From Calothrix sp. NIES-4105 (GTDB lineage Bacteria; Cyanobacteriota; Cyanobacteriia; Cyanobacteriales; Nostocaceae): DNA of 64,000 bases. Each line of letters begins with the position of its first letter. The first letter of the stretch is position 1. The stretch is from NCBI RefSeq assembly GCF_002368415.1, contig NZ_AP018290.1, positions 4,415,614 through 4,479,613 on the forward strand, written 5' to 3'. Positions 1 through 64,000 of the stretch are shown here, one piece after another. The position numbers and the translations under genes are program-made. The notes below the pieces were generated by a model. It saw only the letters and a program-made list of their open reading frames with translations. It searched no databases and had not been told where the DNA came from.

Positions 1-323
1 TTAATCTTCAACAAATAAATAATAACTATGGTCATACTATCGGCGACCAAATATTATCTATAGCTGCAAAAGTAATTAAAGATACATTTAATGGGCAAAT
101 TGTCAGTCGGTGGGCTGGTGCGGAATTTATATTATGTTTGTATCAACTAGAGCTAGATATTGTTATAAATTTGGTATTCAACTGTATAGAGGAGATTAAA
201 CAAAAAGTATTAAAGAATAATCAAATCAAAGTCTTAATTAGTACTGGTGCTTCTCAGTGTATAAAAGACGGTACCAACTTAGAAACGCTGTATAACATAG
301 CTGCGTCGCGATGTAAAGAATGA
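1..323 (+). CDS. C-terminal part of a degenerate GGDEF-domain protein (5' end outside window)
   Basis: Only the 3' end lies here; the frame is open from base 3 to the TGA at 321-323. The translation resembles the second half of a diguanylate cyclase domain: a Y-G-H-x-x-G-D-x-x-L segment at the window start, then RWAGAEF where active cyclases have R-x-GGDEF. The first Gly and the metal-binding Asp of the signature are both Ala, so c-di-GMP synthesis is unlikely (inference from family knowledge) and a regulatory or scaffold role is more plausible. The stop overlaps the start of the hybrid kinase by 4 bases, so the two are probably co-translated and belong to one signalling unit. The N-terminal sensory or receiver domains cannot be seen. 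Confidence 0.75.
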   Translation, partial: NLQQINNNYGHTIGDQILSIAAKVIKDTFNGQIVSRWAGAEFILCLYQLELDIVINLVFNCIEEIKQKVLKNNQIKVLISTGASQCIKDGTNLETLYNIAASRCKE

Positions 324-3300
324 TGAAAAATCGAAGTGCGAGAAACAAAGGCAATGCGCGAAAACTTTGGCTACCGATTTTGGTAGGTGCCTGTGTATTT
401 ATTATTAATTTATTACTATGGCAGAGTTTTTTATATCAAGAACAACTTCAAATCAAAAGAAATATTAAAATAGTTACAGAAGGGATAAGGGAAAACATTT
501 CTTCTCAAATTATTACTCGTACTCATGCGCTTGAGCGAATGGCAGAGCGTTGGGAGTTTAGCGGTGGAACTTCTAGAGGACAGTGGGTTTCGGACGCAAT
601 AAATTATTTACGCGATTATAAAGGGTACCAGGCACTTGAATGGGTAGATAATTTGGGTTTTGTGCGTTGGATAATACCCCAAAAAGGTAATGAAGGAGTA
701 GAAAATCGCGCTTTGCTGTTTGAACCACAGCGTCAAAATGCGATGAATACAGCGCTCAAAACGGGTAATCCAAGTATGACGGGCGTAGTTTCTCTAATTC
801 AAGGTGGTAAGGGTTTTTTGATTTATGTACCTTTATTTTTAAAGAATAATACTTTTGTTATTAATCAAATCAACGGTGCTGTTCCACAGAATTTCGACGG
901 GTATATTGTTGGTGTACTTCAAAGTCAAACTATTCTCGATACGATTATAAATAAAAATTTAATGCACGAGTATGCAATCGCTATTTTTGATCAAGACAAG
1001 GAGTTTTATAGCAACGAACTTTATCGGCGCCTGAATGACAAATTTATTAATAAATGGAGCTATGAAACCTTAGTCGAACAGAACGGTGTAAAGTGGCGCC
1101 TGCGTGTGGCACCAACAAAAGCGCTCCTTGCCAAACAACATTCTCCTCTCACTGATATGATTTTAGTTGGCGGTTCTATAGCAGCCATTCTCATCGCATC
1201 CGTAGTATCTATGACCCTTAGTCTACGACGCTACGCAAGTAGAGTTGAGCAAAGTAACCTTAATTTATCGTGCGAAATTACCGAACGGCAAAAAGTAGAA
1301 GCATCGCTACAGCAATCCACCGCACAACTTGAAGACTTGTATAATAATGCACCTTGTGGTTATCATTCTCTAGATCAAGACGGTATATTTATTCAAATTA
1401 ATGATACCGAACTTAAATGGTTAGGTTACAAACGCGAAGAAGTAATAGGTAGAAAGGTAACAGATTTCTTCACTACCGAGAACCAGCTTGATTTTGAAAC
1501 AAGTTTTTCTGAACTCAAAACGCGCGGTTTTCAAAGAGATTTAGAACTTTTATTAATTCGTGCGGATGGAACAAAGATGCCTGTTCTTGTTAGTGCAACT
1601 GCGATTAAAGATGCAGCAGGAAACTTTGTAATGAGTCGAAGTACGCTTTTTGATATTAGCCAGCGTAAACAAGCTCAAGATGCACTTAAGATCAGCGAAG
1701 AGCGTTTTCGCAGTGCATTTGCAAACGCATCAATTGGAATGGCATTAGTTTCACCTGAAGGTCGCTGGTTACAAGTTAATGAGTCGTTGTGCCAAATGAT
1801 TGGTTATTCTAAGGAAGAATTATTAGCAACAACTTTTCAAGTAATTACGTATCCAGATGATTTAGAGATTGATTTGAAGTATGTGCATCAAATGCTCAAA
1901 GGGGAAATTTCTACTTATCAGATGGAAAAGCGGTATTTCCATAAACTTGGACATATAGTATGGATTTTACTAAGCGTCTCATTAGTCTGGGAAGCAGGCA
2001 ACCCGTTATATTTTGTAAGTCAAATTCAAGATATCACCGACCGTAAGCGCGCGGAATCTAAGTTACGAGAAGTTAGCATTGCTTTAGAAAGTGCTGTTGA
2101 AGGTATTGCTGAAATTGACGCGCGCGGATGTTACACTTATGTCAACCACGCATATGCAGAAATGCTTGACTATGAGCAAGAAGAACTGATTGGGGCGGAA
2201 TGGCAAATAACTGTTTACCTTGAAGACTTGGAAAAAGTAACATATGCTTATCAAGAGATGCTCAAAAAAGGTAAGGCAGAAGTAGAAGCTAGAGGATTAC
2301 GTAAAGATGGTTCGGTTTTTGACAAACAAGTGGTAATGGTCAGAAACTCTAATCAAGAAAAATTAACTGGTCACTACTGCTTTGTTAAAGATATTAGTGA
2401 CCGTCGCGAAGTCGAACGTCTTAAAGATGAGTTTGTATCGGTTGTCAGTCACGAATTACGAACTCCCCTAACTTCGATACGCGGTTCTTTAGGTTTAGTT
2501 GCGAATGGTGTTTTACAAACCCAACCTGAAAAAGCGCAGCGGATGTTAGAAATTGCCGTTAATAACAGTGATAGATTAATCCGTCTCATTAACGACATCC
2601 TTGATATTGAGCGTATCGAATCAGGTAAAGTAGTAATGAGCAAACAAATTTGCGATGCTGCTTTACTTATGACCCAATCAGCGGAAGTCATGCAAGCAAT
2701 GGCAGAAAAGGCAGGTGTAAACATAACAGTTAACCCTGTATCAGCAAGACTGTGGGCAGACCCAGACCGTATTATTCAGACTTTTACTAACCTGCTTAGT
2801 AATGCTATCAAATTTTCACCCTCTGGTAGTACGATTTTATTCACCGCAGTTAATGAGTCTACACAAGCTAACACCTACATCGTTTTTCAAGTCAAAGACC
2901 AAGGACGAGGTATACCATCCGATAAGTTAGAAGCTGTTTTTGGACGTTTTCAGCAAGTTGATGCTTCTGACTCTCGCAAAAAAGGTGGTACAGGCTTAGG
3001 GCTGGCGATTTGCCGTAGTATCATACAACACCATGATGGGCAAATTTGGGTGGAAAGCGAGCTATCTCAAGGCAGCACTTTTTATGTTTCTTTACCAATA
3101 CTAGCGGCGCCGGAGCCAACTATTTTACCAAATGATGCAAATAGACATCTAGTGCTAGTGTGTGATGATGATTACTCAGCTCGAGCAGTTATACAAACAA
3201 TGCTTGAAGAGCGAGGTTATCGAAGCATAGCAGCAGCATCGGGTTTGGAAGCTGTTGAAATTGCAACCCATTCATCACCAGATGTTATTCTTCTCAACCT

Positions 3301-3922
3301 AATGATGCCAGAAATGAATGGTTGGGAAGCTTTGACTGTACTAAAACAACAGCCAACAACCAAAAACATTCCTGTAATTATACTTAGTGGATTTATGCCT
3401 GATGCGAGATTAAGCACAAAACACCCAGAAGTAAACGATTGGATTATTAAGCCACCTAATGAGAATAACTTGTTTGAAGCGCTCGAACGCGCGTTATCAA
3501 CATCTAACGATAATAATTTAAAAGTTCTGATTGTAGAAGATGACCTAGACCTAGCACAAGTCTTAATCGCAATATTTGAACGCTATGGTATAGAAGCTCA
3601 CCATGCTCGTAATGGACGCGAAGCCATCCAGCTAAGTCAATGTTTGACACCTTATTTATTGGTACTTGATATCGGACTACCCGACTTTGACGGGTTTGCA
3701 GTTGTAGACTGGTTGCGACATCACAATCATTTACATCAAGTACCTTTAGTAGTATACAGCGCAAAAGATTTAACTAAAGCTGACTGCGACAGATTAAACT
3801 TAGGGCAAACTTTATTTTTAACCAAAGCCAGAGTTACACCCGAAGAATTTGAACAGCGCGCACTCGGATTACTTAATTGTATTGTTTCTGGTGAAAAGGA
3901 AGGGCGCCGTAATGGTAAATAA
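320..3922 (+). CDS. CHASE-PAS hybrid sensor histidine kinase with two receiver domains
   Basis: A 1200-residue membrane kinase. Order: TM helix about 16-37, extracytoplasmic CHASE-like sensor to about 275, second TM about 278-300, three PAS domains (about 330-450, 460-577, 585-700), HisKA with the phosphoacceptor in SHELRTPLTS (His about 711), HATPase with GRGIP and GGTGLGL motifs (about 820-930), then two receivers (about 940-1055 and 1065-1190). The first receiver keeps the acidic CDDD pocket but reads LLNLMMPEMNG where the phosphoacceptor Asp should be (Asn about 992), so it cannot be phosphorylated normally. The second reads VLDIGLPDFDG and looks functional. ATG at 320 overlaps the preceding stop; a second ATG follows at 323. 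The next receiver protein starts inside its 3' end, which suggests a phosphorelay. Ligand unknown. Confidence 0.92.
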   Translation: MMKNRSARNKGNARKLWLPILVGACVFIINLLLWQSFLYQEQLQIKRNIKIVTEGIRENISSQIITRTHALERMAERWEFSGGTSRGQWVSDAINYLRDYKGYQALEWVDNLGFVRWIIPQKGNEGVENRALLFEPQRQNAMNTALKTGNPSMTGVVSLIQGGKGFLIYVPLFLKNNTFVINQINGAVPQNFDGYIVGVLQSQTILDTIINKNLMHEYAIAIFDQDKEFYSNELYRRLNDKFINKWSYETLVEQNGVKWRLRVAPTKALLAKQHSPLTDMILVGGSIAAILIASVVSMTLSLRRYASRVEQSNLNLSCEITERQKVEASLQQSTAQLEDLYNNAPCGYHSLDQDGIFIQINDTELKWLGYKREEVIGRKVTDFFTTENQLDFETSFSELKTRGFQRDLELLLIRADGTKMPVLVSATAIKDAAGNFVMSRSTLFDISQRKQAQDALKISEERFRSAFANASIGMALVSPEGRWLQVNESLCQMIGYSKEELLATTFQVITYPDDLEIDLKYVHQMLKGEISTYQMEKRYFHKLGHIVWILLSVSLVWEAGNPLYFVSQIQDITDRKRAESKLREVSIALESAVEGIAEIDARGCYTYVNHAYAEMLDYEQEELIGAEWQITVYLEDLEKVTYAYQEMLKKGKAEVEARGLRKDGSVFDKQVVMVRNSNQEKLTGHYCFVKDISDRREVERLKDEFVSVVSHELRTPLTSIRGSLGLVANGVLQTQPEKAQRMLEIAVNNSDRLIRLINDILDIERIESGKVVMSKQICDAALLMTQSAEVMQAMAEKAGVNITVNPVSARLWADPDRIIQTFTNLLSNAIKFSPSGSTILFTAVNESTQANTYIVFQVKDQGRGIPSDKLEAVFGRFQQVDASDSRKKGGTGLGLAICRSIIQHHDGQIWVESELSQGSTFYVSLPILAAPEPTILPNDANRHLVLVCDDDYSARAVIQTMLEERGYRSIAAASGLEAVEIATHSSPDVILLNLMMPEMNGWEALTVLKQQPTTKNIPVIILSGFMPDARLSTKHPEVNDWIIKPPNENNLFEALERALSTSNDNNLKVLIVEDDLDLAQVLIAIFERYGIEAHHARNGREAIQLSQCLTPYLLVLDIGLPDFDGFAVVDWLRHHNHLHQVPLVVYSAKDLTKADCDRLNLGQTLFLTKARVTPEEFEQRALGLLNCIVSGEKEGRRNGK

Positions 3923-4292
3923 GCGTATTTTAATTATCGATGATGAAGATGATATTCGTGAAGTTGCTCAACTAACCCTCGAAGCGGTAGGTGGGTTTGA
4001 GGTTTTTACAGCAGAATCTGGCAGCGAAGGATTAGTAAAAGCACAAGCTGAACAACCTGATGCAATCCTCCTTGATGTGATGATGCCAGAAATGGACGGC
4101 ATTACAACCTTTAAAAATTTGCAAGCAAATCCTGTAACTAGTAACATCCCCGTAATTTTACTTACAGCGAAAGTTCAAGCAAGTGATCAACGTCGATTTG
4201 CGGAATTAGGTATTACCGGAATGGTCGCAAAACCCTTTGACCCTATGACCCTTACCGAGAAGGTAGCAGAAGCACTAGGTTGGCAGTACTAG
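3912..4292 (+). CDS. Single-domain CheY-like response regulator
   Basis: A stand-alone receiver of 126 residues. ILIIDDEDD gives the acidic pocket, AILLDVMMPEMDG the phosphoacceptor Asp, and LLTAK and KPFDP the conserved Thr and Lys. There is no output domain, so it should act by phosphotransfer or protein contact. An upstream in-frame ATG at 3849 lies deep inside the kinase gene. I chose ATG 3912 because a purine-rich GGAAGG lies just upstream and the protein then begins directly at the receiver fold (MVNKRILIIDD). The start overlaps the kinase stop by 11 bases, so translation is coupled. It is the likely partner of the kinase HisKA domain or its C-terminal receiver. Confidence 0.92.
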   Translation: MVNKRILIIDDEDDIREVAQLTLEAVGGFEVFTAESGSEGLVKAQAEQPDAILLDVMMPEMDGITTFKNLQANPVTSNIPVILLTAKVQASDQRRFAELGITGMVAKPFDPMTLTEKVAEALGWQY

Positions 4293-4840
4293 TATTGTAT
4301 GTCATTAGGTAGGTACGTAGTAGCGCGGAGAGCGCAAAAAGTATTAAAAATATTTACAGCGCCGCATACGCGCGAAAGTGTTAATTATATTTAGAGGGCT
4401 AAAGCCCAACTACGTACTATTCTTCACGACTTCTTCACTATTAGACTTTAATCTAAAAATTAAGCCAGGTTGAGCAGATAAATTTGATCCAAATTTATTA
4501 CTAGCACTGGGCTTCTAGTCGAAGCGCTTAGTTTGATGTTATTCCCTGTTGTATCTTATTTATTGTGTAATTATATTGGCACTTAGTGTGATCTAGTTCC
4601 CTATTATGACTCCTTTATAATCTTGTCGGCTAAATATCCTCCCATTTATATCTAAGACATCTACCTTGTGGTGCTACAAAGTAAATATCTTAGATATTTT
4701 TATTTTCATACTGCTTAATGTGAAAAACTATTTTTGTAAAAAGTGATTCCTATTCGTAAAAAATGAACATGCTAAAATACAGCGACTTCAACACTAGCAC
4801 ATTCAAGTCAACTGGGTTTTTATACGCATCTAAGGAAATA
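4293..4840. other. Spacer with a palindromic repeat and no clear gene
   Basis: A spacer of 548 bases between the two CheY-like genes. An imperfect inverted repeat has arms GTACGTAGT (4313-4321) and ACTACGTAC (4409-4417). It encloses the hairpin GGGCT-AA-AGCCC (4396-4407), a small dispersed repeat type in Nostocales. The rest is A+T rich, with no convincing coding frame. The second regulator probably has its own promoter here, but I cannot place one with confidence. Confidence 0.6.
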
Positions 4841-5230
4841 ATGCCAGTCACAATTAAACATGTTTTAATTATCGATGACGAAGAAGATATTCGCGAAGTT
4901 GCAGAACTAACGCTACAAACAATGGGTGGTTGGGAAGTTACTACTGCTGCTTCTGGTATTGAAGGTTTGACTATAGCTCGCGCGCAACAACCAGATGCTA
5001 TTTTGCTAGATATGATGATGCCAGATTTAGATGGAATAGCTACTTTAACGCTTTTACGGGCAACTCCAGAAACGCAACATATTCCAGTCATTTTAATTAC
5101 GGCAAAAGAAAAAAACGTTGACCGAACTCGGTTAGCAGAATTAGGCGTGACAACTATTATTGGTAAGCCTTTTGACCCTATGACTCTAGCCGAACAAGTT
5201 GCCAATAACTTAGGTTGGACTTATAGCTAA
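4841..5230 (+). CDS. Single-domain CheY-like response regulator, paralogue of the preceding one
   Basis: A receiver-only protein of 129 residues. It has IDDEED, AILLDMMMPDLDG with the phosphoacceptor Asp, LITAKEK and GKPFDPMTLAEQVA. It is clearly paralogous to the regulator ending at 4292: both share the EDIREVAELTL-type helix and the KPFDPMTL end. An ATG at 4763 in the same frame would add 26 unconserved residues. The ATG at 4841 is preceded by TAAGGAAATA, a good ribosome binding site, and starts right at the fold. It is separated from the kinase operon by 548 bases and is probably transcribed independently or as a tail of that operon. The output partner is unknown. Confidence 0.9.
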   Translation: MPVTIKHVLIIDDEEDIREVAELTLQTMGGWEVTTAASGIEGLTIARAQQPDAILLDMMMPDLDGIATLTLLRATPETQHIPVILITAKEKNVDRTRLAELGVTTIIGKPFDPMTLAEQVANNLGWTYS

Positions 5231-5310
5231 ATAGACATGCACAAAGAAATTTTTTCCTTCACTGGTTCTTCACTTTTTCGCTGTAATTTAGAAGATGAAG
5301 GAACCAAGCA

Positions 5311-5400
5311 ATGAGATTAATCACTAACAAACACATGATTAACTCTACGAACGGTACTTCATACTCACCAGAGATTGTGAAGTGGGAGATGATAAGCTAA
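5311..5400 (+). CDS. Possible 29-residue peptide
   Basis: A short frame from ATG 5311 to TAA 5398-5400 in the spacer after the second regulator, with GAAGGA about 10 bases upstream. The peptide begins MRLITNKHMINSTNG and shows no motif or membrane segment. It may be chance; support is only the start context and its isolation from other genes. Confidence 0.22.
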   Translation: MRLITNKHMINSTNGTSYSPEIVKWEMIS

Positions 5401-5518
5401 CCCCCATCTCCCCCTATTTTTAAAAATCCAAGTTTCTATTATTTGCATCAATATTAGTTCGCGCGCACAATTCTCCGCGCGATTATTATCTTTTTACCTT
5501 AAATAAAAAACACCAGCT

Positions 5519-5953
5519 ATGTATAACCAAGATTTTGAGCAAAATATCCAAGATTTCGATACAGCGGTTAATTTACTTGTTAATGTTCTAAAGCTTCAAG
5601 ATAGAGATTTGGTAAAAGTTTGTGAAGAAGCGTTAACTCATTTGCTTGGTAATGAAGAAACAACGCATATGATAAATGCAGCAATGTTTCAACTAGCAGA
5701 AACTGCTCCTGAAACTTGTTATTGGACTTGGCATAATTTTCCAGAGTTACAGGTATGTATGGATTTAAAAGAGCATGTTAGTATGTTTGTCGCTCAAAAA
5801 TTAATTCAGAAAGGTTTTATTTTAGGTAAAGATTTTAGCACAAATATATATGGTGAAATATTAGTTAGTCGAGCAACTAGAGTAACTTTAATGCTTGATT
5901 GTTCGCCTTCAGAATGGAAGTTTATTAAATCGGTTCTGCAAATTGCCTACTAA
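5519..5953 (+). CDS. Unknown 144-residue protein downstream of the signalling genes
   Basis: I do not recognise a family. The protein is acidic, mostly helical by eye in its first 70 residues (FDTAVNLLVNVLKLQDRDLVKVCEEAL), has no signal peptide or TM segment, and contains an aromatic patch YWTWHNFPEL about 70-80. ATG at 5519 lacks a strong ribosome binding site. The gene is followed by a clear intrinsic terminator at 6035-6068, which supports it as a real transcription unit. Its position beside two CheY-like regulators could mean a signalling output role, but that is only proximity. Confidence 0.6.
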   Translation: MYNQDFEQNIQDFDTAVNLLVNVLKLQDRDLVKVCEEALTHLLGNEETTHMINAAMFQLAETAPETCYWTWHNFPELQVCMDLKEHVSMFVAQKLIQKGFILGKDFSTNIYGEILVSRATRVTLMLDCSPSEWKFIKSVLQIAY

Positions 5954-6034
5954 TTTTTTCATTATATTAATATTCTAAATATTGGAAATATTCTAACTTT
6001 TTTATCAGTTATCTCTAGGTTTTAAGGGGCTACA

Positions 6035-6068
6035 GGTTAAAGGTGGATTTCTACCTTTAACCTTTTTT
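6035..6068 (+). terminator. Intrinsic terminator after the unknown 5519-5953 gene
   Basis: A stem GGTTAAAGGT (6035-6044) pairs with ACCTTTAACC (6053-6062), the inner loop can add a G-C and a G-U pair, and TTTTTT follows at 6063-6068. This is a textbook plus-strand rho-independent terminator, lying just before the convergent minus-strand gene end at 6111. Confidence 0.85.
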
Positions 6069-6110
6069 CTATTGTTGAGCCGACTCCGTTAACCTAAGCA
6101 TGGTAAGATG

Positions 6111-7787
6111 TTAACCAATAAAAACTTTTGCTTCGTATGGTTTTAACTCAGTAATCAAAACATGAGCGTCTTCAGAATTTGTAGCAACCTTGAAATCTGC
6201 CATTAAATCGTGCCAGCTATCACCATCGGGAAAGTGAGTAAGTTTATACTCGCTAAAATTTTGGTCTGAGAAATTTAGCACTACTACGACGCGCGCACCT
6301 GTATCACTCCAACGCAAATAAGCTAACACTTTTGCATCGGGGTTTTCGTGAAAGAATTCGATGTTATCAGATTTTAAAGCCGGATTTGTAACTCGTAAAG
6401 CAATCAATTTTTTGTAGTATTCAAATAAATCTTTATTTTCCTCACGTTCTAATAATGGCCAAGCAATCTTCTTGGGTTGTGTTACAGTTTGACTTTTACG
6501 CTTGTGTTCCCCAAATTCTTCTCCCATCCATAGCATTGGGGTACCCATCGCTGTTATTAACAAAACTGCTGCTAATTTTGCGCGCGTAAATGCTGCTTCA
6601 TCAAAAATGCCTCTATCCCCTAATTCCCTAAAAAGATGTTCTCGGTCGTGGGTTGCCAAATAATTGATTACATTTACCGTGCTTTCATACCCTTGTCTTC
6701 TAGGGTCTAATACTTGTTTGAGATTTTCTAAATCAAACTCTTCACCACAAATATTAGGTATAGCAAAATATCGGAAACTTTCATGCCAACACGCATCTAA
6801 TGGACCATCTGGCTTTGTAACATCACTTGTATCAGGGATGTGTTCGGCAATATTATAAAACGGTTTAGGGGCTGTATTTTTTTTTGCTTGAGTTGCCAAC
6901 CAATTCAAAAATTCAAAGTCTGCTAACTGCCTTACCGCATCGTAGCGAATTCCATCAATATGAAATTCTTCTACCCAATATTTTACAATATCACCAACAT
7001 ATTTCCATGCAGGCTTTACATCTAGCTTTTCATCATAGTTACTATAATTAAACTCAGGCCCCCAATAATTGTCAGGGTCTTCTGGATAGTGCATGTGTTC
7101 ATAATACCAGTAATTACGGTCGATTAACATTAAGGGGCACTCTTCATCAGTATGGTTATAAATACCATCCATAAGTACACGAATACCACGCTTGTGACAT
7201 TCATCAATAAACCGTTTTAAATCTTCGGTAGAACCATAACTTGACTCAGTAGCAAAAAAGTGACGTACTTTGTAACCCCAACTGTAATCACCAGGGTACT
7301 CGTTCACAGGCATTAACTCAATTGCATTAATACCTAGTTCTTTGAGATAATCTAATTTTTCGATAGCATCAACATATTTACCACGTCTATACTCATCAAC
7401 TTCGCCACCAGTAAAATCAGCAACGTGCATTTCATATACTACTAACTCGTGATTTTCAGGTAATGGTTGTTCATCGTACTGCCAAACATAAGTATCTACT
7501 ATTCTTTCACCACCCTTAATTCTAACTATACCTACAGTACGTTCCTCATCCACATCTCTAGCATAAGGGTCAATAACATCAACCCATTCATCAGGTTTGA
7601 AATTAGGACTTTTAGTTTGAACACGAAATTTATACTGGTAAACACCGTCTTCAATATCTACTTTTGTACGAAAATAACCGTCTTCTCCTTTGACCATTGG
7701 TATTTCTTTCCATTCGGAAAAAGACGCTATTAAAGCTGCTGCGTTGATGCGAGGAGCAAACAGATTGAATTCGATTGAGCTTGCCAT
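6111..7787 (-). CDS. GH13 alpha-amylase family enzyme with N-terminal CBM48 domain (paralogue 1)
   Basis: A 558-residue cytoplasmic glucan enzyme with no signal peptide. Residues about 1-105 form an early-set/CBM48 module (IEFNLFAPRINAAALIASF, GYFRTKV, YQYKFRV). The rest is a GH13 barrel: region I MDGIYNHTDE (about 207-214), region II GIRYDAVRQ with the nucleophile Asp about 283, region III YNIAEHIP with the acid/base Glu about 315, region IV LATHDRE with the transition-state Asp about 381. Region IV has THD where most members have NHD. Family knowledge suggests action on glycogen-type alpha-glucans (branching-enzyme-like or amylase-like); the exact reaction cannot be read. A close paralogue lies at 11594-13249, with the cyanophycin genes between them. 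Confidence 0.9.
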   Translation of the reverse strand: MASSIEFNLFAPRINAAALIASFSEWKEIPMVKGEDGYFRTKVDIEDGVYQYKFRVQTKSPNFKPDEWVDVIDPYARDVDEERTVGIVRIKGGERIVDTYVWQYDEQPLPENHELVVYEMHVADFTGGEVDEYRRGKYVDAIEKLDYLKELGINAIELMPVNEYPGDYSWGYKVRHFFATESSYGSTEDLKRFIDECHKRGIRVLMDGIYNHTDEECPLMLIDRNYWYYEHMHYPEDPDNYWGPEFNYSNYDEKLDVKPAWKYVGDIVKYWVEEFHIDGIRYDAVRQLADFEFLNWLATQAKKNTAPKPFYNIAEHIPDTSDVTKPDGPLDACWHESFRYFAIPNICGEEFDLENLKQVLDPRRQGYESTVNVINYLATHDREHLFRELGDRGIFDEAAFTRAKLAAVLLITAMGTPMLWMGEEFGEHKRKSQTVTQPKKIAWPLLEREENKDLFEYYKKLIALRVTNPALKSDNIEFFHENPDAKVLAYLRWSDTGARVVVVLNFSDQNFSEYKLTHFPDGDSWHDLMADFKVATNSEDAHVLITELKPYEAKVFIG

Positions 7788-7872
7788 GTATTTCGTCTGA
7801 TTTCTAATTGTAAATATTTATATATATTCGTAAAATTATTAAAAATACGATTCCTTCTAGAGATAGATGTGG

Positions 7873-7909
7873 TCAGATTCCTGACCTCTTTAAGAAGTCG
7901 GGAATCTGA
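7873..7909. repeat. Dispersed hairpin, CGACTTCTTTAAGAAGTCG family
   Basis: An inverted repeat with arms TCAGATTCCTGAC and GTCGGGAATCTGA around CTCTTTAAGAA. Related copies lie at 13510-13540 and 60961-61008, so this is a dispersed palindromic family. It sits between the cphB terminator and the start of the first GH13 gene. Confidence 0.75.
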
Positions 7910-7911
7910 AT

Positions 7912-7945
7912 GAAAAAAAAAGAGAAGTAGAATTAACTACTTCTC
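7912..7945 (-). terminator. Intrinsic terminator of cyanophycinase (minus strand)
   Basis: On the minus strand the stem GAGAAGTAG / CTACTTCTC (7922-7930 with 7937-7945, loop AATTAA on the plus strand) is followed by nine T residues (plus-strand A run 7913-7921). This is a strong rho-independent terminator for the leftward cyanophycinase gene ending at 8053. Confidence 0.85.
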
Positions 7946-7989
7946 CAATTGATGCATCTACTAAACTTTTTATTGTTATAATTAATAGC

Positions 7990-8050
7990 TGGTGCGTGAC
8001 GCTACAAGTTCTATAATTACGTTGAAATTTTTTCGTAGCGTCACGCAGCC
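7990..8050. repeat. Palindromic element with GCGTGACGCTAC arms
   Basis: Arms GCGTGACGCTAC (7993-8004) and GTAGCGTCACGC (8036-8047) enclose about 31 bases that include ACGTTGAAATTTTTT. A decayed copy lies at 15799-15865 and a good copy at 56736-56793. Copies sit directly against gene ends, here 3 bases from the cphB stop. Confidence 0.8.
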
Positions 8051-8052
8051 TA

Positions 8053-8907
8053 CTAGCTTACACCCACAGCTAATTCATTATTTTCATTATTTACTACTGA
8101 ACGACCATCTAGAATTGGTTTGTGAGTGCTAAGGTCAAATTTATAACCATGTGGTAATATGTGAAGACGGGCGCCGCAGAATGCTAGAGGTTCATCGCGC
8201 AGGATTTCATCGACGTTGTTGTGAACTAACTCGTTCTCGTCAACCACCGTGACAACACCTTCACCAACTACTTCTGCAATGTCACCTGTTATCGCTATTG
8301 CAGTATTTTCATCAATTCCAAAACCTAATACTGCTTCTTGCTGGGCAAGTGCTGAAATTAGGCGCCCTAAGCGACCGCGTTGTGAGAAATGTTGGTCAAT
8401 TACTATACCTGGCAAGAATCCCATACCAGGGCCAAGGTCTACACTATTTATCTTCGGATTAGTTTCTGAGTCACCCTCAACAATCATAATATCAGGCATT
8501 ACGGCTGCGCCCGCACTCGTTCCCCCGACCACAACGCCTTCCGCATAACGTCTGTGAATGGCTTGATCAATTTCGGTATCTTTAAGAATACTAGTAATAC
8601 GTGCTTGGTCACCACCTGTAAAAAATATACCTGTAGCCTCATCAATAGCTTTTAATGCAGTAGACGAAGAAGCATCTTCGCGCGTTTCAGTGTCAATAAT
8701 GCGGGCACTTTCGGCACCGAGACGTTCAAAAACGCGAATATAATTCTCTCCAACTTCTCTAGGCAATTCTGTAGCAGCGGTCATAATTACAACCTTGGCT
8801 TTTGTACCTCCAGCACGACGTACAAACTCACGAAGAATAATGCAATCACCCTGCTTATCTTCTGCCCCTCCAATAATAACAAGTTGGCGTTTAATTTCAT
8901 CTGGCAC
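8053..8907 (-). CDS. cphB: Cyanophycinase
   Basis: A 284-residue cytoplasmic serine exopeptidase of family S51. It cleaves cyanophycin (multi-L-arginyl-poly-L-aspartate) to beta-Asp-Arg dipeptides. The nucleophile elbow GGTSAGAAVM places the catalytic Ser at about 131. QLVIIGGAEDK near the start, the FTGGDQ segment near residue 97 and DQHFSQRGRLGRL are typical of the family. It starts with GTG at 8907, preceded by GGAGG seven bases upstream, an unusually strong site for this window. Length matches the family (about 270-300). It lies divergent to the cyanophycin synthetase at 9607 and upstream of its own terminator (7912-7945). The same gene order (cphB, small gene, divergent cphA2) is known for the second cyanophycin locus of Nostoc-type genomes. 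Confidence 0.95.
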   Translation of the reverse strand: MPDEIKRQLVIIGGAEDKQGDCIILREFVRRAGGTKAKVVIMTAATELPREVGENYIRVFERLGAESARIIDTETREDASSSTALKAIDEATGIFFTGGDQARITSILKDTEIDQAIHRRYAEGVVVGGTSAGAAVMPDIMIVEGDSETNPKINSVDLGPGMGFLPGIVIDQHFSQRGRLGRLISALAQQEAVLGFGIDENTAIAITGDIAEVVGEGVVTVVDENELVHNNVDEILRDEPLAFCGARLHILPHGYKFDLSTHKPILDGRSVVNNENNELAVGVS

Positions 8908-9075
8908 AGTATTGCCTCCCGATAACTATCTACAACACGGTTACAAAATAGACCGCTTTTTAATTGCCATTACATTGTCACAGATTGATGATAATTTTAC
9001 TCTCATACCAACGATACATTTTGAATACTCCCTCCTGAAGGGGCAACCAATTCATTTATTCAATTTTAGAAATTA

Positions 9076-9291
9076 TTAAATTAACTCATTTAAGTCATCA
9101 GCATCTGCTAATAGCGCAGTTAAAAACGACTTTGCTTGTTCCAAAGGAAAATGTCTTGGCTTACCCTCGAAAACAATTTGAAACTCTGACACATCTGGCC
9201 CATCACCATATCCGGAAATCAGCTTGCGATGAAAAGCGTCCTCAGCGAGTTGTTTCACTTCGTTTCTGAGGCTAGCTTCAGTTGCATTCAT
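9076..9291 (-). CDS. Small conserved protein of the cyanophycin locus
   Basis: A 71-residue soluble protein, MNATEASLRNEVKQLAEDAF... ending in an acidic tail. I know no function. Start ATG 9291 is preceded by GGGAGACGGTA, a good ribosome binding site. It lies between cyanophycinase (169 bases downstream on the same strand) and the divergent cyanophycin synthetase, so it may be co-transcribed with cphB and act with it. That link is inferred from position. No TM segment, metal site or DNA-binding motif is visible. Confidence 0.7.
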   Translation of the reverse strand: MNATEASLRNEVKQLAEDAFHRKLISGYGDGPDVSEFQIVFEGKPRHFPLEQAKSFLTALLADADDLNELI

Positions 9292-9606
9292 TACCGTCTC
9301 CCAAATCTCTTTGATTATTTTTTTAGTTTTAACAGAAATTCGTGTATAATTTCACCTCCCACAGGATATAAATTTAAGTCAAAACCTGATTTACAAAAGA
9401 AACATACTATTTTTATACATTTCGGTAGCTGGCTATTTGAATGTGTAGATTTATAGTTAGTAAGCGTCAAGCTTAAATTTCACTTCATGTCGCGACCACA
9501 GAAACGCGGGTTATTATTGTGTACAGAGGGATAGCAAAATTTTAATTTACCTGAGTTTTGCCGAAGAATTGTTCATCCAAGGGTGTTTTACCAAAGGGTT
9601 TATACA
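9292..9606. promoter_or_regulatory. Divergent regulatory region between the small gene and cyanophycin synthetase
   Basis: These 315 A+T-rich bases must hold the promoters for both directions. I looked for the NtcA nitrogen-control box (GTA-N8-TAC) and found no good match. An in-frame GTG at 9583 would extend the synthetase by 8 residues. No other gene is visible. Confidence 0.5.
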
Positions 9607-11517
9607 ATGATTCAAGATCACGCAATCGAACCAGTTCGCGTTAACGCGCGTAGAACAGATGTTTTTGATATTTTCAACTTCAAAAATTACGTAGGTCCAA
9701 ATCCTTATTTAGAAACAGGGGCACTTGTATTCGATTTTGCCTTGACTGATAACCGGGAAGCGCTGCCTTTAGAAGATTACGTCAAAGGTGTATCCGAGCG
9801 CTATCCAGAGCTAGGTGACGAAGAATACTCGGACTATGCTCACTTGTTTGCCCGCACTGCTTCCGAGGTGGCAAAACTAGATATGGATTTGCATCTCAAC
9901 CGTTGGAGTGTTAAAGAAGACGAACATCACCATAAAATTGCGATTCAATCACTTTACGCACGTACTACCCGTGGAGTGATTTACTTTGTTTGGGATTGGT
10001 TTGAAGCAATAACCCAAGGTAACGATGTAGTTTTTGACGAACAGTTGACGACGCTGCAAAATCGTTTTCGCTCTTCTGTCTACGGTGGTCCTACAGTTTA
10101 CGCTTTGCTGCGAACTGCTCATAAAAAGGGTATTCCAGCTTTTTACTTGTGGGAAGAAGGGTTAATGCAATATGGTTTTGGTAAAAAGCATGTTCGAGGT
10201 ATTGCAACAACTTTCGATGGTGACAGCCATTTAGATTCCGACTTTACCACTCGCAAAGACGACTGCAAAGCGTTTTTAAAGACTTTAGGATTCCCCGTTC
10301 CTCAAGGTGACATTATCGCTAGTCAACGCGAAGCGTTATCTGTCGCGCGTGAAATAGGTTATCCTGTAGCGATCAAACCTGTAGTTGGTCATAAAGGTAT
10401 TGGTGTTACAGCAGATGTTCAAGGACCAAAAGAGCTTGAAGCAGCATACGAACGAGCATTCAAAGCAATACCCGAAGACCAATCGACGAGAATTATCGTC
10501 GAAAAAAGTATAAAAGGAAGTGATTTTCGGATTTTATGTGTCAACGGTAGATTTGTCGCTGCTATCGAACGTCGTCCTGCTTCGGTTATTGGTGATGGTT
10601 ACTCAACAATAGACGAGTTGATTCAAAAAGAAAACCAAAAACCCGTGCGTCGTGACACTCCAACTTCACCAATGAGTAAAATTCAATGCGATGAAGCAAT
10701 GGAACTTTACTTAGAAGAACAGGAGCTATCGCTCATCAGTGTCATTGAAAAGGGTAAGCGTGTTTTCCTACGTAAAGTAGCGAACCTCTCAGCTGGAGGA
10801 GTCAGCATTGATGCCACACATACAATGCACCCTGATAATATTATCTTGGCGCAGGATATTGCCCAGCATTTCCGATTAACTTGTTTAGGTATCGATGTTA
10901 TCTCTGAAAATCTAGGTAATTCTTGGAAAGAAGGCAACTTCGCGATTTTAGAAATTAATTCGGCGCCTGGTGTAATGATGCATCTTAACCCAGCGGTCGG
11001 TGACAGCGTAGATGTGCCGTCTTACATTTTGGAAACATTCTTTAGTTCAGGGGATGATGCCAGAATACCAATTATTACCTTTAATAAAATCTCGATTCAC
11101 GACCTGCAAGAAACAATAGACCATATTCTTTCACAGCACCCCGACTGGACAGTAGGCGCCGTTTGTCAAGATGCCGTGTTTGTAAATCGTTCGCGAAAGG
11201 TTTCAAACTCAGAATACAACACCAATGTTCAAAGCTTAGTGCGAAATCCCAAGCTTGATTTACTTATCGTTGAGTACAACGAAGAAATTTTAGAACGCGA
11301 CGGTATGTTTTATTATGGTAGTAACATGGTTGTTTTAGATAACCCAACTGATACCGAAATGATGCTATCGCGCGATATGTTAGATGGCTCGACTTTGGTA
11401 ATCAAAAAAGGTGACAGCATTATGCTGCATCGCAAAGGTTTAATTGAGGAGTATTCGTTAGGAGAAGATGAACCGTTTACACGGGTTTATCTCAAGGAAA
11501 TTGGTACTATCGTGTAA
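9607..11517 (+). CDS. cphA2: Cyanophycin synthetase 2 type ligase (short form)
   Basis: About 636 residues. The middle (about 160-470) is the CphA-type ATP-grasp ligase: GGPTVYALLRTAHKKGIP, GYPVAIKPVVGHKGIGVT, an IIVEKSIKGSDFRILCVNG strand and LEINSAPGVMMHL with the metal-binding Glu/Asn. The C-terminal 150 residues resemble a reduced Mur-ligase module, but no GxxGK(S/T) P-loop is visible, whereas full CphA1 (about 870-900 residues) has one. Length and the missing second ATP site fit CphA2, which re-polymerises beta-aspartyl-arginine dipeptides released by cyanophycinase; its neighbour is cyanophycinase. I chose ATG 9607 (AAAGGG upstream) over GTG 9583. It ends before a hairpin at 11525-11590 shared with the convergent GH13 gene. 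Confidence 0.87.
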   Translation: MIQDHAIEPVRVNARRTDVFDIFNFKNYVGPNPYLETGALVFDFALTDNREALPLEDYVKGVSERYPELGDEEYSDYAHLFARTASEVAKLDMDLHLNRWSVKEDEHHHKIAIQSLYARTTRGVIYFVWDWFEAITQGNDVVFDEQLTTLQNRFRSSVYGGPTVYALLRTAHKKGIPAFYLWEEGLMQYGFGKKHVRGIATTFDGDSHLDSDFTTRKDDCKAFLKTLGFPVPQGDIIASQREALSVAREIGYPVAIKPVVGHKGIGVTADVQGPKELEAAYERAFKAIPEDQSTRIIVEKSIKGSDFRILCVNGRFVAAIERRPASVIGDGYSTIDELIQKENQKPVRRDTPTSPMSKIQCDEAMELYLEEQELSLISVIEKGKRVFLRKVANLSAGGVSIDATHTMHPDNIILAQDIAQHFRLTCLGIDVISENLGNSWKEGNFAILEINSAPGVMMHLNPAVGDSVDVPSYILETFFSSGDDARIPIITFNKISIHDLQETIDHILSQHPDWTVGAVCQDAVFVNRSRKVSNSEYNTNVQSLVRNPKLDLLIVEYNEEILERDGMFYYGSNMVVLDNPTDTEMMLSRDMLDGSTLVIKKGDSIMLHRKGLIEEYSLGEDEPFTRVYLKEIGTIV

Positions 11518-11524
11518 ATACTAG

Positions 11525-11590
11525 CAACGGATGTAACGGATGTAACGGATAGAGCAAAAAAACCATCCGTTATATCCGTTTTATCCGTTG
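11525..11590. repeat. Long hairpin of 9-base TAACGGATG repeats, probable bidirectional terminator
   Basis: The left arm 11525-11550 consists of AACGGATGT units and the right arm 11565-11590 is its reverse complement with three differences. The loop contains an A run. It fills the 76-base gap between the convergent cphA2 and GH13 genes. Related copies lie at 14511-14539 (one arm) and 39051-39109. Confidence 0.8.
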
Positions 11591-11593
11591 CCA

Positions 11594-13249
11594 TTATTGC
11601 CAAACAAACACTTTTGCTTCGTATGGTCCCAAATCGGCTATAATTCCATCATCACCAGCTTCAACGTCGTAATTAGCTGTCCATTCGTGCCAGGTGCCAC
11701 TAGATGGAAAATTAGGTACATGATAGCCACCGAGGAAATTTTCAGAGAAGTTAGCAACTACTACAACTCGTGAACCCTCATCGTTCCAACGGCTGAAAGC
11801 TAATACTTTTGCCTCTGGATTTTCGTGGATAAAGTCGATATTTTCTGTGTATAATGCGTGGTTATTTTTACGTAAATTAATCAAGCCCTTGAAGTATTCA
11901 AACAAACCACGATTTAAATCGTTTCCAAGCACTGTCCAATCAATTTTCGATGCATCAGGTGTTTTTGGTTTGTATTCGCCAAACTCTTCACCCATCCATA
12001 TTAACGGTACACCAACAGCAGTCATTAAAAGTGCTGCACCAAGCTTGACTCGACGAAACGCTTCTTCATCAAAAATTTCACGGTTTCCTAACTCTACCAT
12101 CAAGCGGTCATGGTCGTGGTTACTAAGGTAATTTACAACATTAGTGGCGCCCATAAAACCTTGACGCTTACAGTCGATAACATCTTTGAGTTGTTCTAAA
12201 TCAAATTTGTCACCACAAACATGTTCTTTAATACAGTGATAGAAACTATCATGCCAACAACCATCCATTGGACCATCAATGTTGGTGATACTTGTAGTTT
12301 CAGGAATATGTTCAGCAATATTATAAAAAGGTTTGGGGCCAGCAGCGTTTTTAGCTTCCTGCACAATCCAATGCATAAAGTCATAGTTCGCTATTTGACG
12401 CGCGGCATCATAACGAATACCATCTAAATGAAACTCGCTAACCCAAAATCTCACAGTATCCCCGGTAAATTTACGCGCGGGAAAAGTTTCTAATTTCTCA
12501 TCGTAAAGTTCGTAGTTAAATTCTGGTCCCCAGTTATTACCAGGGTCACGTGGTTCGTGATGATACCAGTAATCATGGTCGATTTGTGTTAATGGGCTTG
12601 ATGCTTCAGAGTGATTATAAATACCGTCCATAATGACTCGAATACCCCTTGCGTGACACTCGTCAACAAAGCGTTTCAACTCTGCCGTCGAACCATAACT
12701 TGACTCACTAGCAAAAAAGAAACGTGGGTTATAACCCCAGCTATATTCACCTGGATATTCTTTAACTGGCATCAATTCGATTGCATTGATTCCTAAGTCA
12801 GCGATATAATCTAACTTCTGTGTTGCGTGTTTATATTGTCCGCGCGGGTTAGGGTCATCTTCACCACCAGAAAAATCAGCAATATGCATTTCATATATTA
12901 CTAACTCATGGTCGGGAGGCAATGGTTTATCGTCATGCTGCCAAACATATGTATCAAGGATTCTTTCTCCATCCTTAATTTTGACAACACCGTTATCTTG
13001 TCCGGTAGACTCATCGATATCCGTTGCATAAGGGTCAGTTACATCAACCCACTGGTCTTCTTCAAAGAACCAAGATTTTGATTGAACGCGGAATTTATAC
13101 TGATACTCTCCGTCTTCTAATTCAACTTTAGTACGGAAATAACCATCATCACCCTTTGTCATCTCTATTGGTTCCCAATTTGAGAACGAACCAATTACTG
13201 CGGCGCCTTTGTTATAAGGAGCAAATAAATTAAATTCAATGAGTGCCAT
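11594..13249 (-). CDS. GH13 alpha-amylase family enzyme with N-terminal CBM48 domain (paralogue 2)
   Basis: A 551-residue paralogue of the enzyme at 6111-7787 with the same architecture: CBM48/early-set module (IEFNLFAPYNKGAAVIGSF) then GH13 barrel. Region I MDGIYNHSEA, region II GIRYDAARQ (nucleophile Asp), region III YNIAEHIPE (acid/base Glu), region IV LSNHDHDR. Unlike its sister it keeps the canonical NHD in region IV, so the two may differ in specificity. There is no signal peptide, so it should act on intracellular alpha-glucan. It converges on cphA2 and shares the 11525-11590 hairpin as terminator. Together the two copies flank the whole cyanophycin locus, perhaps an ancient duplication around it. 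Confidence 0.9.
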   Translation of the reverse strand: MALIEFNLFAPYNKGAAVIGSFSNWEPIEMTKGDDGYFRTKVELEDGEYQYKFRVQSKSWFFEEDQWVDVTDPYATDIDESTGQDNGVVKIKDGERILDTYVWQHDDKPLPPDHELVIYEMHIADFSGGEDDPNPRGQYKHATQKLDYIADLGINAIELMPVKEYPGEYSWGYNPRFFFASESSYGSTAELKRFVDECHARGIRVIMDGIYNHSEASSPLTQIDHDYWYHHEPRDPGNNWGPEFNYELYDEKLETFPARKFTGDTVRFWVSEFHLDGIRYDAARQIANYDFMHWIVQEAKNAAGPKPFYNIAEHIPETTSITNIDGPMDGCWHDSFYHCIKEHVCGDKFDLEQLKDVIDCKRQGFMGATNVVNYLSNHDHDRLMVELGNREIFDEEAFRRVKLGAALLMTAVGVPLIWMGEEFGEYKPKTPDASKIDWTVLGNDLNRGLFEYFKGLINLRKNNHALYTENIDFIHENPEAKVLAFSRWNDEGSRVVVVANFSENFLGGYHVPNFPSSGTWHEWTANYDVEAGDDGIIADLGPYEAKVFVWQ

Positions 13250-13557
13250 AACAAAATTATTCTTATATATCTAATAGCGACAATAGCAGTATAAATAAAC
13301 ACTATACTTAGCATTTACCCGTCTAATTATGGGAGGAAAACGGCAATAATGACCAAATGTAATGTTTATTTAACTACCCAGGATAATTAATAGTATTTTC
13401 TGCTTTCGGACTAGATTTGCCTATCTCGCTGTAGAAATAATTAATTTACGGCTACCTCTATCTAGAGGATAGAATACAGGAATAGATGTAAAAAAATAGC
13501 AAGAAAATAGAAACCCAACTTCTTAAAGAAGTCGAGTTTCTCAAGTGGGTTTCTCAA
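13250..13557. other. Spacer upstream of the GH13 gene with a terminator-like hairpin
   Basis: The half next to 13249 should hold the promoter of the leftward GH13 gene; I cannot place boxes. Bases 13510-13540 form a hairpin (GAAACCCAACTTCTT pairing with AAGAAGTCGAGTTTC, two G-U pairs). On the minus strand it is followed by a T-rich stretch, a plausible terminator for the gene ending at 13558. It belongs to the family seen at 7873-7909. Confidence 0.6.
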
Positions 13558-13932
13558 CTAATATTCAATTCCATGAATTTGCATATAACTTAACAACCAA
13601 TTAGCAGCGGTCGCTCGGCGTGTTTGCTTTGGTCCAAACTCACCAATTTTGTAACCTTTGAATCCAAGTTTTTCTTTGAGTAATTGTTTATTCTCTTGAG
13701 GAATTGAGCGAGTTAACTTCATTGCTGCGGGACGACTATCAAAAAAATCTGGTGGTTCTGGGTACTCCGCGCGCCAGTCTGAAGCTAATTCTGTAGCTTG
13801 CCATTTACTCGTTGCATCATTGTATCTGTAACCTAAGTAATACCATACTAACTGGTTAACAGTAGGTTCATCGATTGTTTCATTAATAATTGCCCAGAGT
13901 GTTTCGGTATTAAGGGGTGGTAAATCAGTCAT
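13558..13932 (-). CDS. DUF1823-like conserved cyanobacterial protein
   Basis: A soluble 124-residue protein with no TM segment. Segments such as LPPLNTETLWAI, QLVWYYLGYRY, YPEPPDFFDSRPAAMKLTRS and the C-terminal TRRATAANWLLSYM look like the cyanobacteria-specific DUF1823 family as I remember it; the assignment is from memory. Function unknown; proteins of this type occur across cyanobacteria and plastid-bearing relatives. The gene stands alone between spacers and is followed on the minus strand by the hairpin at 13510-13540. Confidence 0.6.
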   Translation of the reverse strand: MTDLPPLNTETLWAIINETIDEPTVNQLVWYYLGYRYNDATSKWQATELASDWRAEYPEPPDFFDSRPAAMKLTRSIPQENKQLLKEKLGFKGYKIGEFGPKQTRRATAANWLLSYMQIHGIEY

Positions 13933-14087
13933 ATTATTTATACTGATGGAACGTTAGTTAAGAATTTACATCCAAAGAAAGATTTGAAAGTAGAAGCATA
14001 AGTGCAAACTACAAGTTAAGCATTGCATTACTAATGGATTATTTAAATAGATTTTCGGTTTAATTTAACTAATACAACAGGACTATC

Positions 14088-14375
14088 ATGGGTATTGGCG
14101 ATTTTTTCAGAAAAGCTGTTGGGCGTGAAGAACGCGACCGCGACGATAACCAAGACGAACGTTCGTACCGTCGTCGTGATGATGAACGTGAATATCGCGA
14201 TGATGAAGACGAACGTGATTACCGCGATAGAGATGATGAGCGTGATTATGATAATCGTCGCGAAAGAGATGACGATGATGACGACGAAGATGAAGAATAT
14301 GGCCGGTCAAAGCGGCGCCGTCGTAGTGATGACGATGACGAAGATGACGAAGATGACGAAGATGATGATGATTAA
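14088..14375 (+). CDS. Low-complexity acidic/basic protein
   Basis: Ninety-five residues made almost only of Asp, Glu and Arg after a normal-looking start MGIGDFFRKAVGREER. Repeated DERxYRDxDDER-like units run from about 22 to 60, then RSKRRRR, then an acidic Asp/Glu tail. The frame is supported by AGGA five bases before ATG 14088 and by an N-terminus that is not repetitive. Probably intrinsically disordered. The other long frames here are by-products of the GAT/GAC/GAA repeats. It might bind nucleic acid or cations, but nothing shows this directly. Confidence 0.6.
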   Translation: MGIGDFFRKAVGREERDRDDNQDERSYRRRDDEREYRDDEDERDYRDRDDERDYDNRRERDDDDDDEDEEYGRSKRRRRSDDDDEDDEDDEDDDD

Positions 14376-14588
14376 ACAGTAAGTTGGCTTTTGCCACCCT
14401 ACCCTTGACTTCTCTCTGTAAAGACGCGATTAATCACGTCTCTACTATGTCTCTGTGGTAAAAATATTTACTAATTACTGTTGAAGTAATCTTACGGCTA
14501 AACCAAAAAACTATCTGTTACATCCGTTTTATCCGTTGCTAAATTACCCGAAAGTAGTAGACTGATTATCAATCACGATAGTTAGGCT
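14376..14588. repeat. Spacer with two degraded palindromic repeats
   Basis: AAGACGCGATTAATCACGTCT near 14422-14442 is a diverged copy of the perfect palindrome at 33240-33267. Bases 14511-14539 are one arm of the ATCCGTT repeat family (11525-11590). No gene is visible. Confidence 0.6.
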
Positions 14589-14888
14589 ATGTCAACATCA
14601 CCATTCCCAACAGACGTTGTATGCGCTCATGTTCTCATTTCTGGAAGAGTTCAGGGAGTTGGATATCGCTATTCAACAGTTGAAACAGCAACCCAGTTAG
14701 GACTTAATGGCTGGGTACGTAATTTACCTGATAAGCGCGTCGAAGCAGTATTTGAAGGTAAACGCGCGGTTGTAGAACAAATGATTCGCTGGTGTCATGA
14801 AGGGCCACCAGCAGCACTTGTTGAAGCAGTTAAAGTTGAATATATGGCGCCTGAAGGTTTCGAGAGATTTGAAGTTAGGCGATTTTAA
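14589..14888 (+). CDS. acyP: Acylphosphatase
   Basis: Ninety-nine residues, the usual size for this small enzyme, which hydrolyses the carboxyl-phosphate bond of acyl phosphates. The signature [11 protein letters not shown] (about 19-29) carries the catalytic Arg of the phosphate cradle, and GWVRNLPD carries the catalytic Asn. The hydrophobic strand [13 protein letters not shown] and the end FERFEVRRF fit the ferredoxin-like fold. The 3' end overlaps the end of the convergent methionine aminopeptidase gene by 4 bases, so the two messages are antisense at their tips. Probably a single-gene transcript. Confidence 0.93.
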
Positions 14889-15709
14889 AGTTGACTGCGG
14901 TCGGTTAAAATTTCGTAACCAGTTTCAGTAACTAATACAGTATGCTCGAATTGTGCTGAGAGCGAATTATCTACTGTTACTGCTGTCCAACGGTCAGCTA
15001 AGGTACGTGTAACTTTAGAACCAGCATTTAAAATAGGCTCAATTGCTAACGTCATACCCGCGCGCAGTTTCACATTTGGCATTTCACGAGTGCGATAATT
15101 AAATACTGCGGGTTCTTCGTGTAAATTGCGCCCAACTCCATGTCCAGTAAAATCTTCTACAATCGTAAAACCGTTCATTTTTACGTGGTCTTCGATGGCG
15201 CCTGCTAAATCGAGTAAACTTTTCCCCGCTTTTACTTGCTCAATACCTTTATATAAAGCTTCTTCAGCAACCTGAATTAACTTAGCAGCTTCCTTAGTTA
15301 CATCTCCCACAGCAATAGTTATACAGGAGTCACCGTGAAAACCTTGATAATAGGCGCCTGTATCAACTTTTAAAACATCTCCAGTACGAATAACTTTTTT
15401 GGTGCTAGGGATACCATGTACAACTTCATTGTTAATACTCGAACAAATAGAAGCTGGGAAACCGTGATAACCCTTAAAACTTGGGGTTGCACCCATTTCA
15501 CGAATTCGCTTTTCCGCATGAGCATCCAAGTCTGCTGTAGTCATCCCTGGCTTGACTAGTTCAGAAATTTCTTTAAGTACAGTCGCCACAATTTTGGCAG
15601 ATTGCCGCATAACTTCAATTTCGCGCGGCGATTTCAGTTCAATCCCTCGACGTTGGCGTTTTGGAGCGGTTTTAATTGGTTGAGAAAGCAGATTGCTTAA
15701 AATGTTCAT
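14885..15709 (-). CDS. map: Methionine aminopeptidase, type I
   Basis: A 274-residue enzyme that removes the N-terminal Met from nascent proteins. Dinuclear metal ligands are visible: [15 protein letters not shown] (two Asp), [14 protein letters not shown] (His), LAIEPILN (Glu) and [12 protein letters not shown] (Glu). About 22 residues ([10 protein letters not shown]...KRQRRG) precede the catalytic domain; this short basic extension lacks the zinc-finger of other type I variants. Its 3' end overlaps the convergent acylphosphatase gene by 4 bases. Length and motifs are normal. Confidence 0.95.
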
Positions 15710-15794
15710 CTAAAAAGCAAAAATATTGTCTGTACTTAACTTAACTTATTTTGGGTGCTAATGTTTTATGTGCTTGCGAGATTGTGTAATGGTT

Positions 15795-15868
15795 AGTTAG
15801 GTGCGTGGTGCCCTTAAGTCTTATTGCTACGTTGAAGTTTTTTCATAGCGTCACACACCCTACGTTTT
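15795..15868. repeat. Decayed copy of the GCGTGACGCTAC palindrome
   Basis: TAGGTGCGTGGTGCC...ATAGCGTCACACACCCTAC: one arm is diverged, and the inner ACGTTGAAGTTTTTT matches the copy at 7990-8050. It lies between map and the M16 peptidase stop. Confidence 0.65.
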
Positions 15869-15885
15869 GTGTGCTTGCAAGATTA

Positions 15886-18800
15886 CTAATTTGACTGAAT
15901 ACCTGGTGCCGTAATAGCAGGGCCAGCAGTCACAACCACAATTTTATCTGGATGCAGTAACTCACGCGCGGCTTGGTTAACTTGAGAAAGACTAACCTGA
16001 TTAATTTTTTCTGTAAATCCACGCAGTTCCTCTACATCTAACCCATAAACTTGATTCATCAAAATTTGGTGTGCTAGTTCTTCAGGATTTGCCAAAGATA
16101 CAATATAGTTACTAATTGCCGTGCGTTTCGCAGTCTCAACTTCCTTTTCTGTAACACCAAGCTTATGAATGTCTTGAAGTAATTGACGTGTACTAGCAAT
16201 TGCTTTGGCTGTATCTTTCGGGCTAGTCTGCATTTCAATTAAAAACGTGCCAGAGTTTTTACCAGCCAAGAAATTACTATAAATTCCGTAGGTTAACCCT
16301 TGACGGTCACGTAATTCTACACCTAATCGACTTGATAAGGTATCGCCACCCAAAATCTGATTTAAAACCAGCGCAGAATAATAACGTGGGTCATTACGAT
16401 TTATTGTCGTATTCCCCATATAAGTAATTGCCTGGGCTTTACCTGGCAGCACCGAATTGACGCGAACAATGCTATCAGGCATTGATACATGAGGATAGTG
16501 TAACATTTGTGCTTTTCCGTGAACTGACCAGTCACCGAACTCAGATTGGAGACGTAATTTTACGGTTGCTGGCTCAAAATCCCCAACTAAAGCTAACACC
16601 ATTGCATCTGGGCGATAATACTTAGCTTTAAAATCAATTACATCTTTACGAGTAATCCGCCGTAAACTTTGCTTTGTAGGAAATTTATGAAGCGGATGTG
16701 GTTTCGGATAAACAGACTGTACAAATGTTCTTCTTGCTACTTCTGATGGGTCATCTAAATCTTGTTCGAGGACACTCAAAGCTTGTTTACGACTTAATTC
16801 GAGTTCCCGGTTTGGGAAAGTGGGATTTTTGATTACATCAGCCAAAGTATGAAGCAGTACAGGTAAGTCTTCTGCCAAACTATCCCCTTCAATTCGTACA
16901 CCTTCGCGCGAGGGGTTAAAATCGAGATTTGCGCCTCGTTCTTCCAAAGAAGAAGCTAGTTGTAACACGTCTTTGGTTTTAGTGCCACTGAGTAAATTAT
17001 CTGCCACTAACTCAGAAAGTCCAGCTTTATCATCGCAGTCAAATTCTGAACCAGCTTTAATATAACCGCTTAGTGTCACCGTTGGAGTACTGCTATCTGC
17101 CAACATCAATACTCGTAAACCATTTGGTAATACAACTAATTCAGGCACACTCCGTAAAGTATCAGACGGTGCTTCAAACTGAGGTAAGTATTTTAATACA
17201 TCAGCTTTATCTAAAACACTACCACTTGCAGAAGTAAAGCTTTCGTGGGTTTGACTTGGATGAGTTTTAACATGATTTTTTACATTTTTCGGCGCCTGAG
17301 TTGGTAAAAAGTAGCCAACGGTTCGCGCTTCGATATTGAGATAATGTTTCGCTACACGCTGCACATCCTCTGCTGTCACCTTACGAACCGCATCCAAATA
17401 ATTATTCATAAATTGATAATTATCGGTAACTACCTCATCATTACCTAATTGCATCGCAAGACTAGTGATATCACGATTACCCAAAATCACAGATGACTCA
17501 AACTGTGCCTTCGCGCGCTTTAACTCCGAGTCATCAACTCCATGTTCAATAAATTTTGTAATAATTGTGGTTACTATTGAGTCAATTTTTTTTAAATCTT
17601 GCTTTGGAGTTGCTAGCACATTGATTTCATACCAACCAAAGTCTTTAAGACTAGCAACCGAAGCATCTACATCAGTTGCAATACCTGAATCAACTAATGC
17701 TTGATAAAATCTTGAATTTCTGCCATCTGACAATATATAGTCCATCACATCTAACGCTGGTGCATCTGGATGTTTTATATCAGGTAGAGGATAAACGCTT
17801 TGCAATATTGATGCGGCGCCTGGTTCTCTAAGAGTAATAGTGCTGAGTGCTGAGTGCTGAGTGCTGAGTTTTGAGTGCTGAGTGCTGAGTTTTGAGTGCT
17901 GAGTGCTGAGTGATGAGTGCTGAGTTGGGAGTGCTGAGTTTTGAGTGCTGAGTGCTGAGTTTTGAGTGCTAAGTGCTGGGTTGGGAGTAGTATGTTTATC
18001 TTTATACTCAGCACTCAGCACTTTCCTCTCAGCACTATTCTTCTCAGCACTATTGTTCTCAGCACTATTAAATAATCTTTTGACATCAGCAATTGTTTGT
18101 TCGGTTTCAAAATCACCAACAATTACTAAAACAGCGTTATCTGGTCGATAAAATTCTTTATAGTATTTTTGAACTTGCTCAACAGTAAATTTTTCAACAT
18201 CAGATTCTGTACCTCCTACTGGTAGTCCATAAGGATGATTAGAGAATGCCGCGCGCATTACAGCACTGTTAAGACGATATTCAGGGCTATTTTCGTAACC
18301 TTGTAATTCAGAAATTACTACTCGCTTTTCGCTCTCTAATGCTGGAGCATCAATTAGAGAGTTGTGCATTCTATCTGCTTCCAATTCGAGCAAAGCCTTT
18401 AACTTTGTGCGCTCGACAGTATTATAGTATGCTGTTTGGTCATAACTTGTAAAAGCGTTTGAGTCACTACCCAGCGTACTAAATAATCTTCCAAATTGAA
18501 CTGGACGCTTGGCTGTGCCTTTAAACATCATGTGTTCAAGCTGGTGAGCAATTCCATTAACTCCGTGTTCTTCGTTTCGAGAGCCGACTTTATACCAAAC
18601 TTGTACCGTTACAACTGGAGCGGTATGAACTTCTTTTGTGATTACAGTCAGACCATTTTCTAATACTAATTTACGGGCTTCTTCATTCATTGATTGTTTA
18701 TATAAGTTATTTATGTTATGAAAGTTAGTTTGTATTTCTTTACGTATATTTACTTGATTAGATATTTGATTAGACACGGTATTTGGTTGGCTACTTACAG

Positions 18801-18888
18801 AGTGATTTAGCAGCACAACTATAATTAACCAAAGACTTAATAGTAATAATGGAAAACGATACTGATATAATTTATAAAACACGGACAT
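15886..18888 (-). CDS. Exported two-domain M16 family zinc peptidase with a repeat-derived insertion
   Basis: About 1000 residues, a fusion of two M16 (pitrilysin/processing peptidase) halves. A hydrophobic segment (PLLLLSLWLIIVVLL) about 13-28 suggests a signal anchor. The N-terminal half has the inverted zinc motif HQLEH and the downstream Glu region ALLELEADRM...ESEKRVVISEL. The C-terminal half (GLSELVADNLLSG) lacks the motif, as usual for the inactive half. Residues about 275-350 are low-complexity NSAE- and ALSTQNS-type repeats, encoded by 7-base DNA repeats (17838-18070) that kept the frame: three 7-base units give seven residues. An in-frame start at 18993 would put 35 charged residues before the hydrophobic segment, so I prefer ATG 18888. 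Substrate unknown. Confidence 0.85.
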   Translation of the reverse strand: MSVFYKLYQYRFPLLLLSLWLIIVVLLNHSVSSQPNTVSNQISNQVNIRKEIQTNFHNINNLYKQSMNEEARKLVLENGLTVITKEVHTAPVVTVQVWYKVGSRNEEHGVNGIAHQLEHMMFKGTAKRPVQFGRLFSTLGSDSNAFTSYDQTAYYNTVERTKLKALLELEADRMHNSLIDAPALESEKRVVISELQGYENSPEYRLNSAVMRAAFSNHPYGLPVGGTESDVEKFTVEQVQKYYKEFYRPDNAVLVIVGDFETEQTIADVKRLFNSAENNSAEKNSAERKVLSAEYKDKHTTPNPALSTQNSALSTQNSALPTQHSSLSTQHSKLSTQHSKLSTQHSALSTITLREPGAASILQSVYPLPDIKHPDAPALDVMDYILSDGRNSRFYQALVDSGIATDVDASVASLKDFGWYEINVLATPKQDLKKIDSIVTTIITKFIEHGVDDSELKRAKAQFESSVILGNRDITSLAMQLGNDEVVTDNYQFMNNYLDAVRKVTAEDVQRVAKHYLNIEARTVGYFLPTQAPKNVKNHVKTHPSQTHESFTSASGSVLDKADVLKYLPQFEAPSDTLRSVPELVVLPNGLRVLMLADSSTPTVTLSGYIKAGSEFDCDDKAGLSELVADNLLSGTKTKDVLQLASSLEERGANLDFNPSREGVRIEGDSLAEDLPVLLHTLADVIKNPTFPNRELELSRKQALSVLEQDLDDPSEVARRTFVQSVYPKPHPLHKFPTKQSLRRITRKDVIDFKAKYYRPDAMVLALVGDFEPATVKLRLQSEFGDWSVHGKAQMLHYPHVSMPDSIVRVNSVLPGKAQAITYMGNTTINRNDPRYYSALVLNQILGGDTLSSRLGVELRDRQGLTYGIYSNFLAGKNSGTFLIEMQTSPKDTAKAIASTRQLLQDIHKLGVTEKEVETAKRTAISNYIVSLANPEELAHQILMNQVYGLDVEELRGFTEKINQVSLSQVNQAARELLHPDKIVVVTAGPAITAPGIQSN
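17838..18070. repeat. 7-base tandem repeats (TGAGTGC-type STRR) inside the M16 gene
   Basis: Units of GAGTGCT and GAGTTTT run from about 17838 to 17990. The opposite orientation (CAGCACT units) follows at 18005-18066, so the block is a large imperfect inverted repeat within coding sequence. The same units occur in spacers at 19614-19800, 30421-30446 and 56630-56850. Confidence 0.88.
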
Positions 18889-19153
18889 GCATTTTACGCT
18901 ATCATCTGTAATCTCAACTACAGATTTTTTTATGACTATAGTATAATTCCTTTGGCGTTTTTGTCGCCTCGGCAACACTACAGATAAGAACATTTTAGAG
19001 ACAAATGAACCTATAAATACCGTAAATACCGTAAAATCAGACTTTATGGCGATATTTTACCAATTATTAACTATTATCAAGAACCCTAATACTAAAAATA
19101 TATAAGTAAATACACTTATAAAAAGTCATTCTTATAACTTTTTGACCTAATAA

Positions 19154-19603
19154 TTACTGAGATAATGTTTTTGAAAGAATACGTATAAATTCCAAAGGCA
19201 AACCGTCAGAATCAGCAATAAAAGTAACTTCGTAAATGCTGCTGCCTATTTGCTGCTGTGTTGGCTCTAGAAGCACTTTAAATGGTAGTAGTCCATCAGG
19301 AGAACTTTGGGAAGCTACAGCAAAGCGTTCTTCTAGCTGGGCTAACCAACTAGGTAAATCAGGCGCCAGTTGAGTTAAATCAAATGAGAGATGATAATAC
19401 CCTACATAGTGTTCATCAGCAAATGCATCAGCGGGAGGATTTGGTTCGGGAATTTGAATTAATTCAATTCTGCCGCCTAATCCCTCCATCCAACATGCCA
19501 ATGTGTAGCCAGTGGTAAAACGTTCAACGACAGAAAAGCCCAATTGTTCGTAAAAAGCAATCGCGCGATGAATGTTTGCCGTCCGTATCGAAGCGTGATG
19601 CAT
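19154..19603 (-). CDS. VOC (glyoxalase/bleomycin-resistance fold) family protein
   Basis: A 149-residue soluble protein. MHHASIRTANIHRAIAFYEQ and LGFSVVERFTTGYTLACWM are the first beta-alpha-beta-beta-beta module of the vicinal-oxygen-chelate fold. YYHLSFDL begins the second, with candidate metal ligands His (about 2 or 3), Glu (IELIQIP), His (HLSFDL) and Glu (LPLEFIRIL). This is family-level only: glyoxalase I, dioxygenase or resistance protein cannot be told apart. It starts next to a long heptanucleotide repeat block at 19614. No operon partner. Confidence 0.8.
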   Translation of the reverse strand: MHHASIRTANIHRAIAFYEQLGFSVVERFTTGYTLACWMEGLGGRIELIQIPEPNPPADAFADEHYVGYYHLSFDLTQLAPDLPSWLAQLEERFAVASQSSPDGLLPFKVLLEPTQQQIGSSIYEVTFIADSDGLPLEFIRILSKTLSQ

Positions 19604-19613
19604 AATTAGTTAA

Positions 19614-19800
19614 AAGTGCTGAGTGCTGAGTGCTGAGTGCTGAGTAGAGTTAGGAGTTAGGAGTTAGGAGTTAGGAGTTAGGAGTTAGGAGTTAGGAGTT
19701 AGGAGTTAGGAGTTAGGAGTTAGGAGTTAGGAGTTAGGAGTTAGGAGTTATGAGTTATGAGGCATGAGGTTACAACTCAGCACTCAGAACTCAACACTCA
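19614..19800. repeat. Heptanucleotide repeat block, GAGTTAG x 14 with inverted flanks
   Basis: AGTGCTGAGTGCTGAGT units at 19614-19646 are followed by 14 perfect GAGTTAG copies (19647-19744) and two GAGTTAT copies. The reverse-complement ACTCAGCACTCAG units (19775-19800) close the block. It fills nearly the whole spacer between the VOC gene and the next leftward gene. Confidence 0.92.
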
Positions 19801-19804
19801 TCAC

Positions 19805-20326
19805 TTATTCAAATAATCGGAAGTACGGGTATCTAACCGGGACTCCTGGCTCTTTTTCCAAATCAAAGTTAATTACTTCCCAGCATGGTTCAGAGGCGGG
19901 GTCAGGGCTAAACTCAACGGGTAAACCATAAAGTCGTGCTGATGCTCCGTCTGACTGTCCTGAACGCCAGGGAGTACTTCGCTCTAAATATCCGCCCATT
20001 AATTCTTGATATCGTCGGGCGATAATTACTCGCGTTGCCCTATAACCTTGTGTATAAAGTTTATCTAGGGCTTCATGAATTTCAAAACGAATTCCATCTG
20101 GGTGCGTGTGCTGGCGATACCATTCGTTGTTCCATCGGCGCCAGTGTCTTCCTGACTGGAGATGAATTAGCTCTCCTGTTTTGGGATTGGCTTCAAATGC
20201 ACCATGTCGAGGGCACAAGTAGGTGTCAGTTAGTGTCAGTGCCGGAATCGTTTGGCGGCAATGAGGACACTGAATTTCGGGACCAAATATTGGGTACTGT
20301 AAAGCTGAGTTCATCATGAAGTGCAT
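19805..20326 (-). CDS. TIGR02652-type cyanobacterial protein with a Cys zinc-ribbon-like motif
   Basis: A 173-residue soluble protein. CPHCRQTIPAL...YLCPRHGAFE (about 20-45) looks like a zinc-binding CPxC...CxxH knuckle, followed by GRHWRRWNNEWYRQHTHPDGIRFEIHEALD and RYQELMGGYLERS. From memory this matches a cyanobacteria-only family (TIGR02652) of unknown function. Several ATGs are possible at the start (20326, 20317, 20314) and no clear ribosome binding site decides among them. It ends 4 bases from the repeat block at 19614-19800. Confidence 0.7.
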   Translation of the reverse strand: MHFMMNSALQYPIFGPEIQCPHCRQTIPALTLTDTYLCPRHGAFEANPKTGELIHLQSGRHWRRWNNEWYRQHTHPDGIRFEIHEALDKLYTQGYRATRVIIARRYQELMGGYLERSTPWRSGQSDGASARLYGLPVEFSPDPASEPCWEVINFDLEKEPGVPVRYPYFRLFE

Positions 20327-20601
20327 TTAAACATATTTTTTTATTACCAGCTAATCACCAGCATTCACTGTTATTAGTTACATTTTTAACTTATTACATA
20401 AGCATAATCACCTATATAAATTCAGGAATTAAGCTGAAAGAAGTTGCGAACGTAACAAAGATATAGCATTTCATAGTTTTAGTTCGTTAGTTTTTAGCTT
20501 TAAGTTTAGATTTGTGAATAAAAACTATAATCTAATACTTATAACTATTCTTCATACTTGGCTATCAGCACTTCCGTTCATTAATTTACTTATATTCTAT
20601 C
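20327..20601. promoter_or_regulatory. Divergent A+T-rich promoter region
   Basis: These 275 bases separate the leftward TIGR02652-type gene and the rightward gamma carbonic anhydrase gene. No repeat family, RNA gene or hairpin with a T run is evident. Promoters for both genes must lie here, but I cannot place them. Confidence 0.4.
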
Positions 20602-21120
20602 GTGTCAACATCTTCCTACTGGTCTTTAAGCGACATTTCTCAAGCTTCTTTTGTCGCTCCTAGTGCTTCGGTTATCGGTTCGGTGACAGTTTCTGCAGGT
20701 GCGAGTATTTGGTACGGTGCCGTAGTGCGGGGGGATATAGAGCGTATTGAAATTGGCGAATGTACGAACATTCAGGACGGAGCAATTTTACATGGTGATC
20801 CGGGCAAGCCAACGATATTAGAAGACCATGTTACAGTTGGGCATCGCGCGGTGATTCACTCAGCTTACATTGAGCGTGGCTGTTTAATCGGCATTGGCGC
20901 CATTGTTTTGGATGGTGTAAGGGTCGGTTATGGCAGTATTATCGGCGCCGGTGCTGTTGTTACAAAAGATGTACCTCCTCAGTCACTTGTTGTGGGAGTT
21001 CCCGGTAAAGTCGTGCGTGAGCTATCCCCTGAAGAAACGGCAGAGCTAATCGAACACGCCGAACGTTACAAAAAATTAGCTTTAGTACACGCAGGTAAAG
21101 GAACTGACTTAGGATTTTAG
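20602..21120 (+). CDS. Gamma-class carbonic anhydrase family protein
   Basis: A 172-residue left-handed beta-helix protein with hexapeptide repeats ([49 protein letters not shown]). The three zinc-binding His positions of the gamma class are present: His about 64 (ILHGD), 81 and 86 (VGHRAVIH). It would hydrate CO2 or be an inactive structural relative; active-site Glu loops of the archaeal prototype are not obvious, so activity is uncertain. It starts with GTG at 20602 (MSTSSYWSL). It is 124 bases upstream of psbY on the same strand, and unlike CcmM it has no RbcS-like repeats. Confidence 0.85.
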
Positions 21121-21244
21121 CGAATTGTAAACTTTCTTTACACAAATCCGAAGAAGAATTTGAAAAAATTGCCATTTCAGCTAAAAATAATATGAGAAGA
21201 ATTGACAAAACTTAAATCTTTAACTTAGAAGAGGGGATTTTATA

Positions 21245-21370
21245 ATGGATATCGATTATCGTGTTGCAGTCGTTTTGGCGCCTATCGCGGTTGCTGCTGG
21301 TTGGGCAGCATTCAACATTGGGGCAGCTGCATTAAGACAAATTCAAACCTTTTTGAACAGAGAAGCATAA
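21245..21370 (+). CDS. psbY: Photosystem II protein Y
   Basis: A 41-residue single-span protein: [20 protein letters not shown] then [18 protein letters not shown]. The pattern MDxDYRV...GW(A/V)xFNIG(A)AAxxQ is that of cyanobacterial PsbY, a peripheral low-molecular-mass photosystem II subunit near cytochrome b559. The TM helix covers about residues 6-24. ATG 21245 is preceded by GAAGAGGGGATTTTATA. The coding length is normal. A hairpin (CCCCCAA with TTGGGGG) follows at 21378-21418 and probably ends the transcript before folC. Confidence 0.93.
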
Positions 21371-21377
21371 ATTACGA

Positions 21378-21418
21378 CACCCCCAATGGCATCGGCATAT
21401 GAACGATACCCTTGGGGG
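21378..21418 (+). terminator. Hairpin after psbY, possible terminator
   Basis: CCCCCAA (21379-21386 region) pairs with TTGGGGG (21411-21418) across a 25-base loop. No long T run follows, so it may stabilise the psbY mRNA end rather than terminate strictly. Confidence 0.5.
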
Positions 21419-21442
21419 CATGAGGGCATTTAATTATAAATT

Positions 21443-22750
21443 GTGAACATTGACGCAATAATCAAACCATTTCAGCGGTTTGGAGTGCATCTAGGACTCC
21501 AAAGGATTCATAAGCTTTTAGCGAATTTAGGAAATCCTCACCTAAAGGTTCCAGTTATTCACGTAGCGGGAACCAACGGCAAAGGTTCAGTTTGCGCTTA
21601 CCTGTCTTCAGTTCTAACAGAAGCAGGTTATCGAACAGGACGTTATACATCTCCTCATCTGGTTGACTGGACGGAGCGTATCAGTTTAAACCAAGAGCCA
21701 ATATCAAAACAAGATTTATGTGACGTGATACTTCAAGTACAAGCAAAAATTGACCCAAATGAAGAATCGCCCACACAATTTGAAGTAATTACCGCAGCCG
21801 CTTGGTTATATTTTGCACAGCAAGAAGTTGATATCGCTGTTATAGAAGTTGGGTTGGGAGGGCGCCTGGATGCAACAAACGTTATTCCTAAACCACTAGT
21901 ATCTATAATTACATCTATAAGTCGAGAACATTGGCAGCAGCTTGGTCCAACTGTAGCTGACATCGCGCGCGAAAAAGCAGGAATTATCAAAGCAGGTTGT
22001 CCTGTAGTAATAGGGCAGTTACGGCTTGAAGCTCAAGAAGTAGTACTAACGCGCGCTCAAAAATTAGATTGTCCTACTTATATACCGCAACCCGCTTTGC
22101 AGCTAGATGAAGGATGGGCAGAATATTCATCACTATTTGAGTCAAAACAAATTAAATATCCTTTGGCATTAGCAGGACAAATTCAACTGTTCAATTCTGC
22201 TACTTCATTAGCCGCATTAGAAATTTTACAAAATCAAGGCTGGCAAATAACAGAAGAAGCCATTATTCAAGGAATGGCTTTAACAAAATGGCCAGGTCGA
22301 ATGCAGTGGACTCAGTGGCAATATAAAGACACAAACTATAAATTACTGCTTGATGGCGCCCATAATCCTGCTGCTGCTGTAGTATTACGTAATTACATAA
22401 ATTCTTTAAATCCCAAATCAGTGAGTTGGGTAATGGGGATGCTTTCGACCAAAGAACACGACGAAGTATTTAAAGCATTATTACGGTCGAATGACCGATT
22501 ATATATAGTACCCGTTCCTGACCATAGTTCAGCAAAACCCGATGAATTGGCAAAACTGGCTTTAACAATTTGCCCTGAACTAACTTTTTGCCAAACATAT
22601 TCAGATTTGAAATCAGCACTAGATGCTAGTTTTGCATTACCACTAAATTATTTTGATTTTGATGATTATACAGATAAAGTGTCTAAAGATTTAGTAGTCT
22701 TGTGCGGTTCACTATATTTAATTGGTCATTTTTTAGGAATGCCGGAATAA
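21443..22750 (+). CDS. folC: Folylpolyglutamate synthase / dihydrofolate synthase
   Basis: A 435-residue Mur-ligase-superfamily enzyme adding glutamate to dihydropteroate or folates. The P-loop AGTNGKGS is at about 42-49. TGRYTSPHLVDWTERI is the family signature, LGGRLDATN holds metal and folate contacts, and LLDGAHNPAA is the C-terminal FolC motif. It starts with GTG at 21443. Length is normal. The MFS gene follows after only 6 bases on the same strand, so they probably share a transcript, although no functional link is known. Confidence 0.94.
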   Translation: MNIDAIIKPFQRFGVHLGLQRIHKLLANLGNPHLKVPVIHVAGTNGKGSVCAYLSSVLTEAGYRTGRYTSPHLVDWTERISLNQEPISKQDLCDVILQVQAKIDPNEESPTQFEVITAAAWLYFAQQEVDIAVIEVGLGGRLDATNVIPKPLVSIITSISREHWQQLGPTVADIAREKAGIIKAGCPVVIGQLRLEAQEVVLTRAQKLDCPTYIPQPALQLDEGWAEYSSLFESKQIKYPLALAGQIQLFNSATSLAALEILQNQGWQITEEAIIQGMALTKWPGRMQWTQWQYKDTNYKLLLDGAHNPAAAVVLRNYINSLNPKSVSWVMGMLSTKEHDEVFKALLRSNDRLYIVPVPDHSSAKPDELAKLALTICPELTFCQTYSDLKSALDASFALPLNYFDFDDYTDKVSKDLVVLCGSLYLIGHFLGMPE

Positions 22751-22756
22751 ACGAAA

Positions 22757-23923
22757 ATGAATCAAAAAGTGGATGCACTACCTGTCCGTTTAACTTTACT
22801 GTTTGTTAGCACACTTACAGTTATGGCAGGTGCAACTATTGCCCCATCGTTACCTGCGATGCGGCAATTTTTTGCGTCAGTTAATAACGCTGATTTTCTT
22901 GTTAGATTAGTGCTAACGGCGCCTGCTTTATTTATTGCTCTTGGTGCCCCTATAGTTGGTGTACTAATTGATAAATTTGGACGCAAACCATTATTGACAA
23001 TTGCTTTGGCAGTATATGGTATAGCTGGAAGTTCTGGTTTGTGGTTAGATTCTTTAGGGTTTATTTTAGTTGGACGCGCGCTGCTGGGAATGAGTGTGGC
23101 AGGGGTAATGGTGACTGCGACTGCTTTAATTGCTGACTATTATGTAGGCGCCGCACGAGGACAGTTTCTAGGTTTACAAGCTGCGTTTATGTCATTGGGA
23201 GGAGTTGTATTTCTAACCTTTGGTGGCTTTTTAGCTGATGTTAGTTGGCGTTTGCCGTTTTTAATTTATTTAGCCGCTTTAGTTTTAATTCCCTGCGTTG
23301 TTTTTTTATTACCTGAACCAATAAAAAATAATTCTGATGATATTACAAGTGAAGAAACCGCAACGGAGTTACCGATAGCTGTTATAGCAACTACTTATAT
23401 TGCAGCACTATTATCGCAAATAGTGTTTTATATGATACCAGTACAATTGCCGTTTTACCTTAAAGACTTGGTAAACGCAAATGCATCTCAAAGTGGATTG
23501 GCGATTGCTTTTGCCACTTTGTTTTCGGCGGTAACTTCATTGCTTTATCAACGGATTAAATCACGTTTTAATTTTTTAAGTATTTATGCGATAGCTTTTT
23601 TAAATATAGCTGTTGGCTATGCATTTATTAGTTTGGCAAAAAGCTTTCCGGTTGTAATGGGTGGATTGGCAATTACAGGTTTAGGACTTGGAATGTTGAT
23701 GCCTAATATGAATTTTTGCTTAACTTCTATAACACCTCGGAAAGCGCGCGGTCGAGTTTTGGGAGGGTTGACGACTAGCTTTTTCCTAGGACAATTTTTT
23801 TCTCCTTTGATTAGTCAACCTTTAAGTTTAAAAGTTGGTTTGAGTGCGACTTATGGCGCCGGAGCAGCGATGATGTTGGTGATGACTATAATTACTATGA
23901 TTATGTTAATGCGCTGGAAATAA
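22757..23923 (+). CDS. MFS transporter
   Basis: A 388-residue major facilitator protein with about 12 predicted spans. Between TM2 and TM3 it has GVLIDKFGRKPLL, the family motif G-x-x-x-D-x-x-G-R-(K/R). LVGRALLGMSVAGVM is TM4-like. The first half resembles drug-efflux (DHA) carriers, but the substrate cannot be inferred. It is 6 bases after folC. The last ~250 bases (23672-23923) recur in decayed form at 25753-26003, showing that a second copy once existed next to it. Confidence 0.88.
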   Translation: MNQKVDALPVRLTLLFVSTLTVMAGATIAPSLPAMRQFFASVNNADFLVRLVLTAPALFIALGAPIVGVLIDKFGRKPLLTIALAVYGIAGSSGLWLDSLGFILVGRALLGMSVAGVMVTATALIADYYVGAARGQFLGLQAAFMSLGGVVFLTFGGFLADVSWRLPFLIYLAALVLIPCVVFLLPEPIKNNSDDITSEETATELPIAVIATTYIAALLSQIVFYMIPVQLPFYLKDLVNANASQSGLAIAFATLFSAVTSLLYQRIKSRFNFLSIYAIAFLNIAVGYAFISLAKSFPVVMGGLAITGLGLGMLMPNMNFCLTSITPRKARGRVLGGLTTSFFLGQFFSPLISQPLSLKVGLSATYGAGAAMMLVMTIITMIMLMRWK

Positions 23924-23987
23924 ATTATGAAATATTGTGGGATGGGCATCCCGTAGCGTCCTCGCTATATTTAGCAAATTTTTGTCT

Positions 23988-24248
23988 TCAACCTCTGTAA
24001 ATATGCTTACGGTGTTTGCAGTGAAGAACTAAAACGGTTGATAATTTGTCATCTATTTCGTAACGTACTCTATAATCACCAATTCGGATGCGATACTCAT
24101 TATCAAATCCCTTCAACTTCTTCACACCAGCAGGACGAGGGTCTTCGACGAGTGATAATATTTTATCTAAAATTCTGTCCTGTACATTGTCTGGCAAAGC
24201 ATCGAGTTGCTTTTGAACAGGGTTAGGTATAATGACTTCGTAACTCAT
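23988..24248 (-). CDS. RelE/ParE superfamily toxin
   Basis: An 86-residue basic protein, MSYEVIIPNPVQKQLDALP, with KLKGFDNEYRIRIGDYRVRYEID and LVLHCKHRKHIYR, the classic RelE-fold core and C-terminal basic residues. RelE members cleave mRNA at the ribosome; ParE members poison gyrase, and the Arg/His-rich end fits RelE better. Its start overlaps the stop of the upstream antitoxin by one base, the usual coupling of type II toxin-antitoxin operons. Complete by length. Confidence 0.88.
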   Translation of the reverse strand: MSYEVIIPNPVQKQLDALPDNVQDRILDKILSLVEDPRPAGVKKLKGFDNEYRIRIGDYRVRYEIDDKLSTVLVLHCKHRKHIYRG

Positions 24249-24490
24249 TAACTTTTATTGGAACGACTAGCAAGATATTCTTGAATAGTTTTATAATCAC
24301 CTTTTTTGTAAGCTTCCCGTGCTTCTGCAATTTCTGCAATAATCTGTGGATTTTGCTCTGCCAAATCCTCCTCAGTTTCACTCATCTGCTCTTCTAAAAT
24401 ATCCATAAGCTCACGCTTCTGTTCTAAGCTCAAAGATGTGATTGCTTCAATCAATGATTCAAAGGAAACTTGAAGTCTAATTGTTGCCAT
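24248..24490 (-). CDS. Antitoxin partner of the RelE-like toxin
   Basis: An 80-residue acidic helical protein (SLEQKRELMDILEEQMSETEEDLAEQNPQI) with no recognised DNA-binding motif, and a C-terminal KGDYKTIQEYLASR segment that may wrap the toxin. It begins at ATG 24490 after GGAGGAAATA, a strong ribosome binding site, and overlaps the toxin start by one base. This is the usual antitoxin-first order. Assigned by partnership and size rather than a diagnostic motif. Confidence 0.78.
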   Translation of the reverse strand: MATIRLQVSFESLIEAITSLSLEQKRELMDILEEQMSETEEDLAEQNPQIIAEIAEAREAYKKGDYKTIQEYLASRSNKS

Positions 24491-24779
24491 TATTTCCTCC
24501 GCTCAAATTAGCTTGTATTTAAAAAAGTTACTTTCGAGGTCTAACTAAGAATAGGTTGGATTAAATATAGTGGAACTTAACTACCCTAAATTATATAACA
24601 ATTCTAGATGATTTGTAAAAAATACGTAAATGTAGATACGAGGGGATTGTACAAATGATTTAGGAATACTATAGATACTATAGTAAGTTTACTTATACTT
24701 CATGAAGCCAATATAAAGTAGATTATAATGTTGGATTCCGCAAAGTCTCAATCGAACTTATATTAGTATCTTAGCTTTA
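24491..24779. other. Spacer with a dispersed repeat fragment
   Basis: Bases 24598-24640 (AACAATTCTAGATGATTTG then TAAAAAATACGTAAATGTAG) resemble 43019-43060. The remainder is A+T rich and must contain promoters for the divergent toxin-antitoxin operon and the rightward pair at 24780. No gene visible. Confidence 0.5.
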
Positions 24780-25322
24780 ATGAATTCTCAAATCAAAAAA
24801 TTGGTAGTAACTGACCTCCAACAAGGATTACCTGCTATTACTCCAGCATTTGGTACTACATTGGCAGAAGCTTGTGCAATTTGCCTAACTGACCAAGGGC
24901 ATACTCAGGGTGTAATAATTACAATAAAAGGAGATTTTACAGATACTTTTCAACTGTACTGGCAAGACGTTACTGACCAAATGCTACGGTGTTGGAATGA
25001 CTTGGAGTACACAACAGAACAAGCGGCTTATGGTATAGCTTTCCTGGTTGTACAGCAGCTTACAGAGTATACAGTTATTCAACGTTCGCGTAAAGGAACT
25101 GGATTTGATTACTGGCTGGGTAAAAAAACAAACAGCAAAGGCACACCGTTTGAGAGTACTGTGCGCTTGGAAGTTTCTGGTATACGTAAAGGAGATGATA
25201 GCCGAATTAAAACAAGAGTTAAACTAAAATTAGAGCAAGTCAGCCCAAGCGATGGCGAGTTCCCAGCTTATATTGTGGTTGTCGAGTTTAGTAATCCCTT
25301 AGTATATATGGTGGAAAAATGA
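24780..25322 (+). CDS. Unknown 180-residue protein, first gene of a coupled pair
   Basis: I do not recognise the family. It is soluble, with no signal or TM segment. Visible segments are LAEACAICLTDQGHTQGVIITI, an aromatic central part (YWQDVTDQMLRCWND), TEQAAYGIAFLVVQQLTEY and QRSRKGTGFDYWLGKK. The end VRLEVSGIRKGDDSRIKTR...FSNPLVYMVEK suggests a mixed alpha/beta fold with a conserved-looking RxxKGTGFDYWLG loop. It overlaps the next gene by 4 bases (ATGA), so the two are translationally coupled. The pair sits beside a RelBE-like module and a transporter scar, an accessory position. It may be a two-component toxin-antitoxin or defence unit, but only context says so. Confidence 0.7.
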   Translation: MNSQIKKLVVTDLQQGLPAITPAFGTTLAEACAICLTDQGHTQGVIITIKGDFTDTFQLYWQDVTDQMLRCWNDLEYTTEQAAYGIAFLVVQQLTEYTVIQRSRKGTGFDYWLGKKTNSKGTPFESTVRLEVSGIRKGDDSRIKTRVKLKLEQVSPSDGEFPAYIVVVEFSNPLVYMVEK

Positions 25323-25714
25323 GTCAGATTCAAGAGTTGCATGAACAAGCGATGGATTTGGCAGAAATGGCAGAGGTTGCTAAACTTAGAGGCGATCTAA
25401 TTAATGCTCAAGAATTATTTAGGCAGGCTTTTCACAAGGAAACAGAAGCAGCTTCTTTATTAGCAAATAATATAGAAGTTGAACCAGCTCGTTCGATATT
25501 ACATAGAAGTGCAGCTTCGTTAGCAATTGATTGTGGCGAAATCAGTACTGCAGAGCGTTTAATTGCAATTGCTTTGTCAGGTAACCCACCGCAAGAAATT
25601 GCTGATGAACTTAAGGATTTGTTCGTTGAAATTAACATTCAAAAATATTTTGCTCGTCGGGGTCTTAATTTTGATGAAGCTAAATTTCAAAGCTTAATCA
25701 CAGAAAAAACATAG
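25319..25714 (+). CDS. Helical TPR-like protein, second gene of the coupled pair
   Basis: A 131-residue all-helical protein. LHEQAMDLAEMAEVAKLRGD and LINAQELFRQAFHKETEAASLL resemble one tetratricopeptide-type hairpin, and RSILHRSAASLAIDCGEISTAERLI a second; the end (YFARRGLNFDEAKFQSL) is a helix-turn-helix-like pair. It overlaps the upstream unknown gene by 4 bases. It probably binds that protein, as TPR partners in small operons often do (inference). Whether it is an inhibitor, adaptor or immunity factor is unknown. Confidence 0.7.
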   Translation: MSQIQELHEQAMDLAEMAEVAKLRGDLINAQELFRQAFHKETEAASLLANNIEVEPARSILHRSAASLAIDCGEISTAERLIAIALSGNPPQEIADELKDLFVEINIQKYFARRGLNFDEAKFQSLITEKT

Positions 25715-25752
25715 ACTGGATGATGGAGCATCCTGAAGTCAGTAACTTAACT

Positions 25753-26003
25753 GATTACAGGTTTAGGACTTGGAATGTTGATGCCGAATATGAATTTTTG
25801 CTTAACTTCTATAACACTTTGGAAAGCGCGGGCGAGTTTTAGGTGGGTTGACGATTAGCTTTTTCCTTGGATAATTTTTTTCTCCTTTGATTAGTCAACC
25901 TTTGAGTTTAAAAGTTGGTTTAAGTGCTACTTATGGCGCCGGAGCAGTGATGATGTTGGTGATGACTTTTATTACTGTGATTATGTTTGTTCGTTGGAAA
26001 TAA
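25753..26003 (+). pseudogene. Decayed duplicate of the MFS transporter 3' end
   Basis: About 250 bases are roughly 90% identical to 23672-23923, the last 83 codons of the MFS gene, and end at the same TAA. The copy has a 2-base deletion in the GCGCGCGGTCGAG segment and a CAA to TAA change (CTAGGACAA became CTTGGATAA). It cannot be expressed as the original C-terminus. The 5' part of the copy is missing. The RelBE-like pair and the two-gene unit lie between original and copy. Confidence 0.93.
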
Positions 26004-26262
26004 AATCCCCCCTAACCCCCCTTAATAAGCTACCGTGTACACACATCTCTATAATCTTTCTTGTATTCCCTTTGTGCCCTTTGTGTCTTTGTGGTTTTTC
26101 CTTTTTTAATTAACCACAAAGGCACGAAGAACACAAAGGAACAGAAGAAAGGGAAGAAAAGTAACTTTTAAAAACTTGTGTGTACACCGTAGCCTTAATA
26201 AGGGGGGAATAAGAATCTTCTCTTAGCCCCCCTCCGGAGCGTTCTTGTTGGGGGGATCTAAC
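26004..26262. repeat. Nested palindromic elements, three layers
   Basis: The outer arms are CCCCCCTTAATAAG (26016-26029) and CTTAATAAGGGGGG (26194-26206). The middle arms are GCTACCGTGTACACAC (26029-26044) and GTGTGTACACCGTAGC (26178-26193). The inner arms are built of CTTTGTG units, 26068-26097 and 26112-26139. Each layer sits within the previous one. A short C-run/G-run pair (26226-26256) follows and touches the stop of the lipoprotein gene. Confidence 0.85.
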
Positions 26263-27559
26263 TTTGTTGACTATTCCATTCTTTTTCAGCATCAGCAATA
26301 GCTTGGTCTACGGTTTTTTCATCTAGCATTGCTGCTTGAAGGTTGTCGTAGATTGCTTTTTGTAGAACGTTGAAGTTTTTTAAGGTAGGTGTTAGTACTT
26401 CTGCTTGCTGTAGTTGAGTGGCACTGACAGTACGCGCTTTGTCGTAAGTTGGAGCATTTGCTGGTACTTCTTTAAAGTAGTTGTCTGCTAATGCTTTAAC
26501 GGTTGATGGTAAAACATTTGCTGCTTTGGCAAAAGCTAGTTGGTTTTGGTCGTTGGTTAGATATAAGGCAAATTTGACTGCTGCATCTGGTTTTTTGGTG
26601 TCGCGCGGGATAACGACATTCATGACCGCTACGTTTTTCTTGCCTGTTTCACCTGTAAGCTGAGGGGCAATAGAGCTTGCTTCAGCTATTTTTGGTGCAT
26701 TTTGGGCAATTGTTTTAAGAAACTCAGGCCCAGAAGTTAACATTGCTGTTTCTCCTGATTGGTACAAATTTATGCCGTGTCGGTGTCCTTTCGTAAGTGC
26801 TTCTTTTGGAAGTAAACCTTTTTTATACAAATCTACCCAGTATTGAAATGCTGCTTTGCCTTGAGGGGTGTTAAATGCTGCTTTATTCGATGCATCTAGC
26901 AAATTTACTCCCATTTGTACGAAGGACTCAAGTACTTCCCCTGAATCTTGTGGGACAAATGTTACAAAAAAGGCATACTTACCTGTTTTATCTTTAATTT
27001 GTTGAGCAACTTGCGCGAGTTCAGTATATGTACTGGGCACTTTTGCTATCCCAGCCTGTTTTAATAAATCAGTGTTATAAATGGTTAACCGAGTCGTGAG
27101 GTACCAGGGAATACCAAAACTCTTACCGTTTAACGTACTCGCTTTCCATATGTTGGGTAGATAGGAGGAACGAACATCAGCCGGAATTTTCGTCTCTAAG
27201 TCCAACCAAGCGTTTCGTCCAGCTAACTGTGATGCGAAACCAGGATTTAAGTTCACCACATCAGGTGGCGTTTTTGCGGAGACAGCTGTTAAGATTTTGT
27301 TTTCCATTCCATCCCAAGGTATATCTACCCAGTTAACCTTTACACCCTGATTTTGCGATTCAAAACTCGCAATCAAACTTTGAAAGTAGTCGTTAAACTT
27401 CGGTTTTAGCGACATCGTCCAAAACTCGATGGCGCCAGCTTGTGAAGTTTGGTTTGTGGTATTAGCAGTGTTGGCTGTGCTACAACTGACAATCCAAGTT
27501 GTTAATAAGCCAAGTAAGACGCAAATTGTGAGCTTTTTAAACTTTTGAACAAGAATCAT
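26258..27559 (-). CDS. Sugar ABC transporter substrate-binding lipoprotein
   Basis: A 433-residue family 1 solute-binding protein (MalE/UgpB-like). The N-terminus has a lipoprotein signal: basic KFKKLT, a hydrophobic stretch, and a lipobox-like IVSC with the lipidated Cys about 26. EFWTMSLKPKFNDYFQSLIA, VDIPWDGMENKILTAV and PPDVVNLNP are typical of periplasmic sugar binders; the residues that set the ligand are not identifiable. It would deliver a carbohydrate to an ABC permease, but no permease or ATPase gene lies within the window, so the system is either split or uses permeases elsewhere. It is divergent to pilM with a 212-base shared upstream region. Confidence 0.88.
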   Translation of the reverse strand: MILVQKFKKLTICVLLGLLTTWIVSCSTANTANTTNQTSQAGAIEFWTMSLKPKFNDYFQSLIASFESQNQGVKVNWVDIPWDGMENKILTAVSAKTPPDVVNLNPGFASQLAGRNAWLDLETKIPADVRSSYLPNIWKASTLNGKSFGIPWYLTTRLTIYNTDLLKQAGIAKVPSTYTELAQVAQQIKDKTGKYAFFVTFVPQDSGEVLESFVQMGVNLLDASNKAAFNTPQGKAAFQYWVDLYKKGLLPKEALTKGHRHGINLYQSGETAMLTSGPEFLKTIAQNAPKIAEASSIAPQLTGETGKKNVAVMNVVIPRDTKKPDAAVKFALYLTNDQNQLAFAKAANVLPSTVKALADNYFKEVPANAPTYDKARTVSATQLQQAEVLTPTLKNFNVLQKAIYDNLQAAMLDEKTVDQAIADAEKEWNSQQS

Positions 27560-27771
27560 TGTAAGAGATGGTTTTTGAGCTAATAGGGGTAAAAAGACAA
27601 ATACAGAATTGGGGTGATTATAGGCTAAATCAATTACTTAGTAAGTGGGTATGCGTAACTAAATCATTATTTGTACTTTATTTGTTGGCTCAAGGGCTAT
27701 AGCTAATAGCCAGTGCTTAATAACTTTAATCATTAAAATTTTCATAGTTCTTCAGTTCTGCGGTCAAAACT

Positions 27772-28878
27772 GTGCTTAAACGCTTTAACAGTCCATTTGG
27801 GAAATCTAATAAAGGGGTAGGCATCGAACTGGCGCCACAACGGGTTAATATTGCCCGTATACGCAAACAGCGTCAAGGTTTAAAACTAGATGCTTTAACA
27901 TCGGTGCCTGTTCCCGAAGGTGTCTTCGCTGACGGTCAAATTGCTGACCCTCCAGCGATGGCGCAAATTATCCAGCAGGCACTTGCTGAAAGTAAAATCA
28001 AAGTTTCTAAAGTAGCAACTGCCGTACCTGGTCGTGATTCTATCGTCCGTCTAATACCTGTGCCAGCAGAGTTAGACGATAAAGAACTACGCGAAATGGT
28101 GTTGAACCATGAAGCAGGGTTGTATTTGCCGTATCCTCGCGAAGAAGCTGATGTAGATTATCAGAAACTTGGTTACTTTGTCGATGAAGATGGCATTGAA
28201 AAGGTACAGGTACTTCTTGTCGCAACGCGCAAAGATGTTACTGATACTTATATCAGAACATTTGAGCAAGCGGGGTTGCAGGTTGATATCCTCGAAATCA
28301 ACAGTTTTGCACTAATTCGCACAATTCGTGAACAACTGCGGCAATTTGGTCCTTCTGAGGCAGCAGTGTTAGTTGATATTGAGTTTGACAGCACGGAAAT
28401 TGCGATTATTGTCAATGGTGTGCCGCAATTCTCAAGAACAGTACCAATTGGTATGTATCAGATGCAGATGGCGTTATCACGTGCGATGAATTTACCAGCA
28501 TCGCGCGATATGGAACTGTTACAAGGGATGACAATTCCTTCAACTACAATGGATGGTGGTAAAACTGGGCAGACCTCAGCGAATCCTGGTATGGCAGCGA
28601 TGATGAGGGTTTTGGGAGAACTAACCGATGAATTGCGTCGTTCGATAGACTTCTATTTGAATCAAAGTGAAAATCTCGAAGTCGCGCAGATACTGCTTGC
28701 AGGGCCTGGTGGTGGACTAGCACAGATGGATGAGTTTTTTACTCAACGCTTAAGTTTACCTACTACTAAAATCGACCCTGTAAGTGCTTTATCACTTACC
28801 GTAGATGACGAAAAATATCCAGAAATGCAACGTCCCGGACTAGGGATAGTTCTTGGTCTAGGAATGCGGGAGGCATAA
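27772..28878 (+). CDS. pilM: Type IV pilus assembly protein PilM
   Basis: A 368-residue actin-like ATPase of the type IV pilus inner-membrane platform. The start GTG 27772 gives MLKRFNSPFGKSNKGVGIEL, with the actin-like phosphate loop region, then VATAVPGRDSIVRLIPVPAEL. ILLAGPGGGLAQMDEFF is the second nucleotide-binding loop. It binds the cytoplasmic tail of PilN, whose conserved start (MYSLDVNFL) is encoded 4 bases downstream. First gene of pilMNOQ, which supports gliding, phototaxis and DNA uptake in cyanobacteria. Confidence 0.95.
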   Translation: MLKRFNSPFGKSNKGVGIELAPQRVNIARIRKQRQGLKLDALTSVPVPEGVFADGQIADPPAMAQIIQQALAESKIKVSKVATAVPGRDSIVRLIPVPAELDDKELREMVLNHEAGLYLPYPREEADVDYQKLGYFVDEDGIEKVQVLLVATRKDVTDTYIRTFEQAGLQVDILEINSFALIRTIREQLRQFGPSEAAVLVDIEFDSTEIAIIVNGVPQFSRTVPIGMYQMQMALSRAMNLPASRDMELLQGMTIPSTTMDGGKTGQTSANPGMAAMMRVLGELTDELRRSIDFYLNQSENLEVAQILLAGPGGGLAQMDEFFTQRLSLPTTKIDPVSALSLTVDDEKYPEMQRPGLGIVLGLGMREA

Positions 28879-28882
28879 GCAA

Positions 28883-29659
28883 GTGTATAGTTTAGACGTT
28901 AATTTTCTCAAAGACCGGGCACCGTCTTCAAACCCTAGTGGCGGCACCAAAATAAAGATGCCAGTGGCAGCTTCTGATTTAACGCCTTTGTATATTGGAG
29001 GAGCAGTAGCAGCTTTTTGTTTAGCAATAGTTGGAACTGGATGGTGGATTTTGCAGACACAAAATGAGCAATTACAGCAAAATATTGCCAAATTAGACCA
29101 AGAAAACCAACAATTAGAAGCTCAAATTGGGAATATTAATAAAATCAAACAACAAATCACTCAAGTTAAGAGTGAAACTCAAGCTCTGGTTACAGTATTC
29201 GACCAAATTCGTCCTTGGTCTGCCATACTCCAAGATGTCCGTGAACGCATTCCAGCCTCTGTGCAGCTAGACAGTCTTAAACATATTGCAGCGGCGGCGC
29301 CTGTAGCAACACCAGAAGGAGCAGGACAACCAGAACCAAGTAAAGCAGGAGCAATCGAGATTGGAGGCTTCGCGCGTTCGTTTAGTGATGTCAATGATTT
29401 CTTAGTGACATTACAACAATCGCGATTCTTAAAAGCTAAAGAAGTGCGAATTACAAATGCCGAATTAACCGAAGCTCCAGCACCTCCCATTCCCCTCCCT
29501 CCTGGAGCAAAGCTACCAAAGGTAGTGAAATATACTATTCAATCTAGTCTGAGCGATGTTCCAGCATCAGAGCTAATGCGTGAATTAGAGCAAAAAGGCA
29601 CAGTCGGATTAGTAGCACGTATTCGTAGTTTGCAGCAAACAGGAGCGCTCCAGCGATGA
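28883..29659 (+). CDS. pilN: Type IV pilus assembly protein PilN
   Basis: A 258-residue inner-membrane protein. The N-terminal MYSLDVNFLKDR is the PilM-binding motif, followed by one TM segment about 33-55 (LYIGGAVAAFCLAIVGTGWW) and a coiled coil about 55-95. A periplasmic ferredoxin-like domain then pairs with PilO. It starts with GTG at 28883, 4 bases after pilM, and overlaps pilO by 4 bases. A Pro-rich stretch APAPPIPLPPGAK lies near residue 195. Normal length. Confidence 0.94.
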   Translation: MYSLDVNFLKDRAPSSNPSGGTKIKMPVAASDLTPLYIGGAVAAFCLAIVGTGWWILQTQNEQLQQNIAKLDQENQQLEAQIGNINKIKQQITQVKSETQALVTVFDQIRPWSAILQDVRERIPASVQLDSLKHIAAAAPVATPEGAGQPEPSKAGAIEIGGFARSFSDVNDFLVTLQQSRFLKAKEVRITNAELTEAPAPPIPLPPGAKLPKVVKYTIQSSLSDVPASELMRELEQKGTVGLVARIRSLQQTGALQR

Positions 29660-30420
29660 CTTATAGTGAAGATTTAGATTTTGAAGCAGGTGGGTTTGCA
29701 GAATCTGCCCCTGCGTACCCCGTAATTTTTGGCATCACCTTTACACCCAAAATAGGCGGAATCTTAATCGGGTTATTAGGACTTGGGGGAGCAGCTTACA
29801 TCGTAATGAATATGATTCTGCCAAGTTGGGAAACATTCCAGCAGCAGCAAACCAAGCAAACCGACTTACAAAGTCAAATCCAGCAGAAAAAAGCCAGCAT
29901 TAAACAAATTGACTCTGTTAAAAAAGAATTAGCTCAAGCCAAAGTTCAGCAAAAACAGGTTTTAGGTTTATTTGCCAACGAAAAGACCTTAGATACACTG
30001 CTAATTGATTTAAACCGACTAGTTGAATCAGGAAATGATTTGCTACCAGCAAATGCAGTCAAAGCCAAAATGCGGAAATACGCACCTGACGCTCAAAAGG
30101 CAGAAATTATTAACGATGGAACTTTTGGACCACTAGTTAACGGCAAATTAAAACGTAGCAAAATCACCCTAGAATTTACAGGAACTTACGATCAAACGCA
30201 GTCAATTCTTCGCAATATCGAGCGATTACAGCCATTATTGCTAGTTAAAAATTACGACTCCAAACTTAACCAAGAAGTTAATAACGACGCACTAGGAAAA
30301 CCAATCCGAATGATTGGGCCAGTACAAATTTCCACAAACTTCCAGCTACAAGCGCTAATGCCACTCACACCCGAAGAAGCAGCAGCAGCACAGGCAAAAC
30401 CAGCAGCTCCTAAGAAGTGA
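29656..30420 (+). CDS. pilO: Type IV pilus assembly protein PilO
   Basis: A 254-residue inner-membrane protein with one TM segment (GILIGLLGLGGAAYIVMNMIL, about 34-54), a coiled coil about 60-105 (QQQQTKQTDLQSQIQQKK) and a periplasmic ferredoxin-like domain. It forms the alignment complex with PilN and contacts PilQ via PilP in other bacteria; no pilP gene is seen here, as usual in cyanobacteria. The end is Ala/Pro rich (AAAAQAKPAAPKK). It overlaps pilN by 4 bases. A 327-base repeat-filled gap separates it from pilQ. Confidence 0.94.
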   Translation: MTYSEDLDFEAGGFAESAPAYPVIFGITFTPKIGGILIGLLGLGGAAYIVMNMILPSWETFQQQQTKQTDLQSQIQQKKASIKQIDSVKKELAQAKVQQKQVLGLFANEKTLDTLLIDLNRLVESGNDLLPANAVKAKMRKYAPDAQKAEIINDGTFGPLVNGKLKRSKITLEFTGTYDQTQSILRNIERLQPLLLVKNYDSKLNQEVNNDALGKPIRMIGPVQISTNFQLQALMPLTPEEAAAAQAKPAAPKK

Positions 30421-30747
30421 TGAGTGATGAGTGCTGAGTGCTGAGGAGCGGAGGAGCGGAGGAGCGGAGGGGCGGGTTTAGTTATATCCTGGTAAATAAT
30501 CGAAAATTTTGGTGAACCCGCCCGTACAGGAGTTAGGAGTGCTAATGTCATGCCCAGGTAGAAGCATCTTTCTTCTCTTTCTTTGTGTCCTTTGTGACCT
30601 TTGTGGTTCGTCCTTCTATTTCTAAATACATAATGAAAAATCGTGAGCAGGTTCAATTCAAATAATTGCAGCAATGTGAAATTTTGATTCAAATCTAACG
30701 CCCCACAATACACAAACTTTTACTTTATATCAGGTGAGGAATGAACT
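30421..30747. repeat. Repeat-filled gap inside the pilMNOQ operon
   Basis: From left: TGAGTGC-type heptanucleotides (30421-30446); three GGAGCGGA octamers (30446-30469); a palindromic element with GGGCGGGTTTA and TGAACCCGCCC arms (30469-30526), also found inverted at 40677-40733; and CTTTGTG units (30578-30607), as in 26068-26139. The last ~130 bases before GTG 30748 lack repeats and may carry a pilQ promoter. Confidence 0.85.
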
Positions 30748-33210
30748 GTGAAACGTCACGGTAATATAAATAGTGCTTTCATATTTGGCGCCACTGCTGC
30801 AATTTTCGCAGCACAGCCAGTTTTCGCGCAAACCACCCAAATAACCAGGGTTAAACTAAACCCAAGTGACTCTGGAGTAAACCTAGTATTAGAAGCATCT
30901 TCAGGTGAACGCGCGCAAGTATTTACAACCAAACGCGGCAACGCATTAGTAGCCGATATAATAAATACCCAATTACGTTTATCAGAAGGTAACAACTTTC
31001 GTCAAGATAACCCTGCCCCTGGTATCGCATCAGTAGAAATTAACCAGCTCGATGCCAACAGCGTTCGCGTCATAGTCACGGGCAGTAACGGTGTTCCTGG
31101 CGCCCAACCAGTAGCACGTAGTCGCAACGGTCTAACCCTTAGTTTCACCCCTGGTGACGGAACTGTAGCAGCAACACCCACAACAATACCCACAACACCC
31201 ACAGTACCACTAGCGCCACCAGCAAACATTAGCAACGCTCAAACCGCACCAGTACAAGGTCCCGGTCAACCCTCTAATATCGCACCACCATTCTTGCCTC
31301 GTGCAGTGGCGCCACCAGTAGGAGACATAGCAATTTCCGCAATAGACGCATCACCCAGCGTAATCGATTTAGGAACACAAGAACGAGTACCTCGCTTAGT
31401 ATTACGCGATGCACCAGTTCGTGAAGTCTTATCTTTACTTGCGCGCGCTGCCAACATGAACTTGGCATATTCATCAGTAGACGCAACCGGTGGTGGTGGA
31501 CAACCAGCAGCTAGTGGGCCAGGAGAAGGACTCAAAGTATCTCTAGATATTCAAAACGAACCAGTACAAGACGTATTTAATTACGTTTTACGTTTAAGCG
31601 GACTAGAAGCAAACCGCAGTGGACGCACAATCTTCGTAGGTCCCAGACTACCAAACTCCAGCCGCGACACAGTAATGCGGAACTTGCGACTCAACCAAGT
31701 AACAGTCGATGTAGCATTGAACTTCTTAGTCGGTTTAGGCGCCGAAAGTGCCATCAGTAGAGAGCGTCAAGTTACAAGCGTAAGTGCAGTACCTGTAGGA
31801 CAAGGTGTAGCTACAACCCAAACTCAAACTACTACAGAAACCCGTATCGAACGCTTATCGCTAGATGACTCGAAATACTCTTCACCTTTACTTAGAGGTC
31901 TACAAGCACTAGGTGACCAACGCACTAACTCTCTAACTTTAATTGGTACGCCCAGGCAAGTTGAATTAGCAATGGCACAACTAAGTCAACTTGATGTAAG
32001 ACGGCGCCAAGTTGCAGTTAACGTTAAAGTTGTTGATGTTAACTTAGCGGGTATTAAAGACTTCAACACTAGCTTTTCCTTCGGTGTTGCAAATACCTTC
32101 TTTGCTAGTGATGGTGGCGCAGCAACTTTAAATTTTGGTGGTGTTAATCCTCCAACTCAAGCACAAACAGGTTCAAGCTTAACGACCCCACCAGTCATCT
32201 CCAATCCTTATAGTGGAGAGCAAGGCTTTCTCGACCCAAATAACACAATTTCAGTTCCAGGAACAGGGGTAGGTCAAGTAGTTCTTCGAGATGGACAGAT
32301 AGTATCAAACCTACCAAATGGTGCTGCGTCATTCCTCGCGCCTGGTGTAGGATATTCATCAGACCCATTTCGGTCAGTCATTACAAACGTGACACCAGGA
32401 ACACCCAATGTTACTACTTTTACAACTCTTCCTGCCGTTCCCGAAGTTCGTGATGCACAAGGTAATATAACTACTCCCGGTACTGCCGCCAGAACAATTG
32501 TTGAAACTACTCCTGGTAGTGTGGGTTCAATTGCAACAGCACTTCCCTCGCTATTCCAATTTCCCAAACGTTTTCTCACAACTTTACAAGCACAGGTACA
32601 AAATCGTAATGCGAAAATTTTGACCGACCCGACTTTGATAGTTCAGGAAGGTCAACAAGCAAACGTTGATTTAACTCAGCAGGTTGTAGGCAACTTAAAG
32701 CGAGAAATTACTCGTGGTGATGGGACTTCAACTGAAACTGTTACAGTTGATAAAGAAAATGTTGGTTTAACATTGGCAGTTAAAGTTGACCGCATAGACG
32801 ATAACGGTTTTGTATCACTATCAGTCGCTCCAACAATTAAGGCACCTGTTGCTCCCGCTAATATTAACTTAGGAAACGGTAACAACCAAACAATTTTCTT
32901 AGTTTCTCAACGCTCACTTCAGTCCGGTTTAGTGCGTCTGCGTGACGGTCAAACTTTGATTCTTAGCGGTATTATTCAAGACCAAGACAGAACAACCGTT
33001 TCTAAGTTACCTATCTTAGGTGATATACCGCTGCTTGGTTCGCTGTTTAGAAGAACAAACCGAGAGAATTCGCGTAATGAAGTAATTGTTTTACTGACAC
33101 CTCAAGTTCTTGATGACTCCGAGCGTTCTTCTTACGGTTACAACTACAACCCAAGTCCTGAAGTAAGGCAAATGCTGGAACGTCGCGGTTTACAAGTACC
33201 AAGAAAATAG
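30748..33210 (+). CDS. pilQ: Type IV pilus secretin PilQ
   Basis: An 820-residue outer-membrane secretin. It has a signal peptide (about 1-27, cleavage near AQT after FAAQPVFAQ) and an AMIN domain about 30-125 (RVKLNPSDSGVNLVLEASSG) for peptidoglycan attachment. A Pro/Thr-rich linker about 135-195 leads to STN/N0 and N1 domains (VLSLLARAANMNLAYSS; VFNYVLRLSGLEANRSG). The C-terminal secretin barrel carries LTDPTLIVQEGQQANVD and the end signature LPILGDIPLLGSLFRR. Start GTG 30748. The barrel holds a long Gly/Thr-rich insertion about 455-600. It forms the pore for the pilus made by PilMNO. Confidence 0.95.
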   Translation: MKRHGNINSAFIFGATAAIFAAQPVFAQTTQITRVKLNPSDSGVNLVLEASSGERAQVFTTKRGNALVADIINTQLRLSEGNNFRQDNPAPGIASVEINQLDANSVRVIVTGSNGVPGAQPVARSRNGLTLSFTPGDGTVAATPTTIPTTPTVPLAPPANISNAQTAPVQGPGQPSNIAPPFLPRAVAPPVGDIAISAIDASPSVIDLGTQERVPRLVLRDAPVREVLSLLARAANMNLAYSSVDATGGGGQPAASGPGEGLKVSLDIQNEPVQDVFNYVLRLSGLEANRSGRTIFVGPRLPNSSRDTVMRNLRLNQVTVDVALNFLVGLGAESAISRERQVTSVSAVPVGQGVATTQTQTTTETRIERLSLDDSKYSSPLLRGLQALGDQRTNSLTLIGTPRQVELAMAQLSQLDVRRRQVAVNVKVVDVNLAGIKDFNTSFSFGVANTFFASDGGAATLNFGGVNPPTQAQTGSSLTTPPVISNPYSGEQGFLDPNNTISVPGTGVGQVVLRDGQIVSNLPNGAASFLAPGVGYSSDPFRSVITNVTPGTPNVTTFTTLPAVPEVRDAQGNITTPGTAARTIVETTPGSVGSIATALPSLFQFPKRFLTTLQAQVQNRNAKILTDPTLIVQEGQQANVDLTQQVVGNLKREITRGDGTSTETVTVDKENVGLTLAVKVDRIDDNGFVSLSVAPTIKAPVAPANINLGNGNNQTIFLVSQRSLQSGLVRLRDGQTLILSGIIQDQDRTTVSKLPILGDIPLLGSLFRRTNRENSRNEVIVLLTPQVLDDSERSSYGYNYNPSPEVRQMLERRGLQVPRK

Positions 33211-33239
33211 TTTCTAATTGTAAAATTTGTTTTAATTGT

Positions 33240-33267
33240 GTAGAGACGCGATATATCGCGTCTCTAC
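33240..33267. repeat. Perfect 28-bp palindrome after pilQ
   Basis: The two 14-base halves (GTAGAGACGCGATA and its exact complement) abut with no loop. Related copies: 14422-14442 (diverged) and 63639-63660 (perfect 22-bp core). It may act as a pilQ terminator hairpin, with T-rich sequence 3' on both sides. Confidence 0.85.
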
Positions 33268-33343
33268 ATTTGCCTTTAATTAGGTGATCAGAATATGAGC
33301 AATCTTTACGAACTCCGGAGCAAAAATTCAAAAAAGACCTTCT

Positions 33344-33646
33344 ATGTATCTAGGTAAACCAGCAATTAGTAATCTCCGCTCTTGTATAGCTGGTTATATC
33401 CTTGCTCGTCGCGAACTAGGAATTGCTCAAACCGAGCAAGAAAAAAATTTTACTGAATTTCAATCATGGGTTCAGGAAAAGTTTAATATTACTTCGAGTC
33501 AATCTTGGGACAAAATAATTCTTTTTTACTCCGAAGATGAGCGTAAAGCTTTAGACCGTTTTTTTGAATTATTTAATGAATATTTAGAACTTAATCATCT
33601 TCAATCCAAATCATTTAATTCAGCTTCAGAGCCTTTAATAAAATAG
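33344..33646 (+). CDS. Unknown 100-residue cyanobacterial protein
   Basis: I do not recognise a named family. It is a soluble helical protein with ISNLRSCIAGYILARRELG near the start, then FTEFQSWVQEKFNITSSQSWDKIILFYS and ERKALDRFFELFNEYLE. The second half looks like a small barnase-inhibitor-style or immunity-type helical bundle, but that is a guess. The start could be ATG 33344. It follows pilQ by 133 bases and precedes the leftward toxin-antitoxin scars, marking the edge of the accessory island. Confidence 0.6.
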   Translation: MYLGKPAISNLRSCIAGYILARRELGIAQTEQEKNFTEFQSWVQEKFNITSSQSWDKIILFYSEDERKALDRFFELFNEYLELNHLQSKSFNSASEPLIK

Positions 33647-33666
33647 TGATGCCACAAAAGTCTTCG

Positions 33667-33804
33667 CTATCCCCTTATTATAATTTTGCCGCGCGTATTT
33701 TTAAAATAATCATTTAAAACCGCATAGCCACAATCAAAAGTATCTCTTTGAAACTTTTTATCAATTGGCAAAAACTTCCATCTCGTATTACCATCACTTG
33801 CCAT
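33667..33804 (-). pseudogene. Truncated GNAT (TacT-like) toxin start
   Basis: Minus-strand ATG at 33804 opens a 45-codon frame. It includes KFLPIDKKFQRDTFDCGYAV followed by LNDYFKN, the recognisable beginning of GNAT toxins paired with DUF1778 antitoxins (FDCG...LN-x-(Y/F) motif). A TAG at 33669-33667 ends it and the remaining ~120 codons, including the acetyl-CoA loop, are absent. It overlaps the antitoxin stop by 11 bases, the normal arrangement, so this is a genuine operon that lost its toxin. Confidence 0.85.
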
Positions 33805-34075
33805 ACTTTTCTCTATACTTGTCAATGGCTTCTTTTAGTTTTCCTTTTAACTCAGGTGGGTTTTCCATCACAGAAAGAAATAAATCTCTGTCTCTGTCAG
33901 ACAAAACTAACCGTTCATGAGTATCGATATCTTGCTTGGCAAGAGGTAAGAGATGGAGTAAAGTATATGCACTTAAAGAAATACCTTTGAGACTTGCCGC
34001 GCGTTCTAATAGTTCTTTTTGCTCTTGAGTAACTCTCAAATCAATACGGCTATCTTTAGCTGATGCTTCTGACAT
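33794..34075 (-). CDS. DUF1778 (TacA-like) antitoxin, without an intact toxin
   Basis: Ninety-three residues. KDSRIDLRVTQEQKELLERA with AASLKGISLSAYTL is the ribbon-helix-helix DNA-binding start of the DUF1778 family. The C-terminus (LFLSVMENPPELKGKLKEA) normally covers the GNAT toxin active site. Start ATG 34075. Only the first ~45 codons of the toxin remain (33667-33804), so the protein is an orphan antitoxin that may still repress its promoter or neutralise a homologous toxin elsewhere. A second scar of the same gene lies at 34336-34408. Confidence 0.9.
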   Translation of the reverse strand: MSEASAKDSRIDLRVTQEQKELLERAASLKGISLSAYTLLHLLPLAKQDIDTHERLVLSDRDRDLFLSVMENPPELKGKLKEAIDKYREKYGK

Positions 34076-34335
34076 AAGTAGTTTCCGCTTTTACTACAGC
34101 CTGATCTAATAATATACCTTACTTTGGCGGACAATGTACACACTAATCTTTAAATATTTGTAGCATAACTTAATATAATGTGCTTGAACTTAGCAGGGTA
34201 TGTGAACACTCAAAGAATAGGCGCCTCGAAAGCAGCAATCAAAAAAATGTAGGTTGGGTATAGCGACAGCGTAACCCAACATGAATGTTTTTAGCCTCTT
34301 TATTTCACCCATGACAAAAAATTTAATTTTGCCTT
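34076..34335. other. Spacer with the AACCCAAC palindromic repeat
   Basis: A hairpin repeat with arms GGTTGGGT and ACCCAACA-type (about 34251-34282) around ATAGCGACAGCG belongs to a common cyanobacterial spacer repeat. The rest contains the promoter of the antitoxin at 34075. No gene visible. Confidence 0.55.
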
Positions 34336-34408
34336 ACCATGACTTACCATACTTTTTTTTGTACTTATGAATGGCGCCTTTTAATTTTCCTTTTAACCTA
34401 GGTGAATT
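34336..34408 (-). pseudogene. Scar of a second DUF1778 antitoxin 3' end
   Basis: This stretch (ACCATGACTTACCATACTTT through TTTTAACCTAGGTGA) aligns with 33790-33862, the 3' end of the DUF1778 gene plus the start of its GNAT toxin, with small indels. Everything upstream of the antitoxin tail is missing. It abuts the end of the next leftward gene at 34411. Confidence 0.82.
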
Positions 34409-34410
34409 AT

Positions 34411-34599
34411 TTATTCAATATTACTACTAGGCTTATTTTTAACTTTTTTCCACCAATTACCTAGGGGACTTGATTCGGCAATGGTGCGATAGTATCTAAT
34501 TTGTTCTTCGCGAGTGAGGTTTTTTATATTCTCAAAAGCTTCCTCTTGAGCTTTTTGTTTAAATTCTAAACAATCAAAATCTTTTTCAACTTTTGTCAT
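34411..34599 (-). CDS. Small unknown protein in the toxin-antitoxin island
   Basis: Sixty-two residues: MTKVEKDFDCLEFKQKAQEE, then FENIKNLTREEQIRYYRTIA and a basic end WWKKVKN. Small proteins with a FDC(L/V)(E/K)xK start and an LTxEEQIxY(Y/W) segment are frequent beside cyanobacterial toxins. I infer an antitoxin-like or accessory role. It lies 32 bases after the XisI-like gene on the same strand. No strong ribosome binding site. Confidence 0.55.
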   Translation of the reverse strand: MTKVEKDFDCLEFKQKAQEEAFENIKNLTREEQIRYYRTIAESSPLGNWWKKVKNKPSSNIE

Positions 34600-34631
34600 A
34601 CAATTATTAATTTATACAAAATTTAAATCTT

Positions 34632-34952
34632 TTAAGCTGTTACTTTCACATTTTGGGGTAAATAAATGAAGACAATATCTTCTTCTGGAATTCCTTGATT
34701 TATTAAGTCTTGAGTAATTCCAGTTTCTATGCCATCATACTCAATCAAAACTTTCTCATCTTGTAAAGTTATATAAATTAAATTACCTCTAACTCGTCGT
34801 TCTCTGTTCCAACCAACTTGGATTAAAGCATATCTATCTTGAGTTTCGTCAAATAATGTATCTAGACGTATATTTCCATGTGAAGGTACAAAGCGCGAAT
34901 ATTGGGAAATCACCTCTTTGAGGATTTGCCGATAATTAGTCATTTTATCCAT
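34632..34952 (-). CDS. xisI: XisI family protein (no XisH partner nearby)
   Basis: A 106-residue protein of the fdxN-element excision controlling factor family: YRQILKEVISQYSRFVPSHG, LDTLFDETQDRYALIQVGW, GNLIYITLQDEKVLIEYDGIE and LINQGIPEEDIVFIYLPQNV are family hallmarks. XisI usually follows an endonuclease-like xisH, which I do not find within the window; the upstream gene is a HigA-like antitoxin. Start ATG 34952 (MDKMTNY; ATG 34943 is also possible). XisI/XisH were named for control of fdxN DNA element excision, but most homologues have no demonstrated role and may be toxin-antitoxin or defence-like. Confidence 0.88.
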   Translation of the reverse strand: MDKMTNYRQILKEVISQYSRFVPSHGNIRLDTLFDETQDRYALIQVGWNRERRVRGNLIYITLQDEKVLIEYDGIETGITQDLINQGIPEEDIVFIYLPQNVKVTA

Positions 34953-35010
34953 GTTACTATCTCCGCTCTTGGTAAATTTACAATAATCAATAAATAATTG
35001 TCTTTCATCT

Positions 35011-35409
35011 TTATAAAAATAAACTTACATCCACTTGAAAAAAATCAGAAATTGCCTTTGCCTGAGATTCGGAAATACTACGTTTTTGATTAATTATATC
35101 TAAAACAGCTTCTTTTGAGCCAATTACTTCAACTAATGCTTCTGGCTCTAATGAGCGTGCTTCCATGAGGTGTATCAACATTGAGTTACCTGTACCTTTA
35201 GGAATTGGATAATGACTTTCTTCAAATTTTTCAATTAGTGTGACTAGCAATTCTAAAAGTGCTTCTTCTTCTGGTGTGCGATTTACACGATGTTCTAAAT
35301 CCTCAGTTAAGGCAATGGCTGCATCATTTTCTTCTTCTGTTGTAATGTTTTTTGGTTGGTACTGAGCTAACAATTCAGCGTAATAGTCGCGGTTAAAAGT
35401 ACTGGTCAT
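35011..35409 (-). CDS. higA: HigA-type antitoxin / XRE-like regulator
   Basis: A 132-residue protein with an acidic N-terminal half (TEEENDAAIALTEDLEHRVN, then EEEALLELLVTLIEKFEE). The C-terminal helix-turn-helix (SLEPEALVEVIGSKEAVLDI, SESQAKAISDFFQVDVSLFL) is the usual layout of HigA in the HigB-2/HigA group. It should bind both the operator and the toxin. It follows and overlaps the toxin gene by 17 bases; toxin-first order is characteristic of higBA, unlike most type II systems. Confidence 0.88.
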   Translation of the reverse strand: MTSTFNRDYYAELLAQYQPKNITTEEENDAAIALTEDLEHRVNRTPEEEALLELLVTLIEKFEESHYPIPKGTGNSMLIHLMEARSLEPEALVEVIGSKEAVLDIINQKRSISESQAKAISDFFQVDVSLFL

Positions 35410-35692
35410 CTTTCCATTTATCCTTATCGTATTCGGCGTGAGTTAGAACGTATTTGATGTAAATTCTTTGAGTAGAGTATAGAATATCGACAATTAAACG
35501 GTAACGGTTTCCTTTAATGTTAAAAACAGTAAAGTTTCCAACAGCTTCAGCCTTTGCATAAATAGTTTGAACATCAAGAAGGTTTCTCCATTCAGCTTTA
35601 GTAGCGACCCTATACCAATCGTACAGCGCATCACAAGCGTCTCCATGAACTTCACAAAATTCCCGTAAGATTTTACGGCTAATAACACGCAT
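35393..35692 (-). CDS. higB: HigB-type mRNA interferase toxin
   Basis: Ninety-nine residues of the HigB_toxin family, a RelE-like ribonuclease: MRVISRKILREFCEVHGDA, WYRVATKAEWRNLLDVQ, and GNFTVFNIKGNRYRLIVDI, ending in RIYIKYVLTHAEYDKDKW. The terminal Y-V-x-T-H-x-E-Y-D-K is the family signature with the catalytic His. It sits first in the operon and overlaps higA by 17 bases. Appears intact. Confidence 0.92.
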   Translation of the reverse strand: MRVISRKILREFCEVHGDACDALYDWYRVATKAEWRNLLDVQTIYAKAEAVGNFTVFNIKGNRYRLIVDILYSTQRIYIKYVLTHAEYDKDKWKDDQYF

Positions 35693-36277
35693 TTGAATTT
35701 GTTATTTATCAAGTTTAAAGTAATAGTTGGTTAAGTGTAATAGATGAAACATAAGCTACTAGCAATAATGCAAGGGATGGATATTGATCCCCTCTACCCC
35801 CCCTTAATAAGGCAGGGCTGTTTCATTCTTAGAAGGAAATTAAATTCAGTTCCATTTTAGTGCATAAGTACCAAATAATTCGATCTCTTCCTTTGTGTCC
35901 TTTGTGACCTTTGTGGTTTTTATTTAATGAACCACGAAGAACACAAAGAACACAAAGAGTAATAGCCATTTTTCTTTTTAGAATGAAACAGCCCCCCTTG
36001 TTAAGGCTGTCGTGTACACATAACTTTTTGGCATCGGGGGCTTCTTGAGCTCTTGAGCAGGGGGAGGTTGGAAACGGGAGAAGTGGGGGAAATTGAGGAA
36101 CTATTCTGAAGCATATTTGCGTCAATAAAGAATCAATTAAGCCCCATATTTCTCCTTATTCCTCCTCCCCTCCATACCTTTCCGTTGCACCCAAAGCATC
36201 CCCTGCCATCTTTTTTAGACTTGTGTGTACACCGTAGCTTGTTAAGGGGGGTTGGGGGGATCAAAAATTGCCAACTT
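35693..36277. repeat. Spacer of 585 bases filled with nested palindromic elements
   Basis: The outermost arms are GATCCCC...CCCCCCCTTAATAA (35786-35810) and TTGTTAAGGGGGGTT...GGGGGATC (36239-36262). Inside lie two elements side by side. The first has GGCTGTTTCATTCTTA arms (35816-35831, partner about 35978-35993) and encloses CTTTGTG inverted units (35890-35921 and 35929-35959). The second has GTGTACAC arms (about 36011-36018 and 36223-36234), like the middle layer of 26004-26262. No gene is visible. Confidence 0.85.
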
Positions 36278-37444
36278 TTACTTCCCAAATCCTTTTGCGC
36301 GACTTGTGGAAGGTGTTGTCAAACAGTTTTCAATTTGTTTGAGTAGTGTTTCTTTGTCGAGGTTTTGACCTATTAGGACAACTTGGTTTTTCTTGGCGCC
36401 TTTCCATTCGTCGTCATCCATTGTGAAACGTTTGCCGCATAAGTGGAAAATATGGCGTTTGGGACTTTCTTCAAACCACATTATTCCTTTCGCGCGGAAT
36501 ACGTTTGTGGGTAGTTGGTTATCTAGAAAATATTGGAATTTTCTAATTACGAAGGGTTTATCGCTTTGGAAAGAAATTGATGTAAACCCATCATTTTCTA
36601 AGTGGTGGGAGTGATCATGGTCATGGTGATCATGGTCGTGACTATGGTCATGTCCGCAGGTTGAGTGGTCGTGGTCGTGTTCGTGATGGTCGTGGTCGTG
36701 TTCGTGATGGTCGTGGTTGTGTTCGTGATGGTCGTGGTTGTGGTCGTGATGGTCGTGGTTGTGGTCGTGATGGTCGTGGTTGTCAGTTTCAAAATATTTG
36801 TCTGACTCGAACAAACCGACGCTGAGTATTAATCCTAATGGTACCTGAGAGTTTTTTGTACGGATGATACGGGCGCCTTCTTTGACTTCGTTGATTTTTC
36901 TTTCTAAATCTGTTAATTCAGATTCTGTTACCAAGTCGGTTTTGTTAAGTAATATTACGTCACCGTAGGCAATTTGACTGTGTGCTGCTTCGGAGTTGAA
37001 TAAATCCAAGCTATAATTGGCTGCATCAACAACGGTAATTATCGAGTCTAAACGAGTTAAATCGCGTAGTTCGGTGCCGAGAAAAGTTAACGCGACTGGT
37101 AAAGGGTCGGCAAGTCCGGTTGTCTCAACAACCAAATAGTCTATATTCTGCTCACGTTCGAGAACTTTGTAAACAGCATCGACTAAATCGCTGTTGATGG
37201 TGCAGCAGATACAACCGTTGTTTAATTCCACCATGTTTTCGTCGGTGGAGACTACTAATTCGTTATCAATACCAATTTCGCCAAATTCGTTGACTAAAAC
37301 GGCTGTTTTCAAACCTTGCTGGTTTGTCAAAATGTGATTGAGTAAAGTTGTTTTGCCACTACCGAGAAAGCCAGTAATAATTGTTACTGGTAATCCCTGT
37401 TTGGGTGCGTCCATTGTTTGAGATTCAGAGGTAAGCGTTTGCAT
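36278..37444 (-). CDS. CobW/COG0523 GTP-dependent metallochaperone with His-rich insert
   Basis: A G3E-family GTPase of about 388 residues. Walker A GFLGSGKTT lies near the start, the CxCC metal site is GCICCTI, ETTGLADP is the Walker B/switch part, and LLNKTDLV is the NKxD guanine motif. An insert about 220-285 is almost entirely His/Asp/Asn/Glu in seven-residue units (HDHHDHN), encoded by near-identical 21-base DNA repeats (about 36604-36785). The C-terminal CobW_C domain follows (GIMWFEESPKRHIFHLCGKR). Members insert Zn or Co into targets or maintain Zn supply; which metal is not shown. I chose ATG 37444 over an in-frame TTG at 37456. Confidence 0.88.
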   Translation of the reverse strand: MQTLTSESQTMDAPKQGLPVTIITGFLGSGKTTLLNHILTNQQGLKTAVLVNEFGEIGIDNELVVSTDENMVELNNGCICCTINSDLVDAVYKVLEREQNIDYLVVETTGLADPLPVALTFLGTELRDLTRLDSIITVVDAANYSLDLFNSEAAHSQIAYGDVILLNKTDLVTESELTDLERKINEVKEGARIIRTKNSQVPLGLILSVGLFESDKYFETDNHDHHDHNHDHHDHNHDHHEHNHDHHEHDHDHHEHDHDHSTCGHDHSHDHDHHDHDHSHHLENDGFTSISFQSDKPFVIRKFQYFLDNQLPTNVFRAKGIMWFEESPKRHIFHLCGKRFTMDDDEWKGAKKNQVVLIGQNLDKETLLKQIENCLTTPSTSRAKGFGK

Positions 37445-37586
37445 AATGCGATACAAAGAAATTCAATTTAGATAAATGTGTAGCGTAATGAGTACTGAAA
37501 ACATTAGCATAGGGATGTGTGGACATCCTTCGTCCTAATGACTAAACATATTATTGCTCAAACTTTGAAGAGACTCATATATCGCT

Positions 37587-39053
37587 ATGACCCTAACCGT
37601 TTACAATACACTCACCCGGCGCCAGGAACCTTTTGAGACTGTTGAACCAGGTTTCGTTAAGATGTATTGCTGCGGAGTAACAGTATATGACTACTGCCAC
37701 TTGGGTCATGCACGTTCTTACATCGTTTGGGATGTGGTTCGTCGTTATCTTCAATGGCGTGGGTATCAAGTACGCTACATTCAAAATTTTACTGATATTG
37801 ACGATAAAATTCTCAACCGTGCGCGCGAACAAGGTTCGACGATGGAGGCAGTCTCGAATCGTTTTATTGATGCCTACTTTGAGGATATCCGCCGTTTGAA
37901 CGTGATGGACGCAGATAATTACCCCCGTGCAACCGAACATATCGAAGAAATCGAAGCTTTAATTAAAAGTCTTGAGGACAAAGATTTAGCTTACGCAGCA
38001 AGTGGTGATGTTTACTACCGAGTTCAAAGTTTCCATACTTATGGGAAATTATCAGGACGTAATCTTGAACAAATGCAGGTAGGCGCCAGTGGTAGGGTAG
38101 AGATTGAAGACCCAGAAAGTAAGAAAAAACAATATCCACTTGATTTTGCTTTGTGGAAAGCAGCAAAACCTGGTGAACCAAGTTGGGACTCTCCGTGGGG
38201 TAAAGGGCGCCCAGGATGGCACATCGAATGTTCGGCGATGATTAAGTCAGAGTTAGGTGACACAATTGATATTCATAGCGGTGGTGGTGATTTGATATTT
38301 CCGCACCACGAAAATGAAATAGCTCAGTCGGAAGGCGCCATCAGTAAACCTTTAGCACGCTATTGGATGCACAATGGCATGGTAATTGTAGATGGGAAAA
38401 AAATGTCTAAGTCATTAGGCAATTTCATAACCATTCGCGACCTGCTGGACGGGAAATGGTCGAAGTACCCCCAACCTATTGACCCAATGGCAATAAGGTT
38501 ATTTGTATTGCAGGCACATTACCGCAAGCCATTAGATTTTACCGAAGAAGCAATTGCAGGCGCCGTTAATAGTTGGAATACTCTTAAAGAAGGCTTACTA
38601 TTTGGCGAACAATTTAGGGAAAAGCTTGGTTTTACAAGTGATGGAAATTTACTTGATAAAAGTTTAATTGAGCGCTTCTCTGAATGTGGGGATGATGACC
38701 TCAATTTTTCAGGTAGTTTGGCTGTGCTTTTTGAACTAGCTAAAAAATTAGTTCGCGAAGGTAATATCCTAGTACATGGAGGAAAAACCGAAACTCCCAC
38801 CGCAGAACTACAGACAGCATGGCATACATTGGTAACGCTCGCGCATGTTCTAGGTTTAGAAGCCAAATTAGAACAAACAGAAACTAACAGTACTGGCTTA
38901 AACGATGGTGAGATTAACGAATTAATCAAACAACGTACCGAAGCAAGAGCCAACAAAAACTTTGCCGAAAGCGACCGCATCCGCAACGAACTACAAGCAC
39001 AAGGTATCACCTTAATTGACACCAAAGCAGGCACAACCTGGCATCGGATATAA
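37587..39053 (+). CDS. cysS: Cysteinyl-tRNA synthetase
   Basis: A 488-residue class I aminoacyl-tRNA synthetase. The HIGH-like motif HLGHARS follows YCCGVTVYDYC, whose Cys is a zinc ligand; GWHIECSAM and HHENE supply further zinc ligands; KMSKSLGN is the KMSKS loop. Normal length. The gene ends with a stop codon embedded in the TAACGGATG repeat hairpin (39051-39109), so the repeat provides the TAA. It is divergent to the CobW-like gene across 142 bases. Confidence 0.96.
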   Translation: MTLTVYNTLTRRQEPFETVEPGFVKMYCCGVTVYDYCHLGHARSYIVWDVVRRYLQWRGYQVRYIQNFTDIDDKILNRAREQGSTMEAVSNRFIDAYFEDIRRLNVMDADNYPRATEHIEEIEALIKSLEDKDLAYAASGDVYYRVQSFHTYGKLSGRNLEQMQVGASGRVEIEDPESKKKQYPLDFALWKAAKPGEPSWDSPWGKGRPGWHIECSAMIKSELGDTIDIHSGGGDLIFPHHENEIAQSEGAISKPLARYWMHNGMVIVDGKKMSKSLGNFITIRDLLDGKWSKYPQPIDPMAIRLFVLQAHYRKPLDFTEEAIAGAVNSWNTLKEGLLFGEQFREKLGFTSDGNLLDKSLIERFSECGDDDLNFSGSLAVLFELAKKLVREGNILVHGGKTETPTAELQTAWHTLVTLAHVLGLEAKLEQTETNSTGLNDGEINELIKQRTEARANKNFAESDRIRNELQAQGITLIDTKAGTTWHRI

Positions 39054-39109
39054 CGGATGTAACGGATGTAACAGAAAGTTTATCCGTTACATCCGTTCAT
39101 AATCCGTTG
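39051..39109. repeat. TAACGGATG hairpin repeat overlapping the cysS stop
   Basis: Left units TAACGGATG x2 plus TAAC (39051-39072) face ATCCGTTACATCCGTT...ATCCGTTG (39081-39109). Same family as 11525-11590. The first TAA of the repeat is the cysS stop codon, so the element also serves as a likely terminator. Confidence 0.82.
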
Positions 39110-39222
39110 CCATAGAATTTATATAAATACTTGACGACTTCTGCTACTTTTGATAGAAGCAGTAGATTATCACTTATGGAAATAAGCGAAATCGCCAAAA
39201 ATAGTTTTTCATTTAAATTAAT

Positions 39223-40665
39223 ATGTTATCAGAACTAACAAAAGCAATAAACAATACAAATATTACCGCTGATTGGGTTGGTATTCGAGCCGTAAAAGAT
39301 ACATCTGCTACGCGAAATGTCCGCGATGGAATACCACAGCGTAACGGAAAATCAAGCAGTTTAGGAGCAATGGTTGAGGTCTTAGTTGATGGCTGTATAG
39401 GCTATGCTGCGACAAATTCACTGACTCATGATGCCTTAAAATCAGCAGCAGAAACTGCATACAAACAAGCTCGGTCAGCACAAAAATGGTCAGTATATAA
39501 ATTTGCACGTACAACCGCGCGTCCAAAAGTTATCGGTGAATATATTTCTCCTTACACGCAGCCGTTTGATGCAATCAGTTCTGGCGAGATCAACGATATA
39601 CTTGTTCGCACCTGCAAAACGCTTAAAGTTAGCGACAAAATAGTTCAAACAGTTGCGGAAATTGTTACTACAGACCGAGAAACTTGGTTTGTCAGCAGCA
39701 ACGGTTCAGAAGTATATCAAAAATTTCTATTTATTAGTACTTATTATGGTACAACGGCTCAAGATGCAGGAGTAGTTCAACAACGTACTAGTAACGGTTG
39801 GCAAGCACATACATATCAAGGTGGATTAGAACGTTTCCAAGATGATAACCTTTGGCATCGTGTGCAGCGTATTGGTGAGGAAGCTATCGAATTACTTGGT
39901 GCCGAAGATTGTCCAGATATTCGCACAAATTTAGTATTGGCGCCCGACCAAATGATGCTACAAATTCACGAAAGTGTTGGACATCCGTTAGAAATTGACC
40001 GAATATTAGGGGATGAGCGCAATTACGCAGGTGGTAGTTTTGTCAAGAAAAGCGATTTTGGTAATCTCGTCTACGGTTCTAAGTTGATGAACATTACCTT
40101 TGACCCGACTGTTCCAGGTGAAATTGCTAGCTACGCTTTTGATGATACAGGCGCCGTTGCTACGCGGGAATATTTAATTAAAGAAGGAGTACTGCAACGA
40201 GGTGTAGGCAGCTTAGAAAGTCAAGCACGGGCTGGTATTCCTGGTGTTGCTTGTGCGCGCGCATGTTCATGGAACCGTCCAGCAATTGACCGCATGGCAA
40301 ATTTAAACCTGGAACCGGGTGAAGGTACATTCGATGACGTTATCAAAGATATCGAACATGGCGTTTACATGGAATCAAACCGTTCTTGGTCGATAGATGA
40401 CCGTCGATACAAATTCCAGTTTGGCTGCGAGTATGCCAAACTTATCGAAAACGGTAAATTAACCAAAACGCTTCGCAATCCTAATTACCGTGCGACGACT
40501 CCTGAATTTTGGGGAAGTTTGGTTAAAGTTGGTGGCGCCGCAACTTGGGAAATGTACGGCACCCCATTTTGCGGCAAAGGAGAACCAAATCAAGCAATAT
40601 GGGTAGGACATGGTTCACCTGTTTGCGTATTTGCCGATGTTGAAGTATTTGGCGGAGGCGCATAA
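39223..40665 (+). CDS. tldD: TldD-like metalloprotease subunit
   Basis: A 480-residue PmbA/TldD-family protein. The HExxxH zinc motif HESVGHPLEIDR lies at about 250, with supporting motifs NYAGGSFV, TREYLIKEGVLQ and ARACSWNRPAIDR. TldD is the catalytic partner of TldE; together they form a protease that trims small unfolded peptides such as antitoxins or ribosomal peptide precursors in E. coli. The TldE-like partner follows 104 bases downstream on the same strand. Start ATG 39223 at MLSELTKAIN. Substrates in cyanobacteria are unknown. Confidence 0.9.
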   Translation: MLSELTKAINNTNITADWVGIRAVKDTSATRNVRDGIPQRNGKSSSLGAMVEVLVDGCIGYAATNSLTHDALKSAAETAYKQARSAQKWSVYKFARTTARPKVIGEYISPYTQPFDAISSGEINDILVRTCKTLKVSDKIVQTVAEIVTTDRETWFVSSNGSEVYQKFLFISTYYGTTAQDAGVVQQRTSNGWQAHTYQGGLERFQDDNLWHRVQRIGEEAIELLGAEDCPDIRTNLVLAPDQMMLQIHESVGHPLEIDRILGDERNYAGGSFVKKSDFGNLVYGSKLMNITFDPTVPGEIASYAFDDTGAVATREYLIKEGVLQRGVGSLESQARAGIPGVACARACSWNRPAIDRMANLNLEPGEGTFDDVIKDIEHGVYMESNRSWSIDDRRYKFQFGCEYAKLIENGKLTKTLRNPNYRATTPEFWGSLVKVGGAATWEMYGTPFCGKGEPNQAIWVGHGSPVCVFADVEVFGGGA

Positions 40666-40671
40666 CTCCGC

Positions 40672-40736
40672 TCCTCCTGTACGGGCGGGTTTATCTATAT
40701 CCTGCTAAATAATGAAAAATTTAGGTAAACCCACCC
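40672..40736. repeat. GGGCGGGTTTA palindromic element between tldD and tldE
   Basis: GTACGGGCGGGTTTA (40678-40692) and TAAACCCACCCC (about 40722-40733) enclose ATATCCTGCTAAATAATGAA. The same core occurs at 30469-30526 in opposite orientation. It separates two genes whose products act together. Confidence 0.8.
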
Positions 40737-40769
40737 CTCCTAGCTCCTAACACCTAACTAAACCAACCC

Positions 40770-42116
40770 ATGAGTATCTCCGAACTATCACCTTTAGAAA
40801 CAAGCTTCAATAAATTAGTTGAAACACTAATAGCTAAAAAATTAGAAAGCGAAGCATTTACTGTTAAATTAAGTAGCGAACGCAGTCAATTTACTCGTTT
40901 TAATAATGCGAGAGTTCGTCAGACAGGTAGTGTCGCTGATGGATATATTCAACTTACTTTGATGGATAATCAGCGCACTTGCTATCGTAACTTTCCCTTT
41001 ACGGGAAATTCGGAAATTGACTGGCAAACGGCATATGCAGCTTTATTAGAATTGCGTGAAGAATTAGCTTTTTTACCATCAGACCCTTATTTAGTATTAC
41101 CATCAGGTAAAAACACCAGCAGCGAAGTCAATACTGGTAAGCTATTAGAATTAGATGTAGTTGTATCAACAATATTGGCGCCTGTAACTGAATTAGATTT
41201 TACGGGAATTTACGCTGGTGGTATTGTAATTAAAGGATACGCGGATTCGTGCGGTCAAAAACACTGGTTTGTCACAAATTCCTTTACATTAGACTATTCT
41301 ATTTTTACTAGTGAAGGACAGGCAGTAAAAGGATTTTATGCAGGCAGTCAATGGGATGATAACGCCTATATTGCCAAAATAAACGATGCCAAAAAACAAT
41401 TAAAATTACTCGCGCATCCAGCAAAACAATTACCGAGAGGAGAGTATAGAACTTATTTTGCTCCTGCAGCAGTTTCTGATTTAATATCAATGCTGTCATG
41501 GGGTGGAGTTAGCGAAGCAGACATTCAACAGGGACATAGTTCTTTAGCTTTATTATGGCGTGGCGAAAAGCAACTTTCTCCATTATTTAATCTGAGAGAA
41601 AACTTTAAACTTGGCTTAGTACCGCGATTTAATGAATTAGGTGAAATGGCTGCACCGAAACTAGATATTATCGAAAAAGGTACTTTAGCTTCGACACTTA
41701 TAAATTCCCGTACTGCTAAAGAATACGACAAAATAGCCAACGGCGCCAACAGTACAGAGTCATTACGTTCCCCCGAAATTCCCCCAGGAAATCTTGCATT
41801 TGACGATATTCTTAGTCAACTAGATACAGGATTATACGTCTCAAACTTACATTACCTCAACTGGAGCGATTTACCTAGCGGTCGAATTACTGGAATGACT
41901 CGCTACGCTTGTTTTTGGGTAGAAAATGGCGAAATTGTGGCGCCTATCGAGAACCTACGCTTTGATGAAACACTTTATAAATTCTGGGGTGAAAACTTAA
42001 TTGACTTTACTAACTTCCAAGAATTTATCCCCGAAGTCGGCACTTATGAAGCACGACAACTAGGGGGAAATATGGCGCCGGGAATGTTGGTAGATAATTT
42101 TACTTATACTTTATAA
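40770..42116 (+). CDS. tldE: TldE/PmbA-like non-catalytic protease subunit
   Basis: A 448-residue PmbA/TldD-family protein without the HExxxH motif. Supporting segments are SSERSQFTRFNNARVRQTG and PRGEYRTYFAPAAVSDLIS near the middle. STLINSRTAKEYDKIANGAN and a C-terminal LGGNMAPGMLVDN are also typical. It should assemble with the TldD-like protein encoded just upstream and form the closed inner chamber. The 104-base gap holds the palindromic element at 40672-40736. Not a fragment: length is normal. Confidence 0.88.
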   Translation: MSISELSPLETSFNKLVETLIAKKLESEAFTVKLSSERSQFTRFNNARVRQTGSVADGYIQLTLMDNQRTCYRNFPFTGNSEIDWQTAYAALLELREELAFLPSDPYLVLPSGKNTSSEVNTGKLLELDVVVSTILAPVTELDFTGIYAGGIVIKGYADSCGQKHWFVTNSFTLDYSIFTSEGQAVKGFYAGSQWDDNAYIAKINDAKKQLKLLAHPAKQLPRGEYRTYFAPAAVSDLISMLSWGGVSEADIQQGHSSLALLWRGEKQLSPLFNLRENFKLGLVPRFNELGEMAAPKLDIIEKGTLASTLINSRTAKEYDKIANGANSTESLRSPEIPPGNLAFDDILSQLDTGLYVSNLHYLNWSDLPSGRITGMTRYACFWVENGEIVAPIENLRFDETLYKFWGENLIDFTNFQEFIPEVGTYEARQLGGNMAPGMLVDNFTYTL

Positions 42117-42465
42117 TTTGATCCCCCCGAACCGCCCCGCGCTCTCAGGGGGGCTTTAATAAGTTGTAGCATAGGTGTCTCGCCTGTGCAGTGATAAATG
42201 TTATTTTATTTACCACAGAGACGCAGAGGAGAGAGATTTAAAATAGGCGCCAACTTTCTCTTAGCCCCCTTATTAAGGGGGTTGGGGGGATCAATTATTC
42301 GATATTAAATATTTACTCTTTGGGCAGGTAAATTCGTTTGCGTAACTCAGCATCAATTTCTTCATCTGTAGTACAAATACAATATGTTACAAAAAGTAAG
42401 GTTCCCATGATGTCCTGAATGCGCGATAATAACTATAAACTTGTAATAATGTTTCTTAAATCTTC
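42117..42465. repeat. Spacer of 349 bases with nested palindromic repeats
   Basis: GATCCCCCC (42120-42128) faces GGGGGGATC (42283-42291), and CTTTAATAAG (42154-42163) faces CTTATTAAGGG (42266-42275). Inside is GTAGCATAGGTGTCTCGCC (42166-42184), whose reverse complement lies at 57330-57360, and a CACAGAGACGCAGAGG stretch like the one around 57294-57312. Bases 42300-42465 lack repeats and should contain the brnT promoter. Confidence 0.8.
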
Positions 42466-42744
42466 ATGCTTTTTGAGTGGGACGAAGCGAAAAACCTTGA
42501 AAATATTCGTAAACATAAAATTGATTTCGCTAATGTTCCTCAGATGTTTAACGGTTCGATGTTAACTGAGTTAGATGAACGTTTCGATTATGGTGAGGAT
42601 AGATGGATTGGAATAGGCTTTTTAGGTAATGGTGTAGCAGTAGTGGTTTGGACAGAAAGACGAGAAAATCTTATCCGCATTATTTCAGCAAGAAAGGCAA
42701 ATAGATATGAACGACAAAGATTTGAAGAATACCTCTCGTACTAA
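42466..42744 (+). CDS. brnT: BrnT-type ribonuclease toxin
   Basis: Ninety-two residues. The start MLFEWDEAKNLENIRKHKID is the BrnT signature (F-E-W-D-x-x-K...N-x-x-K-H-x-I-x-F), followed by GEDRWIGIGFLGNGVAVVVWTERRE and RIISARKANRYERQRFEEY, with the catalytic basic residues in ISARKAxxxER. BrnT folds like RelE and inhibits translation. It overlaps the downstream brnA by 38 bases. Toxin-first order is the norm for brnTA. Confidence 0.93.
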   Translation: MLFEWDEAKNLENIRKHKIDFANVPQMFNGSMLTELDERFDYGEDRWIGIGFLGNGVAVVVWTERRENLIRIISARKANRYERQRFEEYLSY

Positions 42745-42985
42745 CTGGGAAGCATTAGAATCAATGTCTGATGATGATATTGACTATTCTGATATTCCAC
42801 CGTTGACCGATGAATTTTTTAATAAGGCTGTTTTAAGGATTCCTGTTGCTCAAGCAAAAAATCTAGTGCAGCTTGACCCTGATGTAATGGCTTGGTTTGA
42901 AGAACAAGGCGGAGAATATAAAGAAACTATAAACTCTATATTACGCCGTTATATTCAAAATGATGGCGACAAAAAAACTGCTTGA
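42707..42985 (+). CDS. brnA: BrnA-type antitoxin
   Basis: A 92-residue acidic protein with DIDYSDIPPLTDEFFNKAVL (the BrnA start) and a C-terminal ribbon-helix-helix/COG3514-like end (LDPDVMAWFEEQGGEYKETI then NSILRRYIQ) that dimerises and binds the operator. It overlaps brnT by 38 bases in another frame, so the two are strictly coupled. Intact. Confidence 0.92.
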   Translation: MNDKDLKNTSRTNWEALESMSDDDIDYSDIPPLTDEFFNKAVLRIPVAQAKNLVQLDPDVMAWFEEQGGEYKETINSILRRYIQNDGDKKTA

Positions 42986-43196
42986 ATCTTGGCGCCTTGT
43001 TTTTCTTTTCCTATATAGGAATTCTATATCATTTGTAAAAAATGCGTAAATGTAGAGATGCGTTCACGGAGTGTACCGCAGGTAAATTTTCCTACCCTAC
43101 CCTTCGGGAAAACCTTCGGTTTACGGAGAAGCTTCGCTTGCGCGTCTCTACAATGTATAAATTTCACGTTGGGTTGCGCGGGTAAAAAGGAAACGA
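42986..43196. repeat. Mosaic of dispersed repeat pieces after brnA
   Basis: GGAATTCTATATCATTTG with TAAAAAATGCGTAAATGTAG (43019-43060) resembles 24598-24640. It runs into GTAGAGATGCGTT...GCGCGTCTCTAC (43057-43151), a longer relative of the palindrome at 33240-33267 whose loop holds CTTCGGGAAAACCTTCGG. No gene is convincing. Confidence 0.6.
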
Positions 43197-46100
43197 TTAA
43201 TTTAAAGGGTTATACTCCGAAAGTAAATTGTCTAAAAGCTTACGTTCGCTGGGTGTTAAATCAGATATAGAGGCACCAAATTGCTGTAGCTTTTCGTAAA
43301 TTAAATCATGTTCAAATGTTTCTATAGTTTCTTGGATTTCTCCATATAGTTCCTGAAAAGTAAACTCAGTAGCTAATTCAGAGGCAATTTGTTCTCTGTC
43401 TTTACCTAGTAACTGATTATTAAATTTATAATTGCCTTGAGATTGAGATACTAATTTAAGGGCAATACCTAGAAGTAGGGTTTGATAAGCTTGCTTTAAT
43501 TCTCTACTTGAACCAATTTCTTCAGGTATTAAATCGGGTATATAATTGTCTAGTTCGTCTTGCTGTATTTGTTCGCTTTGCGCGCGCTCGTAGCAGTCTC
43601 GATAAAACTCTATTTGACTGAGAAAATAAGCTGGGAAACCTAGGGAACGGGTCAAAACGCACAATTTTTGCTCATCTTCAGCTATTAAAGCACTCAAAGT
43701 TCGGTATGAACGACTGCAAAGTCCTAAAATTTGTTCTTTGTCTTTAGCACCAACCCAAAGTGTAGTCTCGCGTTGGGAAGTTGGGTTTAAGTTAGCATCG
43801 ATGTCTTGAAGTCGCAGTAATAAGTTAGCGCTATCATGAAGCTGGTTTAAACGTAATGAAGCAGTATTTGGCGCCATTAAATCTGATGATAGCAAAACTT
43901 CTCCAATTGATAGCTTGCTTAATTGCTCGAACTGTTTCTGAGTAAACGATGTCAGTTGGTTTTGAAATGTTGCAGGCATTTTCCATGACTGAGAACGACT
44001 AACGCATTCTTGAATGAATGTTTTAGTTGGTGATAACTCAAGAAAATTTTGGTAATATTTCTCAATGTCTTTATCTGTTACAACTGCAAGTCTGGTTTCG
44101 GAAAATTTTGTTGTAGCTCCACACTGTTTAACCAAATTATTATGTATTTCCGAAAATAAATCAAGAGTTTGACGTAAAGAATCAGCTTTTTGTTTAGCTG
44201 TTTTTATTAAATAATTCAACGTTTCAACACGAAGATTTTGGACGTAGAAGTCATATTCTAATTTTAATTGGTCATTATAATTGCGACGTAATTCAACGGC
44301 GGTTGCTTTCAAACTGCTTTCTAGTCGTTTAATTTGTTTCTGAGTCTTCTGAATTCGGTCACGGATATTAGTGCTATACTGGAGCCAAACAATACCTAAG
44401 TATGTTAAAATTGCTACTGCTGTCCAAAGCAGGCAGTTAATTAAGTTTTCGCCAATTTTTTGTAGTAATCCCCACAGTATAGATTGGTTGAAAATTCCGA
44501 TAATAATTAGCAAGCCTAATAAAATAAGGACGAAAAATATAGGATAAATAACTAAATGTTGGTTGCGAAAACGGCTTTCTTCAGTCAACAGTTCGGTCAG
44601 TTTATCTGTAGTTGTTTCGAGTTGATTTTCAGTGATAGTGAGATGCTTTTGAGTGGCAATAATTGCTGCTTCAGCTTCTTCACGAGCTTGCTTGCGTGCC
44701 TGGGCACGAATTTGGTTGGCAGATTCAATTTCTGCATTTGCGGCTTTTTGATACTCATTGGTGGCTGTTCTTAGCTGTTCTAAGATTGTTTGTAGTTGCT
44801 GTAGTTCCTGGTGATTTCCTTCGGCTATATTATCTTGTAATTGTTGCTGTCGCAATTTCAAAGACAGAACTTCATTCAACAGCTTTTTAGTGGCTTCGTT
44901 ATCGATTACTACCTGTAATTTTGTATCAAAAAATGCTTCTGCTGCACGCAGTTCTGTAACTAAATTATGAGATTGGTCACGCGCTTCATCGGTTTGCAGT
45001 TCTAAATATAAATAAGTCAATCGATTTAATAACATAACCGCTTCATGCAAACCGCTCTCGTTAGCATCAGCATAGCGATTAATGGTATTGTCTAAGAAAT
45101 TTGTTAATGTTGCCTGCACTTGTTTGCAAGAATTTTCCAGCGCGCGCTTATATGAAAGTAGCTCTTTGTTCTCAAATTGCCGATATGCATGTTGCATTTC
45201 CATTCCATACTCGTTAGCCATACCAGTGCGGATGTCAAGACGTGGGCTAAAGTCTTGCCAAACAGGTTTGCCGTTATCTCGTTCTAATTCTAAAAAAGCA
45301 TTGCTAAATTCTTCGCTAAGTACAAATTCTTTTGCGTCTAATAACCATTTACGCTTATTCTCTGGTGTAAATTCTGGTTTCGGCAAAAACTGCTCAACCA
45401 TAATATCGGCGCCTAAACTAGCACTTAAGCGGTTAATAACTGTTTCTCCTGGAAAAAACAGTTCTCCATAGCCAAAAGCACTGTAAGCAGGCATTTTTCC
45501 TCGGACTTTTTGGGCGCCTATCAATAAACCGCTTGTTTCAGCTTCTACAGTCAGAAAACCCGCAAAAGCATCAGCATAGCTACATAAATTATCTTTGAGT
45601 GCCCCAATTCGTTCATCAATGAGCCAGCAGTTATCAAAAGGTGGTGCTTTTTGACTACCTGCAACTACGACTCCACTAGTCATTTTGTAATCTAACTCTT
45701 TGAGCAGTCCATATGTCGCACTATAATCAACAGTTGTAACGTTGGTAAATAAACCAGGCAATAATAATAAAGCTTCTAAGCTGTGAGGTACGTCTGTGAA
45801 ATATTTACTGTACAACCAGCGAATCAAACGTACTAGCTCGAAAACTACTGCCCTCGCTTTATGATTACTAGCTGACAGCATCAGGTATATTCTATGTGCG
45901 TTGCTAATTTCCATTCCTTGGCGTTTAGCAGCAATAGCTGACTGAGATTGAGTTGCTGATTTGAGTACTTCGATGAGTTCGGTTTGAAGTTTACCAGCAG
46001 CTTGCGTGAACTGAGTACGGATTTGGGAGATAGAATTATTAGGAGTTTGAGTTAGTTCAAAACTCATGTCGGCATATGTTTCTAATTCTGAACTAAAGTT

Positions 46101-46244
46101 AAAAGCTTGTCCATCCCAAGTTAGGGTGTAAGTTTGGATTAGACTGCTTTGGGCAGCGGTTGATTTTTGTAGTTGCCGCTTTATCGCTTCACAAAAAGCG
46201 GCACTGTAAGGGTCGAGTGCTAGTAAGATAGTTGGCTTTGGCAT
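43197..46244 (-). CDS. Membrane coiled-coil protein with a degenerate tubulin-like N-terminal domain
   Basis: A 1015-residue protein. Residues 1-285 align with the tubulin-like protein of the next gene: TILLALDPYSAAFCEAIKRQ versus TVVIGLGGTGYEVVLKLKKR; LMLSASNHKARAVVFEL versus IVGSLAGGTGSGTFLDV; LPGLFTN...ATYGLLKEL versus LPRVFAN...NAYGALKEI; KVRGKMPAYSAFGYGEL versus KVRGRKINYCSFGFATL. Both Gly-rich nucleotide loops are lost, so it is probably a non-GTP-binding tubulin homologue. Residues about 450-558 and 625-700 are coiled coil, flanking two TM segments (about 564-586 and 601-622). The last 300 residues are helical and unassigned. Start ATG 46244, 76 bases after the tubulin-like gene; the message is probably one operon with the VWA gene. 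Confidence 0.82.
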   Translation of the reverse strand: MPKPTILLALDPYSAAFCEAIKRQLQKSTAAQSSLIQTYTLTWDGQAFNFSSELETYADMSFELTQTPNNSISQIRTQFTQAAGKLQTELIEVLKSATQSQSAIAAKRQGMEISNAHRIYLMLSASNHKARAVVFELVRLIRWLYSKYFTDVPHSLEALLLLPGLFTNVTTVDYSATYGLLKELDYKMTSGVVVAGSQKAPPFDNCWLIDERIGALKDNLCSYADAFAGFLTVEAETSGLLIGAQKVRGKMPAYSAFGYGELFFPGETVINRLSASLGADIMVEQFLPKPEFTPENKRKWLLDAKEFVLSEEFSNAFLELERDNGKPVWQDFSPRLDIRTGMANEYGMEMQHAYRQFENKELLSYKRALENSCKQVQATLTNFLDNTINRYADANESGLHEAVMLLNRLTYLYLELQTDEARDQSHNLVTELRAAEAFFDTKLQVVIDNEATKKLLNEVLSLKLRQQQLQDNIAEGNHQELQQLQTILEQLRTATNEYQKAANAEIESANQIRAQARKQAREEAEAAIIATQKHLTITENQLETTTDKLTELLTEESRFRNQHLVIYPIFFVLILLGLLIIIGIFNQSILWGLLQKIGENLINCLLWTAVAILTYLGIVWLQYSTNIRDRIQKTQKQIKRLESSLKATAVELRRNYNDQLKLEYDFYVQNLRVETLNYLIKTAKQKADSLRQTLDLFSEIHNNLVKQCGATTKFSETRLAVVTDKDIEKYYQNFLELSPTKTFIQECVSRSQSWKMPATFQNQLTSFTQKQFEQLSKLSIGEVLLSSDLMAPNTASLRLNQLHDSANLLLRLQDIDANLNPTSQRETTLWVGAKDKEQILGLCSRSYRTLSALIAEDEQKLCVLTRSLGFPAYFLSQIEFYRDCYERAQSEQIQQDELDNYIPDLIPEEIGSSRELKQAYQTLLLGIALKLVSQSQGNYKFNNQLLGKDREQIASELATEFTFQELYGEIQETIETFEHDLIYEKLQQFGASISDLTPSERKLLDNLLSEYNPLN

Positions 46245-46320
46245 GGGAATAAATGAACCACAAAGGTCACAAAGGGCACAAAGGTAAGAGGGTTTAAGAG
46301 AGTTTTTGCGTAAGGAGCGG

Positions 46321-49059
46321 TTAGATAATTACATCCAAGTCTTCTAGGTATGCTTCTATTTCTTGGATTTCCATTTCGACTTGTTCTTTAACTTGGGAAT
46401 CAACTTTTCCTCCTTTTAAAACTTGATTGAGGTGGTTGATGTAGTTATTGAGGGTAGATTTTGCTTGTTCTTCGTCTTGGTGAGTAATACGCTCAATTTT
46501 GTCAGAAATTTCTTTGACTAAAGCTAAGTTATTTTTGAAAGCTTTAAATGCTGATTTGCGGTCACTTCCCAAAAGCAATGTTCCATCCTCTGATTTGCGC
46601 GCTTGGTCTGTGTAAACAAAATATTGCCTTCTTTGATTGACAATTAATTTGTACATGTCAGGCGCCAGTGCTATTGCAAACCAGCGTAATGCTCCCCCGT
46701 CATCTTCCGGTGGTATTAAATTGGGAAAATTTCCCCAGTTACGGTGCAGGTGTTTGAAGACTTTATTCGGGTCTAGATAAGCTACTTCCATATCCTTGAC
46801 TCCGTTAAAGGCAAATAAGGGAACACCTACTTCAACTCGAAACAAAGTGACTTTATTCGGTTCACCCGTCGGCACAAAAGATGGGTTGTCTCTTCCTTTG
46901 GGTAAACGATTAGAAAGCGGTGGACTGCTAAATATAGTATTGTTTGTCCCAACTCCGTAGTAATAAAATTCTGTGATTATATGCTGCTGTTGAGTGGGAA
47001 TTTCTGTTTCTTCATACTGCCATAGAGGAACTGCTAGTTTACCAAGTTGTTCTAAATCTTGTGCCGCATCTTCTGGGTTACTATCTGCTAGTACTTCCTC
47101 AACAGTCATGCTTGTTAGTGGTTGGTAAGCTTCATTCAAAAATGCCAAAATTTCTGCTTTGACTTCTTCTGCTTTTTTCTCCGACCAATTAGTTAAACTT
47201 TGAGACTGTTCTCGATACCAACGAACGAAATCTTCACCGCTGATTTTAGGACGTTTCGATTGCAAATTCACACGCGCGATTGTGTGAATAAACGGATTGT
47301 CGCTTGTTGTTTGACGATTTACTTCGTGGTAACTCTGTTCTATATCTCGGTAAACTTTATCTAGGTTGCTATGAATACGTTGGCACTTGTCCTTAATTTC
47401 CTCTACTTTAGCTCGTAAGGCGCCGTAAAGTTCTGCTGCTTTGTCACACCGCTTCCAGTGTAAGTAAATCTTCCACTTTTGGTCAACACGGTCTTTGTAT
47501 CTCTGACAAGCAGCTTGGATGTTATTCTTATTTGAGAAAAAACCTTCAGCAGCTTCTTTTATCTTGTCTTCTTGCTGCTCTAACTTCAAAGCATTGAAAC
47601 TGGTTTGTGCTTCTTGTGACTTACGCTGTACACTCTGCTGCAATTCATCGAGTTTGGGGTAAAGCTCGGTCAAAAATTTCAAAGTATAAACTAGACCGTT
47701 CGGACGGTTGAAAGCACGTTCCCACCAAGCTTCTATAGCACTAGTGGCAGTTTGCTCCAAGCGATAAAAATTTGTTACAAGTTCTTTCGCTGTGCGTTGC
47801 TCGATTTGGTCTGACTGCCGCTTATAAAGTTCTTTAATCGTGGGTAATGCTGTACGGTCATAACGCATTTCGCCAATTCTGAAATCTGGTTTTATCTGTC
47901 CTCCACGCTCGCTTTCTATCAACGCATTTAGTACATTACTAGCTTCTGCTAAGTTAGAGTCTTGTAGAAAACGCGCGATTTCACTTTCTAAATCAATGGG
48001 GAGTGTAGGCGCCATCAACTCACTCAGTAGCAAGCTTTGAGCATCCTCTAATTTCATCCGCTCATACTGTTGTACTGGCAGAGTCAACGTAGCAAAGCCA
48101 AAGCTACAGTAATTAATCTTGCGTCCTCGAACTTTCTCACCAGTTGCTAAATAAGCGCGTATATTATCGGCGACGTTCGCAGCATCTAAACCAATTTGAG
48201 AACCAATTTGGATATATAACCCATCAGCGACTAAATTCTGCAAATCATCGGGACGACTAACTACAGTTCCCTTTTTGTTAACACCGTCAATTAAGAACAC
48301 TGCATCAAATGGAGGGCGGTCTGCTTTTACCTTTGCAATACCATAATCAATTTCAATGGCGTTTAATGGTGACAAACCCCAAAAGTGTTCGATTTCTTTG
48401 AGGGCGCCATAAGCATTTGACTTGACCATATGAGTTTGTGGCAGATTCGCAAACACTCTAGGTAAAACGAATACTCCTGTAACGTTGGAAAAACTATTTA
48501 AATATTGTCGTGCTAAGAATGCCACATCTAAAAACGTGCCACTACCAGTTCCACCAGCTAAACTGCCAACAATAAATATTTCTACTCCATCGCGGTTAGA
48601 GACTTGAAAGTTATCTGAAAATGCTTGTCTGCTACTGCGAATGCCTCGTACAGCGTTAATTGCTTGACCGATAAGGCTACTAATATCATTGACTTTCGCA
48701 AATAATGCCAAGCGCCCCCGCGCGCGTATTTGTCCGGCGCCGTTAATAATGCCATATGCAGGAATTTCTCTAGGCCACCATTCATCAATGTGGTCGTTAC
48801 GTCCTCCTAATAAAGAAACAGGGTTCGCTACGGATATGGCATAAAGTTCATTTGGTTCTAAGACAACCTTATTGCCATCTGGCGATTTTTCCCGTTCTTG
48901 AATATTCTCGGTAGTATCAATAGAAAGAAAACGAATAATTTCTGGTACAGACCCATATACATCTATAAAGCGCTTTTTGAGCTTGAGTACAACTTCATAA
49001 CCTGTACCACCCAACCCGATAACAACAGTAGGACGAAAAACAACCGTAGGACGTGACAT
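46321..49059 (-). CDS. Tubulin/FtsZ-superfamily (Tubulin_2-like) GTPase
   Basis: A 912-residue protein. The N-terminal Rossmann-like start TVVIGLGGTGYEVV (about 11-24) gives the first nucleotide loop. GSLAGGTGSGTFLD (about 165-178) is the tubulin signature GGTGSG, and LIGQ..., IGLDAANVAD (about 290-299) could be the catalytic T7-like loop. Residues about 420-680 are long helices, probably coiled coil; the C-terminal part is unassigned. There is no TM segment, so it should be cytoplasmic. It lies between the VWA membrane protein (34-base gap) and the degenerate tubulin-like membrane protein (76 bases). Tubulin-like plus VWA operons have been linked to membrane remodelling by comparative genomics; the function here is untested. 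Confidence 0.88.
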   Translation of the reverse strand: MSRPTVVFRPTVVIGLGGTGYEVVLKLKKRFIDVYGSVPEIIRFLSIDTTENIQEREKSPDGNKVVLEPNELYAISVANPVSLLGGRNDHIDEWWPREIPAYGIINGAGQIRARGRLALFAKVNDISSLIGQAINAVRGIRSSRQAFSDNFQVSNRDGVEIFIVGSLAGGTGSGTFLDVAFLARQYLNSFSNVTGVFVLPRVFANLPQTHMVKSNAYGALKEIEHFWGLSPLNAIEIDYGIAKVKADRPPFDAVFLIDGVNKKGTVVSRPDDLQNLVADGLYIQIGSQIGLDAANVADNIRAYLATGEKVRGRKINYCSFGFATLTLPVQQYERMKLEDAQSLLLSELMAPTLPIDLESEIARFLQDSNLAEASNVLNALIESERGGQIKPDFRIGEMRYDRTALPTIKELYKRQSDQIEQRTAKELVTNFYRLEQTATSAIEAWWERAFNRPNGLVYTLKFLTELYPKLDELQQSVQRKSQEAQTSFNALKLEQQEDKIKEAAEGFFSNKNNIQAACQRYKDRVDQKWKIYLHWKRCDKAAELYGALRAKVEEIKDKCQRIHSNLDKVYRDIEQSYHEVNRQTTSDNPFIHTIARVNLQSKRPKISGEDFVRWYREQSQSLTNWSEKKAEEVKAEILAFLNEAYQPLTSMTVEEVLADSNPEDAAQDLEQLGKLAVPLWQYEETEIPTQQQHIITEFYYYGVGTNNTIFSSPPLSNRLPKGRDNPSFVPTGEPNKVTLFRVEVGVPLFAFNGVKDMEVAYLDPNKVFKHLHRNWGNFPNLIPPEDDGGALRWFAIALAPDMYKLIVNQRRQYFVYTDQARKSEDGTLLLGSDRKSAFKAFKNNLALVKEISDKIERITHQDEEQAKSTLNNYINHLNQVLKGGKVDSQVKEQVEMEIQEIEAYLEDLDVII

Positions 49060-49093
49060 TCAATTTCCTCTCACATTATTAATAGTTGAATAA

Positions 49094-50917
49094 TTAATAA
49101 ACATCTTCCCCACTGGCTAGTTCAAAGGGGCGCTGATGTTCAATCCAGTTAAATTGCAGCTTCACTTTACCGATTTCAATAACATCGTCATCGTAAAGTT
49201 GATATGTAGTTACTTCCTTAGTATTGACACAAATTACACCTTTCAAACACCGTAATACTATATTTTTTCTGCCAGCTTCCCAGACTACGACTAACTCAGC
49301 ATCAGAATTAGTTGCAGCAACTTCTGGTATTAAATCACTCAGTAGTACTTGAGTTTTGCGGAGGCGAGTCAAACTAATCTCTTCGTCTTCTGAAGATTTT
49401 GGCAATGGTTCCAATACGAAGATAGCTCCTTCCAAGTATTTGCGATTACGGATATCTTGGAGTAATTCAAAGGGAGTTTTGCGTTGAATTAAACAAGTTA
49501 CTGTTAAAGCAATTAGCAACACCAGCAGTACAAATAGGAACCACAGAACTATTTTTCGCCATAGTGGCATAAAAATATGTATCTGAGCTTTTGTACTAGT
49601 GGAACTTGCAATTGGGTTATCAGGGGTCAATACTAATGTGAAGTTACGGGCGCCAAGAAAGCTGCTATCATTAACTTCCAACTGCACAGGAATTTTTGTT
49701 TCTCCTGCTTGCAATAATACTGATGTTCGTGAAGAAGGCACAGAAACGTCTTTAGTGCCATCTATATGTAATTTTGCGGTTCCAGATATATTGCTTTTGA
49801 CTACTAATGTTTGAGTCTCAGTCATTTTACCTGTTTCCGTTGAGCCAAAATCTATAGAAGCAGGTTGGATTTGCAGTTCTGATTTAATAGTTACAGCTAG
49901 GTCTACTTTAGAAGGCGCCACAGAAGAGTTTGCAGGATTCAAAACTAAACGTAAGTTACTGGCGCCTCCTTGTATATTTGCTGGAATTTGCAAACGCAAG
50001 GGAATAGGTGTCGGTTGATTAGCAGCTAATTCAATTGAACTATTGGGTGATATCAAACGAATACCACTTTGATTAGGTTCGAGTTGCAAGCTGACCTTGA
50101 CGTTTACATTACTGATGGCAGTAATATTAAGCGGTTCGGTAGTTGTTCCAGCTAATACTGGTTGTAAATTAGCAGTGGGTAAATTGATATCTAGTTTAGG
50201 TTGAACTAGCACAGGTCGGATATTTTGAGCTAGTTGGTTTAGCTGCACTCCTCCAGGGTCGCGCAATACCCGTCCTTTACCACACAACGCTGGGTTATTA
50301 GCAAAGTCATTAAGCTGCTTTTCGTGTTCTTTTAACCCTAGAGATACAAAAAATATGTAGGGTTTACATTGTTGCTCACGTAAAAATTGGGCATTGCTAG
50401 GAATCGGAACAGGATTTGGAATACCCTGTACTTGCTCTTGTCCATCAGTTAAGAACACTATACTGACACTACGACCGAGAGCATGGGAGCGCGCGTTTAA
50501 CATCGCAGAATGTTGCAGCGCTGTTTGTACCGCTTTACCTGTATGTGTACGCATACCATTTGCTTGAAGCGTGCGGATTATTTGCTTAAGCTTGCCTCGG
50601 TCTTCATTGCTCGTAATTTGAGCATCCGTAGTTTGTAAGGTTACATCTCTATCAAAAGTATAGATAGTAACCGTATCGCCTAATTGAGCGGTGTTAACAA
50701 ATTCAATAACAGAACTTTTAACTTGGTCAAAAATGTTTTTTGTACCACTGACACCACGCATTGAAGCAGAAGTATCTACCACCACAATCCAGTCAATTCC
50801 ACCTTTGGGAGTCGTTTGAGCAACGGCTTGGCATAAGTAAGAAATTGACATTCCGAAAGCAATAATGCCCGGTATTGACCCCAGTTTAACCCAATGTTTT
50901 AAGTATTTTACACCCAT
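49094..50917 (-). CDS. VWA-domain membrane protein with FHA-like cytoplasmic tail
   Basis: A 607-residue protein. A hydrophobic start (GIIAFGMSISYLCQAVAQ, about 18-34) is a signal peptide or anchor. The VWA domain about 40-230 has the MIDAS motif DTSASM (Asp about 48) and later Thr/Asp positions (FLTDGQEQ). A beta-rich region about 235-450 contains three repeated beta-sandwich-like units. A TM helix about 457-477 (IVLWFLFVLLVLLIALTV) follows, then a C-terminal cytoplasmic domain with ...VVVWEAGRKNIVLRCLKGV and DDDVIEIGKVKLQF, which resembles an FHA phosphothreonine-binding fold. It is the first gene of the operon, after an XRE regulator 126 bases upstream. It would sense or bridge the outside to the tubulin proteins inside (inference). 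Confidence 0.85.
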   Translation of the reverse strand: MGVKYLKHWVKLGSIPGIIAFGMSISYLCQAVAQTTPKGGIDWIVVVDTSASMRGVSGTKNIFDQVKSSVIEFVNTAQLGDTVTIYTFDRDVTLQTTDAQITSNEDRGKLKQIIRTLQANGMRTHTGKAVQTALQHSAMLNARSHALGRSVSIVFLTDGQEQVQGIPNPVPIPSNAQFLREQQCKPYIFFVSLGLKEHEKQLNDFANNPALCGKGRVLRDPGGVQLNQLAQNIRPVLVQPKLDINLPTANLQPVLAGTTTEPLNITAISNVNVKVSLQLEPNQSGIRLISPNSSIELAANQPTPIPLRLQIPANIQGGASNLRLVLNPANSSVAPSKVDLAVTIKSELQIQPASIDFGSTETGKMTETQTLVVKSNISGTAKLHIDGTKDVSVPSSRTSVLLQAGETKIPVQLEVNDSSFLGARNFTLVLTPDNPIASSTSTKAQIHIFMPLWRKIVLWFLFVLLVLLIALTVTCLIQRKTPFELLQDIRNRKYLEGAIFVLEPLPKSSEDEEISLTRLRKTQVLLSDLIPEVAATNSDAELVVVWEAGRKNIVLRCLKGVICVNTKEVTTYQLYDDDVIEIGKVKLQFNWIEHQRPFELASGEDVY

Positions 50918-51043
50918 AAATGTTGTAGGGCATTTTAAAGCTACTATGCCGACAGCAGAAACTAATATCGAAAATTAATTAACTCGATATCTCTACATTC
51001 AATATGCAGCTTAAAAATGTTTTATTATGCTGAATTGATAAAC

Positions 51044-51298
51044 TTAATCTGAATTATGGTGATAATCAGCCAATAACTTTTGACCTTTATCACCAAGCTT
51101 TGCAACTAAAGCCTCAATTTGCTGTAAAGCCAGTTTGGAAGGTTTAGTATGCCCATTTTCCCAACGATTGACAGTTGGAAAGGTAACACCAAGAACAAGC
51201 GCGAACTCTTCTTGTGTTAACCCCATAGAGAGCCTAATTTCGTAAATAAATTTACCGATTGCAGGCTGGGTAACTGATATTTTCTTTTGAATTGACAT
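51044..51298 (-). CDS. XRE family helix-turn-helix regulator
   Basis: An 84-residue Cro/C1-type protein: IGKFIYEIRLSMGLTQEEFA with LVLGVTFPTVNRWENGHTKP is a complete helix-turn-helix domain, followed by a short helix (LALQQIEALVAKLGDKG). It lacks a separate effector domain. The gene is 126 bases upstream of and co-directional with the VWA gene, so it may control that operon, though it could be autonomous. No toxin-like partner gene is adjacent. Start ATG 51298. Confidence 0.88.
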   Translation of the reverse strand: MSIQKKISVTQPAIGKFIYEIRLSMGLTQEEFALVLGVTFPTVNRWENGHTKPSKLALQQIEALVAKLGDKGQKLLADYHHNSD

Positions 51299-51481
51299 TC
51301 AACTTAATATCACATGAAATAAATTGTTTTTAACAAGTGATTTATTAAGTTATATAATAACTGCTATATTTCGGAATGTCACGTTTTTAAATAAAAGAGT
51401 AATTTTACTGATACACCAAAATTTAATGTATTTACTTATTGAGTAAATACACACAAAATATTTAAAAATAATGGTTATTAT

Positions 51482-52395
51482 TTATTCTCTATCTGTAAAA
51501 CACCAATTTTGTTCTTGAATAATTTGTTGGATGTCAGCTTCGAGAGCTTGAAAAGCAGGCAAAGTCCTTAATGGAGAAAAATCATCAATAAGTTCTGATA
51601 CTCTATGAACTCGCTCATGTAAATCATCGCGCAAAGAAGAGCGATATTGCTTAAAGACCGATTGAGTTTCTTGTTCTAGTAAATCATTCGGCGCCAAGTG
51701 GTACATTAACGGTGGGTTATCGACGATACGTCATTGATGATTAACTATTTCAGTAAATTTAGGCAATGCGTAGGCTGAAGTGCGCGTAAATGCTTTTTGT
51801 ACATATTTCTCAACTCGTTGTTTATGCTTCGGATGTTGAGCAAATTCCCGTAGAATGTCAGCATCAATGCGCGAATACCACACTTCTAAGGCGCCCATAG
51901 TAGCATAATAATTCGTATGTTCTCTGTACGAACGCACTGCCGCCCGTGCTGCTTCAGAACAGTGGGTTGCAGAAATATTAATATGACGACCTGCTACTAC
52001 ACAACTTGTTGCCAAACGTTTAATATCCCACTCCCAGGCGCCGGGTAAAGTTTCATCAAAGTCGTTTAAATCAAAAACGCTCATTGCGTTCGGGTGTTGC
52101 GTATCCACCAAAGTTAAGTAAGTGACAATCGCCACATGTTTGTATATTAATACCAGTGGTAGGAGTTGTCGCACGCATCTGTTGCCATGACTACTGCGGC
52201 GCCTCGAAGGAAAGTGAAAGGAGACTTAAGCATCCGTGCATACCGAATAGGTATCAAATTTTCTAATCTTCCTTCATCAGACTTTTCTAATAAAGTAATT
52301 GGGTCTGGACGATTTTGTGCTGCCATCCAACTTGCATGAGATGAGCGAGGAACCCAGGTACGTAACGCTTACGAACACCGCGCGTTTATCTATGG
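51482..52395 (-). pseudogene. DUF2252 protein pseudogene
   Basis: Several frames carry consecutive DUF2252 pieces. About 52270-52390 reads VPRSSHASW...NRPDPITLLE and PIRYARMLKSPFTFLRGAA. About 52080-52190 reads TTPTTGINIQTCGDCHLLNF. About 51731-52100 reads VFDLNDFDETLPGAWEWD, IKRLATSCVVAGRH, AARAAVRSY and ALPKFTEIV. After an in-frame TGA (HQ-stop-RIVDNPP) comes NDLLEQETQSVFKQYRSSL. At least one TAA near the start, two frame changes and the TGA break it, and the rest of the family's C-terminal half is missing. The last ~45 codons (to 51482) do not look like DUF2252. Confidence 0.88.
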
Positions 52396-52977
52396 GTGAT
52401 TGGAATGAGGACATTTGTACGCTTGTAAAATGATAATAGCTATCTTATTACTTCAATCCTTTACAAATATTTTACGGTTTTTGGTACAAACACGTTTATA
52501 CATGGGGTTTTATATTTTAAAAAGTCGAGAATCTAAAGAATCTTCATATAAGATTCAGAGAAAGTACGAATAGCTATTGCTTGCCTCTATAGTTAACATA
52601 GTGAGCAACAAAGTTTAAAAAATGGTATCAAAAAATGGCATCTATCAAGTTACTAAGAATTGCTTTAGCTTTACTAATTATTAATATTTATTCATTTTTT
52701 TCAACTACTTCCGCAGCGTCAGTTGGCAAAGAGCTACCGCACGGGTTATCGAAGATGAGCTAATGTATCTTTCGACCGTGATTACATTTTGGCTTTAAAA
52801 GCTTATCAAGAACGGGCGCCGATTTATTGTACGGGTGATTTAATTAAAGAAAACGGCGCTTTCATTTTAAAAAATCCTCGAAACTTTATTTTAGGTCAAC
52901 TATAAATACTTCTCTATTCAGCCTTGCCAAGCATACATTCCTGTATTAGGCGCCGTCATGTCAGGAGATATGCGCGT
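52396..52977. other. Decay zone with a short secreted-type frame and a fragment
   Basis: Apart from the small frame at 52635-52763, bases about 52780-52903 carry an open stretch (DYILALKAYQERAPIYCTGD, then IKENGAFILKN) with no start, ending in TAA. It looks like the 3' remnant of a gene I cannot name. The remainder is A+T rich. Confidence 0.45.
52635..52763 (+). CDS. Possible small exported peptide (42 residues) or pseudogene start
   Basis: ATG 52635 opens a 42-codon frame with a convincing signal peptide: MASIKLLRIALALLIINIYS, then a TTSAASVG cleavage region, then a short tail to TAA at 52761-52763. An open fragment (about 52780-52903) follows in another frame, so this may be the N-terminus of a frameshifted exported protein. 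No strong ribosome binding site. Confidence 0.35.
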   Translation: MASIKLLRIALALLIINIYSFFSTTSAASVGKELPHGLSKMS

Positions 52978-53340
52978 TTACTTGTATTCAATAGCTTCTC
53001 TTAATTGAGAAACTTGAGTAATAACCTGATCTATCTCTTGTTGAGATAAACCGTGTAAAGCCATCGCATTACTAAGGTGTTTTAAAACTGCATCGGTATG
53101 TTCAGGTTGTATATTCAAACCTGCATGAGCTTTTTCCATTGAACGACCTGTGTATTCTTTTTTTCCTCCTAATGCATAAGATATAAAAGCTGTTTGATGG
53201 CGCCGTTGTTTTTCCATATCCGTATTGGCGAATAAATGATTGATGCTCTTATCTGCTAAAACATACTTATAAAAATCATCAACAATTTTTGCAATATATT
53301 TTTCCCCGCCAAGTTTATCGTATAGTGTTAGAGTTTGCAT
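52978..53340 (-). CDS. glbN: Group I truncated haemoglobin
   Basis: A 120-residue 2-on-2 globin. TLYDKLGGEKYIAKIVDDFY is the start motif, HLFANTDMEKQRRHQTAFIS the B-E helix region, and MEKAHAGLNI holds the proximal haem His. GGKKEYTGRSM precedes it, as in other cyanobacterial GlbN. The start ATG 53340 has AAAGGA seven bases upstream, so I prefer it to ATG 53361, seven codons earlier. Roles proposed for GlbN are NO scavenging and protection against reactive nitrogen. Neighbours are a cupin and a Crp-type regulator. Confidence 0.93.
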   Translation of the reverse strand: MQTLTLYDKLGGEKYIAKIVDDFYKYVLADKSINHLFANTDMEKQRRHQTAFISYALGGKKEYTGRSMEKAHAGLNIQPEHTDAVLKHLSNAMALHGLSQQEIDQVITQVSQLREAIEYK

Positions 53341-53484
53341 ATGTTTGTCCTTTGCTTTCATACTGTTATTGTGCTATAGCTCTTCAATCAGTTCTTTGAG
53401 CTACCTCATAGAGGGAAATAAAAAATTTAAGCAGAATGGAAGCATAAGAATTGCTCAGTAAGCTATCAAATCAGGAAAAACATT

Positions 53485-53817
53485 ATGACAAATTTAGTAC
53501 ATAGCAATGCTTGGTATACTAAATTACAAAATCAATGTGAATATCCAAGCAATCAAGTTTTAAGTAAGGTTCTACTCAAAGATAATAATTGTCAGCACAA
53601 CCTAATTTGTATTGCGACGGGGATGGATATGGCTGAACACAGCACAAATCGTAATGCAATTATTACTGTCATCGCAGGAAAAGGTACTCTGGTATTAGAA
53701 GGTGAAGAAGTTTTTTTAGAACCTGGTGTATTTGTGTCGATGCCATCAGGAACGCGACATGCTCTAAAATCAGAACAAAATCTCGCTTTCTTGCTAATAT
53801 TTTCTGGAAATTCTTAA
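53485..53817 (+). CDS. Cupin-domain protein
   Basis: A 110-residue single-domain cupin. The double-stranded beta-helix shows as GMDMAEHSTNRNAIITVIAGKG (metal-binding His) and GTLVLEGEEVFLEPGVFVSM, then PSGTRHALKSEQNLAFLLI with the second-motif His. ATG 53485 follows CAGGAAAAACATT. It lies between the divergent truncated haemoglobin gene and the convergent Crp-type regulator. Cupins of this size are often regulatory or detoxifying metal-binding proteins in nitric-oxide or anaerobic regulons; this is inferred from the context. Confidence 0.88.
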   Translation: MTNLVHSNAWYTKLQNQCEYPSNQVLSKVLLKDNNCQHNLICIATGMDMAEHSTNRNAIITVIAGKGTLVLEGEEVFLEPGVFVSMPSGTRHALKSEQNLAFLLIFSGNS

Positions 53818-53837
53818 ATAAACCTCAAGTGTGCTTT

Positions 53838-54548
53838 TTAGTGAGAGGCAATATTTTCTTCTCCCTCCGCTATTTTATCTAATGCTTCCATATCTAAAAC
53901 CGTAATTTTTCCACCTCGCCGATACTTAACGACAGGCTTTAAACTCCCAACTAAACGAACGCATTCTTCGTAAGTAATGCCAATACTCCGAGAGATTTGG
54001 TAATAAGAAAGATTCACTTTTAAATTTTGCCCTTCTTCGGATATATCAGTTCCATATTGCAACATCGCACATTGAATAAACCTTGCTAACCTGACTATCG
54101 CGCGTTCGGAAACCAAACCGTGTATAGTGTTATGAAGTAATTGAAGGCGTTGATTCAAAACGGTCATAATCTGTAGAGCAATTTCTGGAGTTTGCCGAAT
54201 TGCTTCTAATAATGCGTCCCGTTCAATTGTGAGAATTTCACAGTCTTGTTCACAAACCACCGTTGCTGGTGCAGTACCATCCCCTATTAGCACATTCGCT
54301 GCAAAAATGTTCCCTGCGTACAAGATTCTTAATATCGTTTCCTTACCAGTTGCAGCGGTTTTCTTGATATGAATTCTTCCAGATGCAATTGCATATAATT
54401 TTGCTGGAAGGGAGTCACCTTCATGAAAAATAATTTCTTCACGTTGGTATTGCCGCACTTGAGTATAGTGTACTAATTGCTCTAACTCTTCTGGTTTTAC
54501 GAGCGCAAAAACGTGAATCTTAGTTAGATGCTCTATATTTGCCAACAT
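53838..54548 (-). CDS. Crp/Fnr-family transcriptional regulator
   Basis: A 236-residue regulator. The N-terminal cNMP-binding-type beta-barrel (about 15-125: YQREEIIFHEGDSLPAKLYA, GRIHIKKTA, LRILYAGNIFAANVL) has no Cys cluster, so it is not an oxygen-sensing Fe-S Fnr. A dimerisation helix follows about 125-145, then a winged helix-turn-helix (SYYQISRSIGITYEECVRLVGSL). It converges on the cupin gene, ends 20 bases from it, and lies near truncated haemoglobin, a layout like that of nitric-oxide-responsive Crp/Fnr (Nnr/Dnr) regulators. The ligand is unknown. Start ATG 54548. Confidence 0.9.
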   Translation of the reverse strand: MLANIEHLTKIHVFALVKPEELEQLVHYTQVRQYQREEIIFHEGDSLPAKLYAIASGRIHIKKTAATGKETILRILYAGNIFAANVLIGDGTAPATVVCEQDCEILTIERDALLEAIRQTPEIALQIMTVLNQRLQLLHNTIHGLVSERAIVRLARFIQCAMLQYGTDISEEGQNLKVNLSYYQISRSIGITYEECVRLVGSLKPVVKYRRGGKITVLDMEALDKIAEGEENIASH

Positions 54549-54646
54549 TTAATAAATACTCTCAAGATTTAGGCTACATAAATCAAAAACCAGACCTACT
54601 ACCCGTCATATGATAAATAATATGTAAGGTGGCTGATGCCAAGCTA
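54549..54646. other. Short spacer upstream of the Crp-type regulator
   Basis: Holds the promoter of the leftward Crp-type gene. No repeats or RNA gene visible. Confidence 0.35.
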
Positions 54647-54826
54647 CTATGATAATAGGATGTTGTATCCACGATATGCCGCGCGTTCGTTAATTTTATC
54701 TATATTAATCTTTTTGCCAGGTTCTAATACAACAATCCATTCAGTCTCATCAATATTTTTAATTCGTTCGATTGCTTTTGCTTCTGCGCTTGTTTGAATT
54801 AACTTTTCCATCTGGTATTTTTCCAC
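54647..54826 (-). CDS. Small conserved-looking protein (59 residues)
   Basis: A 60-codon frame in the 405-base gap on the minus strand. GTG 54826 has GAGG seven bases upstream; ATG 54811 is also in frame. The translation includes EKLIQTSAEAKAIERIKN and WIVVLEPGKKINIDKINERA and ends NILLS. It has no TM or signal sequence. I do not recognise a family, but the start context and a clean composition make it likely real. It lies between the Crp-type regulator and the FAD oxidoreductase on the same strand, so it may join either transcript. Confidence 0.55.
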   Translation of the reverse strand: MEKYQMEKLIQTSAEAKAIERIKNIDETEWIVVLEPGKKINIDKINERAAYRGYNILLS

Positions 54827-54953
54827 AGCGTTACCTCAATACTCGCTTTCCTCTCATAGTACTTTGGAAACTATAAATTTGGAACGGGGCAAGAGAAAGC
54901 CCATTCCACTCTTAGATGGTTAATTTAATTTTTGCTCTACAACGGTAGCTGAA

Positions 54954-56546
54954 TTATGCGGCTAAAGCGTTCTCGAAGTTATCTAAGCGCGCGATATCTT
55001 CTTGTTGTGCATCGGGTTGACCGTAGATTTTTGATAGTTTACCTGTACTGGCTAAGATGTCGTGAATTTCTTTGTTTGATATTTGGTTGAGGTTACGGTT
55101 GGTTAACATTGCTAATGTTGCTGCAATACCAATACCTTGTCCAACTGCACAATTAAATTCTACAATTCTTCCTGCTGAGGATGCGTAACCTTCAAATCCT
55201 GATGCTGGGCTAATAACTGCTAAGTTTGGTACATTTTTCAATATGGCGTGTTGAATGCCTACATTAAATAGTGGTGGGTCTAATTTAACTTCTCCTAAAC
55301 CTTTAGCTGACGCGCGCGCTCCTAATCCTTCAATACCGCCACGGATATCAAAGTGGTAGCCAAATGTACCTAGTGCTTCCGATGCTGGTACGCCACCTTT
55401 GAGCATTTCGGCGCCTGTTAATGGGTCAATAGCACCTTCAACGTTACCTGCATGACGGATGTATAGTTCTGGTGCTGGTATGACAGCAGTGGCGCCAATG
55501 CTTTTAAACCATTGAATTAATAACTGCATTTCTTTGAGCATTTCGGGTGTAGGTTTGGCATCATTACGAGCTAATGCTTCGGCTTGGTCGGCGTTGACAT
55601 CAAAGAGTAGTGCGTTCCACGACATTCTACCATTAGGTAAGATAGCGATGTTGGCTTTGTCTAATACAGCGCTGCTTCTTTCTAGTGACAATGCTGTGCC
55701 TCGGAAAGCATGGTAAGCAATCGAAAGTGCAAAGCTACGAACGTCTATATAATCGCTACCTGCGTACATCGCAATTTTACTGAGGTCGTCTTTATTCTTG
55801 ATAAAAGGGTCACTTAGTTCTGCAAAACGTTGCCTATCTCTACCAGCTGCAATATGAATCCAGTTTTGTGAGTCAGCATTGTTACTATCAGCAAGAAACT
55901 GCATATACTGCATCTCAATATCCTTGAGCGCTTGTACACTCAAACCTTCAACTTCAAAAGTTAGTGTCACCGAAAGTTCGGAATTTGGTAAACCAAACGT
56001 TTCAAACCCTTTGAGCTTACTTACACCAGCATATACGGCAAGTTCAGCGTTGACTGTGGAGTCAATAAAGGTTTTTGCCATATAGGTTTCACCTTTAGTA
56101 AGACGAATACCCGTGATACTTTGTCCTTGTTTGATTACTGATGCTATATCAATACCGCTAAGAATATCCGCGTTAATTTCTTTTAACATTTCCCGCAGAA
56201 CTGCATCAGCTTTTTTTGGGTCAAGTGCTACCTGAACTACACCCGCGCGTTTCAAAAACTCTTTGTAAATATCCGACTCATCACCATATACAGCCAAACC
56301 ATAACGACTGCGAACATCGGCAGGAACAACCGAGCGGTCTAAATAAGATAAACCACCGCGAACCAAGTGACCACCGATACCTAATTGGGAATTACCTTTG
56401 AACAACAACAACGAGCGTGGATATTTATTAGTGCGACGAAAATGCTCACGCGCGGCAGATACTAAAGCGAAGATACCCGGAACTTCATCACCGAAAGCAA
56501 TAATGTCATATGTGCGAGTTGGAGTATTAGTGGTATTAGTTGGCAT
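54954..56546 (-). CDS. FAD-dependent oxidoreductase (FAD_oxidored-type)
   Basis: A flavoprotein of about 530 residues. The start DIIAFGDEVPGIFALVSAAR (about 16-35) is a degenerate Rossmann G-x-G-x-x-G region: GDEVPG lacks the first Gly, so cofactor binding may be altered. LGIGGHLVRGGLSYLD is the second conserved part of the FAD_oxidored family, and the C-terminal SPASGFEGYASSAGRIVEFN with GQGIGIAATLAML is the FAD-pyrophosphate end. The substrate is unknown; proteins of this kind are often thiazole- or flavin-type oxidoreductases. I chose ATG 56546 (MPTNTTNTPTRTYD) instead of the in-frame TTG at 56561. The gene ends at 54954. Confidence 0.75.
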   Translation of the reverse strand: MPTNTTNTPTRTYDIIAFGDEVPGIFALVSAAREHFRRTNKYPRSLLLFKGNSQLGIGGHLVRGGLSYLDRSVVPADVRSRYGLAVYGDESDIYKEFLKRAGVVQVALDPKKADAVLREMLKEINADILSGIDIASVIKQGQSITGIRLTKGETYMAKTFIDSTVNAELAVYAGVSKLKGFETFGLPNSELSVTLTFEVEGLSVQALKDIEMQYMQFLADSNNADSQNWIHIAAGRDRQRFAELSDPFIKNKDDLSKIAMYAGSDYIDVRSFALSIAYHAFRGTALSLERSSAVLDKANIAILPNGRMSWNALLFDVNADQAEALARNDAKPTPEMLKEMQLLIQWFKSIGATAVIPAPELYIRHAGNVEGAIDPLTGAEMLKGGVPASEALGTFGYHFDIRGGIEGLGARASAKGLGEVKLDPPLFNVGIQHAILKNVPNLAVISPASGFEGYASSAGRIVEFNCAVGQGIGIAATLAMLTNRNLNQISNKEIHDILASTGKLSKIYGQPDAQQEDIARLDNFENALAA

Positions 56547-56971
56547 AAAGTATTTTCTCAATAGTTTTTTAATGCTCTAGAGAAATTCAACAAAATAAAT
56601 CAGTACAATTCCGGATGATAATTTTATAAAGTGCTGAGTGCTGAAAGCAGTGATGAGTGTAAAGTGCTGAGTGCTGAGTGTTGAGTGCTGAGTAATAAAT
56701 TATTAACTCATAACTTATAACTCATAACTGCTCCTGTGCGTGACGCTACCAGATGATTAGCTTCGTTTAAGAATTTTGATAGCGTCACGCACCCTACTAA
56801 TAAATCTTGATTCCACTCAGCACTCAGAACTTTCCACTCAGCACTCTTTGTATGGCGCCTCGATGTGATGAGAAGGAATATCGACAACTATTGTAACGCG
56901 CATGGACTGGCACCGTATTAGTTGTAGTATCGTGTTACTTTGCCAATAAGTTAAAAACGTAAGTAATAGCG
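56547..56971. repeat. Nested repeat block: STRR arms around a GCGTGACGCTAC palindrome
   Basis: AGTGCTGAGTGCTGA units (56630-56692) are mirrored by CACTCAGCACTCAG...CACTCAGCACT (56813-56846). Between them lie an AACTCATAACTTATAACTCA stretch (56704-56728) and the palindromic element GCGTGACGCTAC / GTAGCG-type arms (56736-56793). It is the same element as at 7990-8050, placed inside heptanucleotide repeats. No gene is visible. Confidence 0.85.
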
Positions 56972-57187
56972 ATGGTGATACAAATGAATCCTATCTTACT
57001 CAGCAATTGGCTACCACTTTGTGAGCGCGCGCAAGTAGCTTACATTCCCGCAACTTATGGTTCAGCAGTAAATATCGACGAGATATATCGATTTTGTGAA
57101 GGATTGGGAGACACGCCAACGCTCGACCAAGCATACCATTGGTTACGTAAAAACTATCAACCCCGCTCTACAATGTGGCTCAGTTAA
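56972..57187 (+). CDS. Unknown 71-residue protein
   Basis: MVIQMNPILLSNWLPLCERA, then QVAYIPATYGSAVNIDEIYR and a WLRKNYQP end. There is no signal or TM segment and no family known to me. ATG 56972 and ATG 56984 are both possible. The AT-rich spacer upstream has no obvious ribosome binding site. Kept as probable because the codon use is normal and no other gene occupies the region. Confidence 0.45.
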   Translation: MVIQMNPILLSNWLPLCERAQVAYIPATYGSAVNIDEIYRFCEGLGDTPTLDQAYHWLRKNYQPRSTMWLS

Positions 57188-57247
57188 TAATCCTAATCCG
57201 ACGAATAGAACAATAAGTATAAGATTTAATTTATTAGAAGTCACCAT
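57143..57247 (-). CDS. Possible small membrane peptide (34 residues)
   Basis: Minus-strand ATG 57247 with AAGGA upstream opens a 34-codon frame: MVTSNKLNLILIVLFVGLGL then LTEPHC. It has one good TM segment (about 8-22), but the 3' part overlaps the end of the gene at 56972-57187 on the other strand. It could be chance; listed for completeness. Confidence 0.25.
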   Translation of the reverse strand: MVTSNKLNLILIVLFVGLGLLTEPHCRAGLIVFT

Positions 57248-57363
57248 TTTCCAAATCCTTAAATCTTAAACTGAAGAAGCTCTTCTCTCTCTGTGTACTC
57301 TGCGCCTCTGTGGTAAAAATAATTATACGTACTGCACAGGCGAGACGCCTATGCTACAATCCC
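57248..57363. repeat. Spacer with a palindrome half matching 42166-42184
   Basis: Bases 57330-57360 (ACTGCACAGGCGAGACGCC then TATGCTAC) are the reverse complement of GTAGCATAGGTGTCTCGCC in the 42117-42465 spacer. The two thus carry the same element in opposite orientation. CTCTGTGTACTCTGCGCC (57290-57307) is the rest of that element. Confidence 0.7.
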
Positions 57364-58002
57364 CTAAAATTGATGATATGAATCATACTCTTCATCTTCC
57401 CATTCTTCATCCCATAAATCCTGGTCATATATTTTAGTTGCTTTAGAAATACTCAACTTGTGTGCTGCTGCTACACCTTTCCTCGGTTGCCAACCAATAT
57501 TAGTATATCCTAAAGTACTTCTAACAGCGTTTGTATTATCGTTAATAACTGGAATATCCAAGCCTAATTGTTTCCTCATATGCACTCCCAACAATATGGC
57601 TTCTCTTTCATGATAATCAAAGCAAACTTCTGCTCGCCAAGTTAATTCATATTGTAAAACTCTTACCCAAGCATGATTAGCATAAACTGCTTTTGCTACA
57701 ATTACATCAACTGTTTTTGGCGCCCAGTCAAAGTTCTCAAAAAAATTATCAACTGAAAAAGAGTCCTCTACATCAATATCAACGCCAAGTTCAGCAAACA
57801 AGTCTGAAGTATCCGCTCCTTCCCAATATGACGAATACCATTCTTTAATTTCCTCAGCTTTAAAATATTGGCAAGCTTGTTCAAACGAAAGCTTTTTCCA
57901 TCCAGCATCGGTAATAATTTCGTTTCCAGTCTTAGTAATTCTTAATGTTCTATCGTCTATTTCCCAAGGAAAGCTGACGAGTGAGCGTTTTCTTTTTCCC
58001 AT
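57364..58002 (-). CDS. Unknown 212-residue protein
   Basis: I do not recognise the family. It is cytoplasmic with no TM segment: MGKRKRSLVSFPWEIDDRTL, FSVDNFFENFDWAPKTVDVIV, RVLQYELTWRAEVCFDYHER, KQLGLDIPVINDNTNAVRST and an acidic end (DEEWEDEEYDSYHQF). A YDQDLWDEEWEDEE-type tail suggests a disordered C-terminus. It is the last gene of a minus-strand group after the YoeB/Phd-like pair (40-base gap from the Phd-like gene), so it may be co-transcribed with that module. Function unknown. Confidence 0.6.
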   Translation of the reverse strand: MGKRKRSLVSFPWEIDDRTLRITKTGNEIITDAGWKKLSFEQACQYFKAEEIKEWYSSYWEGADTSDLFAELGVDIDVEDSFSVDNFFENFDWAPKTVDVIVAKAVYANHAWVRVLQYELTWRAEVCFDYHEREAILLGVHMRKQLGLDIPVINDNTNAVRSTLGYTNIGWQPRKGVAAAHKLSISKATKIYDQDLWDEEWEDEEYDSYHQF

Positions 58003-58041
58003 CTTAATAACAAACTTAATTTTTGCTTGACATCGAAATTG

Positions 58042-58356
58042 TCAACTAGCTGCCGCAATATCAATATCCGCATCTTCTTCGTGTAATCCAAATTTATCAT
58101 AAAGTTCATCAACATTTTGAGGTTCTACCACCCCCGCTTTTGCCCTTTCTATAGCAGTTCGCAAGCGAGCAGAATTTGCAGGTGAACGAAGTAAATATAA
58201 AGTTTCTAATAAACTATTTAATTCAGCTTCAGAGATTAGAACAACATTTTTGCCATCTGGTTGACTAATGACAACTGTTTCTCCTGTGTCTAAAACTTGA
58301 CTACAAAAATTTTTGAGGTTGGCGTTTGCTTCATTGAGCGTTATTTTTACAGACAT
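58042..58356 (-). CDS. Phd/YefM-type antitoxin
   Basis: A 104-residue protein with the Phd/YefM start MSVKITLNEANANLKNFCSQ and VLDTGETVVISQPDGKNVVLIS, the N-terminal DNA-binding fold. The C-terminal half (ERAKAGVVEPQNVDEL) binds the toxin. It should neutralise the YoeB-like toxin encoded 45 bases upstream on the same strand. The order toxin then antitoxin is reversed from the usual yefM-yoeB. Start ATG 58356. Confidence 0.9.
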   Translation of the reverse strand: MSVKITLNEANANLKNFCSQVLDTGETVVISQPDGKNVVLISEAELNSLLETLYLLRSPANSARLRTAIERAKAGVVEPQNVDELYDKFGLHEEDADIDIAAAS

Positions 58357-58401
58357 AAATATTTAACTCCATATACTTTAGTTTTATCGCTATGAGTATT
58401 A

Positions 58402-58689
58402 TTACTCATAATGGTATCTAGCACTGACAAAATTAATCCGGGAATCAGTAACTAAATATACAAGTCTATGCTCCTTATTTATACGACGCGACCAACACCC
58501 AGAATATTCGTATTTTAGCGGTTCAGGCTTGCCAATGCCTTCAAACGGTTCTCTTATAACTTCCTTAACAATTTTGAGAATACGAAGCGCTACTTTCCGG
58601 TCTTTATCAACCCAATACTCTAAGTCTTCTAGAAATTCTGATTGAAATACAGCTATGCGTTCGCGTCTAATATCGTCCTCAGCACCCAT
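58402..58689 (-). CDS. Txe/YoeB-type toxin
   Basis: A 95-residue RelE-fold ribonuclease: AVFQSEFLEDLEYWVDKDRK, then LRILKIVKEVIREPFEGIGK, PEPLKYEYSGCWSRRINKEHRLVYLV and the catalytic end SARYHYE (His-Tyr pair). The YoeB family cleaves mRNA at the ribosome A site. It precedes its Phd-type antitoxin by 45 bases. The N-terminal start ATG 58689 gives an extra ~12 residues compared with the shortest members, so a later start is possible. Confidence 0.9.
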   Translation of the reverse strand: MGAEDDIRRERIAVFQSEFLEDLEYWVDKDRKVALRILKIVKEVIREPFEGIGKPEPLKYEYSGCWSRRINKEHRLVYLVTDSRINFVSARYHYE

Positions 58690-58793
58690 ACAGTCTAGTT
58701 ATGGTATCGTGTGAATTCGCCAATAATTTAAGATTAGCAAGTTATTATATCTTAACTGGTTTTTAGGAAAAGTTATGAAACTAATTGCTGACC

Positions 58794-59111
58794 TCAATGC
58801 AAACGAGAAGGGTGATTGCGTTTAAATGCTTCTACAAATGCTTCATCTTCTGCTAATGTGGAGTCTATGGTTTCTTGATTGTCAAAGTAATATGCCATTG
58901 CTGCATGAAGGCAAGCCATTGATAAGTTATACTTGGCGCCAATTTCCGATAATGATAGTCCCATTCTCAAATGCATCACGACAATATCTTCCACTGCTAT
59001 TCTAGTTCCTGCAATACGTGGCTTGCCACCACGTACACAAGCGTGTAACTTCGATGTGTTCCGTGCTGACAGATAGCATAGACAAATTAAGCGCTTCGGA
59101 GTTGTATTCAA
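58794..59111 (-). CDS. DUF433 protein, probable orphan antitoxin
   Basis: A 105-residue protein whose middle is a DUF433 domain: RGGKPRIAGTRIAVEDIVVM, then HLRMGLSLSEIGAKYNLS. DUF433 proteins are usually VapB-like antitoxins followed by a DUF5615 PIN toxin. I see no such toxin in the 94 bases downstream or in the adjacent YoeB-like gene, so this looks like an orphan. The first ~25 residues (MNTTPKRLICLCYLSARNTS) do not resemble the family start, perhaps through a small frame shift. Start ATG 59111. Confidence 0.75.
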   Translation of the reverse strand: MNTTPKRLICLCYLSARNTSKLHACVRGGKPRIAGTRIAVEDIVVMHLRMGLSLSEIGAKYNLSMACLHAAMAYYFDNQETIDSTLAEDEAFVEAFKRNHPSRLH

Positions 59112-59142
59112 TTTAAATTTTAAATGATTCTATGCTAAATCA

Positions 59143-60321
59143 TCAATTATTAATGGATTTTTTTTGGTAAAAAGTTGTAAAACCAATTGCGAGCATCATC
59201 AAAGCTGCTATACAAACTCCTTGCCAATTCCAAATACTCCATGTATAGGCACCTAAGTATGAACCCAAGGCGCCACCAAGAAAGTAAGATGATATATAAA
59301 CTGCATTTAAACGACTGTGTAATTCTGTTGGCAGACTATATATTCTAGCTTGGTTGGAAACTTGTGTTGTTTGCACGCCTAAATCTAATAAAATCACTCC
59401 GATTATTAACCCAATAATTTGATGTCCAAATATCCAAAATAATATAAATGAAGTAGTTGTAATTAATAGCCCAATTCCAACAACACGCTCATGCCTACTT
59501 CTATCTGTTAGTTTACCTACCATCGGCGCCGCAATTGCACCCGCTACCCCAACTAAGCCAAATAAACCCGCGACCTCACTACCATAATGGTAAGGTGGTT
59601 GCGCGAGTAAAAATACTAGTGTACTCCAAAATACATTAAAGGCGCCAAAAGACATTGCTCCAGAAAGTGCAGCTTGAAGTAGTATTGGTTGTTTAATTAG
59701 CCCAAATAAGGAACCTATTAATTGGGAGTAAGTAATTTGTAGCGAAGAACGACTTTTTGGTAACGACTTGGATAAAATCAAAGCCGAACCTAACATTAAC
59801 ACACTCGCGAGCCAGTATACCGCGCGCCAATTTAGATTTGCTGCAATAAAACCACTAACTGTCCGCGCTAATAATACACCAATGAATAAACCGCTCATGA
59901 TAGTACCCACAACCTTACCACGCTCGTGGGGTTCTGCTAGTTGTGCAGCCAAAGGTATTATTAATTGAGCAGCAACTGTAGTAATTCCTATAATTAAACT
60001 GGTGATTTGCAACCAAGTTATGTTTGGTGATATAGAAAACGCTGCTAATGCTACTGCTGTTACAAGAAACATGGAGATAATTAGCCTGCGTCGTTCGAGC
60101 AAATCACCCAAAGGTACAATTAATAATATTCCTAGCGCATAACCTATTTGCGTTAGCGTTGGAATGAAGCCTACTGCGTGACTTGAAACTTGAAATTTTT
60201 CTTGAATAACTGCCAGTAGCGGCTGATTATAATACAGATTTGCAACTGCGGCGCCGCTTGTCACAGCCATTATTAAAACTGTACGCTTTTGTAGACGCTC
60301 CTGTTTACCAAATACTTTCAT
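59143..60321 (-). CDS. MFS transporter, drug/arabinose-efflux type
   Basis: A 392-residue carrier with about 12 TM segments. Motif A (VPLGDLLERRRLIIS) follows TM2, VVGTIMSGLFIGVLLARTVSGF is the TM4-TM5 part, and NLYYNQPLLAVIQEKF is the TM1 loop characteristic of YnfM-like efflux proteins. Substrate unknown. The gene starts with ATG 60321 and has no partner. It ends 31 bases from the DUF433 gene start on the same strand, so that gene may be transcribed with it. Confidence 0.88.
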   Translation of the reverse strand: MKVFGKQERLQKRTVLIMAVTSGAAVANLYYNQPLLAVIQEKFQVSSHAVGFIPTLTQIGYALGILLIVPLGDLLERRRLIISMFLVTAVALAAFSISPNITWLQITSLIIGITTVAAQLIIPLAAQLAEPHERGKVVGTIMSGLFIGVLLARTVSGFIAANLNWRAVYWLASVLMLGSALILSKSLPKSRSSLQITYSQLIGSLFGLIKQPILLQAALSGAMSFGAFNVFWSTLVFLLAQPPYHYGSEVAGLFGLVGVAGAIAAPMVGKLTDRSRHERVVGIGLLITTTSFILFWIFGHQIIGLIIGVILLDLGVQTTQVSNQARIYSLPTELHSRLNAVYISSYFLGGALGSYLGAYTWSIWNWQGVCIAALMMLAIGFTTFYQKKSINN

Positions 60322-60378
60322 ATAGAGACGCTGAGTTGTTTTAGCATCTCTATATGTTAATCGTACTGGTCTTAAAAA

Positions 60379-60798
60379 TTACTCTTCGACGCTGGTAACA
60401 AAGTAGTCTCCTTGTATTGATTTGATATAGCAGAAGAAAACGTGTTTCTCATGCTCTATTTCTTGACTCTTAATTTCGGCGCCATTTGAGTTACTGCCGC
60501 TCCCAACTGTTATATCAGCTGCTACAGTCACTAAGTACTCTTGTTCTAAATCATTGCGTTCTGAAACTTCAATATTGGTGATATCGCACGATAATGTTGT
60601 TGCCCAAGAATAAGTATCATTATCGGTGGTTGGCTCGTTTTGATTACTGCTGGCGCCAACTGAGAGGTTCCAGTTGTCCCAGTAATATATTCTATCTCCG
60701 ACGCGGGCGTGTTCTTCTAAAATATACGTGCGCGCGATAGTACAAAGTTGGTCGTTTGTCGGATGTGCTGTTGTTGCAAGTGTGGATGCAGCTTTCAT
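60379..60798 (-). CDS. Unknown 139-residue protein
   Basis: I do not recognise a family. MKAASTLATTAHPTNDQLCT begins it without a clear signal peptide. IARTYILEEHARVGDRIYYW and NWNLSVGASSNQNEPTTDND follow, then an alternating hydrophobic-polar stretch (LSCDITNIEVSERNDLEQEY, VAADITVGSGSNSN) that looks beta-rich. It might be a secreted or surface beta-structure protein, but no signal peptide is visible. The gene stands alone 57 bases upstream of the MFS transporter. Start ATG 60798. Confidence 0.55.
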   Translation of the reverse strand: MKAASTLATTAHPTNDQLCTIARTYILEEHARVGDRIYYWDNWNLSVGASSNQNEPTTDNDTYSWATTLSCDITNIEVSERNDLEQEYLVTVAADITVGSGSNSNGAEIKSQEIEHEKHVFFCYIKSIQGDYFVTSVEE

Positions 60799-60960
60799 AA
60801 CTCAAAACCAAACGCGATTTTTTGTTCTTTGCTACGTTACATCGCTATTGATAATAAATAAAGATGTCTCAATTTTAAATTTATAATTTCTCCCCTAATA
60901 AAAATAAATAAAAACTTATCAATACACAAATTAAACTATCCGTTACATTTGTTTACTTGA

Positions 60961-61008
60961 AATACTTATATTCCCGACTTCTTTAAAAAGTCAGGAATAT
61001 TAAGTATT
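60961..61008. repeat. CGACTTCTTTAAAAAGTC hairpin repeat
   Basis: AATACTTATATTCCCGACTT faces AAAGTCAGGAATATTAAGTATT around CTTTAA. Third copy of the family at 7873-7909 and 13510-13540. It lies downstream of the leftward pentapeptide gene, where it may act as its terminator. Confidence 0.75.
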
Positions 61009-61064
61009 TCACATTGACACACACCGCGTAAAATTTACATACCCTACATAGGTTTAACTAAAAG

Positions 61065-61607
61065 CTAACCAGCCCAAGTTACCCATTTGTGGGATTGTCC
61101 TGTTTGCGATTTTTCGGCGCTCATTTCTTGTTCGCTCATAATAGCGCCTGTTAAATCTGCACCTGTAATTTCTGCTTCATATAAATTTGTGGCTGTTAAA
61201 TTCGCATGGAATAATGTGGCGCCACTTAAGTCAGTACCGCTTAATTCGGCTTCGCTCATATTCGCTCGTGCTAAGTTAACCAAAACTAAGCTAGCACTTC
61301 TTAAATCAGCACGACTTAGATTTGTTGCCTCCATATTCGCATGAATCAAGTCGGCGCCGATTAAATTTGTTTCGCTCAAGTTCGCACCACTCAAGTTCGC
61401 ATTTTTTAGGTCTGCGTCTGTTAAGTTTGCCCGACTCAAGTCACAACCAGTTAAATTTACACGGTTGAGGTTGGCGCCACTCAAGTCAGCACCACTCAAA
61501 TTCGCACCGCTTAAATCAATATCAGAAAGATTTAAAGAATGCAAAACAACTCCGTTAAAATCGCGTTCCCCTGCCGCGTACCGATTCAGGAGCATAGTTC
61601 TATCCAT
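61065..61607 (-). CDS. Pentapeptide repeat protein
   Basis: A 180-residue protein with about 20 A(D/N)LSX-type pentapeptides, forming a right-handed quadrilateral beta-helix from about residue 28 to 155. The start is MDRTMLLNRYAAGERDFNGV and the tail (KSQTGQSHKWVTWAG) is outside the helix. There is no TM segment. Functions of the family range from scaffolds to gyrase inhibitors; nothing here decides. Cyanobacteria carry many. Start ATG 61607. Confidence 0.9.
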   Translation of the reverse strand: MDRTMLLNRYAAGERDFNGVVLHSLNLSDIDLSGANLSGADLSGANLNRVNLTGCDLSRANLTDADLKNANLSGANLSETNLIGADLIHANMEATNLSRADLRSASLVLVNLARANMSEAELSGTDLSGATLFHANLTATNLYEAEITGADLTGAIMSEQEMSAEKSQTGQSHKWVTWAG

Positions 61608-62233
61608 AATATTGCCTCACTCCGGTCTACAGGTTTGCTTTTTAAGAATAGCGAGTCACTTCCCCTCAAGCCACACAAAGAGCAACGATATAATTCGATT
61701 GCTTGTAGTTAACGTTTTAGCTAAAACTTGTATTCTTAATTGTGCAGGTGTTTTTCGATTTTATGAAAATTACTTAACATAAATATACGTTTTGCCAGCG
61801 TAGTAATTTATAATTAGGTATTCACACTTAATCGACAAATTTATTTATTAACAAAAATTAATTTATATAAATATATGAAAAGTTCTGCTTTGATTATGTA
61901 CGTATTCAAAAAATTTTCTATCGCCAGTCAAGTCACATACTATTAAATAAAAATATTCATCTATCTACAGCAATATAAATGAAAAACTAGGTATTTAACT
62001 TGTGAAAAAAAAATAAATGTATATTATGATTCTTGCACTTTAGAGTTATTATAATATAGCCATCTTAAATTATATGTAAAAAACTTATTTTCTTTCTTTG
62101 CGGTTCATTACATCAATATCATTTTTTACAGTTCATCTAGGAGTAATATAAATCAATTTTAAGTTAGGACGGGCGAGGACGCCCGTTCCACAAGACTAAA
62201 TGGTCTGTGTCATTAATTGTGTAAGGTTAGCCT
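61608..62233. other. Long spacer (626 bases) with one palindrome
   Basis: Very A+T rich. Only the palindrome ACGGGCG-AGGA-CGCCCGT (62169-62186) stands out; it is a common cyanobacterial spacer repeat type. The right half of the spacer lies downstream of the SGNH gene, and the left half holds the promoter of the pentapeptide gene. I see no gene, RNA or tandem repeat. Confidence 0.5.
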
Positions 62234-63202
62234 CTATTGCAAAATATAAGATGATTTTTGCTCTAATACCTCTAGTAAGCTTTGTTTAATTACCTCGCTG
62301 ACAAATTTATTACCCTGTAAATTTAGATGAATGTGGTCGTGGTATAAAGTATCAAAGTCTTGGCGCCCGTTAAACAATGGCAGAAAATCTATATAATTAA
62401 TCAGTTTTGCTTTGGTAAACTCATCAAGTCTTGCGCGCGCTTTTATTTCGTAGTCGCGACTTGGTTTTCCTAGCTCACGCTTCAAGGGTGTCATTGCCAG
62501 AATGAATTTACTGTTATTTTGAGTTGCAATATCTTGAATTTTTGCTATTGCTTCTAAATTAATACCGACTCTATCACCTCCTTCTTGTCGGACTATCTCA
62601 AGTTCTGGTATGGGTTTTGATTTTTGAACATACCGCTGATACACTTCAACTAGTGCAAGCGGTGGTTTTTTGTCAGGATAGTTTTTTTCGCGTCCTACTG
62701 GTAATGATGTCGGCGCCGTGGCAAATAAATCATCTGTGTTAATTAGTAGTACAATTGCTTGAGCGCTGAAGGTTCCAAATTTCTCTAGATACGCGAGTTC
62801 GTTACGCGGTCCCCAGGAGTTTGCTGATGCGTTTAATACTTCTGCCGATAATTCAGTACTAGTAAGTGACTGCATTATTAGATTGGATATAGTATTTTTT
62901 TGATCAGTCCACCACCCACCATTTGCTATTGAGTCTCCCAGTAAAAACACTCTAGTGGTCTTTTCTTGTGGTGTTTTTTGTACTGGCGCCCCACGCATGG
63001 AATACTCGTTTATCTCAATATAATTACCGTTACGTCGAGTCCGCTGCTTGGGTGCGAGTAAATAACCAATCGAAGTATCACCAATATATATCAACGGGTT
63101 GCCAAATCCGTATAGTATCCGCAATCCGACTTCAAGCGCTATCAATAATCCTAAACATACTGCTATAAGCATAACTTTCACCTGCATCGCCGAGTCAATC
63201 AT
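62234..63202 (-). CDS. SGNH/GDSL hydrolase family protein
   Basis: A 322-residue protein with an N-terminal hydrophobic anchor (VMLIAVCLGLLIALEVGLRI, about 10-29), so probably membrane- or envelope-bound. Block I has FLLGDSIANGG (catalytic Ser about 92), block II NASANSWGP, and block V YHDHIHLN with the catalytic Asp-x-x-His. SGNH hydrolases include esterases and polysaccharide O-deacetylases; the N-terminal anchor with an extracytoplasmic catalytic domain suggests envelope polysaccharide tailoring. Start ATG 63202 (a later ATG, codon 6, is also possible). Neighbours give no further clue. Confidence 0.85.
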   Translation of the reverse strand: MIDSAMQVKVMLIAVCLGLLIALEVGLRILYGFGNPLIYIGDTSIGYLLAPKQRTRRNGNYIEINEYSMRGAPVQKTPQEKTTRVFLLGDSIANGGWWTDQKNTISNLIMQSLTSTELSAEVLNASANSWGPRNELAYLEKFGTFSAQAIVLLINTDDLFATAPTSLPVGREKNYPDKKPPLALVEVYQRYVQKSKPIPELEIVRQEGGDRVGINLEAIAKIQDIATQNNSKFILAMTPLKRELGKPSRDYEIKARARLDEFTKAKLINYIDFLPLFNGRQDFDTLYHDHIHLNLQGNKFVSEVIKQSLLEVLEQKSSYILQ

Positions 63203-63447
63203 TAAGTTATTGTGAAATCTATTACGGTTTAATGTTATAAGTTATACAAATTTATAGCAAAATATGAATATAAACGCGACAGTTAAACTACGGAATTATG
63301 TTGATTTTGACATCGGTAATTATGATGATGTCTTTTGTTGTAAAGAGAAGTCAAAATCGTTATAAAGGAATGCATATTTTTCGAGTAATTGGACTACAAT
63401 CGAAGCGGGCAAATCACCTTAATTAGTCTATATAGGATAATAACGCT
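63203..63447. promoter_or_regulatory. Divergent promoter region
   Basis: These 245 bases serve the leftward SGNH gene and the rightward small membrane protein. No repeat or hairpin with a T run is evident; promoter boxes cannot be placed with confidence. Confidence 0.35.
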
Positions 63448-63588
63448 ATGTCCGACTTAAACCGTGGCATCATGAAGTTCGATGGCGCCGACTCTCCCAA
63501 GCTTGTAACAATTTCTACTGTGGTTTTGTTAGGGTCAATCTTTGCGCTTATTGTTTGGGCTTTACAATCAGCTTATGCTGTAGGTTAG
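63448..63588 (+). CDS. Small single-span membrane protein (46 residues)
   Basis: MSDLNRGIMKFDGADSPKLV is a polar start, followed by one TM helix (VTISTVVLLGSIFALIVWAL, about 20-39) and a short tail QSAYAVG. AGGA lies about 11 bases before ATG 63448. Its size and layout resemble small photosystem or NDH subunits of cyanobacteria, but it matches none I can name. A palindrome at 63639-63660 lies downstream and may end the transcript. The frame is too short for usual cut-offs, so it is easily missed. Confidence 0.7.
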   Translation: MSDLNRGIMKFDGADSPKLVTISTVVLLGSIFALIVWALQSAYAVG

Positions 63589-63638
63589 GTATTGACTCAA
63601 CTCTTGTATAATTTTAATTTTATAAACTGTTTTTTGGG

Positions 63639-63660
63639 GAGACGTGATATATCACGTCTC
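63639..63660. repeat. Perfect 22-bp palindrome, likely terminator
   Basis: GAGACGTGATA and its exact complement abut, as in the 28-bp palindrome at 33240-33267. It lies 50 bases after the small membrane protein gene. Confidence 0.8.
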
Positions 63661-63818
63661 TACAATTATGTTTTGTAGCAATCTAAACAATTTGCTGCAA
63701 ATACGCTTATAAAATATCACTTGAGCATATATACTTATGCAAGCTAAAAAGAAAAAATATTTTAGTTTTAATATTTTAGCTTTTACATTGAAGATAGCTC
63801 TAAAATCCAAATTTAAGG

Positions 63819-64000
63819 ATGCTTGAACTCTGGGGTTTACTGGTTATATTTGTTATCTGCCCACTATGTGGCGCCGTGCCACTGATTGCTTGGATAACAC
63901 AGATTGTGTCGAAAAAGCAATTAGCACAATTGGGTACTGGTAACATTGGTGTCTCCGCCGCGTTTTATCACGGGGGGACATTGGTTGGAATGCTAGCTGT
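63819..64000 (+). CDS. Start of a PlsY-like glycerol-3-phosphate acyltransferase (3' end outside window)
   Basis: The frame opens at ATG 63819 and runs past the window end. MLELWGLLVIFVICPLCGAV begins a TM segment (about 4-26), then KKQLAQLGTGNIGVSAAFYH, in which LGTGNIG-(V)-S matches the first conserved motif of PlsY (GSGNIGATN). PlsY transfers an acyl group from acyl phosphate to glycerol 3-phosphate to start membrane-lipid synthesis. The usual T/N end of the motif is changed to S-A-A-F-Y-H, a variant form. The rest cannot be seen. Confidence 0.68.
   Translation, partial: MLELWGLLVIFVICPLCGAVPLIAWITQIVSKKQLAQLGTGNIGVSAAFYHGGTLVGMLA

Follow-up and report, generated by a model that had tools for sequence, protein, structure and literature searches.

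A tubulin-like GTPase, a diverged relative without nucleotide loops and a vWA membrane protein encoded together in some filamentous cyanobacteria suggest a transmembrane switch

Introduction

What might a bacterium do with two tubulin-like proteins, one with and one without nucleotide loops, that are encoded beside a membrane protein with a sensor-type domain? This question is raised by three adjacent genes of Calothrix sp. NIES-4105. We know of no Tubulin_2 protein with a proven function, and none was found in open-licence PMC papers. Operons of tubulin and vWA genes are already in print (Makarova and Koonin 2010, PMC2875224), and membrane remodelling was proposed there for FtsZl1 operons with vWA genes. 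Firmicutes loci that combine a pair of tubulin-domain genes with vWA genes have also been published (Kaur et al. 2020, PMC7159879). In a sequence-only reading of the present locus, the degenerate tubulin partner was not known to be described. These known operons and two-tubulin loci narrow that claim; what stands of it is that a membrane paralogue lacking the nucleotide loops was not found described in the main text of open-licence PMC papers.

Organization of the locus

The trio A-B-C lies on the minus strand at 43197..50917 of a 64,000-nt stretch of NZ_AP018290.1 (the window). Gene A (49094..50917, 607 aa), gene B (46321..49059, 912 aa) and gene C (43197..46244, 1015 aa) have exactly the bounds given in the sequence-only reading, and the gaps of 34 bases (A/B) and 76 bases (B/C) also agreed with it. 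A scan for promoters and terminators gave no excess over shuffles.

Protein A consists of an N-terminal hydrophobic stretch, a vWA domain, a further region, one TM segment and a tail. The vWA domain (residues 44-221, 50255..50788, minus) matched Pfam VWA at 1.1e-14 and VWA_2 at 2.9e-15. Residues D48, S50, S52, T124 and D158 were invariant in all 15 aligned A proteins, and we take T124 and D158 to be MIDAS positions. The segment DTSAS (residues 48-52, 50762..50776, minus) fits the MIDAS motif DxSxS as given in PMC2875224. Hydropathy placed the TM segment at residues 456-474 (49496..49552, minus), and the vWA domain would face outward and the tail (49094..49480, minus) inward. The tail, earlier proposed to be FHA-like, ends in LYDxDxIxIG; no Pfam FHA match was obtained at E <= 1, and the other FHA motifs were not seen on inspection.

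Protein B is a Tubulin_2 protein

Residues 12-334 of B (48058..49026, minus) matched PF13809 with an E value of 5.1e-63 and 213.9 bits, against a curated cut-off of 27 (216.5 bits in the genome search). In addition to this match, the two glycine motifs ascribed to the middle protein were present: the T1 loop GLGGTG (residues 15-20, 49000..49017, minus) and the T4 loop GGTGSG (residues 169-174, 48538..48555, minus), each in 23 of 23 B proteins. A T7-like segment was found at residues 290-299 (48163..48192, minus), and its D298 and N299 were invariant in nine of nine aligned B proteins, including three from Thermales; this segment would correspond to T7.

In the AF2 model, a coiled coil and a mostly helical C-terminal region follow the FtsZ-like domain. 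The long helical region (residues 404-582, 47314..47850, minus) comprises helices 404-450, 455-490 and 511-582, and some of the later elements are strands. There are hints in the model, whose confidence is low there, that tubulin-like C-terminal elements of B sit beyond the coiled coil; no such likeness past the coiled coil is reported in the main text of PMC2875224. When compared with solved structures, the B sequence matched only weakly and in helical regions, at E 0.027 at best. B and its vWA partner in one operon show the trait of the FtsZl1/Tubulin_2 operons, with which B shares the T1 and T4 motifs, coiled-coil type helices, a C-terminal region and the vWA neighbour; membrane proteins occur in those operons, as here. 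A search of viral contigs for B relatives yielded 57 pattern matches, none of which was confirmed.

Protein C resembles B at both ends and lacks the nucleotide loops

The N-terminal likeness of C to B that had been noticed by eye was recovered by BLASTP (E 7e-7 over C 70-265). When the N-domain of C (residues 1-285, 45390..46244, minus) was compared by hhalign with the B set including Thermales B, the score was 77.7 (E 3.1e-10), whereas 60 column shuffles averaged 16.0 and reached 25.1 at most. The same domain aligned in register with 30 canonical Tubulin_2 proteins (E 1.1e-7) and aligned with cyanobacterial B alone at 3.4e-7. The part of C after the N-domain matched B at 1.2e-10 and a canonical Tubulin_2 set, of five only, at 8e-4. 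A closer kinship of C to B than to canonical Tubulin_2 was thus only partly borne out, because the N-domain values did not favour B. The C-terminal region of C (residues 709-1015, 43200..44120, minus) was similar to that of B beyond the coiled coil, with E values of 5.7e-10 and, in hhalign, 2.1e-12. The likeness of B and C past the coiled coil had been understated in the sequence-only reading.

In the place of T1, C has ALDPYS (residues 9-14, 46203..46220, minus), A-x-D-P being shared by all 24 C proteins, and in the place of T4 it has SASNHKAR (residues 124-131, 45852..45875, minus), which differs in two Pseudanabaena-type C proteins. Neither glycine loop was found in any of the 24, so that the loop loss claimed for C holds in all of them. 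Alignment to B showed that approximately 11 residues of the T7-like segment are also missing. Two hydrophobic segments (residues 564-582 and 601-619, 44388..44555, minus) lie inside the long helical region of C, in line with the coiled-coil membrane anchor that had been suggested, and they likely form a membrane hairpin. C ends in YNPLN (43200..43214, minus). PLN was terminal in 23 of 24 C proteins, the exception being that of L096, which ends early near a contig end.

The sequence comparisons support C as a Tubulin_2 paralogue lacking T1, T4 and the T7-like segment. Among the 50 matches listed by Foldseek for the C model there was no named tubulin or FtsZ chain; tubulins appeared among its structural matches in a second look with VIA. 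Solved structures gave only weak sequence matches in helical regions (best E 0.1). A check with the Tubulin_2 HMM gave no match for the window copy at E <= 1, but 11 of 19 C N-domains did match that HMM (best 5.5e-5). It is very improbable that the N-domain is another Rossmann-like fold with a merely convergent or local likeness to B, given these HMM matches, the matches in register of the C profile to both B and the canonical proteins, and the likeness of the C-terminal regions. A non-tubulin fold for residues 1-285, which would have refuted the paired-tubulin idea, was not observed, though the evidence for the tubulin fold is modest.

Distribution of the trio and selection on C

The three genes co-occur in other genomes, so the lack of co-occurrence that would have refuted the paired-tubulin idea was not seen. 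Of 217 Nostocaceae, 27 held C whole, and 14 further genomes had partial C. This patchy presence and frequent decay fit an accessory unit. It could be argued that C is a decaying duplicate without function, since only partial C was found in 14 of the 41 genomes with C matches, in-frame stops occurred in at least one matched piece in 8 of these 14, and one genome (G002, locus L094) still has B but no longer the middle part of C. However, whole C copies showed dN/dS values of 0.17-0.27, N-domain included, which indicates selection; C accompanies B not only in Nostocaceae but also in two loci of Pseudanabaena type at 30% identity; and the A-x-D-P and PLN motifs are kept. We consider mere decay hardly credible.

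A recurrent fourth gene was present in at most 8 of 26 loci, and hence no fixed GTPase partner was seen. A CobW-type GTPase gene lies at 36278-37456, approximately 5.7 kb away from C and separated from it by three plus-strand genes. None of the nine window neighbours had a PADLOC match at E <= 0.001, and none was BrxL. The scan of related cyanobacterial loci took in 79 of 184 ORFs, with 67 families matched at E <= 1e-10; among the matches listed (25 of the 67 families), no family occurred in more than two members and no BrxL was present. No PADLOC model fitted A, B or C of the window (best 0.034, for B). In seven canonical cyanobacterial Tubulin_2 loci (L055-L061), no ORF matched window C at E <= 1e-4, and searches of plasmids and phages for C gave no match.

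Related clusters on Thermales plasmids

Clusters of the order vWA-Tubulin_2-X-brxL were found on Thermales plasmids (L098-L100, and L104 with B truncated). Their A and B resemble cyanobacterial A and B along most of the sequence, with hhalign E values of 2e-13 and 9e-64, respectively. Outside cyanobacteria, matches covering nearly all of B (96-99%) were found in only 3 of 13 plasmid records, all in such clusters. In three of four records with X, brxL was the next gene, and in the fourth it followed an IS element; the three of these BrxL that were scanned gave E values of 6.8e-102 or better. Among the neighbours scanned and matches listed, brxL was seen beside a vWA-tubulin cluster only in Thermales. 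X (677-689 aa) occupies the same place as C, 2-3 bases after B. It has no significant similarity to C, and the three X proteins tested lack a TM segment, in contrast to the hydrophobic segments of C. When X was tried as a C homologue, shuffles reached the hhalign score in 10 of 60 (against C) and 13 of 60 (against B) for the N-parts, and in 4 of 60 and 21 of 60, respectively, for the C-parts. The similar start, the gene position and an NPL near the end are only leads to a kinship of X with C. No PADLOC model fitted Thermus A, B or X (best 0.005, for A).

Discussion

Taken with the homology, the loop loss, selection on C, the hydrophobic segments, the gene order and the co-occurrence, we give an even chance to a model in which the trio encodes a transmembrane GTPase switch, with C as a constant membrane platform for B under A. 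The outward vWA domain of A probably binds a ligand via its metal site, and the inward tail would then change state. B would be a cytoplasmic GTPase of the tubulin superfamily, probably self-assembling on GTP. C, presumably an old paralogue of B whose long helical region would hold a membrane hairpin, lacks T1, T4 and the T7-like segment and therefore probably neither binds nucleotide nor extends a GTP-driven filament. It may bind B via the helical and C-terminal parts common to both, and may nucleate, cap or recruit B beneath A.

The role of the trio is probably that of an accessory envelope response, for which we weigh two readings, both overlapping with the switch mechanism. One is a GTPase cytoskeleton for membrane remodelling, the function put forward for operons of FtsZl1 and vWA genes, with C as a membrane adaptor and no role in defence. 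B is such a protein with a vWA partner (PMC2875224), hydrophobic segments are present in both C and A, and neither the window neighbours nor, among the families listed, the 79 neighbours of related loci showed a defence pattern; yet the proposal was questioned by a reviewer of PMC2875224, and the distribution in Nostocaceae fits an accessory unit. This reading is possible but rather unlikely. The other is a conflict or anti-phage module, in which A would read envelope damage or a phage signal, B would assemble on C, and a membrane response would follow. It draws on the near-full B matches next to or near brxL in Thermales, on the classing of tubulin plus vWA loci as conflict systems in PMC7159879, and on the patchiness and decay of the trio. 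Against it, X is not established as a relative of C, PADLOC models fit neither set of three proteins, and the scanned cyanobacterial neighbours lack a defence pattern among the matches listed. We hold this conflict role to be the likelier of the two, though somewhat short of an even chance. A fuller proposal is doubtful as a whole: a prokaryotic tubulin heteropair in which a nucleotide-free, membrane-spanning pseudo-tubulin anchors or caps the GTPase, the pair being worked by an outward vWA sensor and forming in multicellular cyanobacteria an immune-type envelope switch whose vWA-tubulin core is common to a brxL-linked Thermales plasmid defence cluster.

A degenerate partner of an active protein has a parallel in chloroplast division, where ARC3, with its degenerate FtsZ-like domain, modulates active FtsZ; its operon context is unrelated, and it has neither a vWA partner nor a membrane hairpin in a coiled coil. 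We found no loop-less paralogue described in the text of PMC2875224, in contrast to C here; the families A1-A2 and B1-B9 of that paper are set out in its supplements, and C may thus be among them as an uncharacterised family. Among the GAP1-N2 conflict systems, Firmicutes loci combine a pair of genes for tubulin-domain proteins with coiled coils and a pair of vWA genes, one of them with an extracellular vWA (PMC7159879). A and B fit that type, with C as a degenerate paralogue of less certain fold and one vWA gene instead of two. Those systems are GTPase-centric, unlike the trio with no fixed GTPase partner seen, and section 29 of PMC7159879 calls neither tubulin inactive, whereas C is loop-less. 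If the model is true, the B/C pair would give bacteria a counterpart of active/inactive tubulin-type pairs. Since C keeps its likeness to B at both ends, has no nucleotide loops and carries a membrane segment, control by a pseudo-tubulin of where and when a GTPase assembles becomes testable, and the brxL-linked Thermales clusters offer a second system for trying an anti-phage role.

Organization of the three-gene unit

Three ORFs lie consecutively on the minus strand of the window, and they encode a vWA-domain membrane protein (A, 49094 to 50917), a tubulin-like GTPase (B, 46321 to 49059), and a probably membrane-anchored protein (C, 43197 to 46244). The ORF coordinates confirmed the gaps of 34 and 76 bases proposed in the sequence-only reading. 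B belongs to the FtsZl1/Tubulin_2 family and was the sole Tubulin_2 match at E ≤ 0.001 in the genome holding the window (8 contigs, 12.0 Mb). The unit is flanked on one side by genes for a CobW-type GTPase, a cysteinyl-tRNA synthetase, and two TldD/PmbA-type proteins, and on the other side by a DUF2252 fragment, a globin, a Crp-type regulator, and an oxidoreductase. The fragment, a 147-aa ORF (51731 to 52174, minus strand) covering just positions 58 to 175 of the 392 in DUF2252, is probably a gene remnant. Short CTTTGTG-type repeats were present in the B-C spacer (46245 to 46320). In the Calothrix-type loci L081, L087, and L091, a gene of about 296 aa adjoins C; that of L091 (13185 to 14072) encodes a PD-(D/E)XK family transposase, and the matching site of the window (42117 to 43196) contained no 120-aa ORF.

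A Pfam VWA domain was found in A, and its residues D48, S50, S52, T124, and D158 were unchanged in all 15 aligned relatives. A has a single strong transmembrane segment (residues 456 to 474). For the FHA-like inward tail suggested earlier, a Pfam FHA search gave no match at E ≤ 1, and the motifs usual in FHA domains were not seen.

Relationship of C to the Tubulin_2 family

Of the earlier proposal that C is tubulin-like, a match of the single window copy to a Pfam tubulin profile was not obtained, whereas members of the family did match: 11 of 19 C N-domains hit Tubulin_2 at E ≤ 1 (best, 5.5e-5), and the next-ranked family was hit by three members (best, 0.038). Profile comparison of the N-domains of C and B, with three Thermales B proteins added, gave an E value of 3.1e-10 and a score of 77.7, compared with a mean of 16.0 and a maximum of 25.1 in 60 N-domain shuffles. 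The C-terminal parts of the two proteins gave 2.1e-12 and a score of 93.2 (shuffled maximum, 24.5). The N-domain of C also matched cyanobacterial B alone (3.4e-7) and, in register, 30 canonical cyanobacterial Tubulin_2 proteins (1.1e-7), and the region beyond it matched B (1.2e-10), Thermales B (5e-6), and five canonical proteins (8e-4). These comparisons with B and the canonical sets make the resemblance of C to Tubulin_2 clear, and it is the C-terminal part and the gene order that argue for descent from the B branch. We consider C very likely to be a Tubulin_2 paralogue devoid of nucleotide loops; lacking these defining loops, it is therefore not classed as a Tubulin_2 GTPase. Among named organisms, its closest relatives come from Calothrix sp. 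HK-06 (90%) and, as a partial match, Calothrix sp. FI2-JRJ7 (87%), which places the window in a Nostocales cyanobacterium.

The loss of both nucleotide loops, first noticed in the window copy, held throughout the family: the T1 (GxGGTG) and T4 (GGTGSG) motifs were present in 23 of 23 B proteins but in none of 24 C proteins, all of which carry A-x-D-P in place of T1. In the B-C alignment, the GAGQIRARGR stretch is also gone from C, and about 11 residues are missing at the putative T7 place, where D298 and N299 are shared by all nine aligned B proteins, including three from Thermales. The C-terminal end is PLN in 23 of 24 C proteins, the exception (L096) ending early near a contig end. The dN/dS values of C were 0.17 to 0.27 in six pairs (N-domain, 0.11 to 0.25), and those of B were 0.05 to 0.19 in five pairs (N-domain, 0.01 to 0.17). 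Therefore, C is under constraint, which is weaker on its N-domain than on the B GTPase domain. Within the long helical region of C lie two hydrophobic segments (residues 564 to 582 and 601 to 619); in the two Pseudanabaena-type C proteins, the same crude hydropathy measure gave one stretch near 635 to 663 and did not resolve two segments. In the model of B, residues 690 to 772, predicted with low confidence, perhaps hold tubulin-like C-terminal elements beyond the coiled coil, which may thus be an insertion splitting the tubulin fold.

Distribution and co-inheritance

A scan of genome contigs yielded 26 C loci. The expectation that the three genes co-occur in other genomes was upheld, A, B, and C being found in order on one strand in 24 of them. 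Among these 24, three loci have a broken member (L076, L087, and L094), and three more, situated at or near contig ends, are not complete (L079, L093, and L096). Of the remaining two, the contig of L081 begins within C, and L097 retains only a relic. Every other ORF cluster occurred in at most 8 of the 26 loci. At the Pseudanabaena cinerea and Oscillatoriales MAG loci, identity to the window was 30% for C, 44% for B, and 36% for A.

C matches were obtained in 41 of 217 Nostocaceae genomes (27 whole-model and 14 partial). In-frame stops disrupt one or more pieces in eight of the 14 partial cases, and one of the 14 (G005) lies at a contig end. B adjoins C on the same contig and strand in all 27 genomes with a whole C; three of these genomes (G003, G497, and G545) have an interrupted or shortened B. 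Near-complete B was found in 28 genomes, the extra one (G002) having a C without its middle; at this locus, in Calothrix sp. PCC 7716 (L094, 5969 to 11634), B is whole and A has lost its vWA part. Distance correlations were 0.95 for C-B (22 loci; 0.86 within Nostocales), 0.98 for C-A (15 loci; 0.92 within Nostocales), and 0.96 for B-A (14 loci; 0.81 within Nostocales). Across 388 genomes sampled from the whole class, Tubulin_2 was above the cut-off in 106 and C was found in 7. The A-B-C unit is co-inherited, accessory, and often lost.

Thermales plasmid clusters and possible function

No match to C was found in the plasmid and phage collections. B matched 13 plasmid records, three of which, from Thermus oshimai, Meiothermus taiwanensis, and Allomeiothermus silvanus, covered 96 to 99% of B at 26 to 27% identity. 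Their gene order is vWA, Tubulin_2, a third gene X (677 to 686 aa), and brxL (L098, 6413 to 14372; L099, 6315 to 14392; L100, 6375 to 15467), with an IS element ahead of brxL in Allomeiothermus (L100). Thermales A and B resemble cyanobacterial A and B over most of their length. X was considered as a relative of C, and its similarity to C was not significant. In a fourth record, from T. thermophilus (L104, 8209 to 12685), a truncated B with no vWA gene seen, X, and brxL adjoin a CRISPR-Cas locus.

From family knowledge, B is predicted to bind GTP and may assemble, and nucleotide binding is not expected of a tubulin-type subunit that lacks T1 and T4. C would be fixed in the membrane as a partner of B, recruiting, nucleating, or capping it via the parts common to both, and A would relay an outside event to the B-C assembly. 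We give such a heteromeric membrane mechanism about an even chance of being correct. As for its purpose, a role in conflict or defence is possible, though we hold it with some doubt. Defence-type genes lie near the Thermales clusters: Meiothermus carries Hma/DUF499 and a DUF1156 gene, both Allomeiothermus and T. thermophilus carry DISARM- or BREX-type helicases, and T. thermophilus also carries a DrmMI-type methylase. In the cyanobacterial neighborhoods, no defence pattern appeared among the matches listed for the related loci (79 of their 184 neighboring ORFs) or in the nine window ORFs, and none of the nine window neighbors had a PADLOC match. Membrane remodelling without defence is considered somewhat less likely than a conflict or defence role.

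Comparison with described systems

Two-tubulin loci with vWA genes are already known from Firmicutes (PMC7159879, section 29), but that section reports no inactive tubulin member for them. A C-type protein is not described in the available parts of PMC9871819, PMC10067837, PMC5898192, PMC7002697, and PMC7766704. The main text of the 2026 NAR survey on BREX diversity contains no occurrence of tubulin or FtsZ. Searches of open-licence papers gave no account linking brxL to a tubulin-like protein, and the three papers listed for BrxL with tubulin concern plants, as judged by title and abstract. Since PMC2875224 covers Nostoc and other cyanobacteria and, as far as its accessible part indicates, leaves associated families unnamed in its supplements, C may already be recorded there as a nameless family.

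Among the neighbors of seven other Tubulin_2 loci (L055 to L061), no C match was found. The 967-aa Tubulin_2 protein of L056 (7685 to 10585, minus strand; 55 bits) itself has T1 and T4 loops of degenerate appearance, and nothing beside it matched C. L057 carries consecutive genes for a vWA protein, a 1202-aa Tubulin_2 protein, and a second vWA protein (241 to 10251), and L058 carries tandem Tubulin_2 genes (8614 to 15533) with T1 and T4 loops in both.
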